Source: Lautropia mirabilis
GTDB lineage: Bacteria; Pseudomonadota; Gammaproteobacteria; Burkholderiales; Burkholderiaceae_E
DNA length: 64,000 bases
Assembly: GCF_900637555.1 (NCBI RefSeq)
Contig: NZ_LR134378.1
Span: forward strand, 1,932,001 to 1,996,000
Direction of reading: 5' to 3'
In this document: positions 1-64,000 of the stretch, piece after piece
How the letters are laid out: every line of letters starts with the position of its first letter
How positions within the stretch are numbered: position 1 is the stretch's first letter
The notes under the pieces: generated by a model
Database searches by the model: none
Seen by the model: the letters and a program-made list of their open reading frames with translations, nothing else
Told to the model about the DNA's origin: nothing
Translations under genes and position numbers: made by a program

Positions 1-1089
1 CTGCGCCGCCATCCCGAGCGGGTCACCTACCTGGCGCCGATCTGCACCTTTTCGCTGACGATGCTGGTGGGGACTGGGCATGCGGTCTATCCGCTCCTGC
101 CGGTGATCTATGACGTGGCGTATTCCAAGGGGATTCGTCCCGAGCGCCCGATGGCGATTGCGTCGGTTGCCAGCCAGATGGGCATCACGGCCAGCCCGGT
201 GTCCGCCGCTCTGGCCACGGTGGTGGCCATCGCTGCCACCAACCATGTGGCCATTTCGGTGCCGCAGGTGCTGTGTGTGACCGTGCCTTCATGCATCATC
301 GGCATGCTGGTGGCGGCCACCTGGAGTCTGAAGCGGGGCAAGGAACTGGCCGACGATCCGGATTTCCAGGCCCGGATGCAGGATCCCAAGATGCGCGAGT
401 ACATCGAGGGGGGCAGCCATTCGGTGCTGGGCGAGGCCGTGAGTTCGCAGGCGCGCAGTGCGCTGACGATCTTCCTGCTGGGTATCGTGGCCATCGTCTG
501 CCTGGCTTCGGTGGCGCAGCCGCTGCTGCCGCTGGATGCCAAGGGACAGCCGCTGACGATGGTGCCGGTGATCCAGTTCGTCATGCTGGCGGCCGGCGCG
601 CTCATCCTGTTCTTCACCGGCGTCAAGCCCAAGGCCATCTCGGATTCCAAGGTCTTCAATGCCGGCATGATCGCGGTGGTGATGATCATGGGTATTGCCT
701 GGATGAGCGATACCGTCATCTCGGGCAACAAGGGCTACATCACCGACCTGCTCAAGGCCGAGGTGGAACGCCATCCGTGGACCTTCGCCCTGGCCATGTT
801 CACCTTCTCGGCCTTCCTGAAGTCCCAGGCGGCCACGCTGACGGTGATGCTGCCGCTGGGCTTTGCGCTGGGGCTTTCACCGGCCACGCTGCTGGGATCG
901 GTGCCGGCCAGCTATGCATACTTCTTCTTCTGCTTCTACCCGAGTGATCTGGCAACGATCAACTTCGACCGTACCGGCACCACGCACATCGGCAAGTACA
1001 TCCTGAACCACAGCTTCATGATGCCTGGCCTGATTGGCGTGGGGGTGGCCACGGTGGTGGCGATGCTGATCGCGCAGGTGGTGGTGTGA
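1..1089 (+). CDS. Anaerobic C4-dicarboxylate transporter, DcuA/DcuB family (5' truncated)
   Basis: The reading frame is open to the left edge of the window, so only the last 362 residues are present. They show many hydrophobic segments and the family signature GTGHAVYPLLPVIYDVA followed by RPERPMAIASVASQMGITASP, as in DcuA/DcuB, inner-membrane carriers that exchange or take up fumarate, malate, aspartate and succinate. The protein ends in a last membrane span shortly before the TGA stop. An imperfect hairpin follows and the next gene is convergent. DcuA and DcuB cannot be told apart from this part alone. Confidence 0.88.
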   Translation: MRRHPERVTYLAPICTFSLTMLVGTGHAVYPLLPVIYDVAYSKGIRPERPMAIASVASQMGITASPVSAALATVVAIAATNHVAISVPQVLCVTVPSCIIGMLVAATWSLKRGKELADDPDFQARMQDPKMREYIEGGSHSVLGEAVSSQARSALTIFLLGIVAIVCLASVAQPLLPLDAKGQPLTMVPVIQFVMLAAGALILFFTGVKPKAISDSKVFNAGMIAVVMIMGIAWMSDTVISGNKGYITDLLKAEVERHPWTFALAMFTFSAFLKSQAATLTVMLPLGFALGLSPATLLGSVPASYAYFFFCFYPSDLATINFDRTGTTHIGKYILNHSFMMPGLIGVGVATVVAMLIAQVVV

Positions 1090-1094
1090 GGCAG

Positions 1095-1143
1095 GGGGCT
1101 GGCGGTCCTGGCGGAGGTTCTTCCGCTGGTGACCGTCAGCCCC
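1095..1143. terminator. Imperfect hairpin between convergent genes
   Basis: GGGGCTGGCGGTC (1095-1107) pairs with GACCGTCAGCCCC (1131-1143) with one mismatch, and the loop contains a further inner stem (GCGGA/TCCGC). It lies between the Dcu gene and the convergent glyoxalase-fold gene and overlaps the latter's last codons. There is no clear T-run on either strand, so its role as a terminator is inferred from position. Confidence 0.4.
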
Positions 1144-1555
1144 GCAGTTTCTGCAGGAACGGATTGTGGGCGATTTCCCACAGGAAGCCGTCCGGGTCCG
1201 CGATATAGCCGCTGTAGCCGCCCCAGAACACTTTCTGGGGCGGTTTGATGATGGTGACGCCATGCTCGCGAAAGCGCGCAAAGAGCGCATCGACCTCGGT
1301 GGCGGTGGCCAGGTTGTGAGCCATCGAGAAGCCGGGAAAGCCGCCCGGCATTGTGACAGGGCTGTCATGGCCGGCATCCTTGGCCAGCGCATCACGCTGG
1401 AACAGTGCCAGTATCAGCGCGCCGCCCGTCTGGAAGAACGCAATGTGCTCGTTGCTTTCGGCGCTTTCCTGCCAGCCGAAGACTTCCTGGTAGAAACGGC
1501 GTGATCGGCCAACGTCCGCAACGCCGAGAGTGATGTAGTTGATGTGCTGGTCCAT
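1136..1555 (-). CDS. VOC (glyoxalase/bleomycin-resistance fold) family protein
   Basis: A 139-residue protein, the usual size for a single VOC domain pair. It opens with MDQHINYITLGVADVGRSRR, the typical first beta-alpha unit of the fold, continues with FYQEVFGW, and ends with GGYSGYIADPDGFLWEIAHN, the common end of the second repeat. These proteins bind a metal between two beta-alpha-beta-beta-beta repeats and act on varied substrates; nothing here fixes the substrate. I chose the ATG at 1555 because the fold begins exactly there; the open frame continues upstream without family similarity and into the neighbouring gene. Confidence 0.8.
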   Translation of the reverse strand: MDQHINYITLGVADVGRSRRFYQEVFGWQESAESNEHIAFFQTGGALILALFQRDALAKDAGHDSPVTMPGGFPGFSMAHNLATATEVDALFARFREHGVTIIKPPQKVFWGGYSGYIADPDGFLWEIAHNPFLQKLRG

Positions 1556-1614
1556 GATGAGATCGAACGGGGTCGGGGCGTGGTGGACGGGATCAGCCGT
1601 GGGGGGCGCCGGCT

Positions 1615-2208
1615 TCAGTCCCCCAGTCGCGCAAACAGCGCATCGGCCACGCGGCGGGTGGTCTGCAGCATCTGGATGGTGAGGGGGGCGATGAGGCGCC
1701 AGCCGCCGGGCCGGCCGGTGCGCAGGCGCCAGGCGTCGTCGAGCTTCTTCCATTGCACGAAGAAGTGCTCGATGAAGCGCAGCATCAGGCCCAGCTGCAG
1801 GGCCAGGCGTTCGGGGGACAGGCCCACCAGGCGCAGAGGCTGCAGTAGCCATTCCAGCACGTCCAGCAGCGCGGCGGGACGGGTGGTGACGGTCAGTACA
1901 GCTCCCAGGCTGCAGGTGCAGGCCAGCCGCACGGTGGCGGACCAGGCCAGGTCCGGACGGCCCATCCACAGCTGAAAGAGTGCCACCAGGCCGGCGGCCA
2001 CCAGCACCGAGAACATCAGGCGTTGGGCCGGACGGGTGGCGCGACCCAGGCTCAGCCACAGGGCCAGCGCCAGGCCGGCGATGATGCCCAGGATCAGCGG
2101 GTCCTTCACCCAGAAAAGCACGAGGCCCAGCAGTACCAGCAGGGCCAGCTTGAGGCCGGCTGGCACACGGTGCAGCCAGCTGGGGATGTCGCTGTAGAGG
2201 CTACCCAT
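1615..2208 (-). CDS. ECF-type transporter T component (BioN/CbiQ family)
   Basis: A 197-residue hydrophobic protein with several membrane spans, matching the transmembrane coupling subunit of energy-coupling-factor vitamin transporters. The C-terminal part carries an ARLGD ending and a basic, alpha-helical stretch (QWKKLDDAWRLRTGRPGG) like the coupling helices that contact the ATPases. The start at 2208 overlaps the stop of the upstream ATPase gene by 8 bases (ATGGGTAG), so the two are translationally coupled. Short size and pairing with one ATPase resemble BioMN of the biotin system. No S component such as BioY is visible in the window, so the substrate is unknown. Confidence 0.75.
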   Translation of the reverse strand: MGSLYSDIPSWLHRVPAGLKLALLVLLGLVLFWVKDPLILGIIAGLALALWLSLGRATRPAQRLMFSVLVAAGLVALFQLWMGRPDLAWSATVRLACTCSLGAVLTVTTRPAALLDVLEWLLQPLRLVGLSPERLALQLGLMLRFIEHFFVQWKKLDDAWRLRTGRPGGWRLIAPLTIQMLQTTRRVADALFARLGD

Positions 2209-3007
2209 GGTGAGGTGCCGCGCCCTGGGTGGGACGAGCGGTTTCAGTGGCGCGGGCGCCTTCCGCGAGCTGAGCGGCTTCAGCGGGATGGGGGGCTTCC
2301 GCGGGGTGAGCGGCTTCAGCGATGAGCTGGTGCACGTGTGTTTCGTAGGCGGCGCAGACGTCCGGGCCGTTGCCGTCGGCACGGACCTGCCCCTGGTCCA
2401 GCCATAGCACGCGCGGGTAGGTGCGCACGTGGTCCAGCAGGTGGGTGGAGACGATGAGCTGGCGGTCGCTCCGGTTCAGGTCATGGGCCAGGCGGGCCTG
2501 GCCGGGCAGATCCAGGCTGGCATAGGGTTCGTCCAGCAGCAGGGTGGCGGGCCCGGCCAGCAGCAGCGTCAGCCAGCAGACGTGCTGGCGCTGGCCCTGG
2601 CTCAGTGCCGAGATGGCGCGTTGCGCCCAGTCGGACAGGCCACGCTGTGCCAGAAACTCGCGTGCCTTCTGCAGGGCCTCGAGCTTCTTCAGGCCGGGCA
2701 GGCCCAGGGCCAGCTCTTCTTCCACGGTGGGGAAGATGATCTGGTCGTCAGGGTTCTGGAACATCATGCCGATGCGCTGGCTGCGCTTCAGACGCCCCTC
2801 GCGCTGATGGATGTCCATACCATCGATATGGATGCTGCCCTGATCGGGGGCTTCCAGGCCGCACAGCAGGCGCAGCAGGCTGGTCTTGCCGGCGCCGTTG
2901 TTGCCGATGAGACCGATGCGGTCCTCGGTCAGTTCCAGCTGCAGGCCGGCAAAGACGGGCGTGATGCCGCGTGTGAGGTGTACGTCCTGGAGGTGCAGGG
3001 TGGGCAT
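2201..3007 (-). CDS. ECF-type ABC transporter ATP-binding protein (BioM/CbiO-like)
   Basis: 268 residues. Walker A GNNGAGKTS is at about 35-43, the ECF-type Q-loop FQNPDDQIIFPTVEEELALG at about 83-102, the signature LSQGQRQ at 135 and Walker B LLLDEP at 156. The FQNPDDQ...T.EDE-like segment is typical of cobalt/biotin ECF ATPases. After about residue 218 there is a roughly 50-residue tail rich in Ala, Pro, Glu and His with near-repeats of AHPAEA, which normal BioM proteins lack; it is the part that overlaps the start of the T-component gene. The gene lies 63 bases downstream of the phosphopantetheinyl transferase and may share its transcript. Confidence 0.82.
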   Translation of the reverse strand: MPTLHLQDVHLTRGITPVFAGLQLELTEDRIGLIGNNGAGKTSLLRLLCGLEAPDQGSIHIDGMDIHQREGRLKRSQRIGMMFQNPDDQIIFPTVEEELALGLPGLKKLEALQKAREFLAQRGLSDWAQRAISALSQGQRQHVCWLTLLLAGPATLLLDEPYASLDLPGQARLAHDLNRSDRQLIVSTHLLDHVRTYPRVLWLDQGQVRADGNGPDVCAAYETHVHQLIAEAAHPAEAPHPAEAAQLAEGARATETARPTQGAAPHHG

Positions 3008-3070
3008 GGGCAGATGACAGGATCGGGCGACGGGCTGAAGCCGGCATGCGGCGGGTCTGGGGGGACGCCT

Positions 3071-3958
3071 TCAGTAGGAAAACCGATGGATTCTGGCACG
3101 AAAGGGGGTGGGCGATGAAACCGTGACCAGTTCGGAACCCAGGTCGAAGGTGGTGGCGTACAGCGGTGGGCGTTCGCCCTCGGCGGTGGGCAGGCGCACG
3201 TCCGGGTAATGGATGAGGACCTGCGGAAGCTGGTGCGCTTCCGGGTGATCGGTGAGGAGCGCCGGTGGAATCGGGTGGGGGCCGTGGTATTCATGGCTGG
3301 AAAAATCACCGGGCTGGCGCGGTGAGGCGGGCTTGCGGACCGCCGTGGCCGGATCCAGCCGGTCGGGATGATGCCGCTGCAGGAAGGCAGTGAGTGTTTC
3401 CACGTCGGGCAGCTGGCTGTCCAGGGTGTTGAGCGACCCCATGCCGCTGATGCCCTCGCCCCAGGCCTTCAGCGTGGATTCCTTGCGGGTCCACATCAGC
3501 AGGAAGGCCAGTTCGCGCAGGCTATCGGGCATGGCCAGCAGCAGTTGGGCCTCATGGGGGCGGGTGACGCGATGGACCAGCGAATCCAGCATCTTTACCT
3601 CGCGCCCCAGTACCTCCAGATCAATGCCCAGTTCCTGCGGCCCCAGGGCCACCCAGGCGACGTGTTCGCTGTGGGTCAGGTTGAAGTGCAGGGGGCTTTG
3701 ATGCGCCGGATCCAGGCTGGGCTTGCCTCTTGGGCTGCGCACGAAACGCACGTCGGCGGGCGAGACATGCAGCTGGCGTGCCAGCAGGGCGCGCAGGCCG
3801 GCACGGGTGGCGCGGTAGCGTCGTTGCAGGTGCTCGAAACGGAAGCGCTCGGCACGGGCGTGTTCGGACGCGGCGATCCAGTGTTCGGATTCGGGAGGAC
3901 GGGGCGCATCGAGATCGATGCGCCAGCAATCGACGACAGGAAGGTTCGCGTCCGGCAT
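3071..3958 (-). CDS. 4'-phosphopantetheinyl transferase, Sfp/EntD superfamily
   Basis: A 295-residue Sfp-type transferase that moves phosphopantetheine from CoA to the serine of carrier domains. Visible motifs: GKPSL near 79, FNLTHSEHVAWVAL near 92 (CoA/phosphate contact), the magnesium-binding GIDLE at 111-115 and WTRKESTLKAWGEGI at 156-170. Family members are about 225-250 residues; the extra length is a C-terminal extension of uncertain value. It lies near the assembly-line genes, which carry four PCP/ACP domains, with two more carrier proteins at 37-41 kb, so it is the natural activating enzyme for both loci. Confidence 0.9.
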   Translation of the reverse strand: MPDANLPVVDCWRIDLDAPRPPESEHWIAASEHARAERFRFEHLQRRYRATRAGLRALLARQLHVSPADVRFVRSPRGKPSLDPAHQSPLHFNLTHSEHVAWVALGPQELGIDLEVLGREVKMLDSLVHRVTRPHEAQLLLAMPDSLRELAFLLMWTRKESTLKAWGEGISGMGSLNTLDSQLPDVETLTAFLQRHHPDRLDPATAVRKPASPRQPGDFSSHEYHGPHPIPPALLTDHPEAHQLPQVLIHYPDVRLPTAEGERPPLYATTFDLGSELVTVSSPTPFRARIHRFSY

Positions 3959-4044
3959 GACGGTTTCGGGAAGGGATAGGGACTGATCTTCCGAGTTTAC
4001 TGCCGCATGCCTTGCCGTCTGCCCGCGGAGACCCGTGTTTCCCC

Positions 4045-4566
4045 CTATTTTGCGGCGGCCTTGATGCGCAGGATCTCGCGCACGAAGTCGTTCATGCGTC
4101 GGGCGAAGGCGGGGTCATCCAGCCAGCCGATGAGGGCAAAGGTGTCGGGCTTGCCACCGTCGTCGGCTTCGACGCACTCGCCCTGGTAATGCTGGAAGAA
4201 GATGGCCTTGCCGCCACGGATCTTGCCCCGATGCAGCACGGCGATGCGGCCGTTTTCATCCTGGGCGAAGACACCGGAAATGGCACGGCTGATGCCCTGG
4301 ACGGGAAAGTTGATTTCTGCGGCCAGCGAGACTTTCTTGCCGGCCACCGGGGCGTCGGTACCGAAGCCGTTGAAGTGCTTGGTGTCCTGCGACTGGCCGG
4401 CGAACCAGAGGCCCAGCGTGTCGTCGTAGGCCACGTCGGCCTCGAAGCCGCCGCCGGCACCGCCGACGGTACAGGCAACGCGCTGGGGCAGCGCGGTCTG
4501 CAGCTGATGGACGAGGGTTCTCTGGGCGTTGTTGATGTCGGCGGCGCTGCTGATGACGGTCAACAT
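4045..4566 (-). CDS. Conserved hypothetical protein, about 173 aa
   Basis: I do not recognise this protein. It is soluble, with no signal peptide or membrane span, and has a moderately acidic, mixed alpha/beta composition. Notable pieces are FEADVAYDDTLGLWF, VLHRGKIRGGKAIFFQHYQG and a C-terminal helix DPAFARRMNDFVREILRIK. I placed the start at the ATG at 4566 because CAGGAGAC lies nine bases upstream of it; the first ATG of the frame (4608) has no ribosome binding site. It sits between the terminator of the NRPS genes and the phosphopantetheinyl transferase gene, so it probably begins a new transcript. Confidence 0.6.
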   Translation of the reverse strand: MLTVISSAADINNAQRTLVHQLQTALPQRVACTVGGAGGGFEADVAYDDTLGLWFAGQSQDTKHFNGFGTDAPVAGKKVSLAAEINFPVQGISRAISGVFAQDENGRIAVLHRGKIRGGKAIFFQHYQGECVEADDGGKPDTFALIGWLDDPAFARRMNDFVREILRIKAAAK

Positions 4567-4718
4567 GTCGTTCGGGTCTCCTGGTGGATACGGGATGGTG
4601 GATGTCATCTTAGTCGATGATGGGCATGCATCGGCCCGGCTGGTCTTCGGGCTGCGGGTTCCTGATCATCGGTAACGTGCGGTCGTCGGCGCCATCACCC
4701 GGCCTTCAGTGCTCCCCA

Positions 4719-4761
4719 AAAGGCACAGGGGCGGCCCGACATCTTCGTCGGGCCGCCCCTG
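4719..4761 (-). terminator. Rho-independent terminator of the NRPS/PKS operon
   Basis: A perfect 15-bp stem (4726-4740 with 4747-4761) with a 6-base loop, followed on the minus strand by TGCCTTTTGG. It lies 38 bases beyond the stop of the C-A-PCP-C-PCP gene and would end its transcript. Confidence 0.85.
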
Positions 4762-4798
4762 TCGGGCGCCATTCAGGACGCTTTCAAGGCGCGTCGGA

Positions 4799-7700
4799 TC
4801 AGTGCCGCTTGCGCAGGCCGCCCAGCATGCGGGCCATCAGGCCGCCTTTCTTGCCGGCGGTGTCCGCCTCGGGCGCGGGGCCGGATTGGGCCTCTTCATA
4901 CGCGTGGGCCACCTGGGCCAGCGTCTCGAAGACGAAGCGGCGCGGGTTGACGCGACGGCCGGTGAGCACCTCCATGCGGGCGATGGCCTGCATCACCAGC
5001 ATCGAGTGGCCGCCCAGGTCGAAGAAGTTGTCATCGGACCGGATGTCATCGGTGCCCAGCAGGTCGGCCCAGACGCCGGTCAGCGTGGCTTCCATCGAAC
5101 CCGCCTCTTCGGCGGGCAGAGGCGCTTCGGCCGTGGCCGCACCATCTGCGGCGGCATCCGGGGACGGGGCAGCCTGGGTCTGCACGCTGCTACCTTGCTC
5201 GGTGGCAGATGCCGCAGCGGTCGCAGGCATGGTTGCCGGCGTGTTGGCGGCTGCCGAGGCCTGGGCAGCCGCGATCACTTCACGAGCGGCTGCGTGCCCG
5301 GTACCGATCCCTTCCCGGACCGGCGCGGCTCCTGAGGGGGCCGTGCGGGTCGCCTTCTCGATGCCGATCTCTTCACCGAAGCCGGGCTGGTGCACCGGTG
5401 CGGCCGACGAAGGCTGGGGGGCAGCGGCCCGGGACGTGGTCGTCGGCGTGGACGGCAGGGTGGTGACCGGATGGTCGACCCCACAGAGCACGGCCGTCGG
5501 AATATGCGTGAGCATGTCCGCCAGCGGGGTGTCGGGCGTGCTGTCCAGCCAGCAGGTCAGCAGTAGCTGGTAGGCCTCGGCGATCCGGCGCACTCGCAGT
5601 GCGTCGAAGATGTCGGTGTTGTACTGCAGGCCGCCCACCAGGTGGTTGCCATTGGCCAGGAACCACAGTCCCAGGTCCTCGGCGGTGCCCGGTTGCAGCA
5701 CGTACAGCGGCTTGTCGTGCAGGTTGCCCCACTGCAGCTGGCGTGCCGTGGCTTCCTGGAACGAGAAGAAGGCCTGCCAGAGCGGGGGACGGGACTCGTC
5801 ACGGGACGGGCCCATGGCCTGCAGGATGCGGTCGGCCGGCACATCACTGTTGCCGAAGGCGGTCACGACGGTCTGGCGGACCTGTTCGAGCAGTTGGCGG
5901 ATGGTGCGCGGAGCGTGCTCGCGGGCACCGGCGCCAGCCGCCATGCCGGCAGGCGTGGCGCTATCCGGGCTGGCGTGGGCCCCTGCATGGGACGAGGCCT
6001 GATCGTTGCCGAAGTGGAAGGTGAGCGGCAGGGCGTTGACGAAGAAGCCCATCACCTGCTCCAGCTCGGGCAGCTCACGGCCACGCACGGGGGTGCCGAT
6101 GCGCAGCGTGGGCTGGCGCGACAGGCCGTGCAGCAGCAGGGCCCAGACGGCCAGCAGCGTCATGAACGGGGTGGTGTGCTGCTGGCGGGCGTGCTCGCGC
6201 AGCCGGGCCACCAGGGGCTCGGGCAGGTACAGCCATTCAGTGCTGCCCAGGCCGCTCATGCGGGCCGGGCGCTTGCGGTCGGCCGGAACGTCCAGAGGCG
6301 GCAGTTTCGGATCGATGATCGACAGCCAGTGGTCGACCTGTTTCTGCAGCGTGTCGCTCTTCAGGAACTGGTGGTGCCAGCCGGCAAAATCGCCGTAATC
6401 GATGGCCAGCGGCGGCAGCGGATCGGCTGCGCCGGGTTTCTCCATCTGGTGTGCATACAGGGCCGCCATTTCCTGATACAGCAGGTCGAAGGACCAGCCG
6501 TCCCAGATGATGTGGTGCGGCATGAAGAACCAGACGTGCTGCTCTTCGCCCAGCCGGAACATGCGGGTGCGGAAAAGCGGTGCGCCGTGCAGCGGAATCG
6601 GTTCCTGAGCCAGCGAATCGATGGCATGACGCAGGGCCGCTTCCTGGGCCTGGCCCTGCAGCTTGCTCAGGTCCATCGCCGGGAAGAGCGAGACCTGCAG
6701 GTTGTCCATCACGCGCTGCTCGGGCATGCCCTGGGCATCGGTGTCGATGACGGTGCGCAGGATCGGCTGGCGCTGCATCAGCTGGTTGAATGCACGCTGG
6801 AAGGCGTATTCATTCAGCTTGCCGGTGAGACGGTGGGCCGACGGTGTGTTGTAGACCGGGGTGCCGGGGTTGATCGACTCCAGGAAGTACAGCCGCTGCT
6901 GCATCAGCGACAGCGGCGCGACACTGCGGTCAGCGCGACGGGTGATGGTGTCGGCCGGCTCGGCAGCGGGCACGTGGCTGGCGGCGGGGGCAGCAGGCTG
7001 CTCGGTGGCCTGAGCGGAAGGCTGCCCTTCGCCCCCCTCCAGCCAGGCAGCCAGCTGCAGTGGTGTCGGGGCCTCGAACAGCGCCGCCAGCGGAAGCTTG
7101 CGGCCCAGCTCACGGCCCAGCGCCTGCAGCAGCTGGGCGGCCAGCAGCGAATGACCACCCACGGCGAAGAAGTCGTCGTCGTCGGACACTTCGGGCAGGC
7201 GCAGGTATTCGGCCATCAGCGCGCGTACGCGGGGCAGCAGCGTGGGCGCCGAGGCAGCAGCCTGTGCGGGCGAGCTGGTCGGCGCGGGCGCCGCGGAGGC
7301 TGCGGCGATCGTGGCAGCAGCCGCTTCGCCTGCCGTTGCCGGGGGCGTGCTGGCAGCGGGTGCGCTGGCACCGGGGCGGGCGGCCGGTTCGGACGAACGC
7401 GGTGCTGCATTCCGGGCGCTGGCGGATGGCTGGGGCATGACGGTGCTGGCATGCCGGTTGGGAATGCTGCGGGCCAGCTGGTCAGGCCGGGGCAGGGCCT
7501 TGCGGTCGATCTTGCCGTTGGGCAGCAGCGTGAAGGTGGGCAGCCAGACGAAGTGTTGCGGCACCATGTAGTCGGGCAGCTGCTTGCGCAGGTGGCTGCG
7601 AAGGGCGCTGGCTTCTTCACGGTTGGCTTCGCGCGGGGCGGCCTCGGGATCGTCGGACACCATGTAGGCGACCAGGCGCTGATCGCCGGGCACGTCCTCG

Positions 7701-10504
7701 CGCACGATGGTGACGACCTGGGTGATGCCCTCGAAGGTGGACAGTACCGATTCGATCTCGCCCAGTTCGATGCGGTAGCCGCGCACCTTCACTTGGTGGT
7801 CCAGACGTCCCAGGTGCTCCAGCGTGCCGTCGTGGTGCCACCGGCCGCTGTCGCCGGTGCGGTAGGCACGACGTCCGACGACATGTGCAGATTGATTCTG
7901 TTCCGAATGATTCTTGATGAAATCATCCGGAATGAACCGATCTTCGGTGAGTTCAGGGCGGTTCAGGTAGCCCAGCGCCACACCTTCGCCGGCAATGACG
8001 ATCTCGCCGGCTGCGCCCACCGGCACCTCCTGGCCATGGGCGTCCACGATGTGGATGCGGGTGTTGTCGATGGGGCCGCCGATGCGGATGTACGACGGCT
8101 GCGGCGGAACCTGCCAGCAGGTGGACCAGACGGTGGTCTCGGTCGGGCCATACATGTTCCACAACGTGAGTGGCAGCGCGGTGAGGTCGCGTGCCAGGTC
8201 CAGCGGCAGCGGTTCGCCACCCACCAGGGCACGGAAGCCTTCGGTCGGTTGCCAGTCAGCGGCCAGCAGCAGGCGCCAGGTGCCCGGAGTGGCCTGCATG
8301 ACGGTGATGTTCCATTGCTGCAGGCGCTCGGCCAGGCGATGGCCGTCGCCGGTGTCGTCGCGGTCGGCCACGTAGACGGTCCCACCGGCGATCAGCGGGG
8401 TGATGAGCTCCAGCAGCGCGATGTCGAAGGACAGCGTGGTGACGGCCAGCAGCCGGTCGCTGGCGCGGATGCCGGGTTTGCGCTGCATGGACAGCAGCAG
8501 GTTGGCGGCAGCGCGATGCGGCACGGCCACGCCCTTGGGCTTGCCGGTGGAGCCGGAGGTGTAGATGACGTAGGCGGCTGCTTCGGGGCGGGACAGGTCC
8601 AGGCGCTTCTCGATCTCGCCGCTGGCGGGCAGATCCTGGACCAGCTCGTCGGCCGAGATGGTCAGTGTGCGCTCGGCCGGCCAGTTGAACTGCTGACAGA
8701 CCTCGACGGTCTCGGCATCGGCCAGGACGAGGGCCAGGCCGGCGTCTTCGGCCATGTAGGACAGGCGATCCTGCGGGAAGTGCGGATCAAGCGGCACGTA
8801 GGCGGCACCGGTACGCCAGACGGCCCACTGGGCCACCACCATGGCCACGCCACGGGTCAGGCACAGGCCGACGCGACTGTCGGGGCCGACACCGTATTCC
8901 TGCAGGCGCAGGGCCAGCTGGTGGCTGGCATCCAGCAGGGCACGGTAGCTGAGCTGATGGCGGGCATCGACCAGAGCGGTCTTCCGGGGCTGGGTGATGC
9001 CGATGCGGTCGAGCAGGGCCACCGGGGTGCGGCCCAGACCCTGTTCGTGTTCCGTCCGGTTCCAGCGGGCCAGCAGTGCCTGCTGCTCGGCATCCAGCGC
9101 GGGCAGGTGGCCGACGGGGCGCTGCGGGTTCTGTGCGATGCCGGCCAGCAGGGCGGCGTAGCTCTGCAGCCACTGCTGGATGCTGGCATCGTCGAAGAGC
9201 GCGGTGCTGTACTGGCATTCGATGCGCAGGCCGGTGTCCAGCGGGGTGAGGTTGAAGAACAGCTCGAAGTTCTCGAAGCGACGGGCCACCGGGTGAATGG
9301 TGGTGTCGAAGCCGGGCAGTGCGGTGAGCGCCGGATCCAGTCGCTGGTCGAGGTTGAACATCACCGACACGAGCGGCAGCCGGGACGGATCGCGCCGCAG
9401 TGCCAGGTGACGCAGCAGGGTGCCGAAGGTGAAGCGCTGGTGGTCGAAGGCATCGAGCAGTTCACGCTGCACGCCGGCCAGCCAGTCGGCGGCAGTGGCT
9501 TCGGTATCGATGCGGCCACGCACGGGCAGCAGGTTGACGCAGTGGCCGACGATGTCGGGCAGCTCGGCCGCCATCTGGCCGGCGGCGGGCACGCCCACCA
9601 CCACATCGGGGCTGCTGGTCAGGCGCGACATCAGCAGTTCGAAGCCGCCCAGCAGCAGCGAGAACAGGCTGATGCGCAGGCTGCGGGCTGCCTGCTGCAG
9701 GCGCTCGAAGTCGGCGGCCGGGATGAGGTGGTCGATGCGGTTGGCCGCGACCTGGCGACGGGCAGGGCGCGAGTGGTCGGTGGGCAGATCGGTGACGGGG
9801 ACGTCCTTGGCGTAGCGGCCGGTCCAGAAATGCACGTTGGCGCCGGCTTCGGCGCTTTGGGCAAAGCGGGCTTCGTCGGCGGCGTAGTCGGCGTAGGCGG
9901 ATGACGCCAGGGGTTCGCCTCGCATGGCGCGCGCCAGGTCACGCAGCACGATGCCGAAGGAGTAGCCATCGCAGACCAGGTGATGGGCGGCCAGCAGCAG
10001 CACGCCATGCTGGTCGGTCAGACGCAGCAGGTGAGCGCGAAAGAGCGGGCCTTTGCCCAGGTCGAAGGGGGCGGTGACCACCTGCTGGCGCCAGTCGGTC
10101 AAGCGCCGGTTGCGGGTGGATTCGTCCTGCATGCGCAGATCCACCACATCGAAGACGAGCGGAGCTGCGTCGGCGGGTTGCACCAGCATTTCGGAGCCGT
10201 CGTCGCTGAAGACGGCGCGCAGGGCCTGATGGGCCTGGTGCACGGCCTGGCAGGCGCCCTGAAGACGGGTGACGGCAGCATCGTCGAGCGGGCCGCGCAG
10301 GTCCAGCTCGACGGCTTCGTTGTAGGCCAGTGAGGCTTCGCGGCCCAGATGATCGGCCAGCCAGACCTCGCGCTGGGCATCGGTGGGCGTGATGACCTGT
10401 TCGATGGCTGCGGCAGCAGGGTCGGCCGCGAAGGGGTCGAAATCCACCGCCACGCCCACCAGGCCGGCGGGCAGCGGGTGTGAGGGGTTGGATTCGTGGC
10501 TCAT
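4799..10504 (-). CDS. Non-ribosomal peptide synthetase, C-A(Gly)-PCP-C-PCP
   Basis: 1901 residues. Domains in order: condensation domain (about 35-480; active site HHLVCDG near 173), adenylation domain (about 490-1000; YVIYTSGSTGKPKG near 643), carrier domain (FFAVGGHSL, Ser near 1116), second condensation domain (about 1185-1650; HHIIWDG near 1330) and a terminal carrier domain (FFDLGGHSM, Ser near 1830). Reading the Stachelhaus positions by hand against GrsA gives D-I-L-Q-L-G-M-V-W-(K), which is glycine-type. Two Ala/Pro/Ser-rich linkers flank the second C domain. There is no thioesterase, reductase or third A domain, so the last PCP must be loaded and unloaded in trans. The gene is 98 bases downstream of the hybrid PKS gene and follows it in one operon. 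Confidence 0.93.
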   Translation of the reverse strand: MSHESNPSHPLPAGLVGVAVDFDPFAADPAAAAIEQVITPTDAQREVWLADHLGREASLAYNEAVELDLRGPLDDAAVTRLQGACQAVHQAHQALRAVFSDDGSEMLVQPADAAPLVFDVVDLRMQDESTRNRRLTDWRQQVVTAPFDLGKGPLFRAHLLRLTDQHGVLLLAAHHLVCDGYSFGIVLRDLARAMRGEPLASSAYADYAADEARFAQSAEAGANVHFWTGRYAKDVPVTDLPTDHSRPARRQVAANRIDHLIPAADFERLQQAARSLRISLFSLLLGGFELLMSRLTSSPDVVVGVPAAGQMAAELPDIVGHCVNLLPVRGRIDTEATAADWLAGVQRELLDAFDHQRFTFGTLLRHLALRRDPSRLPLVSVMFNLDQRLDPALTALPGFDTTIHPVARRFENFELFFNLTPLDTGLRIECQYSTALFDDASIQQWLQSYAALLAGIAQNPQRPVGHLPALDAEQQALLARWNRTEHEQGLGRTPVALLDRIGITQPRKTALVDARHQLSYRALLDASHQLALRLQEYGVGPDSRVGLCLTRGVAMVVAQWAVWRTGAAYVPLDPHFPQDRLSYMAEDAGLALVLADAETVEVCQQFNWPAERTLTISADELVQDLPASGEIEKRLDLSRPEAAAYVIYTSGSTGKPKGVAVPHRAAANLLLSMQRKPGIRASDRLLAVTTLSFDIALLELITPLIAGGTVYVADRDDTGDGHRLAERLQQWNITVMQATPGTWRLLLAADWQPTEGFRALVGGEPLPLDLARDLTALPLTLWNMYGPTETTVWSTCWQVPPQPSYIRIGGPIDNTRIHIVDAHGQEVPVGAAGEIVIAGEGVALGYLNRPELTEDRFIPDDFIKNHSEQNQSAHVVGRRAYRTGDSGRWHHDGTLEHLGRLDHQVKVRGYRIELGEIESVLSTFEGITQVVTIVREDVPGDQRLVAYMVSDDPEAAPREANREEASALRSHLRKQLPDYMVPQHFVWLPTFTLLPNGKIDRKALPRPDQLARSIPNRHASTVMPQPSASARNAAPRSSEPAARPGASAPAASTPPATAGEAAAATIAAASAAPAPTSSPAQAAASAPTLLPRVRALMAEYLRLPEVSDDDDFFAVGGHSLLAAQLLQALGRELGRKLPLAALFEAPTPLQLAAWLEGGEGQPSAQATEQPAAPAASHVPAAEPADTITRRADRSVAPLSLMQQRLYFLESINPGTPVYNTPSAHRLTGKLNEYAFQRAFNQLMQRQPILRTVIDTDAQGMPEQRVMDNLQVSLFPAMDLSKLQGQAQEAALRHAIDSLAQEPIPLHGAPLFRTRMFRLGEEQHVWFFMPHHIIWDGWSFDLLYQEMAALYAHQMEKPGAADPLPPLAIDYGDFAGWHHQFLKSDTLQKQVDHWLSIIDPKLPPLDVPADRKRPARMSGLGSTEWLYLPEPLVARLREHARQQHTTPFMTLLAVWALLLHGLSRQPTLRIGTPVRGRELPELEQVMGFFVNALPLTFHFGNDQASSHAGAHASPDSATPAGMAAGAGAREHAPRTIRQLLEQVRQTVVTAFGNSDVPADRILQAMGPSRDESRPPLWQAFFSFQEATARQLQWGNLHDKPLYVLQPGTAEDLGLWFLANGNHLVGGLQYNTDIFDALRVRRIAEAYQLLLTCWLDSTPDTPLADMLTHIPTAVLCGVDHPVTTLPSTPTTTSRAAAPQPSSAAPVHQPGFGEEIGIEKATRTAPSGAAPVREGIGTGHAAAREVIAAAQASAAANTPATMPATAAASATEQGSSVQTQAAPSPDAAADGAATAEAPLPAEEAGSMEATLTGVWADLLGTDDIRSDDNFFDLGGHSMLVMQAIARMEVLTGRRVNPRRFVFETLAQVAHAYEEAQSGPAPEADTAGKKGGLMARMLGGLRKRH

Positions 10505-10602
10505 GGCTTTTCTCTCTGGTGGAATGTGGGGTCATTTCGGCGGACACCCCGGCCGGGGTGTGGGCCAGGGTGTCCGTCGATGCCTTCTTGTGGTTATGTG
10601 GG

Positions 10603-13600
10603 TCAGACGCTGGTCTTCAGTTGCATGTAGCTGCCGGGCCGGTCGGGGTCCGCGATGAACCAGGCGGCCTTGCCCTGGGCGTCACGCCCCAGGCGGGCAC
10701 CGGGTACCGGCGGCTTGGTGGGGTCGAAGCTGGCAGACGCGTCGGCGGCATTCTGCACGGGTTTGCCGGGCAGGAAACCGTCGGCCTGCAGTTCCAGCAC
10801 CGACTCGCAGAAGGCCTTGCGGATGGCTTCGACATCGGCCTCGCTGTGCGCCGTGGTCATGAAGCAAGGGAAGTTGTCGAGGATGTGGATGCCGCGGCTG
10901 CGCATCATGGCAAACAGCAGGTCCTGGTACGGGTGATCTTCGGTGAAGACGATCCGCCAGACCGAGGCGAAGTGCTTGACTGCGATGGGCGCACCGTGCT
11001 CCTGGCAGAAGGCGTTGAGCGAATCGGCCAGTTGTGTGGTGGTCTCGGTGAGCTTGCGTTGCAGCTCGGGACCCGCTTCCTTCAGGTACGAGAGCACGGC
11101 GTGGCAGGCGGCCAGCGCCAGCGGGTGCCGCACGAAGGTACCGGCGAAGTAGGTGACGCCGACGGTGGGGATCGAGTCGTCGCCATACTGCCAGGCGCCG
11201 CCATCCAGGGCATCCATGTACTGGCGCTTGCCGGCGATGATGCCGATGGGGAAGCCGCCGCCGATCACCTTGCCGTAGCTGGCCAGGTCGGCGCGCACGT
11301 CGAAGTGGGCCTGGGCGCCGCCGGGGCCGGTGCGGAAGCCGGTGACCACCTCGTCGAAGATCAGCAGGGAGCCGGATTCAGCGGTGATGCGGCGCAGCTC
11401 GTGCAGGAACTCGCGCGGCTGCAGGTCGGGGCGACGGCTCTGCACGGGCTCGACCAGCACGGCGGCCAGGTTGTCGGCGTTGTCACGTACCCATTGCAGG
11501 GCGTCAGGCTCGCCATATTCGAGGATGACGACGTTGGCGGCGGTGTTGGGCATGATGCCGGGGGCGGCTGGCATGGCACGACCCCGGGCGCCCAGACGCA
11601 CGATCACTTCGTCGAAGATGCCGTGGTAGGAACCGGCGAAGACGGCGATGCGCTCGCGGCCGGTGACGGTGCGGGCGATGCGCACGGTACCCATGACGGC
11701 CTCGGAGCCGGTGTTGCAGAGTGCGGCGCGATCGAAGCCGGTCATTTCACAGACCAGTTCGGTGACGGGACCGGCCAGCGGGTGCTGCGGGCCGATCTCG
11801 TAGCCGAGGTCCAGCTGGCGACGCACGGCGTCGAGCACGAAGTCGGGCTGCCAGCCGAACAGGCTCATGCCGAAGCCGTTCAGGGCATCGACGTACTCAT
11901 TGCCGTCCAGATCCCACAGGTGCGAGCCCTTGGAGCGCTCGATGACGATCTGGTAGATCATCTCCTTCAGGCGCGGGCGGAAGCCGTTGACGACGCGCGG
12001 GTCGGCCGAGTGCGGGCGATGCTTCTGCGTGTAGTCGCGCGAGGCGCGGGTGCGGTCGACGTAGCGCTTGATGAAGGCATCGAGCCGGGCTTCCTGGCGC
12101 GGGGTGAGTGCGTCGTGCTGCTGGCGGTAGATGCGGGCGATGGCGCCGAAGGCACGTTTCGGATCGTCGGTGGGACGCTCGTCGGCGTCAGCACTGCTCG
12201 GGGTGGGGCTGGATGAAGCGGCCACGGCCGGGACGGCGGACGCCTGGGCTGGCGCAGCGGCGACCGGCGCATCGGTGGCGTTGATGACGGCCTGGGCGGA
12301 TGCTGCCATGGCGGGCTGGCCGGTCAGCAGGCGCAGCTGGTTTTCCATCAGCTGCAGCTGCTGGCTGAGCAGGTACGAGACGCTGTCGACGGCGCCTGCC
12401 GGGGCGACCGGGGCCAGCAGCGGGGCCTGGGCGGGCATGCTCGGCATGGTCGGCTGCAGGGCCGTCGGTGCGGCCGCGGCAGGAAGCTGAGGGGCCGCGG
12501 CGACGGTGCTGTCCGCGGCGGGGGCGGCCACGGCGGCGTCGGCCGGCAGGATGCCGTCCAGGTGCTGGACGACGGCATTGGGGCTGGGCAGGTCGGTCAT
12601 CAGCTGGCGGAAGCTGATGGGCGCGTTGAAGTGGCGCTTGATCTGCAGGGCCAGCTGGGTGAGCAGCAGGGAGTCCAGTCCCAGGTCGACGAAGGCGCTG
12701 TCGCGGTCCTCGGGGCCGACGGTGATTCCGCAGACTTCATCAATGGTATCGGCCAGTTCCTGATGCAATCTCGCTTGGCGATCGTTCGTGCTCATGGTGT
12801 TCGTGTGCTGCTTGAGAGGGGTCGGGTTTTCTGAAAGGGATGGGACGGCCGTCGCAGCCTGGGGGGAGGCGGCACAGACCGTGGCAGGAGGGATGGCAGC
12901 GTCCGGGGCTGCATGTCGGGCCGGATCCGCTGTCTGCCGTGTTGCGGCCTTCACCGATTGACCGGCATGCGCCTGCAGGGCAGCACGCAGGGCGCCGATG
13001 GCGGCTTCAGCAGCGGAGATCAGGCCCTGATGGTCAGTGCTGGCCACGGATGCGGCCACCGGCACGGAAGACGGTGCCAGCGGCTGGTCCCCGGCGACGG
13101 GATGCGCCGGACGGGCCGGAAGCGTGTTCGTCGCGGTGGGGGCCGTGCTGGCAGACGGCGCGGCGGCCAGAGGCACTGTGCGGGCCTGTGCACCGCAGGT
13201 GGCGTATGCGGCAGGCGGGATGTGGGCGGCCCGCCCGTCCGCGGCCGGTGCATCCAGCCAGTAGCGCTTGCCCTCGAAGGGGTAGGTGGGCAGCGGGACG
13301 CGGCGGCCCTGGGCCGGGGCGAGGCTGGCCGCCGGCAGGCGATCCAGACACCACAGCCGGGCATGGGCGCGGGCAAGCGACCTCACCTCGTCATCAGCCG
13401 ACTCCAGGCTGGCGACGCAGGCTGGCGCCTTCCTGGCGGGTGCGGCACGGCGCACCAGGTTGACCAGAATGCGGCCGGGACCGACTTCCAGGAAAGTGCT
13501 CTCGGGGCTTTCGGCCAGGACATGCTGCACGGCATCGGCAAATCGCACGGTGTCGCGCAGCTGCGCAGCCCACCAGTGCGGGTCGGTGGCTTCGGCATCG

Positions 13601-16600
13601 GTCAGCGGTCGGCCGGTCCGGCCCGAGACGATGGGGATGGTCGGGGCCGACAGGCTTACCCGGGACACGGCCCGCTCGAAGGGCGAGACGGCCGGCTCCA
13701 TCATGGCCGAATGGAAGGCGTGCGAGGTCTTCAGCCGCTGGTTGGCGATGCCTTCGGCTTCCAGCTGCCGTGCCAGCGCTTCAATGGCGGCTTCGGGGCC
13801 GGCTACCACGCAGGCTTCGGGCGCATTGATGGTGGCGATCGACAGCTCCGAAGGCAGTCGCGGCGCGACCTCGGCAGCGGGTTGGCGTACGGCCAGCATG
13901 GCACCGGCCGGCAAGGCCTGAATGAGCTGGCCACGCAGGGCAACCAGCCGGGCAGCATCGGCCACCGGCATCACGCCCGCAATGACGGCGGCCGTGAATT
14001 CGCCCAGGCTGTGACCCACCAGCAGGTCGGGCAAAAGCCCCTGGTGCTGCCACCAGCGGGCCAGTGCGTATTCGATGGCAAAGAGGGCCGGCTGGGTCAA
14101 CGCCGTCTGGGCCAGGTCGGCCTCACTGCCGTGAAAGACGAGGGCACGCAGGTCGGCACCGCTGTGGCGCGTCGGGTTCTGAGGGGCTGCGCCGGATGCG
14201 GCCGGATGTCCGCCGGGGGTATGGTCGTCCGGACGTGTGTGTCCGTTGTTCGGCAGGCCGCTGTTCTCGGCGGACTGGATGAGCGTGTTCAGCCACGGAT
14301 GGCCGTTGGCTCCGGGCAGGGGGCCGATGGCCTCGGCCACTTCATCGAACGCGCGGGCAAAGACGGGCTCCTGCTCGTAGAGCTGACGCCCCATGGCAGC
14401 GTACTGGGCGCCCTGACCCGGGAAGAGCCAGACCAGAGGGCCTTGGGCGGCTGCCGTTGCATGGATGTGGTCGGGGGCGCTGTCGTTTTCCAGCGCGGCG
14501 ATGGCCTCGTCCAGTGTTCGGGCCAGCACGCACTGGCGATGCGGCAGCGGACTGCGGCCGTGGGCCAGCGTGAAGGAGATGTCGCTCAGGTTGGCAAGCG
14601 CCGTCGACAGGAACGGGTCTGCGTCCTGGCCGGCGCGTGTCGCGCTCTTGTCTGCAGGATCGTCAGCCGCATCCGTCCGGGCTTGCGCTGCCTGAAGCCG
14701 GTGCAGGTGCTCGGCCAGCTGGCGACGCTGGGTGGCCAGGGCCGTGGGGGTGCGTGCGCTGAGCGGAAGGAAGGCGAGCGCTGCATCCGCGGTATGGGCG
14801 GACGGGGCGGCAGCTGCCTGCACGGTACCGGTTGCAGGGGCACCGAGCGCCAGGTCGGCCGGCGCTTCCTCGATGATGATGTGGGCGTTGGTGCCGCCCA
14901 CGCCGAAGGCGCTGATGGCCGCACGCCGCGGCGTGCCGGGGGTGGCCGGCCATGGCGTGGCCTCGGCGGTGACCCGGAACGGGCTCTGTTCCAGCTGCAG
15001 GCCGGGGTTGGGCTTCCTGAAGTGCAGGGTGCCGGGGACGAGGTTGTGCTGCAGGGCCATCACCGTCTTGATGGTGGCTGAAGCACCGGCGGCGATGACC
15101 GTGTGACCGATGTAGCTCTTGAGCGAGCTGAGCACGGCAAAGCCGGTGTCCTGGGTCTCTTCGCGCCAGGCACGGGTGAGGGCGCGCACTTCCACCGGGT
15201 CGCCCATGGGGGTGGCGGTACCGTGGGCCTCCACGACCTGGATGCTGCGGGCAGGCACGCCGGCGTCGTCCAGGGCGGCGCGGATGACGGCATGCTGGCC
15301 TTCCACGCTGACCGCGGTGAAGCTGGCCTTGTTGCCACCGTCGTTGTTGATGCCCACGCCGCGGATGACCGCGTATACGGTGTCGCCGTCGCGGCGGGCG
15401 TCAGCCAGGCGCTTGAGCAGCACCACGGCGGCACCGTCGGAGAACACCGTGCCCTGGGCATCGGCATCGAAGCTGCGGGTGAAGCCGTCAGGCGAAAGCA
15501 TCGAGCCGGCTTCGTGGCGGTAGCCGCTGTTGACCGGTGCGGTGACGGCAACGCCACCGGCCAGCGCCATCCGGCACTGACCGGCACGCAGCGCCTGCAC
15601 GGCCTGGACGATGGCCACCAGCGAGGTGGAGCAGGCGGTGTGCACCGAGACGGCGGGCCCCCGCAGGTCCAGCCGGTTGGCGGTGCGGGTGGCGATGTAG
15701 TCCTTCTCGTTGTCGAGCATCACCTGGAATTCGCCCAGGGCGGCGATCTTTTCCGGGTAGTGCTGCAGGTGACGCTGGAAGTAGGTGGCGTTGTACATGC
15801 CGGCGAAGACGCCGATCTGACGGTTGCCGTCGCGCGGGGCCTGGCCGCCCTGCTCAAGGCACTGCCAGGCCAGTTCCAGGAAGATGCGCTGCTGCGGATC
15901 CATCAGCTCGGCTTCGCGTGGGCCGATGCCGAAGAAGGCGGCATCAAAGCGCGCCGCGTCGTCGAGCACGCCGCGCGCCGCCACGTAGTCGGGGTCGCCG
16001 GTGAGGCTGGCGGGCAGGGAGGGGTCCAGCTCCTCGGGCCGGAAATGACGGATGCCGTCACGGCCGGCGATCAGGTTCTGCCAGAGTTCCTCGATGCTGG
16101 CGGCGCCCGGGAAGCGCCCGGCCATGCCGATGATGGCAATGGTGCGCTCGTCCTCGTCCGTCGGGGGCGCGACGTTCGCCTGGCCGGCAGGGGCAGCATG
16201 CGGGGCGCCGTCGTCCGTACCAGGGGCAGACTGGCTGTCCGGATGCGTTCCGGCAGGCGGGGTCGTCTCGGCCGGGGCCTGATGGGATGCGTGCCCGGGG
16301 CGGGCCGCAGCATCACCAGGTTGCAGGATGTGCTGCAGCTCGGCGGCCGGCACGCCTTCCGCGATGCGCGCGGCAAAGGCCGTCACCGTGGGGGTGCCGA
16401 AGAAGTCCTCAATGCCGATGGCCGGTCCGAAAGTCTGCTGCAGGGCTTCCAGGGCCTGGGCGGCCAGCAGGGACGATCCCCCCACCTCGAAGAAGTTGTC
16501 GTGGGCGCGCAGGCCCCGGATGGCCAGGATGGGTTCCAGCAGCGCGATGATGCGCTGTTCGAGCCGGCGCTTGAGCGCAGGGGTCAGGGCCTGGCTGCCG

Positions 16601-18969
16601 GTACCTGCCTGGCCATCAGGGCGAGGGGGCGTCTCGGTCGTGCGAGGTGTGCCGGATACAGGTTGTGGTGTCGATGACGCAGCGGATGCCGCGATCTCGC
16701 GTTTATTCTGGTTTGAATGTGCAAGATCTGTATCGATTCCGGTTACGTCACGGTCTGTAACCTCCGTGTCTTCTGTAAAACCTGTGTCGACAGAGTTTAC
16801 GGGTGTTGTGTCTTTGGTCTCCATGGCCTGCAGGGCGCGGCGGTCCAGCTTGCCGTTCAGTGTGATCGGCAGTTGTGGGACGGCCACGAAACGTGCGGGC
16901 ATCATGTAGATGGGCAGGCGCTGGCGGCAGTGGTCACGCAGGGCGTCGTCATCGGGCAATGTCTGGCCGGCGGCTGCCACCAGCCAGGCCACCAGGCGGC
17001 GCTCGCCATTGGGCGGGCACTCGTCGGTGATGGCAGCATTGGCCACGGCCGGATGGCTGGCCAGCACGGCCTCGATCTCGCCCGGCTCAATGCGAAAGCC
17101 CCGGATCTTGAGCTGGCCATCCAGCCGACCCAGGTACTCCAGGCGGCCATCGTCGAGCCAGCGCACGGCATCGCCGGTGCGGTAGAGCACGTCGTGAGGA
17201 CCACCGAACGGATCGGCAACAAAGCGTTCCTTCGTGAGATCCGGGCGGTTCAGGTAGCCCAGGGCCACGCCCGGGCCACCGATGTAGAGTTCGCCGGTCA
17301 GGCCGGGGGGAACGGCATCGCCCAGCGGGCTCAGCACGCGCACGTAGGTCCAGTTGATGGGGCGCCCCAGCGGCACGGAGGCGTGGCTGTCCAGATCGTG
17401 TTCGGACACCGGCCCCGTGACGGCGAAGGTGGTGGTCTCGGTGGGGCCGTAGCCGTTGATCAGCTGCAGCCCGGGCAGCGCCTGTAGTGCCCGGCGCACA
17501 TGACGGGGCGACAGCGCCTCACCGCCGGTCATCAGCGTGCGCAGACCCTGCAGGTGCAGCGGATCCTCGTCGACGATGCGGTTGAAGAGGGCAGCCGTCA
17601 GCCATGCGGTGTTGACCCGTTCGGTGCGGATGGTCTCGGCCAGGCCGCTACCGGAGGGGATGGCTTGCGGATGGACGACGCAGGTGCCGCCATTGAGCAG
17701 CGGGCCCCAGATCTCCAGCGTCGAGGCATCGAAGGCCAGCGGCGCTGCGTGCAGCATCACCACCTTCGGACCCAGCGGCGCGTAGTACTGGCGGTAGACC
17801 AGCCGGACGATGGCACGATGGGGGATGACCACCCCCTTGGGCGTGCCCGTGGAGCCGGAGGTGTACATCACGTACGCGGGTTGGCGTGCGGGGCTGCCGT
17901 ACCGGGCCAGTTCCTGCTCGGACAGCCGCTCCGACAGGCAGGGCACCGTGTCGAATCCCACGAGCGTGTCAGTGTCGTCGTGGTCGATGCCCTCGATGTC
18001 CAGCATCGGTATGCCGCGTGCCTTGGCCAGCGCCAGCTGATGGGGCTGGGTGTGCGAATCCACCAGCAGCAGCGTGGGCTGGCTGTCTTCCAGCATCAGC
18101 GACAGGCGCTGTTCCGGGCTGGCCGGGTCGATGGGTACATAGACGGCACCCAGGCGCAGGATGCCCAGCATCAGGGCGATGGCTTCGGGCCGGCGCGACA
18201 GCAGCATGGCCACGCGGTCGCCGGCCCCCACGTCCAGTGCCTGCAGGCGGGCAGCGTGGCGCAGCGAGATCTCGCGCAGGGTCTCGTAGCTCCAGGTGAC
18301 GCCGGGCGTGCCCGGCATGCGCACAGCCGTGGCATCGGGATGGCGTCGGCACTGCAGGTCGAAGCGCTCGATGACGGTGGCCTGCGGCAGGCGCGCGTCC
18401 CCGTCGGTGGGACCGGACCAGGTCTGCAGCACCAGCGGCCGGATGTTGGAGGCCAGATTGGAGAACTGGCGCAGCTGCTGGGGGCCCTGCAGCACCAGCT
18501 CGATCAGCAGGTGGCGCAGCAGTCGCCGCCAGCCATGCAGCGCCACGGCATCGTAGCGGCCGCTGGGTGAGCAGATGGTTACGTCTTCGCCGACAAAATG
18601 CAGCGAAATGTCAGCCTTTTTACGGGACGTCGACGATTCGGTATCGGGCGGGATGGCATCATGCCCAGCAGGCATGGCGTTCACGGCGTCGGTTTCGGCC
18701 GGCAACCTGGTCTGGTCGGCTTCCTCGACGAACAGCGCCAGCCCGGTCTCGCCTTCCCAGGTGTTGCGTCCGTTGTCCACGTGCTGGCGTGCAAGCGCCA
18801 GCAGGCTGGCGGTGTCGCCCAGTTCGCCGGGTAGCGTGCCGCCACCGATGCGGTGGTCAGCCAGCATCCAGGCGGCCAGCCAGGGTACAAGCTGGGGTTC
18901 GTCCTGCCGCCGGCGCGCTGCCAGGGCCGTGGTCAGATTGGCGGGAAGCTTGATCGAGATGGAAGCCAC
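10603..18969 (-). CDS. Hybrid NRPS/PKS with aminotransferase: A(Val-like)-PCP-KS-AT-ACP-AMT
   Basis: 2788 residues. The N-terminal 190 residues have no HHxxxDG condensation motif; their last part resembles a C-to-A linker. Then: adenylation domain (about 200-720; YVMYTSGSTGTPKG near 365), carrier domain (FFEVGGSS, Ser near 829), ketosynthase (about 940-1370; VHTACSTS Cys near 1110, EAHGTATP His, IGHT His), acyltransferase (about 1510-1810; GHSLGE near 1651 and HAFH near 1750, the malonyl-CoA type), carrier domain (DLGLDSLL, Ser near 2093) and a class III PLP aminotransferase like glutamate-1-semialdehyde aminomutase (about 2270-2720; Lys in SYGKVIGGGFP near 2566). No ketoreductase is seen. 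The hand-read A code D-A-L-W-M-G-G-T-F-(K) is close to valine codes. The start is a GTG without a clear ribosome binding site, so the true start could lie further in. Confidence 0.93.
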   Translation of the reverse strand: MASISIKLPANLTTALAARRRQDEPQLVPWLAAWMLADHRIGGGTLPGELGDTASLLALARQHVDNGRNTWEGETGLALFVEEADQTRLPAETDAVNAMPAGHDAIPPDTESSTSRKKADISLHFVGEDVTICSPSGRYDAVALHGWRRLLRHLLIELVLQGPQQLRQFSNLASNIRPLVLQTWSGPTDGDARLPQATVIERFDLQCRRHPDATAVRMPGTPGVTWSYETLREISLRHAARLQALDVGAGDRVAMLLSRRPEAIALMLGILRLGAVYVPIDPASPEQRLSLMLEDSQPTLLLVDSHTQPHQLALAKARGIPMLDIEGIDHDDTDTLVGFDTVPCLSERLSEQELARYGSPARQPAYVMYTSGSTGTPKGVVIPHRAIVRLVYRQYYAPLGPKVVMLHAAPLAFDASTLEIWGPLLNGGTCVVHPQAIPSGSGLAETIRTERVNTAWLTAALFNRIVDEDPLHLQGLRTLMTGGEALSPRHVRRALQALPGLQLINGYGPTETTTFAVTGPVSEHDLDSHASVPLGRPINWTYVRVLSPLGDAVPPGLTGELYIGGPGVALGYLNRPDLTKERFVADPFGGPHDVLYRTGDAVRWLDDGRLEYLGRLDGQLKIRGFRIEPGEIEAVLASHPAVANAAITDECPPNGERRLVAWLVAAAGQTLPDDDALRDHCRQRLPIYMMPARFVAVPQLPITLNGKLDRRALQAMETKDTTPVNSVDTGFTEDTEVTDRDVTGIDTDLAHSNQNKREIAASAASSTPQPVSGTPRTTETPPRPDGQAGTGSQALTPALKRRLEQRIIALLEPILAIRGLRAHDNFFEVGGSSLLAAQALEALQQTFGPAIGIEDFFGTPTVTAFAARIAEGVPAAELQHILQPGDAAARPGHASHQAPAETTPPAGTHPDSQSAPGTDDGAPHAAPAGQANVAPPTDEDERTIAIIGMAGRFPGAASIEELWQNLIAGRDGIRHFRPEELDPSLPASLTGDPDYVAARGVLDDAARFDAAFFGIGPREAELMDPQQRIFLELAWQCLEQGGQAPRDGNRQIGVFAGMYNATYFQRHLQHYPEKIAALGEFQVMLDNEKDYIATRTANRLDLRGPAVSVHTACSTSLVAIVQAVQALRAGQCRMALAGGVAVTAPVNSGYRHEAGSMLSPDGFTRSFDADAQGTVFSDGAAVVLLKRLADARRDGDTVYAVIRGVGINNDGGNKASFTAVSVEGQHAVIRAALDDAGVPARSIQVVEAHGTATPMGDPVEVRALTRAWREETQDTGFAVLSSLKSYIGHTVIAAGASATIKTVMALQHNLVPGTLHFRKPNPGLQLEQSPFRVTAEATPWPATPGTPRRAAISAFGVGGTNAHIIIEEAPADLALGAPATGTVQAAAAPSAHTADAALAFLPLSARTPTALATQRRQLAEHLHRLQAAQARTDAADDPADKSATRAGQDADPFLSTALANLSDISFTLAHGRSPLPHRQCVLARTLDEAIAALENDSAPDHIHATAAAQGPLVWLFPGQGAQYAAMGRQLYEQEPVFARAFDEVAEAIGPLPGANGHPWLNTLIQSAENSGLPNNGHTRPDDHTPGGHPAASGAAPQNPTRHSGADLRALVFHGSEADLAQTALTQPALFAIEYALARWWQHQGLLPDLLVGHSLGEFTAAVIAGVMPVADAARLVALRGQLIQALPAGAMLAVRQPAAEVAPRLPSELSIATINAPEACVVAGPEAAIEALARQLEAEGIANQRLKTSHAFHSAMMEPAVSPFERAVSRVSLSAPTIPIVSGRTGRPLTDAEATDPHWWAAQLRDTVRFADAVQHVLAESPESTFLEVGPGRILVNLVRRAAPARKAPACVASLESADDEVRSLARAHARLWCLDRLPAASLAPAQGRRVPLPTYPFEGKRYWLDAPAADGRAAHIPPAAYATCGAQARTVPLAAAPSASTAPTATNTLPARPAHPVAGDQPLAPSSVPVAASVASTDHQGLISAAEAAIGALRAALQAHAGQSVKAATRQTADPARHAAPDAAIPPATVCAASPQAATAVPSLSENPTPLKQHTNTMSTNDRQARLHQELADTIDEVCGITVGPEDRDSAFVDLGLDSLLLTQLALQIKRHFNAPISFRQLMTDLPSPNAVVQHLDGILPADAAVAAPAADSTVAAAPQLPAAAAPTALQPTMPSMPAQAPLLAPVAPAGAVDSVSYLLSQQLQLMENQLRLLTGQPAMAASAQAVINATDAPVAAAPAQASAVPAVAASSSPTPSSADADERPTDDPKRAFGAIARIYRQQHDALTPRQEARLDAFIKRYVDRTRASRDYTQKHRPHSADPRVVNGFRPRLKEMIYQIVIERSKGSHLWDLDGNEYVDALNGFGMSLFGWQPDFVLDAVRRQLDLGYEIGPQHPLAGPVTELVCEMTGFDRAALCNTGSEAVMGTVRIARTVTGRERIAVFAGSYHGIFDEVIVRLGARGRAMPAAPGIMPNTAANVVILEYGEPDALQWVRDNADNLAAVLVEPVQSRRPDLQPREFLHELRRITAESGSLLIFDEVVTGFRTGPGGAQAHFDVRADLASYGKVIGGGFPIGIIAGKRQYMDALDGGAWQYGDDSIPTVGVTYFAGTFVRHPLALAACHAVLSYLKEAGPELQRKLTETTTQLADSLNAFCQEHGAPIAVKHFASVWRIVFTEDHPYQDLLFAMMRSRGIHILDNFPCFMTTAHSEADVEAIRKAFCESVLELQADGFLPGKPVQNAADASASFDPTKPPVPGARLGRDAQGKAAWFIADPDRPGSYMQLKTSV

Positions 18970-19220
18970 AGCTGCGAGAATCCGGTTGGATGAGAAAGAT
19001 GCCGGATGGTTTCAGTCCTCCCGTGAGGGTAGGTGATTCATTCCAACAAGCAATCTATAGACGCATGATCGGTTTTGAACATGGGGCCAGTGGCAGGTGG
19101 CGTGTTTTCCGCGACGCATCGACCGATGCGACGGGAGCGCAGCCTGCCCGACCCGCCAATGCTAGCGTGACTGTTCAGAGTCGCCCATCTGAACGTTTGT
19201 CACATATTTTCAGTAAAACA

Positions 19221-20393
19221 ATGCTGAGGGTGTTGCTTCTGGGCATCGGTACTGGTATGAGCCTGGCCGCCTGCACGCCCGACAGCGATCCGCCGGCGGC
19301 TGCGAATCGCGGCCACGTCGACACCCATCCTGGTGGCGTGGCCACCGACAGCAGGAGCCCGGACCACATGTCTTCCTTCAATGGCGGAGAGCCGACCAGC
19401 CCGAAACTGCGACTGGCCGTCCTGGGGGACTCCGACAGTCATTCCTTCCATGATGCGGTTTCGCTGCACTACGGCACGCCCGAGGCGCGCGGTGGGGCGC
19501 AGCAGGCCAGCACCTGGCAATGGACCGAGATCCTCGGGAGGCTGCGTCCCCGTGACATCGATCAGGGGCCTTTCGGTGAGGTGGGCAGCAGCGGGGCTGG
19601 CGCCTGGCTGCGGCGCAACGTGATGGGCAGCCTGGTGCGGCAGCACAAGGAAGACTTCCGCTACAACTTCGCCTTCAGTGGCGCCACCTGCGGTGCACTC
19701 AACAACCCCACCTTCGGGCAGGTGCCTGGCCTGCTGGCCGAGATGGCCCGTGATCCGCAAGGCTGGAAGGACGTGCCATCGGTGGTGCTGATCCGTATCG
19801 GCATCAATAGCCTGGGCAAGCGCGAGGACCTGCAGGCCTTTGCGAAGACAGGGGCGGATGCTGACAATCTGGCCCGGGTGCAGGCCTGTGCTGACCAGGT
19901 GGCCCAGGCCGTGTCCGCGCTGAAGGCCCGCGATCCGGCGCTGGACATCATCCTGGTGGGGATCCTGAACAACGTCGACTGGCCACCGCTGCACGCCAGC
20001 TTCCGCAACGCGCAGGAGCAGACGAACATCGCCGCCGTGCTCGATGCCTACGACCAGCGCCTGCGCCAGATCGCCGAGAGCACGAAGGGCGTTCATTTCT
20101 TCGATGACCGCGCCTTCTTCCGGCACTGGTTCGGTGCGCGTGATGCCCAGGGCCAACCGGCCTACAAGCAGGTGAAGCTGCTGGGCAAGCGCGAGGTGAG
20201 CGTCACGCAGGGCGATGAGCCCTGGAATGCCGTCATCGGCGATGGCCATGCCGGAACGGTCTGGAACGGTCTGTGGGCTGCCGCGATGGTGAACGAGTTC
20301 AACCGCATCAAGGGTCTGGACATCCCGCCGATCCAGCCGGTGGAAATTGCGCGCGCCGCTGATCCGGACGGGCGCTTCGGCCTGTCCGAGTGA
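19221..20393 (+). CDS. SGNH/GDSL-hydrolase-like lipoprotein
   Basis: 390 residues from the ATG at 19221, where a lipoprotein signal begins: hydrophobic stretch then LAAC with Cys18. The open frame extends 77 codons upstream, but that part looks non-coding. After a Pro/Asp-rich spacer comes block I, LAVLGDSDSHSF (Ser near 71), an IRIGIN segment resembling block III, and near the C-terminus GDGHAGTVWNGLWA resembling the Asp-His block V. These features suggest an esterase or acyl hydrolase anchored in the outer or inner membrane; the substrate is unknown. The gene is divergent from the PKS gene and has no other obvious partner. Confidence 0.68.
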   Translation: MLRVLLLGIGTGMSLAACTPDSDPPAAANRGHVDTHPGGVATDSRSPDHMSSFNGGEPTSPKLRLAVLGDSDSHSFHDAVSLHYGTPEARGGAQQASTWQWTEILGRLRPRDIDQGPFGEVGSSGAGAWLRRNVMGSLVRQHKEDFRYNFAFSGATCGALNNPTFGQVPGLLAEMARDPQGWKDVPSVVLIRIGINSLGKREDLQAFAKTGADADNLARVQACADQVAQAVSALKARDPALDIILVGILNNVDWPPLHASFRNAQEQTNIAAVLDAYDQRLRQIAESTKGVHFFDDRAFFRHWFGARDAQGQPAYKQVKLLGKREVSVTQGDEPWNAVIGDGHAGTVWNGLWAAAMVNEFNRIKGLDIPPIQPVEIARAADPDGRFGLSE

Positions 20394-20400
20394 GGTTGTC

Positions 20401-20429
20401 CCGGGGCCGGCTTCGCTCGCTGGCCCCGG
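20401..20429. terminator. Hairpin between convergent genes
   Basis: CCGGGGCC (20401-20408) pairs with GGCCCCGG (20422-20429). It starts seven bases after the SGNH gene stop and precedes the stop of the convergent desuccinylase-like gene. No T-run follows, so terminator function is a guess from position. Confidence 0.4.
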
Positions 20430-20437
20430 GGGGCTGC

Positions 20438-21511
20438 TCAGCGCAGCAGCCGCCGACCCGGTCGGGCGAAGTAGAACCATTCCCGTCCCGGCGGTGTTCC
20501 GGGGTTGGGGAACACCACGTAGCCATCTTCCGGCGCCGTCAGCGGCAGGCCGTCGGCACGGAACGCAATGGGTTCGCCCGCTGCCACGCGGTCGAATGAG
20601 CGCCAGTCGCGGGCGAAACGGTCGCCGGTGGCGTGCCGGTCGAAGACATCGTACAGCTCGATCAGCTCGAAGCGTGCGGCCTGGTCGTCGGCCGGCGGGG
20701 TGAACTCGCTGCGCGAGAAATCCGGTGAGGGTTCAGCGGCCGGCGGGGCATCGTGGTCATGGCAGGTGGCAGGGGCCGCGCCTTCCTCGGGCAGCAGTCC
20801 GCCCATGTCCAGCAGGCGCAGTGCATTGTCGATGGCGGCACGCGCCACGGCCGGTGCCTCCGGATCCAGATGCTGGCCGCATTCCACCGTGACGGCGTAC
20901 CCGCCATGGGCCCGCATGTATTCGGTGGTGCCAATGCCGTAGGAGATGCTGCCGTTCTGGCGACGGCGCACCCCCTTGGCGTAGGCGGCCAGCCAGCCGT
21001 AGACCAGCCGACGGGGGCCGATGGCCTGCGCCAGGCGCTCTTCCTCGGCCGAACGCCTGAAAGGCTCCAGCTCCTCCTGGTTGTCGGCAGGGCCGAAGAA
21101 CACGAAGGGCTCGCCCGGCGCCGAGAAGGTGTGCAGGTCCACCAGCACGTCGTGGCTGGCCAGGATCGGTCCCAGCCGGGTGGCGATGCGATCCTCGACG
21201 TTCTCGGGCGACAGGCTGGGACGGAAGTCACGGTTCAGGTTGCGGTCGCCCTCGCGGCGGCCGGCAGCCCAGGCCACCGGATTGGCCACCGGCACGAAGG
21301 TGAGGGTGCCGCGATGCAGGATGCGACGGCCCTCGGCGAATTCCGCCAGGATCTGCCGGATGGCGATGGGTCCGGCCGTCTCGTTGCCATGCACGCCGCC
21401 CATCACCAGCAGGCGCGGGCCAGGGCGCAGCGCATGGTACTGGTGGACCTCGATGACGCGTGAGGCACTGGGTTTGGTGGGCTTGGTGGCGTTGGTGAGC
21501 GAGTCGGCCAT
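20438..21511 (-). CDS. Succinylglutamate desuccinylase/aspartoacylase family protein
   Basis: 357 residues from the ATG at 21511; a longer frame would need a TTG at 21544. The zinc site of M14-type deacylases is visible: GGVHGNE gives the HxxE pair (about residues 41 and 44) and LVDLHTFS the second histidine (about 137). RRREGDRNLNRDF-like sequence after it is the usual substrate-arginine region (here GDRNLNRDF). A C-terminal beta-domain follows an acidic linker and ends with EDGYVVFPNPGTPPGREWFYFA. Such enzymes remove acyl groups from N-acyl amino acids. The gene stands alone, without arginine-catabolism (ast) neighbours, so the exact substrate is open. Confidence 0.8.
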   Translation of the reverse strand: MADSLTNATKPTKPSASRVIEVHQYHALRPGPRLLVMGGVHGNETAGPIAIRQILAEFAEGRRILHRGTLTFVPVANPVAWAAGRREGDRNLNRDFRPSLSPENVEDRIATRLGPILASHDVLVDLHTFSAPGEPFVFFGPADNQEELEPFRRSAEEERLAQAIGPRRLVYGWLAAYAKGVRRRQNGSISYGIGTTEYMRAHGGYAVTVECGQHLDPEAPAVARAAIDNALRLLDMGGLLPEEGAAPATCHDHDAPPAAEPSPDFSRSEFTPPADDQAARFELIELYDVFDRHATGDRFARDWRSFDRVAAGEPIAFRADGLPLTAPEDGYVVFPNPGTPPGREWFYFARPGRRLLR

Positions 21512-22006
21512 GGTGAATCGGGCGAAGGTCGAGAGAAGGTGCAAGGCGGAAGCTTGCGGCAGCCGTCCGGCCTGATGTCCCGGGCGTGTCTGCCCCGGGA
21601 CATTTCTGAAAAAAGGACTGGAACGAGATTACCAGAACCTGGCCAGGGCGGCAGGCGGACATGAGCATGATGCTGGGCACTGGGCACTGGGCACTGGGCA
21701 CTGGGCACTGGGCACTGGGCACTTGGTGCTGGGTGCTGGGTGCTGGGTGCTGGGTGCTGGGTGCTGGGTGCTGGGTGCTGGAGCCGAGGCCGGCGGTTTT
21801 TCAGCCTGTGGTGCAGGGCATGCCGGGTATGTGGGTCAACGTCCAGTGCCCGATACCCGTTTCAGGACCCGGCACCGGCTGCGAGTGTCCGGGGGCAGGT
21901 TTCGTCTTCGGGGGGGCGTGCCGCACCGGATGGGCCGGGGGATACGTCCGGGTTATCCGCCGCCAAGGGGGCGGAGCCCCGTTATGATTGTGCAGAGGGA
22001 AGATCC
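21512..22006. other. 495-bp non-coding stretch with tandem repeat
   Basis: This divergent intergenic region holds the heptanucleotide repeat at 21674-21778 and about 230 bases between the repeat and the lipoprotein gene. A TATGAT hexamer at 21983-21988 could be a -10 element for the lipoprotein gene, but I see no convincing -35. Open frames that cross the repeat have no protein-like character. Confidence 0.6.
21674..21778. repeat. Heptanucleotide tandem repeat, 15 units
   Basis: Seven copies of TGGGCAC (21674-21722), one TTGGTGC (21723-21729) and seven copies of TGGGTGC (21730-21778), exactly 105 bases in phase. The two blocks differ at only two positions per unit. It lies between divergent genes, about 230 bases before the DUF4136-like gene. 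Such arrays change length by replication slippage. Confidence 0.97.
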
Positions 22007-22840
22007 ATGGAGCGACAGTCGATGCAGCATATTCCGATGGCACGGTCGGGCGCCTGGCGCCGGCTGGGGCTGGCAGCCACGATGGCCGGCGCGATGCTGC
22101 TGGGCGGGTGCGCCACCTATTTCGGCGCCGAGGTCACGGCCTACCACCAGCAGGAACCGGCCCTGCAGGGGCTGAGCTTCCGCTTCAAGCCCGACGCGGA
22201 CCAGGCCAACAGTCTCGAATACCAGACCTATGCCGGGCTGGTACGCGAACAGCTGCTGGCGCATGGCCTGAAGGAAACCGGCAGCAGTCGTCCGGACGTG
22301 GACGTGACGCTGGAATATTCGGTGGACAACGGCCGGCCGGTCAACTACAGCCAGCCCAACTACGCCTATGTCTTCCAGGGCTATCGCCAGGTGGCGCATC
22401 AGCGCACCGATGCCAACGGCCAGGTCGTTACCTACTGGGAGACGGTGCCCATGTATGGCTATGATCTGGTGGGCTATTCGACCTACCAGCGCACCATCTA
22501 CCGCAAGCAGGTCAAGTTGGCGCTGACGGGCACGAAGCCGCTGCCGGGACGGCCGGCGCGCCTCTATGAAGGCTCGGTCGTGTCGGATTCCGAGGATGGC
22601 GCCCTGAACAACGCCGTGCCGCTCATGGTGAAGGCACTGTTCCAGGACTTTCCGGGGCCCAATGGTGTGACCCGCCATGTGCAGGTGCGCCTGGATGGCG
22701 ACGAGAAGGTTGCCGATGAAACCCGGGCCAAGGGAGAAGGGCAGCCCTCGGGCAAGGCGGTGAAGGAAAACGCGGCACCGAAGGGTGCCGCGGGCCGGCA
22801 GGCTGCCGGCTCATCCCGTCCGCCCCGTGAGGGGCACTGA
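22007..22840 (+). CDS. DUF4136-like outer-membrane lipoprotein
   Basis: 277 residues. GAGGGA lies six bases before the ATG at 22007. The N-terminus is a lipoprotein signal ending in LLGGC (Cys35). The mature part begins ATYFGAEVTAYHQ and carries the FRFKPDADQANSLEYQTYAGLVREQL pattern of DUF4136 proteins, in which a small beta domain is anchored to the membrane; function is not established. The middle is rich in Tyr (a YSQPNYAYVFQGYRQ-type stretch), and the last 50 residues are a Lys/Ala/Gly/Pro-rich tail. The gene is followed by a convergent gene ten bases away. Confidence 0.72.
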   Translation: MERQSMQHIPMARSGAWRRLGLAATMAGAMLLGGCATYFGAEVTAYHQQEPALQGLSFRFKPDADQANSLEYQTYAGLVREQLLAHGLKETGSSRPDVDVTLEYSVDNGRPVNYSQPNYAYVFQGYRQVAHQRTDANGQVVTYWETVPMYGYDLVGYSTYQRTIYRKQVKLALTGTKPLPGRPARLYEGSVVSDSEDGALNNAVPLMVKALFQDFPGPNGVTRHVQVRLDGDEKVADETRAKGEGQPSGKAVKENAAPKGAAGRQAAGSSRPPREGH

Positions 22841-22849
22841 GGGCAGGGC

Positions 22850-23836
22850 TCAGCTGCCCGAGCGCTGCGGCCAGGGGGTGGGCAGGCCGATGCCCAGCTG
22901 CCGCGTGCGGCGCTCCATCCGGCGCACCAGGCGCTCGATGTCCTGCTCCTCGGCCTCGTCCAGCCGGCGGGCCGGTTCACGCAGCCGGGCGCTGCGGATC
23001 ACGCCCCGTACCTTCAGCAGCTGCTTGACCACGGCCGGGCCGATGACCAGCTGCTTCTGGTGACGCATCAGCGGCAGGTAGGCGTCGAAGACATCCTCGG
23101 CGTCGTCACGCTTGCCGGCCTCGAAGAGTTCCTGCAGCTTGATCAGCGCCTCGGGGTAGGCAAATGCGCTGAAGGCGCCATCCACCGTGCGGTCGAGTGC
23201 CTGCGGGAAATGCAGCCCGTCGTTGCCCTCGAAGAGGGCCAGGCGGCGCACACCCTTGGTCTCGGCGTCGCGCAGCGCCTCGGCCTTGTCCAGACCCGAG
23301 CCCAGGCCCTGGCACATGCCTACCAGACGCTCGAAGTCCTGCAGCATGCGGATGAGCAGGTAAGAGGCGATGGTGACGCCGGTGACGGCGGGCTGGTCGT
23401 GCAGGATCCAGGGGATCTCGCCCAGCCGCTCGCTGACGCGCTCGAAATAGTTGTAGATGTCCTCGTCGGTGCGCAGCGTCACATCCGGGCTGATGCGCAC
23501 GCCGGCTGCGCCTGCATCCATCACCCGCCGGCCCAGCAGCGCCAGGTTGTCGATGCCCGGCGAGGAGATGTCGACGATGGCCGGGATGCGGCCGTTCAGA
23601 TGCCGGATGCCGGCACGGACCACCGACAGGCGTTCATCGTTGGTGAGCTTGTCGGCCTCGGAGCCGGCCCCCAGCAGCAGCACGCCACTTGCACCGCAGG
23701 CGACCAGGAAGTCCATCTGGGCCCGGATGCCATCCAGATCCAGGGTCCCGTCGTCGGTGAACGGTGAAATGGCTTCGGCAAACACGCCGCGCGTAGAGGT
23801 CGTGATCAGGGGGCGATCGTTCCAGTTCAGGTTCAA
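22850..23836 (-). CDS. DapA/aldolase-superfamily protein lacking catalytic residues
   Basis: About 328 residues with the TIM-barrel pattern of dihydrodipicolinate synthase relatives: TRGVFAEAISPFTDDGTLD at the start, GVLLLGAGSEADKLTNDER, and AFSAFAYPEALIKL near the end. Compared by eye with E. coli DapA, the Schiff-base lysine (GIK) is replaced by Cys in VGMC, the active-site tyrosine (ILY) by His in ILHDQP, and the GTTGES threonines by GAGSEA. It therefore probably does not perform the usual pyruvate aldol chemistry. The start is uncertain: I chose the TTG at 23836, which has AGGA six bases upstream and fits the family; an upstream ATG at 24010 would add an odd, Ala/Arg-rich 58 residues. Confidence 0.72.
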   Translation of the reverse strand: MNLNWNDRPLITTSTRGVFAEAISPFTDDGTLDLDGIRAQMDFLVACGASGVLLLGAGSEADKLTNDERLSVVRAGIRHLNGRIPAIVDISSPGIDNLALLGRRVMDAGAAGVRISPDVTLRTDEDIYNYFERVSERLGEIPWILHDQPAVTGVTIASYLLIRMLQDFERLVGMCQGLGSGLDKAEALRDAETKGVRRLALFEGNDGLHFPQALDRTVDGAFSAFAYPEALIKLQELFEAGKRDDAEDVFDAYLPLMRHQKQLVIGPAVVKQLLKVRGVIRSARLREPARRLDEAEEQDIERLVRRMERRTRQLGIGLPTPWPQRSGS

Positions 23837-24296
23837 ACCACTTTCCTTCGAAGATTCACGTGATGATCTGCGGCATCCGTGACGGTGTGCCAGGCGCAGG
23901 AAACTGGGCAGCAGAGCATTCGGGGGCTGCACGTGTCGTGCGGCGATGGCTGCCGCTGCGGGCCGGGCGGCCGCTTCGGATGCCGACGACATGCCTCGCC
24001 ACCGAGGCATGCCGACACCCCTAGAAGTCTACATGAGCTGCCCGCACACGGCCTCTCCAGGGGGCCGGATTCGGAAAACGTTACATCCTTGTGCGGCTAT
24101 GAGGAGACGCTGGCAGCCGGATCGACGTCGGTGCCGACCGGGGGATGCTCGCGGGGACTCTCGTTCGGGCAGGCGGGCATCTTCATTCGATTCAGCACGA
24201 GTGAGAACCGTTCATGGGCGTTGCACCCTCCTTTGGGGTGAAAATCCGTTTTCATGCTCAGTTTTGACAATCGTTTGCAAAAAATTTCCAAACGAC
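23837..24296. other. Intergenic stretch with AT-rich end
   Basis: About 460 bases without a supportable gene between the DapA-like gene and the tRNA promoter. The last 70 bases (24240-24296) are unusually AT-rich for this genome and include TTGACA at 24264-24269 and runs of A and T, consistent with upstream promoter elements for the stable RNA gene. Confidence 0.5.
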
Positions 24297-24324
24297 GTGA
24301 CAAACCCGAATCTCATGTTATTAT
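24297..24324 (+). promoter_or_regulatory. Promoter of first tRNA-Arg copy
   Basis: A -35 element GTGACA (24297-24302), a 16-base spacer and a -10 element TATTAT (24319-24324) lie 12 bases before the mature tRNA. The duplication breakpoint falls between these elements, so only this copy has the -35. Confidence 0.6.
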
Positions 24325-24336
24325 GCGTTCCGCGTC

Positions 24337-24413
24337 GCGCCCGTAGCTCAGTTGGATAGAGTACTTGGCTACGAACCAAGGGGTCGTGGGTTCGAATCCT
24401 GCCGGGCGCGCCA
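24337..24413 (+). tRNA. tRNA-Arg (anticodon ACG), copy 1
   Basis: A 77-base tRNA including the encoded CCA. Acceptor stem GCGCCCG pairs with CGGGCGC; the D arm is AGCTCAGTTGGATAGAGT; the anticodon stem-loop is CTTGG-CTACGAA-CCAAG with anticodon ACG; the T arm has GGTTCGAATCC. After A-to-I editing it would read CGU, CGC and CGA. Confidence 0.98.
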
Positions 24414-24420
24414 CCCATTC

Positions 24421-24457
24421 AAGGGCCTGAATTCAAAGCGAATTCAGGCCCTTTTTC
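24421..24457 (+). terminator. Rho-independent terminator, tRNA copy 1
   Basis: A perfect 14-bp stem (AAGGGCCTGAATTC with GAATTCAGGCCCTT) with a 5-base loop, followed by TTTCTTT, eight bases after the tRNA CCA. Confidence 0.92.
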
Positions 24458-24566
24458 TTTGCCCTCAGGCTGGACGCACGAAGCCCTCCCGGGAAAGGGC
24501 GTGCTTGGGCAGAAATGCCCCGACCCCGTGGGGCCCGGGCGCTCTCTGTCGGCTCTTGTCTGCGGA

Positions 24567-24716
24567 TCAGTCCGGGCTGCTGCCCAGGAAGCGCCGCATC
24601 AGGTCGGCCATGGTGCGGACCTCGAACTTGTCCATGATGTTGGCGCGGTGCGCCTCTACCGTCTTGATGCGGATGTTCAGGTCGCCGGCAATCTGCCTGT
24701 CCAGGCGGCCGGCCGC
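24567..24716 (-). pseudogene. 3' fragment of the FixJ-type response regulator gene
   Basis: About 50 codons identical in arrangement to the end of the intact regulator at 24974: the last part of the LuxR-type DNA-binding domain up to the stop codon. Relative to the intact copy there are two silent and three missense changes (Ser to Arg, Asn to Asp, Lys to Arg). It has no start or receiver domain and ends abruptly at the duplication junction, so it cannot make a working regulator. Confidence 0.9.
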
Positions 24717-24743
24717 GACTCATGGTATTATGCGTTCCGCGTC

Positions 24744-24820
24744 GCGCCCGTAGCTCAGTTGGATAGAGTACTTGGCTACGAACCAAGGGGTCGTGGGTTC
24801 GAATCCTGCCGGGCGCGCCA
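24744..24820 (+). tRNA. tRNA-Arg (anticodon ACG), copy 2
   Basis: Identical to copy 1 over all 77 bases. TATTAT is retained at 24726-24731, but the base sequence where a -35 should be is the end of the regulator fragment and does not resemble TTGACA. A terminator stands between the two tRNA genes, so expression of this copy may be weak. Confidence 0.97.
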
Positions 24821-24827
24821 CCCATTC

Positions 24828-24864
24828 AAGGGCCTGAATTCAAAGCGAATTCAGGCCCTTTTTC
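24828..24864 (+). terminator. Rho-independent terminator, tRNA copy 2
   Basis: Same 14-bp perfect stem and T-rich tail as at 24421-24457, shifted by 407 bases. Confidence 0.92.
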
Positions 24865-24973
24865 TTTGCCCTCAGGCTGGATGCACGAAGCCCTCCCGGG
24901 AAAGGGCGTGCTTGGGCAGAAATGCCCCGACCCCGTGGGGCCCGGGCGCTGTCTGTCGGTTCTCGTGTGCGGA

Positions 24974-25621
24974 TCAGTCCGGGCTGCTGCCCAGGAAGCG
25001 CCGCATCAGGTCGGCCATGGTGCGGACCTCAAACTTGTCCATGATGTTGGCGCGGTGCGCCTCCACCGTCTTGATGCTGATGTTCAGGTCGCCGGCAATC
25101 TGCTTGTTCAGGCGGCCGGCCGCAATCAGCTCCAGCACCTGCTGCTCGCGCGGGGTCAGGCGGGCCAGCAGTTCCTGGCGCTGCTCGCGCCGCTGGGCAT
25201 CGTTCTGCTTCACGCGGGCCTGGTTGAAGGCGTTCTCGACCGTGCTGATCAGCTGCTTGTCGTCGAAGGGCTTTTCCAGGAAGTCCACGGCGCCCAGTTT
25301 CATGCGGGCCACGGCCATGCCCACGTCACCATGGCCGGTCATGAAGATCAGCGGCAGGTCATAGCGCTGGCGCAACAGCTCGTCGTGCAGCTCGATGCCG
25401 CTCATGCCGCCCATGCGCACGTCCAGGATCAGGACCGCGAAATGTCCGGGCGTGTAGGCGTTCAGGAAGCTCTCGGCGCTGTGGAAGGTGCGCACGTTGA
25501 AGCCGCTGCCTTCCAGCAGCCAGCGCAGCGAATCGCGCACGGCTTCGTCGTCGTCGACGATGTAGACGAACCTTTCAGGCTGCGGAGGGGCGGTGGAGGG
25601 GGTTTCGTTTGATGGGCTCAT
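24974..25621 (-). CDS. FixJ-type two-component response regulator (REC + LuxR HTH)
   Basis: 215 residues from the ATG at 25621 (a GTG at 25651 is an alternative). The receiver domain has acidic residues 23-25 (VDDDE), phosphoacceptor Asp67 in LILDVRM, Thr95 in FMTGHGD and Lys117 in EKPFDD. A Gln/Arg-rich linker leads to the LuxR-type domain LTPREQQVLELIAAGRLNKQ at about 153-172. FixJ/TodT-type regulators activate transcription when phosphorylated. The cognate kinase lies 201 bases upstream on the same strand, and the pair is divergent from the pyruvate dehydrogenase operon, which is a likely target or signal link. Confidence 0.9.
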   Translation of the reverse strand: MSPSNETPSTAPPQPERFVYIVDDDEAVRDSLRWLLEGSGFNVRTFHSAESFLNAYTPGHFAVLILDVRMGGMSGIELHDELLRQRYDLPLIFMTGHGDVGMAVARMKLGAVDFLEKPFDDKQLISTVENAFNQARVKQNDAQRREQRQELLARLTPREQQVLELIAAGRLNKQIAGDLNISIKTVEAHRANIMDKFEVRTMADLMRRFLGSSPD

Positions 25622-25822
25622 GGTTCTGTCGTCTATCCAGATGATGGGCACGGGGCCATGGGCACCGGGATCGCGGTTCCCGGCGTCCCTTGGGAATTAT
25701 CGATGAATCCTCGGGGCTGCCACTGCGGGAAAACGCGTACCCGCATCGGGAGGATGGACCGGACCGGAGGGCCGGTCGATGGCAGGGGGCAGGCGAGGCG
25801 CTGTGGCTGGAGGGCAAGGGGC

Positions 25823-28786
25823 TCATGCGGATGTCGTGTCGCCGTGCGCCGGCCCCTCGTGTACCGGCAGCGTGAACTTGAAGATGCACCCCCGGGGCTG
25901 ATTGCTTTCCACCCACAGCCGGCCGGCATGGGACTCGATGATGCTGCGGCAGATGTTGAGTCCCATGCCCATGCCTTCGGGCTTGGTGGTGAAGAAGGCC
26001 TCGAAGACCTTTTCCTGCTGTTCCTCGGGGATGCCCGGTCCCTGGTCGGCCACCGCAAACAGCACGTTGTCGCGTGTGGCGCTCACCTGCAGCGTCAGGG
26101 CGGCATCGTTCTGCCCATGCATGGCGTCGATGGCGTTCTTCATCAGGTTCAGCAGGACCTGCTCGATCAGGATGCGGTCGGCCGACAGGCGCGGCAGGTT
26201 CGGGGCCAGGTCGATGGTGATGGCCACGCCATAGCGCTTGGCAGCGATCTCGGCCAGCGCCAGCGCCTCGGTCAGGATCTCGTCCACGGCGATCTCGCGC
26301 TGCTCGGCCGTGTTGCGACGCACGAAGTTGCGCACCCGCTGAATGACCGAGGCGGCACGCTGCGCCTGCCGGGCGATCTTGTCCAGCGTCTGGTCCACCA
26401 TGGCCGGATCGGCCGGTGCGGGGCTGCCGGGCTGCAGTCGCTTGGCCAGGCCCAGCGCGTAGTTGCTGATGGCGGCCAGCGGCTGGTTCAGCTCATGGGC
26501 GATGGAGGAGGCCATCTCGCCCATTGTCACCAGCCGTGCCGTCTGCTGCAGCTGTTCTTCCTGTTGCTTCTGTCGTTCACGGATGGGGCGCAGTGCCGTG
26601 ATGTCGGTGGCCACCACCAGCTGGGCCGGCTGGCCGTCCACCCAGCGGATCACCTGTACCCGCACCTCGAACCAGCGGTCGATGCGCGGGATGTAGACCT
26701 CTTCGCCCATCCAGGAGTCCGCCACCGGCCAGCCGTTGAGCAGCGCCAGGTGGCCGGCAATGTCGTCGCCGAACAGCGCGTGGTAGTGGTAATTGCAGAA
26801 AAGCAGGCGGGAAGGCGTGGGTGCCGGCGACTGTTCGTCCGTCGACGGGGCGGTGATGCTCAGGGGGACGATGGGCGGCGGGGGCGAGACCACCGAGACG
26901 GCAGCATCGAGCTGGTTGAGCACGGTCTCGAAGCGCTCGTGGGCATTGATCAGCTCGGCGCGGATCCGGTTCGGTTCGGTGATGTCGGTCACCGAGGCCA
27001 TCCAGCCCGCCTGCTGACCCTGGTCGTCGATCAGCGGCGAGACATAGAGCCGAACATCGATGATCCGGCCGTCCTTGCGCCGTGCCCGCGTCTGCAGGCC
27101 CGACGGGGGGGCACCACCCGAGATCGTCAGGTTCAGGTGGGCCATGTTGAGGTCATGTTCCTCGGGGATCCAGTACGGGTAGGGGGGCAGCTGTCCCACC
27201 ATTTCTTCGGCCGGATAACCGAGGATCTGGCACAGTGCCCGGTTCACGTAGGTGATGCGGCCATCGTGGTCGATCACGCGCAGCCCCGTGCTGATGGAAT
27301 CCTCGATGGCGCGGCGGAACGTGGCTTCGGTGGTCAGCGCCTGCTCCACCAGCTTTCGGCCGGTGATGTCGTGGGCCACCGCGTAATAGAGCGATTCGGG
27401 CGAGCGCGAGTCCACGCTGATGGACCAGCTCAGCCAGCGCCAGGCATTGCGAAAGCGTACCCGGCATTCCAGAGGGCCGATGCGCTCCTGGGGCGTGGTG
27501 AAGGCCTCGATCACGTCCAGCCGGTCCTCCGGATAGACATGGTCCCAGAAGCGCGTGTTGCTCAGGTCCTTGCCGAAATACTCCACGAAGGCCGGATTGC
27601 CGCGCACCAGCGTGCCGTCCGGGCGGATCACGCAGAACACGTCCTGCGACAGCTCGAACAGCCGGTCGCGTTCGCCTTCGGCCCGCAGTCGGTCATGGGC
27701 GCTGCGCCAGAGCAGGATCAGTGACAGGATCGATGTCAGGGCCAGCGTGAACAGCCCCAGCTGGGTCAGCCGTTCGGCCAGGGAAGGGGTGGGTTCTTCG
27801 TAGGCCACGGCCCGCAGCATCAGGCCGTCACCGGGTGGGTCCAGCGGCAGCTGGTGCGCTGCCCGCGTGTCGATGCGGTGTGCCGAGGCTGTGCTGGCCA
27901 GCAGCCGGCCGCGCGGCCCCACCAGGCTGAACCGATAGCGGTCGCGCAGGTTCTCGGGCAGCATGTTTGCCAGCAGCGGCTCCAGCCCGATGCCGGCCAC
28001 GGCCACGGCCACCAGACGCCGTCCCTGCACCACGGGCAGGTACAGCTCGGTCACCATCTCGCCCCCCGGAATCATCAGCGGCGCCGAATAGCGGGGCTGC
28101 CACGACTGCATGCTGGCCAGCCAGGCGCTGCGTCGGGGCGACGCACCGGGCGTGTCCTGGAAGGCGGGCAGCAGCAGGGTGTCACCATCCTGGGTGGGCT
28201 CCCCGGCCTCCAGGCCGTTGCCGATCATCGCGCCCTGGGCCACGGTGGCCTGCAGGACGCGTCCTTCGGGCGTGACCAGGGCCACGTACCGGGTCTGGGG
28301 GTAGCTTGCCAGGAAACCCGCGGGGTTCTGGGCGGTGCCGGCTCCTTCGTCGTCACCCGTCGGGGGCGTGGTACGGTTGCCGGCTCCCTGGCGCAGGTCG
28401 GCCAGCCACAGCGGTGCCAGGCGGACCAGGTGGGCTTGCAGCTCACGCAGCGACAGCTTCAGCGACTGCTGGGCCCAGTCGGTGTCGCGCAGCAGCGATG
28501 TCTGCCGCTCCTGCCGTTCGATATGACCCACATACCAGAGAAAACCGGCCATCATCACGATGAACAGCACCAGCCCCGCCATGTGCGCCAGGCCCAGAAA
28601 GCGCCAGGCCAGCCAGTCGGACGGAATGCGGATGTTCGACAGGGAGGCATGCCGGGGCGCTGGTGGCCTGGCGGCCTCGGTGGGCGGGGCGTTCGCGTCG
28701 TCGTCGGGCGTCATGGGCAGGTCGTCATCAGGGTCATGCTGTGCTGCAGCAAGAAACGGCCGGTTGATGGCGTGCGGCCGCGCCAT
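25823..28786 (-). CDS. Membrane PAS-domain sensor histidine kinase (FixL/DctB-like)
   Basis: About 987 residues. A first membrane span near 65-85, a roughly 260-residue periplasmic sensor region, a second span near 350-370, then two or three PAS domains (FELSQDVFCVIRPDGTLVRG; AIEDSISTGLRVIDHDGRI; a third ending before RERQKQQEEQ), a HisKA domain with SSIAHELNQP (phosphorylated His near 764) and a HATPase domain with NLMKNAIDAM, DQGPGIPE and GMGMGLNI. I see no FixL-type haem-binding signature, so an oxygen-sensing role is not claimed. Start codon is uncertain: GTG at 28813, ATG at 28786 or ATG at 28714, none with a strong ribosome binding site. Confidence 0.87.
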   Translation of the reverse strand: MARPHAINRPFLAAAQHDPDDDLPMTPDDDANAPPTEAARPPAPRHASLSNIRIPSDWLAWRFLGLAHMAGLVLFIVMMAGFLWYVGHIERQERQTSLLRDTDWAQQSLKLSLRELQAHLVRLAPLWLADLRQGAGNRTTPPTGDDEGAGTAQNPAGFLASYPQTRYVALVTPEGRVLQATVAQGAMIGNGLEAGEPTQDGDTLLLPAFQDTPGASPRRSAWLASMQSWQPRYSAPLMIPGGEMVTELYLPVVQGRRLVAVAVAGIGLEPLLANMLPENLRDRYRFSLVGPRGRLLASTASAHRIDTRAAHQLPLDPPGDGLMLRAVAYEEPTPSLAERLTQLGLFTLALTSILSLILLWRSAHDRLRAEGERDRLFELSQDVFCVIRPDGTLVRGNPAFVEYFGKDLSNTRFWDHVYPEDRLDVIEAFTTPQERIGPLECRVRFRNAWRWLSWSISVDSRSPESLYYAVAHDITGRKLVEQALTTEATFRRAIEDSISTGLRVIDHDGRITYVNRALCQILGYPAEEMVGQLPPYPYWIPEEHDLNMAHLNLTISGGAPPSGLQTRARRKDGRIIDVRLYVSPLIDDQGQQAGWMASVTDITEPNRIRAELINAHERFETVLNQLDAAVSVVSPPPPIVPLSITAPSTDEQSPAPTPSRLLFCNYHYHALFGDDIAGHLALLNGWPVADSWMGEEVYIPRIDRWFEVRVQVIRWVDGQPAQLVVATDITALRPIRERQKQQEEQLQQTARLVTMGEMASSIAHELNQPLAAISNYALGLAKRLQPGSPAPADPAMVDQTLDKIARQAQRAASVIQRVRNFVRRNTAEQREIAVDEILTEALALAEIAAKRYGVAITIDLAPNLPRLSADRILIEQVLLNLMKNAIDAMHGQNDAALTLQVSATRDNVLFAVADQGPGIPEEQQEKVFEAFFTTKPEGMGMGLNICRSIIESHAGRLWVESNQPRGCIFKFTLPVHEGPAHGDTTSA

Positions 28787-28864
28787 ACCGCCATTTTCCA
28801 CGGAATTGCGCACTTGCGGCGAATTTTGCGATGCGGTGCAGGATATCGTTCCTTGAAATTCGGC

Positions 28865-28892
28865 TTGCTTTCCATTCCGCCGTACTTAGAAT
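28865..28892 (+). promoter_or_regulatory. Putative sigma-70 promoter of the pyruvate dehydrogenase operon
   Basis: TTGCTT (28865-28870), 16 bases, then TAGAAT (28887-28892), about 38 bases before the aceE start codon. It lies in the short divergent region shared with the sensor kinase gene. Confidence 0.45.
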
Positions 28893-28930
28893 CCGGGGAT
28901 CCATGTTTTCCGTTCCGGTGAGAGGCCAGC

Positions 28931-31681
28931 ATGTCTGAAGCTGCAAAGAACACCCCCAACCCCGTCGAATCATCCGACACCGATCCGATCGAGACCCGGG
29001 AGTGGCTCGATGCTCTGGACGCGGTCATTCAGCGTGAGGGCCGCGAGCGTGCCCACTACCTGATGGAACAGCTGCTGGACACCGCCCGGCGTCAGTTCGG
29101 CGACATGCCGTTCTCGGCCACCACGGCCTATGTGAACACCATCCCGCCCGCACTGGAAGTCCGCTCGCCCGGCAACCACGAATACGAAGAGCGCATCCGC
29201 AGCTTCATCCGCTGGAACGCCATGGCCATGGTGGTGCGCGCCAACAAGCATGAAACCCCCGATGGCGGCAGCCTGGGCGGCCACATCGCCTCGTTCGCCT
29301 CGGTGGCCACCATGATCGGCGCCGGCATGAACCACTTCTGGCATGCCCCGCACGAAGGCCACGGCGGTGACCTGATCTACTTCCAGGGCCACTCCTCGCC
29401 TGGCCTGTACAGCCGCGCCTTCATCGAGGGCCGCCTCACCGAGGACCAGCTGAACAGCTTCCGCCAGGAAGTCGATGGTCACGGCCTGCCGTCGTATCCG
29501 CACCCGAAGCTGATGCCGGACTTCTGGCAGTTCCCCACCGTCTCCATGGGCCTGGGGCCGCTGATGGCCATCTATCAGGCACGCTTCCTGAAGTATCTGC
29601 ATGCCCGCGGCCTGGCCGACACCGCCAACCGCAAGGTCTGGGTGTTCTGCGGCGACGGCGAGATGGACGAACCCGAATCGCTGGGCGCCATCGGTCTGGC
29701 GGCGCGCGAGAAGCTCGACAACCTCATCTTCGTCATCAACTGCAACCTGCAGCGTCTGGACGGCCCGGTGCGCGGCAACGGCAAGATCATCCAGGAACTG
29801 GAAGGCGACTTCCGCGGCACCGGCTGGAACGTCATCAAGCTCATCTGGGGCTCGTACTGGGACAAGCTGCTGGCCCGCGACACTGATGGCACGCTGCGCC
29901 GCGTCATGATGGAAACGGTGGACGGCGAATACCAGGCCTACCGTGCCAATGACGGCGCCTACGTGCGCAAGCACTTCTTCGGCAAGGATCCGAAGCTGCT
30001 GGAAATGGTCGCACGCATGTCCGACGAGGACATCTGGCGCCTGAACCGCGGCGGCCACGATCCGTACAAGGTGTACGCCGCCTTCCATTCGGCCGTGCAC
30101 AACAACCATGGCCGCCCCACCGTCATTCTGGCCAAGACCGTCAAGGGCTACGGCATGGGCCATGTGGGCGAGGGCAAGAACCCGACCCACCAGCTCAAGA
30201 AGCTCGACGCCGACAGCATCCGCGGCATGCGCGACCGCTTCAACATTCCCATCCCCGACGACAAGCTCGACGAGATCCCGTTCTACCGTCCGCCCGAGGA
30301 CAGCCCGGAGATGCAGTACATGTTCGAGCGTCGCAAGGCGCTGGGCGGGTTCCTGCCGCATCGTCGTACCCATTCCGACGAGCAGCTGTCCGTGCCGCCG
30401 CTGTCGACCTTCCAGCCCGTGCTGGATCCCACCGCCGAGGGGCGCGAGATCTCCACGACCCAGGCCTTCGTGCGCTTCCTCACGCTGCTGCTGCGTGACA
30501 AGACGCTGGGCCCGCGCGTTGTGCCCATCGTGCCCGACGAGGCCCGCACCTTCGGCATGGAGGGCATGTTCCGCCAGCTGGGCATCTACGCCCCCGAGGG
30601 TCAGAAGTACGTGCCGGTCGACAAGGACCAGGTGATGTATTACAAGGAAGACGCCAGCGGCCAGATCCTGCAGGAAGGCATCAACGAGGCCGGTGCGTTC
30701 TGCTCCTGGATTGCGGCGGCCACGTCGTACTCCACCAGCAACGTCATCATGCTGCCGTTCTTCGCGTACTACTCGATGTTCGGCTTCCAGCGCGTGGGCG
30801 ACCTGGCCTGGGCAGCCGGCGACATGCAGGCGCGGGGCTTCCTCATCGGCGGTACCGCCGGCCGCACCACCCTCAACGGCGAGGGCCTGCAGCACGAGGA
30901 CGGCCACAGCCACATCATGTCGCTGACCATCCCGAACTGCGTCTCCTACGATCCGTCGTTTGCGCACGAGGTGGGCGTCATCCTGCACGAAGGCCTGCTG
31001 CGCATGGTCGAGCGTCAGGAGAACGTCTACTACTACGTCACGGTGATGAACGAGAACTACGCCCATCCGGGTCTTCGGCAGGGCGACGAGGAAGGCATCA
31101 TCCGCGGCATGTACCTGCTGCATGAAGGTGCGCCGGCGGCGGACGGCTCGAAGGCCGCCCAGGTCGATGCCAAGGCACCGCGTGTCCAGCTCATGGGCTC
31201 GGGCGTCATCCTGCGCGAGGTCATCGAGGCCGCGCGCCTGCTGAAGGAAGACTGGGGCATCGAGTCCGACATCTGGAGCACCACCAGCTTCACCGAGCTG
31301 CGCCGCGACGGCATGGCCTGCGATCGCTGGAACCTGCTGCACCCGACCGAGAAGCCTCACGTGCCGTACGTGCGCGAGCAGCTCGACCGCCGTCCGGCCG
31401 GCCCGGTCATCGCGTCCACCGACTACATGAAGCTGTTTGCCGACCAGATCCGTCCGTACATCCCGGCCGGCCGCCGCTTCAAGGTGCTGGGTACCGATGG
31501 CTTCGGTCGTTCCGACTTCCGCTACAAGCTGCGCGAGCACTTCGAGGTCAATCGCCATTTCGTGGTTCTGGCGGCGCTCACCGCCCTGGCCGAGGACGGC
31601 GTCATCCCCCTCACGAAGGCCGCAGAGGCCATCCAGCGCTACGGCATCGATCCCGAGAAGGTCGATCCGGTGCTGGCCTGA
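28931..31681 (+). CDS. aceE: Pyruvate dehydrogenase E1 component, homodimeric type
   Basis: 916 residues, slightly longer than E. coli AceE. It decarboxylates pyruvate with thiamine diphosphate and reductively acetylates the lipoyl group of E2. The N-terminal domain opens with TREWLDALDAVIQREG; the ThDP/Mg motif is VFCGDGEMDEPES near 238 with NCNLQRLDGPVRGN further on; the C-terminal half shows LGTDGFGRSDFR. GAGAGG precedes the ATG. It is the first gene of the aceE-aceF-lpdA operon, 33 bases before aceF. Confidence 0.98.
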   Translation: MSEAAKNTPNPVESSDTDPIETREWLDALDAVIQREGRERAHYLMEQLLDTARRQFGDMPFSATTAYVNTIPPALEVRSPGNHEYEERIRSFIRWNAMAMVVRANKHETPDGGSLGGHIASFASVATMIGAGMNHFWHAPHEGHGGDLIYFQGHSSPGLYSRAFIEGRLTEDQLNSFRQEVDGHGLPSYPHPKLMPDFWQFPTVSMGLGPLMAIYQARFLKYLHARGLADTANRKVWVFCGDGEMDEPESLGAIGLAAREKLDNLIFVINCNLQRLDGPVRGNGKIIQELEGDFRGTGWNVIKLIWGSYWDKLLARDTDGTLRRVMMETVDGEYQAYRANDGAYVRKHFFGKDPKLLEMVARMSDEDIWRLNRGGHDPYKVYAAFHSAVHNNHGRPTVILAKTVKGYGMGHVGEGKNPTHQLKKLDADSIRGMRDRFNIPIPDDKLDEIPFYRPPEDSPEMQYMFERRKALGGFLPHRRTHSDEQLSVPPLSTFQPVLDPTAEGREISTTQAFVRFLTLLLRDKTLGPRVVPIVPDEARTFGMEGMFRQLGIYAPEGQKYVPVDKDQVMYYKEDASGQILQEGINEAGAFCSWIAAATSYSTSNVIMLPFFAYYSMFGFQRVGDLAWAAGDMQARGFLIGGTAGRTTLNGEGLQHEDGHSHIMSLTIPNCVSYDPSFAHEVGVILHEGLLRMVERQENVYYYVTVMNENYAHPGLRQGDEEGIIRGMYLLHEGAPAADGSKAAQVDAKAPRVQLMGSGVILREVIEAARLLKEDWGIESDIWSTTSFTELRRDGMACDRWNLLHPTEKPHVPYVREQLDRRPAGPVIASTDYMKLFADQIRPYIPAGRRFKVLGTDGFGRSDFRYKLREHFEVNRHFVVLAALTALAEDGVIPLTKAAEAIQRYGIDPEKVDPVLA

Positions 31682-31714
31682 CGAACGAATACCGACTGGA
31701 GGCAATACGCAGCC

Positions 31715-33088
31715 ATGAGCGCGATTGATATTGTGGTTCCCGACATCGGTGACTTCTCGGATGTCGAGGTCATCGAAGTGATGGTCAAGGAAGGTGACGA
31801 GGTTGCTGCCGAGCAGAGCCTCATCACCGTGGAGTCCGACAAGGCCTCGATGGAGATCCCCTGCACGGAAGCAGGGCGCATCGTCTCGCTGACGGTCAAG
31901 CTGGGCGACAAGGTGTCCAAGGGCTCGGTGCTGGGCAAGCTGGAAGCCGGTGGTGCGGCTCCGGCCGCCAGCGCAGGGGCACCGGCGGCTCCCGCAGCCG
32001 CCCCGGCCCAGACGGCAGCGCCTGCGCCGCAGGCAGCTCCGGCTCAGGTCGCCGCACCCGCGGCCGCATCGAGCGCCGCTGCACCGGCTGCTCCGCAGGC
32101 AGCAGGCGCACCGCGGCCCCCGGCGGCCCCGGCCGAGCTGGTTGATGGTGCCATCCGGCCGTTGCCGCATGCCTCGCCCTCGGTGCGGCTGCTGGCCCGC
32201 GAGCTGGGCGTGGACCTGAACGGCGTGCGCGGCACCGGTCCGAAGGACCGCATCCTGGCCGACGACGTGAAGGCCTTCGTGAAGAACCTGCTCACCTCCG
32301 GCGCAGTCGGCGGTGCGGCGGCTGCGCCTGCCGGTGGCACCGGTGCTGCTCTGGGACTGCTGCCCTGGCCGAAGGTCGACTTCGAGAAGTTCGGCCCCGT
32401 CGAGAAGAAGCCGCTGTCGCGGATCAAGAAGATCTCGGGCGCCAACCTGCATCGCAACTGGGTGATGATTCCTCACGTCACCAACCACGAGGATGCGGAC
32501 ATCACCGACCTGGAAGCCTTCCGCGTCAAGCTCAACACCGAGAATGCCAAGGCGGGCATCAAGCTCACCATGCTGGCCTTCCTGGTGAAGGCTTCGGTGG
32601 CGGCGCTGAAGAAGTTCCCCGAGTTCAACGCCTCGCTGGACGGCGAGACGCTGGTCTACAAGAACTACTACCACATCGGCTTTGCCGCCGACACGCCCAA
32701 CGGGCTGGTCGTGCCGGTCATCAAGGATGCCGACAAGAAGGGCGTGCTCGAGATCGCCGTCGAGATGGGCGAGCTGGCCAAGAAGGCCCGTGACGGCAAG
32801 CTGGGTCCGGCCGACATGCAGGGCGGCACCTTCTCCATCTCCAGCCTGGGCGGCATTGGCGGTACCTACTTCACGCCCATCATCAACGCGCCCGAGGTGG
32901 CCATCCTGGGCGTGTGCCGCTCGGCCAAGCGTCCGGTCTGGGACGAGGCACGGGGCGAATTCGTGCCGCGCCTGATCCTGCCGCTGTCGCTGTCGTGGGA
33001 TCACCGCGTCATTGACGGCGCCGCCGCTGCACGCTTTGCCGCCTACCTGGCGCAGGTGCTGGCCGATTTCCGGCGCGTGATGCTCTGA
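31715..33088 (+). CDS. aceF: Dihydrolipoamide acetyltransferase (E2) of pyruvate dehydrogenase
   Basis: 457 residues. One N-terminal lipoyl domain with lipoylated Lys43 in ESDKASMEI, an Ala/Pro-rich swinging linker (about 85-145), a peripheral-subunit-binding domain ([20 protein letters not shown]) and the catalytic acyltransferase core ending with [10 protein letters not shown] (His near 430). E. coli E2 has three lipoyl domains; this one has a single one, and a second lipoyl domain is found on the E3 subunit encoded next. Confidence 0.97.
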
Positions 33089-33101
33089 GCGAGGAGAACC
33101 C

Positions 33102-34919
33102 ATGACAACGATTCTGAAAGTGCCCGACATCGGCGACTTCAGCAATGTCGAGATCATCGAGGTGCTGGTCAAGCCCGGCGATGTTGTCGCTGTCGAGCAG
33201 AGCCTCATCACCGTGGAGTCCGACAAGGCTTCCATGGAGATCCCCGCCACCGAGGCCGGCCGCATTGTCGAGATGAAGGTCAAGCTGGGCGACAAGGTCT
33301 CCAAGGGGTCCGAGATTGCCGTCATCGAGGCGGCGGCAGGCGAGGGCGCTGCCAAGGCCCCCGCCGCGGCACCCGCAGCTGCTGCACCGGCCGCCACGGC
33401 TGCCGCGCCCGCATCCGCCAGCCCGGCTGCTGCACCGGCAGCGCGTCCCGGCCCGCAGGCCGCGCCGGCCACCGACCGCCAGGCCGATGTCGAATGCGAC
33501 ATGCTTGTCATCGGCGGCGGCCCGGGTGGTTACTCCGCCGCGTTCCGTGCCGCTGATCTGGGCATGAAGGTCGTCATCGTCGAGCGCTACGCCACCCTGG
33601 GTGGTGTCTGCCTCAATGTCGGCTGCATCCCGTCCAAGGCCCTCCTGCATGCCGTCTCGGTCGTCGAGGAGGCCAAGGGTTTCGAGGCGCACGGCATCAA
33701 GTTCGGCAAGCCCGAGATCGACATCGACGGCCTGCGCGGCTGGAAAGAGAAAGTGGTCAGCCGCATGACCACGGGTCTTGCCGGCATGGCCAAGGGCCGC
33801 AAGGTCACCATCGTGCGCGGCTATGCACGCTTCCTTGATCCGCACCACGTCGTGGTGGATCTCACCGAGGGCAGCGGGCAGCAGACCACCGGCAAGGAGC
33901 AGGTGGTGCGCTTCAACCAGGCCATCATCGCGGCTGGCAGCGAGCCCGTGCGGCTGCCCTTCCTGCCGCAGGATGATCGCATCGTCGACTCCACCGGCGC
34001 GCTGGCACTGCGCTTCGTGCCCAAGCGCATGCTGGTCATCGGCGGCGGCATCATCGGCCTGGAAATGGCCACCGTCTATGCCTCGCTGGGCGCCCAGGTG
34101 GACGTGGTCGAGATGCTCGATGGCGTCATGGCCGGTGCCGACCGCGACATGGTCAAGGTCTGGCAGAAGTACAACGAGAAGCGTCTGGGCCGCCTGATGG
34201 TCAAGACCCGGACCACCGCCGCCAAGGCCACGCCCGAAGGCATCGAGGTCAGCTTCGAGGGTGAGAATGCCCCCGAAGGCCCGCAGGTCTATGACCTGGT
34301 GCTGTCGGCCGTGGGCCGCACGCCCAACGGCAAGAAGCTGGATGCCGAGAAGGCCGGTGTGGCCGTCGGCGAGCGTGGCTTCATCGAGGTCGACACGCAG
34401 CTGCGCACCAATGTGCCGCACATCTTTGCCATTGGTGACATCGTGGGACAGCCCATGCTGGCCCACAAGGCCGTGCATGAGGCGCACGTGGCTGCCGAGG
34501 CCGCTGCCGGCCAGAAGCGCCACTTCGACGCCCGCGTCATTCCGGCCGTGGCCTACACTGATCCTGAAGTGGCCTGGGTGGGCATCACCGAGGACGAAGC
34601 CAAGGCCAAGGGTATCAACCTGGGCAAGAGCGTCTTCCCGTGGGTGGCCTCCGGCCGTGCCGTGGCCAATGGTCGTGACGAGGGCTTCACCAAGCTGCTC
34701 TTCGATCCCGAGACCCACCGCATCCTGGGGGGCGGCATTGTCGGCACCCATGCGGGCGACATGATCGGCGAACTGGCTCTGGCCATCGAGATGGGCGCGG
34801 ATGCGGCCGACATCGGCCACACCATCCACCCGCACCCCACGCTGGGTGAGTCCATCGGCATGGCCGCCGAAGTCTTCGAGGGCGTCTGCACCGACCTGCC
34901 GCCGCAGAAGAAGCGCTGA
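33102..34919 (+). CDS. lpdA: Dihydrolipoamide dehydrogenase (E3) with N-terminal lipoyl domain
   Basis: 605 residues. The first 80 are a lipoyl domain nearly identical to that of AceF (Lys42 in ESDKASMEI), joined by an Ala/Pro linker to a complete flavoprotein: FAD motif IGGGPGG, redox disulfide [13 protein letters not shown] (Cys near 170 and 175), NAD motif [10 protein letters not shown] and the C-terminal HPHPTLGES active-site histidine. It reoxidises the dihydrolipoyl group of E2. A start with GAGGAG upstream lies 13 bases after aceF. A strong hairpin follows the stop. Confidence 0.97.
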
Positions 34920-34944
34920 TCCTGTCCGCATAGCGGACACGCCA

Positions 34945-35000
34945 GCACACCACGGGTCGGTCTCATTCCGCATGAGGCCGGCCCGTGTGCTTTGGTCTTC
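34945..35000 (+). terminator. Terminator of the pyruvate dehydrogenase operon
   Basis: AGCACACcACGGGtCGGtCTCAT pairs with ATGAGgCCGgCCCGTGTGCT around a short loop, followed by TTGGTCTT. It begins 25 bases after the lpdA stop. Confidence 0.75.
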
Positions 35001-35088
35001 AGGAAATGCGCTGCGGTGTGCAGCGTATGAACCCGCCTTTTGTGAGCCAGGCAGGCAGCGAGAGGACGTGCATGGTCGCCGGATGGAT

Positions 35089-35715
35089 TTAATCTCTCGT
35101 CTGCCACGCCGTTTGCGTGTTTTCCTGCCACCCCTGGCGATGCAGCAACGGCTGGTCATCATGGAACTGTGGCCAGCCAATGCACAGATAGAGGCTGAAG
35201 CGCCAGGTGGCTGGCGTCTGGAACAGTGCCTCCATCGCCTGCGGGTCGAGAATCGACAGCATGCCCACGCCCAGCCCGTGCGCACGGGCTGCCAGATTCA
35301 GATTTTGAATGGCCATGGCCGTGCTCTGTTCCAGCGTCTGCGGCATGCTGTGCCGGCCCAGGCCGTGGCCGGCGGCCGGTGCCGTTTCGGTGAATACGGC
35401 CAGCTGCAGAGGCGCTGCCTCCAGACCATGCAGCTTCAGTTGCTGGTACTTGGGCTTGCGCGCGTCGGGCTGTGCCGCCAGCGCCTGTGCATTGGCCTGG
35501 TCGTGTAGCGCCTGCACCGCCTGCCGCAGACCGGCATTCTCTACCCGCAGCACGCGCCAAGGCCGGGCATTGCCCACCGAAGGTGCCAGCGACATGGCCT
35601 CCTTCAGCGTATCCAGCAAGGCCTCGGGTACCGGATCTGTCCGGAAGTGCCGCACATCGCGCCGCCAGCGCAACAGGCGCTGCAGGCTCAGGCGTTCGTC
35701 GTCAGAGAACTCCAT
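35089..35715 (-). CDS. bluB: BluB-like 5,6-dimethylbenzimidazole synthase (nitroreductase fold)
   Basis: 208 residues from the ATG at 35715, which has AAGGA nine bases upstream. RWRRDVRHFRTDPVP followed by LAPSVGNARPWRVLRV, then GHGLGRHSMPQTLEQSTAMA and AIQNLNLAARAHGLGVGMLS, closely follow BluB, the flavin-destroying enzyme that makes the lower ligand of cobalamin. Family members show LAPSVGFMQPW at the same place. No other cobalamin genes are visible. It lies 41 bases beyond the next upstream gene on the same strand, at the end of the siderophore locus. Confidence 0.78.
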   Translation of the reverse strand: MEFSDDERLSLQRLLRWRRDVRHFRTDPVPEALLDTLKEAMSLAPSVGNARPWRVLRVENAGLRQAVQALHDQANAQALAAQPDARKPKYQQLKLHGLEAAPLQLAVFTETAPAAGHGLGRHSMPQTLEQSTAMAIQNLNLAARAHGLGVGMLSILDPQAMEALFQTPATWRFSLYLCIGWPQFHDDQPLLHRQGWQENTQTAWQTRD

Positions 35716-35756
35716 GTCGTGGGATCCTTGAGCAGGGGCATCCTGCAACCCGAGCT

Positions 35757-36530
35757 TCAGGCGTTTTGCCCTTTCAGTGTTTCGGCCGATCCCTCCGGCT
35801 GCCTCAGCAGACCCTGGTCGCGCAGCAGCTTCGTGTTGCGGGGCGCGTATTCCTGGCTGTAGTAGCGCGCGAATTTCTCGCGGAACGGGAATTTCTCGCG
35901 CTTCTCGCCAAAGGCTGTCATGGTGGCTTCGTAGTTGGCTAGTGCCGTCGACAGCACGTCATCCGACGGATAGCGGTTCTCGGCCACCACGGCCTGCTGC
36001 GGAAGGCGAGGTTTCACCTGCATTTCCACCGCCGGCTTGCCGATGCACAACCCGAACAGCGGATAGGTATATGCCGGCAACCCCAGCCATTCGGTCAGCT
36101 CGGGCGCGATCAGGCGGATGCCGCCGGTGAAACAGGTACCAAGGCCCAGGCTTTCGGCGGCGACCACGGCGTTCTGCGCTGCCAGCGCTGCGTCGGTGAC
36201 CAGCGTGATCAGCATCTCGGGTGTGCCCGCAGCGGCAAAGCTGCCTCCGGCAGCCTGGCTGCACAGCATGGCCCGCCGGGCGTCAGTCACGAAGATCCAG
36301 TATTCGCCGCAGGTGCCAATCTGTGGATTGTTGGGTTGGGCTGCAGCGATTTTCTGGCGCAGCGCAGGATCAGTGATGCGGATGATGGTGTAGTGCTGGC
36401 CGTTCATCCACGAAGGGGCCTGGCGTGTGGCATCCAGCATGGCCTGCACCTGTTCGGCCGGGATCTGGTGCGCCGGATCGAACTGGCGATAGGTGCGATG
36501 CTCATGCAGGGTCTGGAGAACAGGATTCAT
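35757..36530 (-). CDS. NfsA-like FMN nitroreductase family protein
   Basis: 257 residues from the ATG at 36530. HRTYRQFDPAHQIPAEQVQ and ATRQAPSWMNGQHYTIIRI at the N-terminus and AAESLGLGTCFTGGIRL in the middle are the FMN-binding pattern of NAD(P)H-dependent nitroreductases of the NfsA/FRP type. The C-terminal 50 residues (about FGEKREKFPFREKFARYYS) are a charged extension. The substrate is unknown. It follows the EntF-like gene by 109 bases; a role in reducing ferric siderophore is possible but unsupported by sequence. Confidence 0.78.
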   Translation of the reverse strand: MNPVLQTLHEHRTYRQFDPAHQIPAEQVQAMLDATRQAPSWMNGQHYTIIRITDPALRQKIAAAQPNNPQIGTCGEYWIFVTDARRAMLCSQAAGGSFAAAGTPEMLITLVTDAALAAQNAVVAAESLGLGTCFTGGIRLIAPELTEWLGLPAYTYPLFGLCIGKPAVEMQVKPRLPQQAVVAENRYPSDDVLSTALANYEATMTAFGEKREKFPFREKFARYYSQEYAPRNTKLLRDQGLLRQPEGSAETLKGQNA

Positions 36531-36639
36531 GGGCTGATGCGTTCCAGAAAATGGGGATCGGTTCACGCAGGTGGGACAGGCCGAACGGGAAGAGCGGCCC
36601 TGCCACCTGATCCTGTCATGATACCCGCCAGCCCGCGCC

Positions 36640-39600
36640 TCAGCCCCGTTCCTTGTCCGCCAGCGCCTCTTCCAGCACCGGCAGCCAGTGTGCGAGTGCT
36701 GCCTCGCCCGGCATGTGGGCGTGCAGGCTGGGCACGTCGTGCACGGCCAGGCTCTCGGCCCACGGCGCCCACATGTCGGGGTGCAGGTTCTCGCCCACGT
36801 GGTCGAGTGCGGCCCGGAAGTACAGCAGCTCGCCGTCGTAGCGCTGGTGAGGGTGGGTCTTGACCATCGTGTTGCTGGCGGCCACAGCCTCGAAGATGCC
36901 GTGCAGCTGTGCATCGGTCAGGTCGCCCAGCGGGTGCTTCTGCGCACGCAGGAAGCCGATCACGCGCTCGCGCGTCAGTGGCCCTTCGGCAGCCAGCACG
37001 TCCGGATCCTGGCCGGCGATGTGCAGGATGGCGCGCCACACGTCGTGGGCTTCGGCCGGTGCCCGATCACGCCAGGCATCGGCCGGGTAGGCGTCCAGCA
37101 GGCAGACCACGCCCACGCGGGCGTGGCGCGCCTGCAGCTGGCAGGCGATTTCCTGCGCCAGGATGCCGCCGGTGGACCACCCCAGCAGGTGATGGGGGCC
37201 GCCGGGCTGCATCTGCAGGATGAGGTCGGCATAGTGGGCAGCCAGCGCCCGCAGGCTGGGATAGCGCGCGTGCTCGCCCGTCAGGGCCGGGGATTGCAGG
37301 CCGACCACCGGGCGGTCGCCTGACAGCCGACGCGCCAGCAGCCCGTAGCACCAGGCCAGGCCGCCCGCGGGGTGGATGCAGAACAGGGCCGGCGAGTGGC
37401 CTCCCTGTGCGGCGGATGTGCGGTCGGCGGGATCAGCCTCCTGTCCCGGGGCTGCGCTGACGGCGTTGTCGGCCGGCAGATCGCCCCGCAACCGGAAGAC
37501 CGGTCCGAAGCCGGCCGAGGCAGCATCGGCCTCACGGCGCTGCAAGCGCTCGATCCAGGCGGCCAGCCGGCCCACTTCCGGGTGCTCGAAGACGGCACCC
37601 AGCGTGAGTTCGACACCGCTCTGGTCGCGCAGCCGCGCCGCCAGCCGGGTGGCCAGCAGGGAATGGCCGCCCAGCATGAAGAAGTCGTCTTCCACGCCGG
37701 GCTGTTCGGACAGCCCGAGAATGTCGGCAAAGGCGGCCGCCACCTGTTTTTCCTGTGGCGTGCGCGCAGGTGTGCGCGCCTGCACGGCAAAGACCGGGGC
37801 GGGCAGCGCCTTGCGGTCCATCTTGCCGCTGGCGTTGATGGGCAGCGCTGCCATCAGCACGACGGCCGAAGGCACCATGGCGGCCGGCAGCAGGGTGCGG
37901 GCGTGGTCCAGCAGGCTCTCGGCCAGGGCTTCGTCGGTGATGACGACCGGCTGCGGTTCGGCGTCGCTCTGTGGTACCACGTAGGCCACCAGCCGCTGAC
38001 CGCCCTGGTCGTCGATACGGGCAATGACAGCCACCTGGCGGCACTGCGGATGAGTGGAGAAGGCGGCCTCGATCTCGCCCAGCTCGATGCGCTGACCGCG
38101 CAGCTTGACCTGGTGGTCCAGTCGGCCGCGGTATTCCACCGCCCCATCCCGTCGCCAGCGCGCCAGGTCGCCACTGTCGTACAGACGGCGAGGCGAGTCT
38201 TCGGCGCCGAAGCCGGGGTGCAGGATGAAGCGAGCCTCGGTCAGGTCCGGGCGACCCAGGTAGCCGTCGGCCAGCTGGCGGCCGCCCAGATACAGGGTGC
38301 CGGTCACGCCCGGGGGCACCGGGCGCAGGCAGTCGTCCAGAATGTACAGGCCCGTGTTCCAGACCGGGAAGCCGATGGGGATCGGGTCGCTGCGGTCGGT
38401 GCGGCCAGCGTCCCAGAAGCTCACGTCCACGGCCGCCTCGGTGGGGCCGTACAGGTTGTGCAGCGCCGACTGCATGCGGGCATGGAAGCGGTCGCGCAGG
38501 GTGGCGGGCAGGGCTTCGCCGCTGCAGAAGACGGCGTTCATCTGCAGGCCTTCGCTGGCCGGTTCGTCCAGGAAGGCGGCCAGCATGGAGGGCACGAAGT
38601 GCACCACGTCCACGCCTTCCCGGCGGATCAGTGCGGCCAGCGCCTGCGGGTCGCGGTGCAGGTCGGGTTCGGCCACCACCAGCGGGGCGCCGCACAGCAT
38701 GGGCAGGAACAGCTCCCACACTGATACGTCGAAGGTGTAGGGTGTCTTCTGAAGGAATCGGTGCTGCGGGCCGAAACCGTAGTGTTCCTTCATCCACAGC
38801 AGCCGGTTGACGATGGCATGGTGGCTGACCACCACGCCCTTGGGCTCGCCGGTACTGCCCGAGGTGTAGATGACGTATGCGGGGTCCGCGGGCTGCACCG
38901 TGGGCAGGGGAATGGCCGGCTGCAGGTCGGTGGCGTCCTGTGGGGTATGGGCTGCCGAACTCCCGGGGTGAGGGAGGGCGAACAGCGCCGACACGTCGAC
39001 CGAGGCCACTTCCGCGCCCTCCAGCAGGGTGCGCGTGGTCTCGTTCACCACCACGGAGCGGGGCTGTGCGGCCGCCAGGATGCGCTGGATGCGCGCTGCC
39101 GGCTGCTCGATGTCCAGCGGCAGGTAGGCGGCGCCGGAACGCTGGATGGCGTGCAGGCTCATCACCATGCGCGGGCTGCGGGGCAGGGCCACGGCCACGA
39201 TGTCACGTGGCTGCACGCCAGCCTGTACCAGCCGGCGCGCGGCTGCATCCACCTGGGCGTCGAAGGTGGCGTAGTCCAGGCACTCGTCCTGCATCCGCAG
39301 GGCCTCGCCGCTGGCATGCTGCCGGCTGGCTTCCCGCACCAGGGCCACCAGCGTGGTTTCCGGCACCGGGTGGGCGGTGTCGTTGACGCCGGCCACCCAG
39401 TGGCTCAGCTCCTCGTCGTACAGGGTCTGCACGGGGCGCAGGGTATCGGCCTGCAGGGCGGCTCGCAGGAAGGCCAGCAGGCGTGCCGGGTGCCGATCGA
39501 TCTCCTCGGCTGCGTAGAGGCGCGGGTTGGCTTCCACCTGCAGGCGCATGCCGCTGGCATCGGGGGCGGCGCGCACGTTCAGGTTGAAATCTTCCACAGG

Positions 39601-40767
39601 CCCGGTGCTGTAGACGATCTGGTCGGCATCCAGACCGGCCTGGCGGTAGGGGGCGTCGAAGGGCAGGATGTTGAGCAGCGGCCCATGGATGCGGCCCTGG
39701 CCGCCGGGGCGAGCCTGGTCGCGGCGCATCTGTTCGCTGCGGTAGCGGCCGTGGCGGCGTGCCAGCTTCAGCTGGCGTGCGGTCTGGACGATGAGTTCGT
39801 CCAGCGGCCGGTCCTGGTCCATGTCCAGCACCAGCGGCACGATGTTCATGACGGTGGCCACGCTGCGGGCGCTGGCGTTGCCCAGTCGGCCCATCCAGGG
39901 CACGCCGGGCACCACCGGCTGCTGGCCGATGTGGCGCTGCACGTAGGCGGCCAGCAGCATGGTCAGCACATCGGGCCAGCTCACCAGCGTCTGCTGCTCT
40001 TTCTGACGCAGGGCCTGCAGCACGTCCTCGGGTACGTCGATCTCGGCATGCAGCGCATGATCGCCTGTGGCGGCGCTGCGCTCGGAGAGGCTACCGACGG
40101 TGTCCAGCGGCGCCAGCAGTTTGCGCCAGTAGGCAGCGTCGGTTGCGCGCTGGGCACTGTCGCGGTAGCGCGCGTCGTCGGCCACTACGGCCGCAAAGGA
40201 GGTCAGGGGCGTGCCGGCCAGCGCACGGTAGTGCTGCATGGCCCGCTGCTCGATCAGCGCCATGCCATAGCCGTCGGCCGCCAGGTGGTGGACGCGCTGG
40301 AACCACAGCACCGTGGGCAGGGCACTGGCCGCGCTGTCCGCACCTGCCGAAGGGGTGAACCGGATCAGCAGATGCCGAGCCAGCGCCGTGGTGCGCGGAT
40401 CGATGGGGGTGCGCAGGTCGGCCTGCATCAGGCGTTCGGCCTCGGCGCGGCCCGCCGCATCGCCAGGCAGTGTCAGGCGCTCCAGCACCGGACGGTGGGC
40501 CGCGTCGAAATACTGGCGCGGACCGTCCTCGGTGTCGATGAAGGCCAGCGACAGTGCATCGGCCTCGGCCAGGGTCCGTTCGATGGCGCTGGCCAGCCGT
40601 TCCACGTCCACTTTACCGCGGATGCCGGTGCAATGGCCGGTGTTGAAGATCGGGTTGCGCGGATCCAGCTGCTGCGCGTACCAGAGCCCTTCCTGGGCTT
40701 CGGTCAGCGGCACGGCGCCGGCAGGGCTGTCCATGGAAGGCGTGTCGTGGTTCAGGGCGGGCGTCAT
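36640..40767 (-). CDS. entF: EntF-like NRPS, C-A(Ser)-PCP-TE
   Basis: 1375 residues, close to EntF (1293). Condensation domain (about 20-440; HHLAADG near 159), adenylation domain (about 460-970; YVIYTSGSTGEPKG near 629), carrier domain (FFMLGGHSLL, Ser near 1032) and a C-terminal thioesterase (GWSTGG near 1194; probable catalytic His near 1340). The hand-read specificity code D-V-W-H-F-S-L-V-D-(K) is the classical serine code of EntF. In enterobactin synthesis this protein joins 2,3-dihydroxybenzoate to Ser and the thioesterase cyclotrimerises it. Upstream genes encode the matching aryl carrier protein and aryl-AMP ligase. No MbtH-like gene is visible. Confidence 0.92.
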   Translation of the reverse strand: MTPALNHDTPSMDSPAGAVPLTEAQEGLWYAQQLDPRNPIFNTGHCTGIRGKVDVERLASAIERTLAEADALSLAFIDTEDGPRQYFDAAHRPVLERLTLPGDAAGRAEAERLMQADLRTPIDPRTTALARHLLIRFTPSAGADSAASALPTVLWFQRVHHLAADGYGMALIEQRAMQHYRALAGTPLTSFAAVVADDARYRDSAQRATDAAYWRKLLAPLDTVGSLSERSAATGDHALHAEIDVPEDVLQALRQKEQQTLVSWPDVLTMLLAAYVQRHIGQQPVVPGVPWMGRLGNASARSVATVMNIVPLVLDMDQDRPLDELIVQTARQLKLARRHGRYRSEQMRRDQARPGGQGRIHGPLLNILPFDAPYRQAGLDADQIVYSTGPVEDFNLNVRAAPDASGMRLQVEANPRLYAAEEIDRHPARLLAFLRAALQADTLRPVQTLYDEELSHWVAGVNDTAHPVPETTLVALVREASRQHASGEALRMQDECLDYATFDAQVDAAARRLVQAGVQPRDIVAVALPRSPRMVMSLHAIQRSGAAYLPLDIEQPAARIQRILAAAQPRSVVVNETTRTLLEGAEVASVDVSALFALPHPGSSAAHTPQDATDLQPAIPLPTVQPADPAYVIYTSGSTGEPKGVVVSHHAIVNRLLWMKEHYGFGPQHRFLQKTPYTFDVSVWELFLPMLCGAPLVVAEPDLHRDPQALAALIRREGVDVVHFVPSMLAAFLDEPASEGLQMNAVFCSGEALPATLRDRFHARMQSALHNLYGPTEAAVDVSFWDAGRTDRSDPIPIGFPVWNTGLYILDDCLRPVPPGVTGTLYLGGRQLADGYLGRPDLTEARFILHPGFGAEDSPRRLYDSGDLARWRRDGAVEYRGRLDHQVKLRGQRIELGEIEAAFSTHPQCRQVAVIARIDDQGGQRLVAYVVPQSDAEPQPVVITDEALAESLLDHARTLLPAAMVPSAVVLMAALPINASGKMDRKALPAPVFAVQARTPARTPQEKQVAAAFADILGLSEQPGVEDDFFMLGGHSLLATRLAARLRDQSGVELTLGAVFEHPEVGRLAAWIERLQRREADAASAGFGPVFRLRGDLPADNAVSAAPGQEADPADRTSAAQGGHSPALFCIHPAGGLAWCYGLLARRLSGDRPVVGLQSPALTGEHARYPSLRALAAHYADLILQMQPGGPHHLLGWSTGGILAQEIACQLQARHARVGVVCLLDAYPADAWRDRAPAEAHDVWRAILHIAGQDPDVLAAEGPLTRERVIGFLRAQKHPLGDLTDAQLHGIFEAVAASNTMVKTHPHQRYDGELLYFRAALDHVGENLHPDMWAPWAESLAVHDVPSLHAHMPGEAALAHWLPVLEEALADKERG

Positions 40768-40852
40768 GAGGAGGGCTCGTTCCAGCAGGGCAGCCGTCAG
40801 GGGTCTGCGGCGAAGAGGAAAGGCACAAGGCGGGACAGTGAATCGGGGGGCG

Positions 40853-41083
40853 TCAGCCGGCCTGCTGAATCAGCGTCCACCAGTGCCCCAGCGTGGGGTT
40901 CAGTGCCATTTCCGAGAAGTCCAGCCGAGCGCCCGCCGCCTGCCAGCGGCTGGCCAGCGTCATGGCACGCATCGAGTCCAGACCCAGATCGATCAGGTTG
41001 TCGTCGTCATGGATGTCGGCCGGGTCTTCCAGCAGGATCTTCGCCAGGTCGGCGCGCATCTGTTCAAGGGTGAGGGTCGTCAT
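40853..41083 (-). CDS. Stand-alone aryl carrier protein
   Basis: 76 residues matching the C-terminal aryl carrier domain of EntB: HDDDNLIDLGLDSMRAM with phosphopantetheine Ser37, then LDFSEMALNPTLGHWWTLI, which mirrors the EntB ending. In enterobacteria this domain is fused to isochorismatase; here it is free. It would carry the aryl acid activated by the ligase upstream to the EntF-like condensation domain. Its ATG overlaps the ligase stop codon (ATGA), so translation is coupled. Confidence 0.9.
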   Translation of the reverse strand: MTTLTLEQMRADLAKILLEDPADIHDDDNLIDLGLDSMRAMTLASRWQAAGARLDFSEMALNPTLGHWWTLIQQAG

Positions 41084-42735
41084 GCTTTTTCATCCAGTTG
41101 GGCACGCAGGTGGGCGCGCAGCGCCTTGCGACTGAGTTTCAGGGCGGCGGTCTCCACGAAGTGATCGACGAAGACGAACTGGTCGGGCACCTTGAAGTCG
41201 GCCAGACCCTGGGCGCGGATCCACTTCTTCAGCTCGGCGGGCCGCGGACGCTCGCCGCGTGGGATGATGAAGGCGCAGCTGCGCTCGCCCAGGTAGTCGT
41301 CAGGGACCGACACCACGGCGGCGTCGTAGACCTGCGGATGGGCCATCAGGTGGTTCTCGATCTCTTCGGCCGAGATCTTCTCGCCGGCGCGGTTGATGTG
41401 GTCGCCCGCGCGACCCTGCACCACCAGGTGCCCGCTTTCGGTGCGGCGCACGATGTCGCCGGTGCGATAGAAGCCGTCGTGGGTGAAGGAGCGCTCGTTG
41501 GCCGCCGGATTGTTGAAGTAGCCGCGAATGGTGTAGGGACCGCGCGTGAGCAGGTTGCCGGCCTCGCCGGCCGGGACCGGCTGGTCGTGGTCGTCCACGA
41601 TGCGGATCTCGTCATCCGGGCTGATGGGGCGGCCCTGGGTCTGGATGATGGTCTCGGCATCGTCATCGATGCGCGTGTAGTTGACCAGCCCTTCGGCCAT
41701 GCCGAAGACCTGCTGCAGCGTGGCGCCCAGCGTGGGCGTGACGCGCCGCGCCACTTCCGGAATCAGCTTGGCGCCGCCCACCTGGATGAGCTTCAGGCTG
41801 GAGAGATCCGGTGTGGCGCTGGCGGCGGCCTCCAGCCACAGCAGCAGCAGCGGCGGCACCAGGGCGGTGTCGGTCACTTTCTCGGCAGCGATCAGCTCGA
41901 AGCACACGGCCGGTGTGGGGGCCGGGGCCAGCACCACGCGCCCGCCCACGTAGAGCGCGCTGAGAAAGCCCGGCGAGCTCATCGGGAAATTGTGTGCCAT
42001 GGGCAGCGCGCACAGGTAGACGCTTGTTTCGTCCATCCCGCAGATGCGCGCGCTCTCGCGCAGCGTGTAGATGTAGTCGTCGTGCGTGCGCGGGATGAGC
42101 TTGGACAGCCCGGTGCTGCCGCCCGAGATCTGGAAGAAGGCCGTGTCCTCGCCCTGCACGTCGGTGGCAGGCAGCACGTCAGCGGCATAGGGGGCCGGTG
42201 CCGTGTCGGCACGCATCAGCTCGGCCAGCGGGGTGAAGCTGCCCGCGTCGCCCCGGGTGACGATGACGTGCCGGACCTGCGGGCAGCGCGTCTGCAGCTC
42301 GGAGGCCAGGTTGCGATAGTCGAAGCCGCCCCAGTCCCCGGCGCAGATGTAGCCGCGGGCATCGCCCGTGTCGGCAAAATGCGCGATCTCGGCGATGCGG
42401 TGCGCAGGCAGCGCATACAGCGGGATGATGCCCACACGGAACATGCCGAAGATGGCGCTGATGAATTCCGGCAGGTTGGGCAGGTGGACGATGACCCGAT
42501 CGCCGCGGCGGAGCCCGCGTGCCAGCAGGCCGGCCGCGATGGCGGATGCCTGGCGGTCCAGCTCGCCATAGCTGATGCGCTCGCCTTCACTCACCACGGC
42601 GATGCGGTCGGGGTGGGCCTGGGCCCGTTCGCGCAGCCACGCGCCGAAGGTCTCGCCCCGCCAGTGGCCGGCCTCGCGGTAACGACGAGCCAGGTCTTCG
42701 GGCCAGGGCTGATGCAGCTGGATGGGATCAGTCAT
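41080..42735 (-). CDS. entE: 2,3-Dihydroxybenzoate-AMP ligase (EntE/DhbE-like)
   Basis: 551 residues from the ATG at 42735. It activates an aryl acid with ATP and loads it on the aryl carrier protein. Core motifs: FQISGGSTGLSKLIPR near 196, ALPMAHNFPMSSPG near 241, LQQVFGMAEGLVNYTR, FYRTGD, QGRAGDHINRAGEKI and a C-terminal lysine in LKLSRKAL. The NFPMSS segment and the Val in GLVNYTR correspond to DHB-type rather than salicylate-type ligases (DhbE Ser240 and Val337), so 2,3-dihydroxybenzoate is the likely substrate. No entA, entB-isochorismatase or entC gene is in the window. A Fur-box-like sequence touches the start. Confidence 0.92.
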   Translation of the reverse strand: MTDPIQLHQPWPEDLARRYREAGHWRGETFGAWLRERAQAHPDRIAVVSEGERISYGELDRQASAIAAGLLARGLRRGDRVIVHLPNLPEFISAIFGMFRVGIIPLYALPAHRIAEIAHFADTGDARGYICAGDWGGFDYRNLASELQTRCPQVRHVIVTRGDAGSFTPLAELMRADTAPAPYAADVLPATDVQGEDTAFFQISGGSTGLSKLIPRTHDDYIYTLRESARICGMDETSVYLCALPMAHNFPMSSPGFLSALYVGGRVVLAPAPTPAVCFELIAAEKVTDTALVPPLLLLWLEAAASATPDLSSLKLIQVGGAKLIPEVARRVTPTLGATLQQVFGMAEGLVNYTRIDDDAETIIQTQGRPISPDDEIRIVDDHDQPVPAGEAGNLLTRGPYTIRGYFNNPAANERSFTHDGFYRTGDIVRRTESGHLVVQGRAGDHINRAGEKISAEEIENHLMAHPQVYDAAVVSVPDDYLGERSCAFIIPRGERPRPAELKKWIRAQGLADFKVPDQFVFVDHFVETAALKLSRKALRAHLRAQLDEKA

Positions 42736-42754
42736 GCTAACGATTATCAATCTT
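42736..42754 (-). promoter_or_regulatory. Fur-box-like operator before the aryl-AMP ligase gene
   Basis: On the minus strand the 19 bases read AAGATTGATAATCGTTAGC. Against the consensus GATAATGATAATCATTATC, the right 13 positions match at 11 and all 19 at 14. It lies immediately before the ATG, where a repressor would also cover the ribosome binding region. A second GATAA lies about 30 bases further upstream. This would make the biosynthetic part iron-repressed separately from the transporter genes. Confidence 0.5.
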
Positions 42755-42825
42755 GGAAACGACTGAATCTTATCATCCGGAACACGCCCCGGGTGCTGAA
42801 CCGGGGCGTGCAGCGTCTGCCCGGA

Positions 42826-44115
42826 TCAGGGCTTTTTCAGGTCCACCAGATAGGTGCCATCCAGTGGCACAGTCAGAAAGCGCCGGTTTACCTCGTCCAG
42901 CGTCTTCATGGCCATGCGTTCATCGAAACGGTCGGGATGGATCCAGCCGGCCAGCGCCTCGATGAACACCACGTGCAGCGGCGAGTCGTTGAAGGCGTGC
43001 CAGATGCCATGGGCGTTGCCGTTGCGGATGGCGGCCAGTGCGGAAAGGCGGTTGCCGTCGATGACCCGCTGCAGGCTGCTGCGGGCATCGGCCTCGCTGA
43101 TGCCGGTCCCGATGGTGAGCCCCTGGCTGGTGCGCTTGCCCGAGCCGGTGCCGGTGGCCACGTAGACCTGCGGGTTGCGGCTGTTGATGTATTCGAAGCC
43201 GAGCTTTCCGGTGGGGGTCTTCAGCACGTCGACACCGATGTTGTGCCCGCCGGCGTAGCTGATCATCTCGTTGAAGGTGCCCTGGCCGGGGGAGTTGCAG
43301 CAGTCGGTGCTGCCGGCGTGGGCATGCACGAACACGGGGGGCCGGTCCTTCGCGGGCAGGTCGGCCAGCCGGTTGGCCACAGCCTTCATGTGGCTTTCAT
43401 AGAAATCGATGAACTCGGCCGTGCGCTGCGGCTGGCTGATGGCCTGACCCAATGCCTTCAGGCTGGGCACGGTGTTTTCCAGCGGCTTCACGAAGAAGTC
43501 CACCACCAGCACCGGGATACCGGCGGCCGCGAAGCGCTTCATCATCAGCGATTCCTCGACGCTCTGCCGATCGGTGCCGCCGGCAAAGCGTGCCGTCAGC
43601 ACGATGAGATCCGGCCGCAGTGCCAGCGCCTGTTCCACCGAGAAGCTGTCGGCGGTGTGCCGTCCCACCAGGGGCACCTTGGCAATGCCCGGGAAGCGCT
43701 GCAGGTAGGTCTGATACTCGCGCGAGAAGGAGGTCTTGAACTCGTCCGACCAGCCGGCCAGGAGAGAGACCGGATCGGGCGTGAGCAGTGCCATGACCGG
43801 CATGTGCCGCGCCTGGGTCAGGATCACCCGCTTGGCGGGGGCCTTCAGCGTCACCTGGCGTCCCAGCACGTCGGTGACGGTGATGGGGCCGCTCTGGGGA
43901 GCTGCCTGGGCCGCCGGTGGCTCCGTGCCCGCTGCGTCGGCTGCCAGAAGGGGAACGGGCTGGAGCAGCAGTGCTGCCATCGGCAGTGCCGAGGCGGCCG
44001 TCAGGGTGCGGCGAACCGAGCGTTGCCATGTCCGCGTGCGCGACACGGTGGGGGCAGTCACGGCGCGGTTGCCGGATTCCGGGGTGGAGTGAAAGCGGGA
44101 AAACAGGGAAGCCAT
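42826..44115 (-). CDS. Siderophore ABC transporter substrate-binding protein
   Basis: 429 residues with a signal peptide after a basic N-terminus (hydrophobic core TLTAASALPMAALLL, predicted cleavage near residue 59). The mature part follows the periplasmic binding fold used for iron-siderophores and B12: ITVTDVLGRQVTLKAPAKRV, ALRPDLIVLTARFAGG and a C-terminal LAGWIHPDRFDER. It would deliver ferric siderophore to the FecCD permease encoded upstream. It is 95 bases after the ATPase gene and 90 bases before the ligase gene. Confidence 0.87.
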   Translation of the reverse strand: MASLFSRFHSTPESGNRAVTAPTVSRTRTWQRSVRRTLTAASALPMAALLLQPVPLLAADAAGTEPPAAQAAPQSGPITVTDVLGRQVTLKAPAKRVILTQARHMPVMALLTPDPVSLLAGWSDEFKTSFSREYQTYLQRFPGIAKVPLVGRHTADSFSVEQALALRPDLIVLTARFAGGTDRQSVEESLMMKRFAAAGIPVLVVDFFVKPLENTVPSLKALGQAISQPQRTAEFIDFYESHMKAVANRLADLPAKDRPPVFVHAHAGSTDCCNSPGQGTFNEMISYAGGHNIGVDVLKTPTGKLGFEYINSRNPQVYVATGTGSGKRTSQGLTIGTGISEADARSSLQRVIDGNRLSALAAIRNGNAHGIWHAFNDSPLHVVFIEALAGWIHPDRFDERMAMKTLDEVNRRFLTVPLDGTYLVDLKKP

Positions 44116-44210
44116 GTCTGATGAAGAATGCGGGCAAATGGCGGAGGCTGTGGAACGGGCTCCCGCCTGGATGAGAGGGACGAAGCCGGCAGCAGGCCGG
44201 CCGGATCGGG

Positions 44211-44996
44211 TTACTGCACGGGTTTCAGCAGCCCGTCCACCACCACCTGGGGCACCCCCTTCGAGCAGCGCTCCACACGTGCATTCACCCCGTAGCAGTC
44301 GGCCAGCGCCTGCGGGGTGATGACATCGGCCGGTGCGCCCTGGCCCAGCAGGCCGCCGTCGCGCACCAGCACGCAGCCGTCGCTGTGGCGCAGCGCGATG
44401 TTCAGGTCGTGCAGCACGATGAGGGTGATGAGGCCATGCTCGTGGGTCTCCTGACGCAGCAGGTCCATCACGTGGAACTGGTAGTTCAGGTCCAGGGCCG
44501 ACAGGGGTTCGTCCAGCAGCAGCAGCCGAGGCCGGCGAATGAGTGCCTGGGCAATGCCCACCAGCTGCTTCTGGCCGCCGGAGAGCTGATCGAGATAGCG
44601 CATGGCCAGATGGTCCACCCCCAGACGCTTGAGCAGTGCCATGACGGCTTCCAGCGTGACGTGCTCGGCCTCCTGCGAAAGGGACGAGGCGCGTGCGGCC
44701 ACCAGTACCGACTCCATCACGCGCAGGTGCACCGAGGCCGGCAGCGACTGCGGCAGGTAGACGACGTGGCGGGCTCGTTCGCGGAAGTCCAGCGAGGCGA
44801 GATCGGTGCCGTTGAGACGCACGGTGCCATGGCGGGGCGGCAGCAGGCCGGCCATGGCCTTGAGCAGCGTGGACTTGCCGGTACCGTTGGGCCCCAGCAG
44901 CGAGACCAGCTGGCCGGGGGCGATGGGCGAGAGCGTGAGCTTCTCGATGATGGTGCGGCTGCGGTAGGCAACCTTCAGGTCGTTCACTTCCAGCAT
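44211..44996 (-). CDS. Iron-siderophore ABC transporter ATP-binding protein (FepC family)
   Basis: 261 residues. Walker A GPNGTGKST at 35-43, signature LSGGQKQ near 138, Walker B RLLLLDEPLSALDL near 157 and the switch histidine in IVLHDLN. The layout is that of FepC/FhuC-type importers for ferric siderophores. It starts 11 bases after the permease stop and belongs to the same transcript. Confidence 0.93.
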   Translation of the reverse strand: MLEVNDLKVAYRSRTIIEKLTLSPIAPGQLVSLLGPNGTGKSTLLKAMAGLLPPRHGTVRLNGTDLASLDFRERARHVVYLPQSLPASVHLRVMESVLVAARASSLSQEAEHVTLEAVMALLKRLGVDHLAMRYLDQLSGGQKQLVGIAQALIRRPRLLLLDEPLSALDLNYQFHVMDLLRQETHEHGLITLIVLHDLNIALRHSDGCVLVRDGGLLGQGAPADVITPQALADCYGVNARVERCSKGVPQVVVDGLLKPVQ

Positions 44997-45007
44997 GGTG
45001 CTCTCCG

Positions 45008-46066
45008 TCAGCCGGCGCGTCGGCGCATGACCACCGACACGAAGAAGGGGACGCCGACCAGTGAGGTCACGATGCCCACCGGCACGATGACGCCCTCGAC
45101 GATGTTCTTGGAGGCGATGGAGGCCAGCGACAGGATCATCGCCCCGATGAGGGCGCTGCCCGGCAGGTAGAAGCGGTGGTCCTCGCCGAACAGCCGTCGG
45201 GCGATGTGGGGGGCGATGAGGCCGATGAAGCTGATGGTGCCCACCATGGACACGGCCAGTGCCGCCAGGAAGCTGATGCGCAGCAACGAGACGAGCCGCT
45301 GGCGCTTCACGTCGATGCCGAAGCTGATGGCGCGGTCCTCACCCAGCCGCAGCGCGGTGAGCTTCCACGCATCCTTCAAGCACAGCGGCAGGATGACGGC
45401 AAAGGCCAGCAGCATGCCACCCACCTTCGGCCAGGTGGCGCGCGACAGGCTGCCCATCGTCCAGAACACGAGGTTCTGCAGGTCTTCGGCGCTGGCGATG
45501 AACTGCATCAGCGACACCAGCGCATTGAAGGTGAAGACCAGCGCGATGCCCACCAGCACCATGCCCGAGCCGCTCATGCCGCCCCAGCGCGCCAGCACGT
45601 CCAGCAGCAGGGCCGAGAGGATGGCGAAGACGAAGGCGTTGCCGGCCACGGCCCACTCGGCCGGTAGCCAGGGCAGGCTCAGGTCCAGCACCAGGGCCAG
45701 CGAGGCACCAAAGGCCGCCGCCGACGAGATGCCCAGCGTGAACGGACTGGCCAGCGGGTTGGCCAGGATGGTCTGCATCTCGGCCCCGGCCAGGCCCAGG
45801 CCCAGGCCCACCACCACGGCCATGACGGCATAGGGCAGGCGCACGTCCCAGACGATCACGCTCGTGGTGGGCTCGGCCTGATCGGGCGAGAACAGCGTGC
45901 GCATCAGCTCTGACCAGCTCAGGCCGGACGGGCCCAGCATGAAGTCTGCCACCAGCGACAGCAGGATCACGGCCACGAAGACCGCCATCAGCAGCCAGCG
46001 CAGCTTCAGCAGGCGGGAATACTGCGTGCTGGCCTGGTCACCAGCGGGAAAGGGGGATGACGCCAT
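45008..46066 (-). CDS. Iron-siderophore ABC transporter permease (FecCD family)
   Basis: 352 residues with about ten membrane spans. Family features: GLGLGLAGAEMQTILANPLASPFTLGISSAAAFGA near one third of the length, and SMVGTISFIGLIAPHIARRL with GEDHR in the cytoplasmic coupling region. A single permease gene implies a homodimer, as for FecCD-type transporters with one gene. It is the first gene of the minus-strand siderophore locus. I found no confident promoter or Fur box upstream (46067-46130). Confidence 0.92.
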   Translation of the reverse strand: MASSPFPAGDQASTQYSRLLKLRWLLMAVFVAVILLSLVADFMLGPSGLSWSELMRTLFSPDQAEPTTSVIVWDVRLPYAVMAVVVGLGLGLAGAEMQTILANPLASPFTLGISSAAAFGASLALVLDLSLPWLPAEWAVAGNAFVFAILSALLLDVLARWGGMSGSGMVLVGIALVFTFNALVSLMQFIASAEDLQNLVFWTMGSLSRATWPKVGGMLLAFAVILPLCLKDAWKLTALRLGEDRAISFGIDVKRQRLVSLLRISFLAALAVSMVGTISFIGLIAPHIARRLFGEDHRFYLPGSALIGAMILSLASIASKNIVEGVIVPVGIVTSLVGVPFFVSVVMRRRAG

Positions 46067-46155
46067 GGGGAGAACCCGGGAATGAGATACGTTACTGACT
46101 GAGCGCGCTAGTGTAGCAGGCGCGCCCGGTCATGCAGCATTGTCCGGGAAAGCGA

Positions 46156-46221
46156 CGCGGCCGCTGGGCGGCCGCGATGCGTCATGGGTCATGTTTCGGG
46201 AAGCGGGTATTTCCCGAAACA
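46156..46221. terminator. Two hairpins between the CorC-type gene and the siderophore locus
   Basis: CGCGGCCGC/GCGGCCGCG (46156-46164 with 46168-46176) and an 11-bp perfect stem TGTTTCGGGAA/TTCCCGAAACA (46192-46202 with 46211-46221). Both lie downstream of the CorC-type gene and upstream of the permease gene. Neither has a T-run, so they may end the CorC transcript inefficiently or act otherwise. Confidence 0.5.
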
Positions 46222-46240
46222 GGTGACACCGGATGGGGGG

Positions 46241-47674
46241 TCAGTGATGCCCGGAGCGGTGCGAGTCGCCGTCGTGGCGATGGGCGCCGTCCTCGGTGTG
46301 CCCCGGGTGAGCGTCCTCGCGCGGGTCGTCGCCATCGAATCGGCTGTGCCCGTCACGTTCGACGTCAGGGTCTTCCTCGTCGGCATCTTCCCCGGGCAGG
46401 ATCGGGGTGGCCAGCACCTTGTCGATGCGCTTGCCGTCCATGTCCACGACCTCGAACTTCCATTTGTCCCAGGTGAGGATGTCGCCGGTCTGCGGCATGC
46501 GGCCCAGCAGCAGCATCATCATGCCCGAGAGTGCCTGGTAGCGTTCCTTGTCCTCTTCGGGCACGGTGGCCAGGTTCAGCCGATCCTTCAGTTCGGGGAT
46601 GGGAATCAGCCCGTCCAGCAGCCACGAACCGTCGGCCCGCTGCAGTGCCCAGCTGTCATCATCGTCGGGCGAGGTGAACTCGCCGGTGATGGCCTCCAGC
46701 AGGTCCTGCAGTGTCACCAGACCCTGGACCTCGCCGTACTCGTCCAGCACCAGGGCAATCTGCGTGTTGGAGTTGCGGATGTTCTCCAGCAGTTCCATGC
46801 CGGTGAGGGTCTCGGGCACGTACAGCACTTCCTGCAGGTTCTGCGAGAAGTCGATGCTCTCGCCGCGCAGCGACTGCGCCAGCAGCTGCTTGGTGTGGAT
46901 GATGCCCAGGACATCGTCCAGGCCGCCACGGCACACCGGGAAGCGCGAGTGCTCGTATTCGGCCACCTTCTGCAGGTTCTCCTCCTGCGGATCTTCCACG
47001 TCCAGGAACACCACGTCACTGCGGGGAACCATCAGCGAGGAGATCTGGCGCTCGTCCAGGCGGAACACGTTGCGCACCATGACGTGCTCGCTCTGCTCGA
47101 TGACCCCGGACTCGGAGCCTTCGGCCAGCAGCGCGTGGATTTCCTCTTCCGTCACCTTCTGCTCGGTGTCCGGATCAACGCCCATGCTGCGCAGGATCAG
47201 GTTGGTGGAACCGGTGAGCGCCATCACGAACGGGCGCGAGACCAGCGACAGGACGCCCATGGGACGGGCGGCCAGCCGGGCCACGGTCTCGGCGCTGATC
47301 TGGCCCAGACGTTTGGGAACCAGTTCGCCGACAACGATGGCCACATAGGTGACCAGCACGACCACCAGCGTGGTGGCCAGCATCTCGGCCGTCTTCTGGG
47401 CCACGCCCAGCGACAGCAGCCAGCGCGCCAGCGGTTCGGCGAAGGCGGCCTGACCGACGATACCGTTCAGCACCCCGATGGAGGTGATGCCGATCTGGAT
47501 GGTGGAGAGAAAGCGGGTGGGGTCTTCACCGAGGGCCAGGGCGGCCGCGGCGCTCTTGTCGCCTTCGGCCACCAGACGCTGCAGTCGCGCCTTGCGCGCC
47601 GTGAGCAGCGCCACTTCGGACATGGCGAACAGGCCGTTGAGCACGATCAGGCCCAGCAGGACAGCAGCTTCCAT
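46241..47674 (-). CDS. CorC/HlyC-family protein: CNNM membrane domain, CBS pair, transporter-associated domain
   Basis: 477 residues from the ATG at 47674, which has CAGGAGAG six bases upstream. An N-terminal CNNM domain with about four membrane spans (LIVLNGLFAMSEVALLTARK; STIQIGITSIGVLNG), a CBS domain pair (about 205-330; MVPRSDVVFLDV and LVTLQDLLEAITGEF) and a CorC/HlyC C-terminal domain (about 345-430). These proteins are linked to magnesium/cobalt homeostasis. Unusual is the last 40 residues, an Asp/His-rich tail with about ten histidines that could bind metal. Confidence 0.9.
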   Translation of the reverse strand: MEAAVLLGLIVLNGLFAMSEVALLTARKARLQRLVAEGDKSAAAALALGEDPTRFLSTIQIGITSIGVLNGIVGQAAFAEPLARWLLSLGVAQKTAEMLATTLVVVLVTYVAIVVGELVPKRLGQISAETVARLAARPMGVLSLVSRPFVMALTGSTNLILRSMGVDPDTEQKVTEEEIHALLAEGSESGVIEQSEHVMVRNVFRLDERQISSLMVPRSDVVFLDVEDPQEENLQKVAEYEHSRFPVCRGGLDDVLGIIHTKQLLAQSLRGESIDFSQNLQEVLYVPETLTGMELLENIRNSNTQIALVLDEYGEVQGLVTLQDLLEAITGEFTSPDDDDSWALQRADGSWLLDGLIPIPELKDRLNLATVPEEDKERYQALSGMMMLLLGRMPQTGDILTWDKWKFEVVDMDGKRIDKVLATPILPGEDADEEDPDVERDGHSRFDGDDPREDAHPGHTEDGAHRHDGDSHRSGHH

Positions 47675-48195
47675 CAGCGGCTCTCCTGGAGGGACAGGGC
47701 CTGGCGGGACGGGATGCAGGCCGTGATCATGGATCCGCACATCTGCGCCCGGTCATCCATGTCGGCGGGCTGCCCGAAGGCGGGAGTGAAAAAGGGGGTG
47801 CCGCAACGCTGGCGGGACGGGGGCTCTGGCTCGGTGATCATCGACACGGACCGTGGCACGTGCCCTGATTGCCTGCCGGGCTTCTGGATGAGCCCTGGGC
47901 GGGCCGGCACGGGGTGGTCCGAAAAGTGCTAGGGAAGGGCCGATTATAACGAGAGCCCTTCCCATCACGAAGCCTTGGACCCCGGCTGTCGTGTTTTATG
48001 GGGAAACGATTCGTGCCGGATCGGACGGCTGGCCGTCCGGCGGCAGGAAGGCATGGACAGAAGGCGCTTGGCCGTCCGGAGCATGCGCGGACATGCCCCG
48101 GGTGCCGTGGTGCACCGGTCCGGTAGCGGTGCAGGTCGTGTCCGGGCAGCGTGCAGGACAACGTGTCGGTACGTGTGAGCTGCCCGAGGGCGTGT
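47675..48195. other. 521-bp intergenic stretch between argH and the CorC-type gene
   Basis: No supportable gene. It contains an inverted repeat GGGAAGGGC/GCCCTTCCC (47932-47940 with 47955-47963; 14-base loop, AT-rich centre) that could be an argH terminator or an operator, and GC-rich sequence of no clear character elsewhere. Confidence 0.5.
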
Positions 48196-49596
48196 TCAGG
48201 CGCTGGCCAGTCGTGCCCTGTGACGTGCGATGGCGGCGCGTACCTGAGCCGGGGCTGTGCCGCCGATGTGGTTGCGTGCGTTCACCGACCCTTCCAGAGT
48301 GAGCGTCTCCAGCACGTCATCGCCCACCAGCGGGCTCAGGGCCTTCAGGCGCTCGCGGCCCAGACCGGCCAGGTCCACGCCGGCGTCGGACGCTTCGCGC
48401 ACGGCCTGGGCCACCAGTTCGTGGGCATCCCGGAAGGGCAGGCCGCGCTTGACCAGATAGTCAGCAAGGTCGGTGGCGGTGGAAAAGCCCTCGGCCGCGG
48501 CCTGACGCATGCGCTCGGCGCGCACCTGGATGCCGGTGGTCATGTCGGCAAAGAGGCGCAGCGTGGCCACCAGGGTGTCCACGGTGTCAAAGAGCGGCTC
48601 CTTGTCTTCCTGGTTGTCCTTGTTGTAGGCCAGCGGCTGCCCCTTCATCAGCGTGAGCAGCGCCATCAGGTGGCCATAGACGCGACCGGTCTTGCCGCGG
48701 ACCAGCTCGGGCACGTCGGGGTTCTTCTTCTGCGGCATGATCGACGAGCCGGTGCAGTAGCGGTCCGACAGGTCGATGAAGCCGACCCGGGGCGACATCC
48801 AGTTCACCAGCTCTTCGGAGAAGCGCGACAGGTGCATCATGAGCAGGCTGGCGTCGGCGCAGAACTCGATGGCGAAGTCGCGATCGGAGACGGCGTCCAG
48901 CGAGTTCTCGCATACGCCATCGAAACCCAGCGTGCGCGCCACGTGTTCGCGGTCGATGGGGAAGGTGGTGCCGGCCAGCGCGGCAGCTCCCAGCGGCAGC
49001 CGGTTGATGCGGCGGCGGGTGTCGGCCAGGCGCCCGGCATCGCGCGACAGCATCTCCACATAGGCCAGCAGGTGGTGGCCGAAGGTGACAGGCTGTGCCA
49101 CCTGCAGGTGGGTGAAGCCGGGCATGATCGTGTCGGCGTGTTGTTCGGCCAGCGCCAGCAGCGCTTCCTGCAGCGCACGCAGCAGGGTCAGGATCTCGTC
49201 GGTGGCATCGCGCAGCCACAGGCGGATGTCGGTGGCGACCTGGTCGTTGCGCGAGCGGGCCGTGTGCAGGCGCTTGCCGGCGTCGCCGACCAGCTCGGTC
49301 AGGCGCTTCTCGATGTTGAGGTGAACATCCTCCAGATCCAGCGACCACTCGAAGCGGCCGGCGGCGATCTCCTCACGAATGGTTGTAAAACCACGCTGGA
49401 TTGACGCCAGATCGCTTTCACTCAGAATGCCGGTCGCGGCAAGCATGGCGGCGTGGGCCAGCGACCCCCGGATGTCGACCTCGGCCAGGCGCTGGTCGAA
49501 GTCCACCGAGGCCGTGTAGCGTTTCACCAGATCGGACACGGGTTCGGAGAACCGTGCCGACCATGCCTTGTTCTTGTTGCCAAATTGTCCGGTCAT
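48196..49596 (-). CDS. argH: Argininosuccinate lyase
   Basis: 466 residues, usual length. It cleaves argininosuccinate to arginine and fumarate, the last step of arginine synthesis. N-terminal [20 protein letters not shown] is the family opening; the substrate-binding [13 protein letters not shown] and the signature [12 protein letters not shown] (catalytic Ser near 283) are intact. It is divergent from the LytS-type kinase gene, with only 14 bases between the two start codons. Confidence 0.97.
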
Positions 49597-49610
49597 GTGA
49601 TGGATCTTCT

Positions 49611-50867
49611 ATGAGTAGTGTGATGCAGTCGGCCCCCGGGCCGGCACCCGGTGCGCAGGAACCGACAGGTTCGGGCACCAGCCCGCAGCCTGGGAGCGGG
49701 AATGGCGATGTCGCTGCAAATTATAAGGACAAGCCCGCCGCGGGCGGCCCGGCCGATTCGGGAGAGGGCGCCAAGGCACGGCGCCAGAGCGAGGGGGCGC
49801 CTGCGCCGGTCATCCCCGAGTTCTGCAGCCCGGGCGTCTTCTCGCGCACGCTGCTGCTGGTGCATCTGGGCGTGCTGGCCGTGCTGGGGGCGTCGGTCAG
49901 TCTCTGGGATGATGGCAACCGGGCCCTGGACACGCTCTTCTATCTGCTGACCATCTTCGAGCCCTCGATGCTGCTGGCCATGCTGCTGCTGTGCCTGGCG
50001 CGCAAGAAGGTCAATGGTCTGAGCCAGCGCATGCAGTGGGTCTTCGGGCTGCTCATTCCCGGCGCGATCGGGGGTGTGGTCAGCCTGGTGGTCGGCAATG
50101 TGCAACGGGTGGCAGCCGGCGAGCATCGTGATGCCTACGTGCCGCTCCTGCATGACGCGCTGGGTGCCGCGCTGTGTGCCGTGCTGGTGGCCGGGGGCGT
50201 CTATCGCTATTTCCGCCTTCGCGGTCGTGCCTATGCGCCGTCATTTTCCGAGGCGCGGCTGCAGGCGCTGCAGGCCCGCATCCGTCCGCACTTCCTCTTC
50301 AACAGTCTCAATACGGTGCTGGGCCTGATTCGTTCAAACCCGAAGCTTGCCGAGAGCACGCTGGAGAATCTGGCCGACCTGTTCCGCGTCTTCATGCGTG
50401 ATGCCCGCGAGATGGTGCCGCTGGACGACGAGGTGGTGACCTGCAAGGAATATCTGGCGATCGAGAAACTGCGACTGGCGCCGCGTCTGGATGTCTGCTG
50501 GAAGATCGACGGCATGCCGGGTGATGCACTGGTGCCTTCGCTGCTGCTGCAGCCGTTGCTGGAAAATGCCGTTCACCACGGCATCGAACCGCGTACCGAG
50601 ACGGGGGTGTTGAATATTTGCATCACCCTGGTGGGGGAGCGCGTGCGGGTCGAGATCGATAATCCCATTTCTACAACAGTAGCGTCGCGTCCAGGTAACC
50701 AAATGGCCCTGTCCAACGTGCGGGAGCGATTGATGCTGCTTTATGATATGGCGGCCGAACTGAGAACAGGTCCGCAGGGCGACCGTTATCAGGTACTGCT
50801 TGAATTCCCCTACCGCAAAGAGAGACGACGACGAGATGTCCGACGCCACTTCAATCCTGATCGTTGA
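49611..50867 (+). CDS. LytS/AlgZ-type sensor histidine kinase
   Basis: 418 residues from the ATG at 49611. A Pro/Gly/Ala-rich N-terminus of about 75 residues is followed by four membrane spans (about 80-205) and a His_kinase domain of the LytS type: RIRPHFLFNSLN with phospho-His near 226, LLLQPLLENAVHHG near 318 and MALSNVRERLMLLY. It lacks any extracellular sensor domain of size. It overlaps the regulator gene downstream by 32 bases and is divergent from argH, an order typical of Burkholderiales and resembling algZ-algR next to argH in pseudomonads. Confidence 0.9.
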   Translation: MSSVMQSAPGPAPGAQEPTGSGTSPQPGSGNGDVAANYKDKPAAGGPADSGEGAKARRQSEGAPAPVIPEFCSPGVFSRTLLLVHLGVLAVLGASVSLWDDGNRALDTLFYLLTIFEPSMLLAMLLLCLARKKVNGLSQRMQWVFGLLIPGAIGGVVSLVVGNVQRVAAGEHRDAYVPLLHDALGAALCAVLVAGGVYRYFRLRGRAYAPSFSEARLQALQARIRPHFLFNSLNTVLGLIRSNPKLAESTLENLADLFRVFMRDAREMVPLDDEVVTCKEYLAIEKLRLAPRLDVCWKIDGMPGDALVPSLLLQPLLENAVHHGIEPRTETGVLNICITLVGERVRVEIDNPISTTVASRPGNQMALSNVRERLMLLYDMAAELRTGPQGDRYQVLLEFPYRKERRRRDVRRHFNPDR

Positions 50868-51642
50868 TGACGAGGCGCCTGCGCGCGCCCGGCTGAGAGA
50901 GGTTCTGGCCGATCTGGCGCCGGAGTTTCCGCATCGCATCGTCGGCGAGGCATCCAACGCGCCCGAAGCACTGGCGCAGATCGAGTCGCAGCGTCCGCAG
51001 GTGGTGCTGATGGACGTGCAGATGCCGGGCATGACCGGCATCGAGCTGGCACGGCACATTTCCGCGCGTGCCGGTGAAAGCGACGGCAGCGATCCCAAGC
51101 CGATGCCGCTGATGATCTTCGTCACGGCCTTCGACGAATTTGCGGTCGACGCCTTCGAAGTCAACGCACTGGACTACCTGCTCAAGCCCGTGCGCGCCCA
51201 GCGTCTGCTGGCTGCGCTGCTGCGTGCCCGCACGCTGATTCCGTCCGAGCATCTGGATGCCATCGACGCGCTGGCCAAGGCCACCAACACCCGTCGTCGT
51301 CACCTGTCGGTGCACGAGCGTGGTCGCGTCATCCTGGTGGCGCTGGAGCAGGTGATCTACCTGAAGGCCGAACTGAAATACATCACGGTGCGCACGCGCG
51401 AGCGTGAATACCTGATCGAGGAATCGCTCACCTCGCTCGAAGAGGAATTCAGTGACCGCTTCGTGCGCATCCACCGCAACGCGCTGGTGGCACGCCCGTC
51501 CATCGCCGGCTTCGAGCGCGTCTCGCCCTCGGGCGAAGGCGAGTCGGGCGACCCGTACTGGCAGGTGGTGCTGCGCGAGGTGCCCGATCGTCTGCCGGTC
51601 AGCCGTCGTCAGTGGTCCATCGTCAAGGGCCTGGTCAGCTGA
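50836..51642 (+). CDS. LytTR-family response regulator (AlgR-like)
   Basis: 268 residues. Receiver domain with Asp11/12, phosphoacceptor Asp60 in [10 protein letters not shown] and Lys near 119 in YLLKPVRA; C-terminal LytTR DNA-binding domain including [15 protein letters not shown] and [12 protein letters not shown] chose the ATG at 50836 because the receiver fold starts there; it lies within the last codons of the kinase gene. Adjacent hemC and an intrinsic terminator follow. Confidence 0.92.
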
Positions 51643-51693
51643 CCCGCTTCAGTCGAGATCTTCCCGCCTGGGTTTCCATCCGGGCTGCACGCA

Positions 51694-51724
51694 GGGGCCG
51701 GTTCTTCCGGCCCCTTGTCTTTCT
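51694..51724 (+). terminator. Terminator after the LytTR regulator gene
   Basis: GGGGCCGG (51694-51701) pairs perfectly with CCGGCCCC (51707-51714) around TTCTT, followed by TTGTCTTTCT. It lies 52 bases after the regulator stop. Confidence 0.85.
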
Positions 51725-51759
51725 GGCGCGGCTGGCGTGCGTTCTGGCGCCCAAGCTCC

Positions 51760-51765
51760 TAGAAT
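51760..51765 (+). promoter_or_regulatory. Possible -10 element for hemC
   Basis: TAGAAT lies about 77 bases before the hemC start and just after the regulator's terminator, so a promoter is expected here. I see no good -35 match at the usual distance. Confidence 0.3.
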
Positions 51766-51841
51766 TCCGCTGGCGGGGTCGAATCCCCGATCCTGCCCTG
51801 ATGCCGCCTGGCATCCTGTCATTTTCTGGAGCGCGCGCCGC

Positions 51842-52789
51842 ATGACCGAATCCGCCTATTCCGCCCCCCTGCGCATTGCCACGCGCGAAAGCCGACTGGC
51901 ACTCTGGCAGGCCAACCATGTGGCCGAGCTGCTGCGCGCCCGCCATCCGGCCGCAGGCGTCGCGCTGCTGGGCATGACCACCCGCGGGGACCAGATCCTG
52001 GACCGGCCGCTGGCCGAGATCGGCGGCAAGGGGCTGTTCACCAAGGAACTGGAGGTGGCGCTGTTCGACGGGCGTGCCGAACTGGCCGTGCATTCGCTCA
52101 AGGATGTGCCGATGGACCTGCCCGAAGGTTTCGACCTGGCGGCAGTGATGACGCGGGCCGATGCGCGCGATGCCTTCGTGAGCACCCGGTATGCCTCGCT
52201 GGATGAACTTCCGCCCGATGCGGTGGTGGGCACCTCCAGCCTGCGCCGGGCTGCGCAGCTGCAGGCGCGGCACCCGGGGTTTCGCATCCAGCCGCTGCGC
52301 GGCAACCTCGACACCCGCCTGGGCAAGCTGGATGCCGGTCAGTATGACGCCATCGTCCTGGCCGCCGCGGGACTGACCCGTCTGGGGCTGGCGGACCGCA
52401 TTCGCCAGTACCTGCCGCTGGACGAGATGCTGCCGGCACCGGGGCAGGGCATGCTGGGTATCGAGATCCGGGCCGATCGTGACGATGTGCGCCAGGCCCT
52501 GGCCTTCCTGAATGATCCCGAGGCAGCGCGCATTGCGGCGGCAGAACGTGCCGTGTCGCGCCAGCTGGGGGGCAACTGCAAGACACCGCTGGCCGCGCAT
52601 GCCCGCTTCACCGCGTCCGGACAGATGCAGCTGGATGCGCTGCTGGCCGATGACGACGGACGCATTGCCCGCGTCACCCGTGTGGGTAAGGTGGCCGATC
52701 CGAAGGAGGCCCGCGTGATGGGCGAGGCCGTGGCCGCCGAACTGAAGGCGCAGCTTGCTGCCGCTCCGAAGCCGTCCGGACAGTCCTGA
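51842..52789 (+). CDS. hemC: Porphobilinogen deaminase (hydroxymethylbilane synthase)
   Basis: 315 residues. It polymerises four porphobilinogens to hydroxymethylbilane in haem synthesis. Family motifs: [15 protein letters not shown] at the start, [38 protein letters not shown] and the dipyrromethane cofactor cysteine in GGNCKTPLA (near 247). Its TGA overlaps the hemD start by one base (TGATG). Confidence 0.97.
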
Positions 52790-53688
52790 TGCCTGAAGCT
52801 TCGGGGACGCGCGCCGCATCGGATGGGGCGCCGCCCATTCCGAACCTCATCCTGACCCAGGACGATGCCAGCGCGGCCGAATGGCGGGCGCTGCTCGAGC
52901 CGGCTGGCCTCGTTTCGTGTCACTGGCCGGCCTTCCAGATCGAGGCGCTGTCCGACGCAGACATCCTGGCGGCGTTCGATAGTGGCGCGGAGGGTGTCGT
53001 GCTGCCCAGTCCGGCCGCGGTACGGGTCGTGGCCCAGGCACTGCAACGGGGCGGGCGTCGCTGGCCGTCCGCTGTCTGGGCCGGGCTGCCGGGGGCAGGC
53101 AGTGCGCATGCCTTCACGCGGCATTTCGGTACCGGTCCTCGGCTGCTGGTGCCGCCTCCGCCGTATCAGGACGCGGCCCATCTGGCGCGTCTCGTGCTCT
53201 GCCTTCAGCCGCTACCGCAGCGCATCGTGGTGCTCAACCGCCCGGATGGGCGCCGCGAGTGGGCCGGCGTGCTGCAGGATGCTGGCGTCCAGGTGGACTG
53301 GCAGCCCGCCTACCAGGCCCGGTGGTGCACGGCGGCGCCGGCCGGTTTCATGGAAGCCTGGCAGGGCTGGCAGGCGGCTGCGCCCGACGCGGAGGTATCG
53401 GAACCTTTGGCCATGCAGGATCCGGACGAGGCTGACGAAGACACAGCCCTGTCGCGTGGTCCACACTGGTTGATCGGCTCGGCATCGGTGTTGCGTACCG
53501 TGGCGGGATGGTTGGCCACGCTGCCGCCTCGGTTGGCGCATTTTGCGGTGCATCGCCCGGTCTGGCTGCCGCATCCGAGGTTGATCGAGGCGGCCCGAAA
53601 CCTGGGTTTCGACAGTCCCCGGGTCTACCATGATCGGCAGCAGCTGATCGAACGGCTACAATCGGAGGAATTTCGCTCGAAACGATGA
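52789..53688 (+). CDS. hemD: Uroporphyrinogen-III synthase
   Basis: 299 residues, divergent in sequence as usual for HemD. It opens LILTQDDASAAEWRALLEPAG, continues with AFDSGAEGVVLPSPAAVRVV and QRIVVLNRPDGRREWAGVLQ, and ends with FDSPRVYHDRQQLIERL, the expected order of the two HemD lobes. An acidic insertion lies near residues 200-220. Assignment rests mainly on coupling to hemC by a one-base overlap and on the hemX and hemY genes downstream. Confidence 0.87.
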   Translation: MPEASGTRAASDGAPPIPNLILTQDDASAAEWRALLEPAGLVSCHWPAFQIEALSDADILAAFDSGAEGVVLPSPAAVRVVAQALQRGGRRWPSAVWAGLPGAGSAHAFTRHFGTGPRLLVPPPPYQDAAHLARLVLCLQPLPQRIVVLNRPDGRREWAGVLQDAGVQVDWQPAYQARWCTAAPAGFMEAWQGWQAAAPDAEVSEPLAMQDPDEADEDTALSRGPHWLIGSASVLRTVAGWLATLPPRLAHFAVHRPVWLPHPRLIEAARNLGFDSPRVYHDRQQLIERLQSEEFRSKR

Positions 53689-53816
53689 TACTGCTCACCC
53701 GGTGGGTGTCGGGCGGGTCGTCTGCCCAGCAGCCGGCATCGTGTTCGGGCCTCGTCAGCGCCACCGTCCCTGATGGCCTTGGGGCAGGGCGCATCCATTC
53801 CTGAGGATACGAAGTC

Positions 53817-55475
53817 TTGAGTTCCGAGCAGCAAAACAGCCCGCAGCGTGGCGCACCGGGGTCATCCGGCGCCACGGCATCGTCCGCCAGTGCGCCTGCC
53901 GGCAAGACGCCGGCTGCCGGCCAGGCCGGCAGTGGCAAGCCCGCTGAATCCTCCCGCCCCGCCGCAGCTGCTGGTACCGGCAAGCCGCCGGCACCTCCCG
54001 CACCCGCATCGGGAAAGCAGATCTCCGTGACGCCCCCCATGGGCCGCACGGTCGGTCAGACCCCTTCCTCTGCCTCGGCCAGCCCCGCATCGGCCGCATC
54101 CGCTCTCGGCAAGACCCCGTCGGCCACGGCCGGCAGCACGTCGTCCGGCCCTGCAGCGTCTGCGCCCGGCACGGCATCGCCTGCCGCGGCTTCGGCGTCT
54201 CCGGCCGGCAGCAAGCCCGCCGAGGCCGGCAAGGGCGCCGCTGCGGCCCCCAGCCCTGCAGCCCCCAGCCCCTTGCGTGCGGCAGCCTCTGGCACCGGTC
54301 TGGTCGTTTCCGAACCCTCCATCAAGACCAATTCGGGGGGCAGCACGGGCCGTGACGAGCCGAAGACCGTCTATGTGCAGCGGCGCGGCTGGGGCTGGCT
54401 GGCCGTGTCCGTGCTGGTCGTGATCGTGGCCGCTGCGGGCTGGTGGTACATGCAGCAGCGTTTCCTGGCACAGGAGCGCCAGAATGCCCTGCGCCTGCAG
54501 GAATCCGAAAGCCGGGCTGCCAGCCTGGAGGAACAGGTCCGCCAGCTGCGCGACCTCCAGCAGCAGCTGCAGACGCGTGGCAATGCGCTGGAAACCCGTG
54601 TGGCCGAGTCCTCGGCCCAGCAGGAGCAGCTGCAGGCCCTCTATGACGACGTGGCCCGGGTCCGGGGCGATGCCCGCCTGGCCGAAGTCGAGCGCGCCAT
54701 CACGCTGGCCAACCAGCACCTGGCGGTGTCGGGCAACGTGAAGGGGGCGCTGCTGGCGCTGGAAGGTGCCGAGAAGCAGCTGGCCGACAGCGAACAGTCC
54801 CAGGCCATCGGCCTGCGTCGCGTCATCCTGCAGGACATCGAGAAGCTGAAGTCGCTGCCCGAAGTCGATCTGGTCCGTTCGGTGGCCCGCATGGACGAGG
54901 TGCTGTCGCGCGTCGAGACGCTGCCCTTCCTGGGGGATCCGGACGCCCCGGCGGCCGACGCCCCTGGCGGTCTGGCCATGGCACCGGCCGCCACCGAGGA
55001 AGCGGCCCCCGAGGAGGAGCCTGCCGAAGCGCCGGTGGCCGATGAGCCGACCGACGACAGTCTTTCCGGCAAGTTCAAACGGTGGTATCACGATCTGCTG
55101 GGCGCCGGTTCGCGCGCAGCCACCGCGGCACACGAGGAGTTCACCAGCCTGGTCAAGATCCGTCGCATCGACGAGCCCGATCGCTACCTGCTGGGTCCGG
55201 ACCAGAAGCGCAGCATTCGTCAGGGCCTGCGCCTGCAGCTGCTCAGCGCGCGCATCAACCTGCTCAACCGCAACGAAGCCTTGTTCCGGCAGGACCTGGC
55301 CAAGAGCGTCGAGACCATCCAGCGCTTCTTCGATGTCGAGAAGCCCGAGGTCAAGTCCTCCATCAACCTCCTGACCGAACTGCAATCCGAGCCGCTGCAG
55401 CTGAAGCTGCCCACGCTGTCCGACAGCATGGCGGCCCTGGCCGCGGCACGGGCTGAAAGCGAGAAGCGATTCTGA
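53817..55475 (+). CDS. hemX: HemX-like membrane protein of the haem operon
   Basis: 552 residues from a TTG start with GAGGAT eight bases upstream. The first 185 residues are low-complexity Ala/Pro/Ser/Gly/Thr. One membrane span at about 192-212 (WLAVSVLVVIVAAAGWWY) is followed by a Gln/Glu/Arg-rich coiled coil (about 215-275) and a large periplasmic domain. This architecture is that of HemX proteins encoded after hemD; its biochemical role is unproven, and the old methyltransferase label does not fit. It overlaps hemY by one base. Confidence 0.85.
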   Translation: MSSEQQNSPQRGAPGSSGATASSASAPAGKTPAAGQAGSGKPAESSRPAAAAGTGKPPAPPAPASGKQISVTPPMGRTVGQTPSSASASPASAASALGKTPSATAGSTSSGPAASAPGTASPAAASASPAGSKPAEAGKGAAAAPSPAAPSPLRAAASGTGLVVSEPSIKTNSGGSTGRDEPKTVYVQRRGWGWLAVSVLVVIVAAAGWWYMQQRFLAQERQNALRLQESESRAASLEEQVRQLRDLQQQLQTRGNALETRVAESSAQQEQLQALYDDVARVRGDARLAEVERAITLANQHLAVSGNVKGALLALEGAEKQLADSEQSQAIGLRRVILQDIEKLKSLPEVDLVRSVARMDEVLSRVETLPFLGDPDAPAADAPGGLAMAPAATEEAAPEEEPAEAPVADEPTDDSLSGKFKRWYHDLLGAGSRAATAAHEEFTSLVKIRRIDEPDRYLLGPDQKRSIRQGLRLQLLSARINLLNRNEALFRQDLAKSVETIQRFFDVEKPEVKSSINLLTELQSEPLQLKLPTLSDSMAALAAARAESEKRF

Positions 55476-57094
55476 TGATCCGTAACGCAATCTGGCTGTT
55501 GGTGGCGTTTGCCGGCGCCGTCGTCCTGGCCCTGTTCTTCCAGGGCAATCACGGCAACGTCACGCTGACCTGGCCCCCGTACCAGATCGAGCTCTCCAGC
55601 AACATGCTGCTGGTGCTGCTGATCATCGGCTTCCTGATCCTGCATCTGGCCCTGCTGCTGGTGCTGCGCACGCTGGGGCTGCCCCAGCGCATCCGTCGCA
55701 AACGCGAGCAGCGCCGTCTGCAACGCAACAACCGCTCGCTGCAGGAGGCCGTGCTGGCCCACTTTGAAGGGCGTTTCGAGCGCGCCGAGCGGCTGTCGGC
55801 CGCGGTGCTGGCCCATACGCCCGAAGGTAACCGCAAGGATCAGGGTGCGGCGGCAGCACTGCTGGCCGCGCTCTCGGCCCACCGGCTGGGCAACTATGCC
55901 CGCCGTGACGACTGGACGCGCCAGGCCGTGCGTCGGGGTGGCAAGAATGCGGCCCTGATGGCGCGCGCCGAGTTTGCCCTCGAAGATCACCAGCCCGAGA
56001 AGGCCCTGATGGCCGTCGGCCAGATCACGGCCGGGGGCGAGCAGCAGGTGGCCGCGCTGGAGACGGCGCTGGCTGGCTATGGCCAGGCTGGTCGCTGGGA
56101 TCAGGTGCTGGAAACGGTCCGTCAGCTCACGCGTCGGGGCAAGCTGGCCGCCAATGAGGCGGACAACCTGCGACTGTCGGCCTATCGGCAGCTGCTGGCG
56201 CGCCGGGCCGGCGATGCCGAGGCGCTCAATGCACTCTGGAAGTCGCTCTCGGCCGATGAACGCAAGAAGGGCATGCTGGCCGCTCCCACCATGACGGCCC
56301 TGGCGGAAGCCAATGCCACGGGCGATGCGCGTCGCATCGGCATCGGGTTGCTTGACGAGGGCTATGACGAGGGCGTGCTGGAAGCCTATGCATCCCTGGA
56401 GGCCCTGCCGGCTCGCCAGCGGCTGGAGCAGCTGGAACGCTGGCGCCTGCGCCACGGCGAGAAGCCCCGGCTGCTGGAGATGCTGGGACGCATCTGCGCA
56501 TCCGAGCGCCTGTGGGGCAAGGCCGAAGGCTACCTGGTGGATTCGCTGCTGGCGGGTGATTCCGTCTCGGCACGGGTTGCCCTGGCCCAGCTCTATGAAT
56601 CGGTCGGTCGTCCGCAGGAAGCCGCGCTGCAGTTCCAGTACGCGGCACGGCTGTCGCTGGGCGAGCGGCCCCCGCTGCCTGAGCCGATCGGCGCCGCGTC
56701 GCTGCCGGGTGCAGCCGGTGCCGGCGCGGGGTCGCGAAGCGGCAGTTCGCCGCTGCCGCCGGACATCCCCGCGCCCCGGCTGCAGGGTCAGTCCGCTGCC
56801 CACACTGCCCCGCTGGGACAGGGCGGGGCGCCGCTGCAGGCCTCGGCCCAGGAAGTCGAGGCCGCCCGCGGCACCCTGGCGCAGGCGACGACGCCGGCTT
56901 CGATGTCTCCGGCTTCAGGTGCTGCACCGTCGTCCGCCCAGACCTCCCCAGGCAGCACGGCGCAGACCGCCTCAGCCAGCACGGCGCAGACCCCCGCTGC
57001 GGGCACGACAGGCACCCCTGCCGCATCCCGGCCCTCGTCCGGTGCGACAGCCACTTCCTCTTCCTCAACTCCTTCCACAGACAGGAAATCATGA
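55475..57094 (+). CDS. hemY: HemY-type TPR membrane protein of the haem operon
   Basis: 539 residues. Two N-terminal membrane spans (about 5-25 and 43-63, with the [16 protein letters not shown]-like periplasmic loop characteristic of HemY_N) precede a long helical, TPR-like cytoplasmic region. The last 130 residues are a Pro/Ala/Ser/Thr/Gln-rich tail with repeats of TAQTxxA. Not related to protoporphyrinogen oxidase HemY of Gram-positives. The stop overlaps the ppa start (ATGA). Confidence 0.87.
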
Positions 57095-57630
57095 ATCTCG
57101 ATCGCGTCGGTCCCGGCAAGAAGCTGCCCGAAGAATTCAACGTCATCATCGAAATCCCGATGAACTCCGATCCCGTCAAGTACGAGGTCGATGAGGAGAC
57201 GGGTGCCCTGTTCGTGGACCGCTTCGTGGCCACCAACATGCGCTATCCGCACAACTATGGCTACATCCCCGAGACCATCGCCGAGGATGGTGACCCGGTG
57301 GACGTGCTGGTGATCACGCCGTACCCGCTGGTGCATGGCTGCGTGGTGCGTTGCCGCGCCCTGGGCCTGCTGAACATGGAAGACGAGGGCGGTGGCGATG
57401 CCAAGCTGCTGGCCGTGCCCATCGACAAGCTGCTGGCCACCAACAAGAACGTGAAGACGGCCGATGACCTGAACCCGCTGGTGCTGGCCCAGATCAAGCA
57501 CTTCTTCGAGCACTACAAGGACCTGGAGCCTGGCAAGTGGGTCAAGGTCGGTGCCTGGGAAGGCCCCGAGGCCGCTGCCAAGGAAATCCTGGCCGGCATC
57601 GAGCGCGGCAAGGCCCACAAGTCGGCCTGA
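57091..57630 (+). CDS. ppa: Inorganic pyrophosphatase, family I
   Basis: 179 residues. It hydrolyses pyrophosphate released by biosynthetic reactions. Signature [14 protein letters not shown] holds the metal-binding aspartates; [15 protein letters not shown] and [10 protein letters not shown] are the other active-site strands. AGGA precedes the ATG, which overlaps the hemY stop by four bases, so ppa is translated as the end of the hem operon. Confidence 0.97.
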
Positions 57631-57666
57631 TCGCGTCCCTCCCACCCCGTCCCCGGATACCCCTTG

Positions 57667-59313
57667 ATGAGCCTGAAGATCGCGTGCGCCCAGCTGAACC
57701 AGCGTGTGGGTGACATGGCCGGCAATGCCGAACGCATCATCGCCGCTGCGGCGCGCGCAGCTGGGGAGGGCGCCCAGGTGCTGCTCACCCCCGAACTGTC
57801 GCTGTGCGGCTATCTGCCGGGGGACAATCTGTTCCGGCCCGCCTTCCAGCAGCAGGTCGATGCGGCCGTCGAGACCATTCGACAGGCCTCGGCAGAGCAG
57901 CCGGGACTGCACTGGGTGGTGGGGTATCCGGTGCTGCGCGAAGGTCGGCGCCACAGTGCCGCCGGTGTCTTCCATCAGGGACGCCAAGTGGCGGAATACC
58001 TGAAGGCCGAGCTGCCTGATTACGGGGTCTTCGACGAGACGCGCTACTTCCAGCCGCAGGCCGATGCCACTGTCTTCACGGTGGCGGGCGTGCGCTGTGC
58101 ACTGCTGACCTGTGAGGACACCTGGCTGCCGGCTGCACCGGCTCGCGCCAGGACCGCCGGGGCGGAGCTGGTGCTCAGCCTCAATGCCTCGCCGTTCCAG
58201 TCGGCCAAGGGCGACCTGCGGGTCGACACGCTGCGCAGCAATGTCTGTGCACAGGGCATGGCTGTCGTGGCCTGCAACCTGGTGGGCGGTCAGGATGAGC
58301 TCGTCTTTGACGGTCAGAGTCTGGCCCTGGATGCCCAGGGGCGTCTGGCAGCCCGGGCTCCGTCCTTTGTCGAGGATCTGCTGCTGGTCACGGTCGAACG
58401 GGGCGCCGATGGTGCACTGGCACTTGCCGGCAGCATGGCCCCGGCGCTGGAGCGTCTGCCCGAGATCTATCAGGCCCTGGTGCTGGGCATCCGCGACTAC
58501 ATTGGCAAGAACGGTTTTGGCGGGGTGGTGCTGGGGTTGTCGGGTGGCATCGATTCCGCATTGACGCTGGCCCTGGCGGTGGATGCGCTGGGGGCCGAAC
58601 GGGTGCGCACCGTCATGATGCCGTCGCCCTATACGGCCGACATTTCGCTGGCCGATGCCAAGGACATGGCGGCCCGGCTGGGGGTGAAGCACGAGGTGCT
58701 GCCCATTGCACCGTGCTTCGATGCCTTCCGCGGGACGCTGGCCAGCACCTTTGCCGGCCTGTCCGAGGATCTGACCGAAGAGAACATCCAGGCCCGCATC
58801 CGGGGCACGCTCCTGATGGCCATTTCCAACAAGACGGGCTGGCTGGTGCTCACCACCGGCAACAAGTCCGAACTGGCCGTCGGCTACAGCACCCTCTATG
58901 GCGACATGGCCGGGGGCTTTGCACCGCTCAAGGATGTGCTCAAGACGGTCGTCTATCAACTGTCCAACTGGCGCAATACCCAGTCCCCCGTCATTCCCGA
59001 GCGCATCATCACCCGGCCGCCCAGCGCCGAGCTGCGCCCAGACCAGACCGATCAGGACTCCCTGCCACCCTACGATGTGCTGGACCGCATCATCCAGGGC
59101 TACATGGAAGAAGATCGCCCGGCTGCCTCGCTGGTGGCTGACGGGCTGCCGGTCGACGCCGTGGCCCAGGTGGTCCGTCTGCTGCGGCTGGCCGAGTACA
59201 AGCGTCAGCAGGGACCGGTGGGGCCGCGCGTCACGGCCCGGGCTTTCGGTCGTGACTGGCGCTATCCCATTACATCGGCTTTCCGTGAACCAGTCAGCGG
59301 ACAGGGCACCTGA
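57667..59313 (+). CDS. nadE: Glutamine-dependent NAD+ synthetase
   Basis: 548 residues from the ATG at 57667. The N-terminal nitrilase-like glutaminase domain shows the Glu-Lys-Cys triad: LLTPELSLCGY (Glu43), LKAELPDYGVFDE (Lys near 115) and LLTCEDTW (Cys near 148). The C-terminal synthetase domain has the ATP-pyrophosphatase loop LGLSGGIDSALTLALAVDA near 290 and LTTGNKSELAVGYSTLYGDM. It amidates nicotinic acid adenine dinucleotide using glutamine. Confidence 0.97.
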   Translation: MSLKIACAQLNQRVGDMAGNAERIIAAAARAAGEGAQVLLTPELSLCGYLPGDNLFRPAFQQQVDAAVETIRQASAEQPGLHWVVGYPVLREGRRHSAAGVFHQGRQVAEYLKAELPDYGVFDETRYFQPQADATVFTVAGVRCALLTCEDTWLPAAPARARTAGAELVLSLNASPFQSAKGDLRVDTLRSNVCAQGMAVVACNLVGGQDELVFDGQSLALDAQGRLAARAPSFVEDLLLVTVERGADGALALAGSMAPALERLPEIYQALVLGIRDYIGKNGFGGVVLGLSGGIDSALTLALAVDALGAERVRTVMMPSPYTADISLADAKDMAARLGVKHEVLPIAPCFDAFRGTLASTFAGLSEDLTEENIQARIRGTLLMAISNKTGWLVLTTGNKSELAVGYSTLYGDMAGGFAPLKDVLKTVVYQLSNWRNTQSPVIPERIITRPPSAELRPDQTDQDSLPPYDVLDRIIQGYMEEDRPAASLVADGLPVDAVAQVVRLLRLAEYKRQQGPVGPRVTARAFGRDWRYPITSAFREPVSGQGT

Positions 59314-59336
59314 AAGGGGTTAGGCTAGCCGGGTAA

Positions 59337-59723
<387 letters not shown>

Positions 59724-60382
59724 TCAGCCCGCCTCCTGCGGCCGGCTGGCCTGCCGCAGCAGCACCAGCAGTGCGCCGCTGCCTCCCATGGAGGGCGGTG
59801 CCTGGCAGAAGGCGATCACCTCCTTCTGCTGTGGCAGCCAGCGCAGCACCTTGTCCTTGAGCACCGGCTGGCGCCCCTCTGATCCCAGCCCCTTGCCGTG
59901 GATCACCCGCACGCAGCGCAAGCCGTTCCGGCGTGCCTGGCTGATGAAATACACCACCTGCTCGCGCGCCTCATCGGTGCGCAGCCCGTGCAGGTCCAGC
60001 TGGGCCTGCACCGTCCAGTGTCCCCGGCGCAACCGCGCCAGCGCATCCTGCCCCACACCAGCGCGCCGAAAGGAAAGCGCCTCGTCCGCTTCCAGCAGCT
60101 GCTCGATGTCGATCTCGTCCGACAGCGACTGCGCCAGCGCCTGCTGCTCGTCCTGCTGGCGCTGACGTGCCTGAGGCGAGCGGTGGCGCGTTTCCGGCTC
60201 GCGGCGTCCGGTGGGCCGCAGGGGCGTCACGTCCGCCACCTCGCGCCGGAAGACCTCCGACTCGGCCTTGAGCCGCGCAGCCTCGCGCCGCCGAGCCTCG
60301 GCCTGGGCGCGCTCGGCGGCGGCCCGGGCCTTCATCTCGCCGGCCAGCCTGCCCAGGTCCTCCAGCCGCAGCCGGATCGGCA

Positions 60383-60383
<1 letters not shown>
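59724..60383 (-). CDS. Smr-domain protein
   Basis: 219 residues. A basic N-terminal helical region (about 10-60, Arg/Ala/Glu-rich) leads to an Smr domain with QLDLHGLRTDEAREQV near 128 and VIHGKGLGSEG near 163, the two motifs of this nuclease-related fold. E. coli homologues (YdaL/SmrA type) bind or cut nucleic acids; function here is not determined. Its start codon overlaps the trxB stop by one base, so the two are co-transcribed, and it is convergent with glnB without a gap. Confidence 0.87.
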
Positions 60384-61443
<1,060 letters not shown>

Positions 61444-61605
61444 AGAAGCTATCGGCATGTACCTGAAGGCGAAGGTCGTCGTTTTCAACTTTCATACATC
61501 CAGGGGGCATTCCGGACAGGTTCCTGTTGTTGCCACAACGGCAGCACAACCGATCCATGACGCCTATCCGGAACACCTGGCCACCTGGAACCATCGAGAA
61601 CTGGC

Positions 61606-62280
61606 ATGTCACAAGAGCAGAACATTGCATTCCTGCGGCGGGTACCGCTGTTTTCCGGCCTGACCGAGCAGCAGATCGAGCGTCTGGCCGCCGGCAGTGT
61701 CCGCCGCAACTTCCCCCGGGGCCGGGTCATCGTCACCGAAGGCGAGCCTTCGCAGTCCCTCTACATCCTGCTGTCGGGCCGCGCCAAGGTGCAGCGTTCC
61801 GACACCGAGGGCAAGGAAGTCATCCTGGCCGTCATCGGCCCGGGCGAGTGCTTCGGCGAGATGAGCCTGATCGACGACTCGCCGCGCTCGGCCAGCGTCA
61901 TCACCATCGACACCAGTGACTTCATGGCCATCAACAAGGAGAGCTTCAAGTCGATGATGCTCTCCAGCCCCGAGATGTCCCTGCGCATCATGGCCGGCCT
62001 GGTACGCCGCCTGCGTGAGGCCGACAAGAAGATCGAGACGCTGGCGCTGCTGGATGTCTACGGCCGTGTTGCCCGCGTGCTGCTGGACATGTCCGAGAAG
62101 GTCGGCGAGGAACGCATGATCCGCAGCCGTCTGCCGCGCCAGGAGATCGCCAAGATGATCGGTGCCTCCCGCGAGATGGTCTCGCGCGTCATGAAGGGTC
62201 TGGAAACCGAGGGCTACATCGTGCCGCTACCCGAGGGCAAGGTGCTGCTGCGCGAGAAACTCAGCAGCTATCTGGCCTGA
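61606..62280 (+). CDS. Crp/Fnr-family transcriptional regulator
   Basis: 224 residues. An N-terminal cyclic-nucleotide-binding domain with GECFGEMSLIDDSPRSASV, whose PRSAS matches the cAMP phosphate-binding segment of CRP; a long dimer helix (LREADKKIETLALLDV) and a C-terminal winged helix with LPRQEIAKMIGASREMVSRV as recognition region. There is no N-terminal cysteine cluster as in FNR, so it is CRP-like or binds another ligand. It lies between trxB (divergent) and ftsK. Confidence 0.92.
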   Translation: MSQEQNIAFLRRVPLFSGLTEQQIERLAAGSVRRNFPRGRVIVTEGEPSQSLYILLSGRAKVQRSDTEGKEVILAVIGPGECFGEMSLIDDSPRSASVITIDTSDFMAINKESFKSMMLSSPEMSLRIMAGLVRRLREADKKIETLALLDVYGRVARVLLDMSEKVGEERMIRSRLPRQEIAKMIGASREMVSRVMKGLETEGYIVPLPEGKVLLREKLSSYLA

Positions 62281-62383
62281 ACGATAGCCCACACACGACC
62301 GAAACCCCCGGAGGATTCGTCCCGTCCCCGGTCAAGGCGGTATGATCAGGGGTTCCACCCAATTTCCGGAGGACAAGGGAACG

Positions 62384-64000
62384 ATGGCGCGCAGCGCAGC
62401 TCAGGCAACCGCCAATGAACACTGGGCCAGTCGGCACATCGGGCTTTCCGGGCGGGCCATCCGCCTGTTGCGGGAAGCCCGCTGGATCGTCCTGTGCTTC
62501 CTTGCCATCTTTCTCTTTCTGATCCTGCTCAGCTACAACCCGGTCGATCCGGGCTGGTCGCACGCCGTCACCACCCGCCAGGTCCACAACCTCGGCGGGC
62601 GCATCGGTGCCTGGTTTGCCGACCTCATCCTGTACCTGTTCGGGCTCTCGGCCTACCTGTTCTCGTTCTTTCTCATGCTGCGGGTGCTGGCCAGCTACCG
62701 GCGGCTGCATCAGGAAGCCCAGCTGGCGCGCACGCTGCCGCTGGCCGATGCCAAGCCGGTCAGTCGCGCCCGCACGGTCAGCCAGAGCGCCGACACGCCG
62801 GAGGCCCTGCCGCCTTCCCGTTTTGCCTGGGAACGCTGGATCGGCTTCATCCTGCTGCTGGTCGGGTGCAGCGCCCTGGAAGGCTCGCGTCTCTACAACC
62901 TGAGCGCCAATCTGCCCTTGGCCCCCGGGGGGCTGCTGGGGGCACTGGTTGCCGGGCCCGTCCACGTCATGCTGGGAGCCGTCGGCGGCACGCTGGCGCT
63001 TCTGCTGCTCATTGCCATCGGCTTCAGCCTGGCCACCGGCGTCTCCTGGATGTCCATTTTCGAGCGCACCGGGGCCGTCCTGGAAGGCAGCGTCGACTAC
63101 ATCCGTCAGAAACTCGTTGCTCGTGCCGATCGTCAGGCTGGTGCGCGTGCGGCCCGTCAGCGGGGCAACCTGCTGGGGCGTGCGCCCGTGGACCTGGACG
63201 GTGACGAGAGCGGTGCGCCGCTGATCCGTCCTGCCCGACTGACCCAGGGCAGCACCGCCAGCGCCGACGAACCCGACGAAGACGACATCTATCTGGATGA
63301 CGATACCCTGCCGGCTCAGGGCCGCAGGGCAGGGCGCAGCAGCCGCGATGCTGGTGCTCCCGATGCCGTGGTCGGCAGCATGGCCAGCGCATCGTCCAGC
63401 CTGGATGGTCTTGTCACCGGAACGGCCCAAGGGGGGCAGGGCGTGCATGCCGCCGACCCTGATGATGCCGATGGCGCACCGGGCAGTCACCTCGCGGGCG
63501 CGGCAGATGCCGACGAGACCCCGGCCCGTGGAGGCCTGTTCGGCGGCCTGCTGAGTCGCGTCGCCGGCGCTGCCAAGGACGCCGTCTCCGGTGGCCGTGA
63601 AGGCGTCACCGATCGCCATGGCGCGGTCGAGCCTACCATTGCCGGCTTTGGCGAGCCCGGGCTGGATGACGATCCCGACATGCCTGCCACCCGCGGCGGC
63701 ACCGCAGGCGCAGCATGGCAGGAACCGCATCCTGCCCCTTCGGGGCGCGGATCGGAGGGCGCAGCCCAGTCCCTCGGTGCCAGCCACGCACCCACCACAA
63801 ACGTTTCGCATGGCGGCGCATCGCACGGCAACGCCTACGTCGGCCAGACCGTCGGGGTCCAGCGCGAACCCGTGCGTGAAAGCACCACCATCAGCAAGCC
63901 TCAGCCCGCCCCGGTGTACCGTCACCAGGGCGAAGATTCCCCGCTGCCCGACCTGGCGCTGCTGGATGCGCCGCCGGCCACCGTCGAGACGATGTCGCCC
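62384..64000 (+). CDS. ftsK: DNA translocase FtsK (3' truncated by window end)
   Basis: 539 codons are open to the right edge. GGAGGACAAGGG precedes the ATG at 62384. The N-terminal part has the membrane domain of FtsK: first span WIVLCFLAIFLFLILLSYNP, then LILYLFGLSAYLFSFFLMLRV, FAWERWIGFILLL and TLALLLLIAIGFSLATGVSW. It is followed by a long acidic, Gly/Ala/Asp/Ser-rich linker, and the window ends at SPLPDLALLDAPPATVETMSP-like sequence, which normally precedes the FtsK alpha domain. The motor and gamma domains lie outside. FtsK couples septum formation to chromosome segregation. Confidence 0.93.
   Translation, partial: MARSAAQATANEHWASRHIGLSGRAIRLLREARWIVLCFLAIFLFLILLSYNPVDPGWSHAVTTRQVHNLGGRIGAWFADLILYLFGLSAYLFSFFLMLRVLASYRRLHQEAQLARTLPLADAKPVSRARTVSQSADTPEALPPSRFAWERWIGFILLLVGCSALEGSRLYNLSANLPLAPGGLLGALVAGPVHVMLGAVGGTLALLLLIAIGFSLATGVSWMSIFERTGAVLEGSVDYIRQKLVARADRQAGARAARQRGNLLGRAPVDLDGDESGAPLIRPARLTQGSTASADEPDEDDIYLDDDTLPAQGRRAGRSSRDAGAPDAVVGSMASASSSLDGLVTGTAQGGQGVHAADPDDADGAPGSHLAGAADADETPARGGLFGGLLSRVAGAAKDAVSGGREGVTDRHGAVEPTIAGFGEPGLDDDPDMPATRGGTAGAAWQEPHPAPSGRGSEGAAQSLGASHAPTTNVSHGGASHGNAYVGQTVGVQREPVRESTTISKPQPAPVYRHQGEDSPLPDLALLDAPPATVETMSP

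Follow-up and report, generated by a model that had tools for sequence, protein, structure and literature searches.

Two neighbouring genes of Lautropia mirabilis, found within a stretch of 64,000 nucleotides (the window), would form a single NRPS/PKS assembly line for a vicinal-diamino acyl-glycine that serves exopolysaccharide formation in place of the AMP-ligase TIGR03098. We put the chances of this reading at about even. Judged from sequence, what appears new is the link to polysaccharide loci together with the exchange of the ligase; the architecture was already known, and the chemistry is plausible.

Domain organization of the two synthase genes

The first gene (gene 1, Table 1) is a single open frame of 2,788 aa with a GTG start. 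Its A, KS and AT domains, the carrier at residues 2071-2137 together with a second carrier stretch, and Aminotran_3 all score above the Pfam cut-offs, with the A domain covered by AMP-binding (residues 203-573) and its C-terminal domain (631-707). The order A-PCP-KS-AT-ACP-AMT given in the initial annotation is confirmed by these matches and by the active-site motifs of the KS, AT, PCP, ACP and AMT, all of which are intact, and the KS-AT-ACP-AMT part lies within one protein. No KR, DH, ER, C or TE was matched in gene 1 (Pfam, E <= 1e-3), in line with the earlier statement that a ketoreductase is missing; the only further matches at this threshold were KS-linker models and Thiolase_N, the latter below its cut-off. 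The KR was also absent from all five AMT-bearing relatives scanned with Pfam. Both motifs described before in the AT (GHSLGE and HAFH) are present, a pair that we take to indicate the malonyl type. That the first ~200 residues might be a cut C domain was ruled out by a C-domain profile score of -2.8.

Table 1. Features of the cluster and its immediate flanks, in positions of the window.
Feature	Position	Strand	Basis or remark
4'-phosphopantetheinyl transferase	3071..3958	-	one of two PF01648 matches in the genome
187-aa protein without Pfam or NCBIfam match	4045..4608	-	relative in 1 of 7 other genus genomes with flanks examined
Gene 2	4799..10504	-	1901 aa, C-A-PCP-C-PCP, both HHxxxDG motifs intact
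Gene 2, second C domain, then PCP without an A domain of its own	5501..6922	-	profile
Gene 2, A domain, code DIL(Q)LGMVW(K), Gly-like	7511..8992	-	Pfam and code
Gene 1	10603..18969	-	2788 aa, A-PCP-KS-AT-ACP-AMT
Gene 1, AMT, GSA/mycosubtilin-type aminotransferase, PLP Lys2567	10888..11955	-	Aminotran_3, aa 2339-2694
Gene 1, ACP, Ser2100	12559..12759	-	Pfam, aa 2071-2137
Gene 1, AT, GHSLGE (1652) and HAFH (1750)	13438..14433	-	Pfam, aa 1513-1844
Gene 1, KS, Cys1113, His1249, His1289	15019..16146	-	Pfam, aa 942-1317
Gene 1, PCP, phosphopantetheine Ser833	16366..16572 (limits approximate)	-	motif
Gene 1, A domain, code DALWMGGTF(K), Val-like	16849..18363	-	aa 203-707
SGNH/GDSL hydrolase, divergent	18990..20393	+	possible lipobox by eye

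The A domain of gene 1 matches the amino-acid adenylation family TIGR01733 with 397 bits (cut-off 317), and its Asp235 and Val-like code set it apart from the fatty-acyl-AMP-ligase starters. We have re-extracted the code DAL(W)MGGTF(K) by motif anchors (Trp278 and Lys517 were read by eye), and the Val-like call made previously stands: DALWMGGTF is printed as a valine specificity in a passage of PMC3943440, and a passage of PMC12283262 gives DALWIGGTFK as one of the most frequent codes for the Leu/Ile/Val set. Substrate calls from A-domain codes can be wrong.

The kinship of the AMT to mycosubtilin, already pointed out, is well founded. The best PDB match is the mycosubtilin AMT (E 3e-131), making the 6KFM family the closest solved structure, and Lys2567 lies within SYGKVIGGG, which aligns with the same motif in 6KFM. 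Like gene 1, the mycosubtilin synthetase MycA (iturin family; AMT structures 6KFM, 6KFR and 6KFU) has an ACP-AMT in a PKS module and keeps the PLP motif. A dead active site was looked for in the AMT of the window, and the motif of the PLP lysine was found intact in the alignment to 6KFM. Dead domains do occur in assembly lines, and an AMT inactive on this substrate would leave a 4-amino-3-oxo, tetramic-acid-like product; we regard this outcome as very improbable, as the PLP lysine is invariant in all 12 aligned AMTs (the window's included) and the AMT is better conserved within the genus than the rest of the protein. Eight of the nine genus genomes, that of the window among them, contain the AMT, at 85-90% identity in the other seven, against about 61-67% for the rest of gene 1. 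The ninth genome, where no AMT match was found, is 81% complete and in 720 contigs.

The code of the gene 2 A domain is near DILQLGMIWK, reported for Gly-activating domains in a passage of PMC12283262. At the position of the last C-PCP, five loci of relatives (L038, L040, L045, L046 and L090) do have an A domain, with a Gly-like code in all four whose code is readable, so a second glycine loaded in trans would be the first guess for gene 2. A TE was not found in gene 2 by profile search, and release would therefore come from a hydrolase acting in trans. The missing TE is also what could be expected if, after the AMT has acted, the vicinal amines cyclised on or off the line to a lactam, a diazepine-like ring or a pyrazine-type compound released without a TE, since the thioester would be open to attack by a nearby free amine. 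However, in many relatives that share this domain order the line ends in a TE or has hydrolases after it, and we think such a cyclisation improbable.

The surroundings of the two genes are stable within the genus: in all seven other genomes with flanks examined the SGNH hydrolase adjoins the cluster, with SGNH, AstE-like and DHDPS-like genes on one side and the phosphopantetheinyl transferase and CbiO on the other. Downstream of this transferase lies a CbiO/CbiQ transporter pair (presumably of an import-type family), which is the only transporter among the nine proteins scanned in the flanks (1136-24010); neither a TE nor a receptor was found among these nine. Four AMT assembly lines (L041, L042, L086 and L090; from Ideonella, an uncultured bacterium, Caballeronia and Aquabacterium) likewise have a relative of the SGNH hydrolase in their vicinity. 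Farther out, two tRNA-Arg(ACG) genes (24337-24820) with starts 407 bases apart are each followed by a near-identical ORF start, which suggests a tandem duplication. A siderophore-like locus (35757-46066) starts ~17 kb from the cluster and comprises a C-A-PCP-TE NRPS (36640-40767), an AMP-ligase, a periplasmic binding protein, an ABC ATPase, a FecCD permease and a nitroreductase. The code residues of this NRPS at 322/330/331 are L, V and D, which we take to be Ser-like. The genome (3.17 Mb, one contig) contains three C domains in all.

Relatives of the assembly line and their starters

A tblastn search of plasmid records with gene 1 matched 3,685 of them, with no single place covering 80% of the query; the best rows, covered at 70-77%, came from Variovorax, Spirosoma, Aliiroseovarius, Rhizobium and Rhodobacter. 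We have also scanned genomes with 12 AMTs as queries and taken the best 80 of 581 loci, for which the domain models were built from the relatives themselves. In Proteobacteria and Bacteroidota the relatives have A-T-KS-AT-T-AMT, after which comes C-A-T-C-T, C-A-T-C-A-T or C-A-T-TE, and related split arrangements are found in Cyanobacteriota and Rhizobiales. An AMT 69% identical to that of the window was found in one more genome of the family (G013). Two of the plasmid relatives, in Spirosoma pSLIN02 (L006) and Variovorax RA8 plasmid 3 (L016), have genes for a multicopper oxidase, a copper ATPase or a cupredoxin close by. Another genome of the genus contains, at G001:C1:1048898-1080666, frames of great length, one of them 7,312 aa, in which several AMP-ligase-like domains occur and which presumably encode NRPS.

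To place the different starters, 97 AMTs were put into one tree (quick IQ-TREE, SH-aLRT support only). An amino-acid A domain precedes 54 of these AMTs and a FAAL-like or cut ligase 11, while 32 gave no reading, either because a KS but no A was in the piece (9) or because the ORF had no KS (23: contig-cut pieces, four Lautropia loci split between sequence stretches, trans AMTs and six stand-alone enzymes). The AMT of the window falls in a clade of 68 rows (SH-aLRT 99) with 53 amino-acid-primed members, 13 without reading and two FAAL-like calls (L063 and L066) based on A-domain pieces 34 and 46 residues long, in frames that start at a contig end; the sampling is tilted towards this clade, since the query was itself a member. 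Outside of it lie a separate clade of eight rows (SH-aLRT 100), in which two Bacteroidota rows join six FAAL-like-primed Bacillota AMTs, and three more FAAL-like-primed AMTs (L074, L089 and L102). The earlier statement that such AMTs use fatty acyl chains as substrates thus fits only a part of the family, the clade of the window being mostly amino-acid-primed. Bacillota MycA-type loci also differ from the window in having the AT in a separate frame, whereas gene 1 has an amino-acid A-PCP and the AT in cis.

With 54 of 97 AMTs following an amino-acid A domain, and with the plasmid and genome relatives, the placement after an amino-acid starter can no longer be called rare or unusual, as the initial annotation had it. 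Nor is it novel, for the same order (A-CP-KS-AT-CP-PLP1) was tabulated in 2013 for Pedobacter heparinus C6XWU5, and as a core with C-A-CP on either side for Salinisphaera F7QBN5, in a table of PMC3870968. The products given for both in this part of the source are antiSMASH predictions only ('Nrp-Mal-Gly-Pk' and 'Gly-Mal-Nrp'). The three Pedobacter loci that we have compared differ from the window in having C-A-T-TE and a DVQ-type starter code, against C-A-T-C-T. The flavipulchrin synthase of Pseudoalteromonas, as described in a part of PMC12819058, resembles the window in the malonate extension, the transamination by an AMT to a 3-amino acyl unit and the glycine that follows; it differs in its starting unit, a fatty acid brought in by a starter C domain, and in its product, a cyclic lipopeptide. 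No characterised product of the amino-acid-primed order A-PCP-KS-AT-ACP-AMT was met in the open-licence literature searched, which likewise yielded nothing usable on vicinal diamines in nonribosomal peptides or on biosynthetic gene clusters of Lautropia mirabilis, and nothing on guadinomine/aminostatine.

Polysaccharide genes and the exchange of the ligase

The domains, motifs, phylogeny, gene neighbourhoods and the exchange between ligase and NRPS described in this work are direct observations. Markers were searched for in all loci with the genes flanking annotated plasmid relatives as queries, the strict set consisting of Wza, Wzc, Wzx, a sugar transferase or the hydrolase. Among the 60 loci of the clade outside Lautropia, 34 had a polysaccharide marker in the wide sense and 25 in the strict one, the hydrolase pair being present in 14, while 26 showed no marker within the flank examined. 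None of the 23 other AMT loci had one (20 with NRPS/PKS domains in the piece and three without), although the contrast of 34/60 with 0/23 is somewhat inflated, as less flanking sequence remains beside long lipopeptide synthases and on short contigs. Six stand-alone AMT loci were also free of polysaccharide markers. Without the four loci that supplied the queries, 30 of 56 retained a marker (p about 1e-6). This location of many relatives among polysaccharide genes suggests a role in building the outer slime.

The hydrolases next to these NRPS resemble the families 'hydrolase 2' and 'hydrolase 1, exosortase A system-associated' (TIGR03101 and TIGR03100), with scores below the cut-offs, and in Lysobacter (L040) a glycosyltransferase near the NRPS scores over the cut-off of the XrtA family TIGR03013. 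Of 32 genomes with AMT loci, 15 gave an exosortase match, so the exosortase is not itself a constant partner.

A reading of the window itself as an EPS locus was ruled out, no polysaccharide marker being present in the flanks of the cluster. An XrtA-type EPS locus does exist in the same genome (G000), at C1:503400-534683, 1.4 Mb from the NRPS. It contains export, chain-length and glycosyltransferase genes over cut-off (TIGR03027, TIGR03007 and TIGR03013), matches below cut-off to TIGR03018, TIGR03015 and TIGR03108, and an adjacent pair of hydrolases 1 and 2 (530027-531812, minus strand) that score 87 and 80 bits, below the cut-offs of 168 and 203. A second hydrolase pair is found near 355.5-357.4 kb. 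As in the exosortase-A (XrtA) system, an AMP-forming activating enzyme coexists with a hydrolase pair; the differences are the NRPS/PKS instead of TIGR03098, a hydrolase 2 of another clade and the exosortase, for which a profile search gave no match anywhere in this genome.

We have built a tree with 70 rows of both hydrolases, leaving out six duplicate loci (L121, L122, L123, L125, L156 and L162). The hydrolase 2 of Lautropia (eight rows from four genomes) groups with 10 of the 16 NRPS-adjacent ones (SH-aLRT 93), the remaining six (Lysobacter and others) lying outside its clade. The canonical hydrolase 2 makes a group of its own (12 rows, SH-aLRT 99, four of the rows below the TIGR03101 cut-off). 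The canonical hydrolase 1 is also a separate group (10 rows, support 96), and the fork joining the Lautropia hydrolase 1 to the NRPS-adjacent ones has a support of 30, with long branches in two rows.

The state of hydrolase 2 coincides with that of the ligase. Hydrolase 2 was sought in twenty genomes, selected without knowledge of their ligase state, and is present in 17 (all except G037, G083 and G164), giving 18 for the comparison with the window's own; AMT-positive G270, G289 and G329 fall outside this comparison. The exosortase-A AMP-ligase TIGR03098 is over its cut-off in all 12 genomes with the canonical hydrolase 2 and in none of the six with the NRPS-type (G000, G001, G002, G006, G013 and G315), with a Fisher p of 5e-5, or 0.006 at one genome per genus, the NRPS-type coming from three genera only. 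In the genome of the window, the A domains of the cluster are the only TIGR03098 matches at E <= 1e-60 (226 and 220 bits, cut-off 592), and likewise in G002 only the two A domains of its cluster match at this level. The best match of G315 is intermediate (398 bits), and two genomes (G269 and G076) combine a distant AMT with the canonical ligase. TIGR03098 was not found in G037 and G083. Across 300 genomes of the order, TIGR03007 is present in 7 of 10 with the AMT and in 80 of 290 without it (p 0.008); when the four Lautropia are left out the count is 3 of 6, which is not significant (p 0.22).

A polysaccharide marker adjoins the NRPS in none of the eight Lautropia loci, and this favours a different interpretation, namely that the product is a free diffusible small peptide (an aminostatine-type protease inhibitor, a metallophore or an antibiotic) and that the polysaccharide neighbourhoods are shared genomic islands only. 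Vicinal diamines bind metals well and aminostatine mimics a transition state; the proximity of copper-handling genes in the Spirosoma and Variovorax relatives and of the siderophore-like locus in the window go in the same direction. On the other hand, no TE or receptor, and only a transporter pair presumably of import type, was found in the flanks, and the ligase exchange and the hydrolase phylogeny would both have to be coincidence. A free peptide is in our view a serious contender, although its probability falls short of even.

As to previous descriptions of such systems, there is no mention of a hydrolase, a ligase, a decarboxylase or an acyl carrier in PMC1569441, and the open-licence literature offered nothing usable linking exosortase, NRPS and polysaccharide.

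Predicted product and biological meaning

The substrates, the beta-amination, the product and its attachment to polysaccharide we infer from sequence, as follows. The A domain of gene 1 would load an aliphatic amino acid, most likely valine, onto the PCP (via Val-AMP), and the KS-AT-ACP would add one malonate unit from malonyl-CoA. The AMT would then transaminate the unreduced beta-keto group at C3 to give a 3,4-diamino-5-methylhexanoyl (aminostatine-like) thioester; in MycA the amino donor is glutamine, according to a passage of PMC3870968. Gene 2 would next join glycine to the diamino acyl unit, and its last C-PCP may add a second unit (perhaps glycine from the same A domain) or serve the release. 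The product would finally enter the XrtA-type exopolysaccharide pathway as an aminoacyl unit, replacing the product of the TIGR03098 ligase of related genomes with canonical hydrolases 1 and 2.

A wider version of this proposal, which we advance tentatively and with less than even confidence, is that amino-acid-primed beta-aminating NRPS/PKS lines are widespread makers of vicinal-diamino peptide caps for exopolysaccharides and have replaced the XrtA-type AMP-ligase in several lineages, Lautropia among them despite the gap of 1.4 Mb. The product would then be a decoration of the surface or slime and not a free natural product.

Aminostatine-type vicinal diamines would be of interest as protease-inhibitor or metal-binding motifs. 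If the proposal is true, it would provide a function for the hybrid synthases seen in Pseudomonadota, Bacteroidota, Cyanobacteriota and Planctomycetota, among others, and would name the aminoacyl-donor step that the ligase and hydrolase genes of the exosortase-A system may perform. It would also connect assembly-line biosynthesis with biofilm polysaccharide in a way that can be tested.
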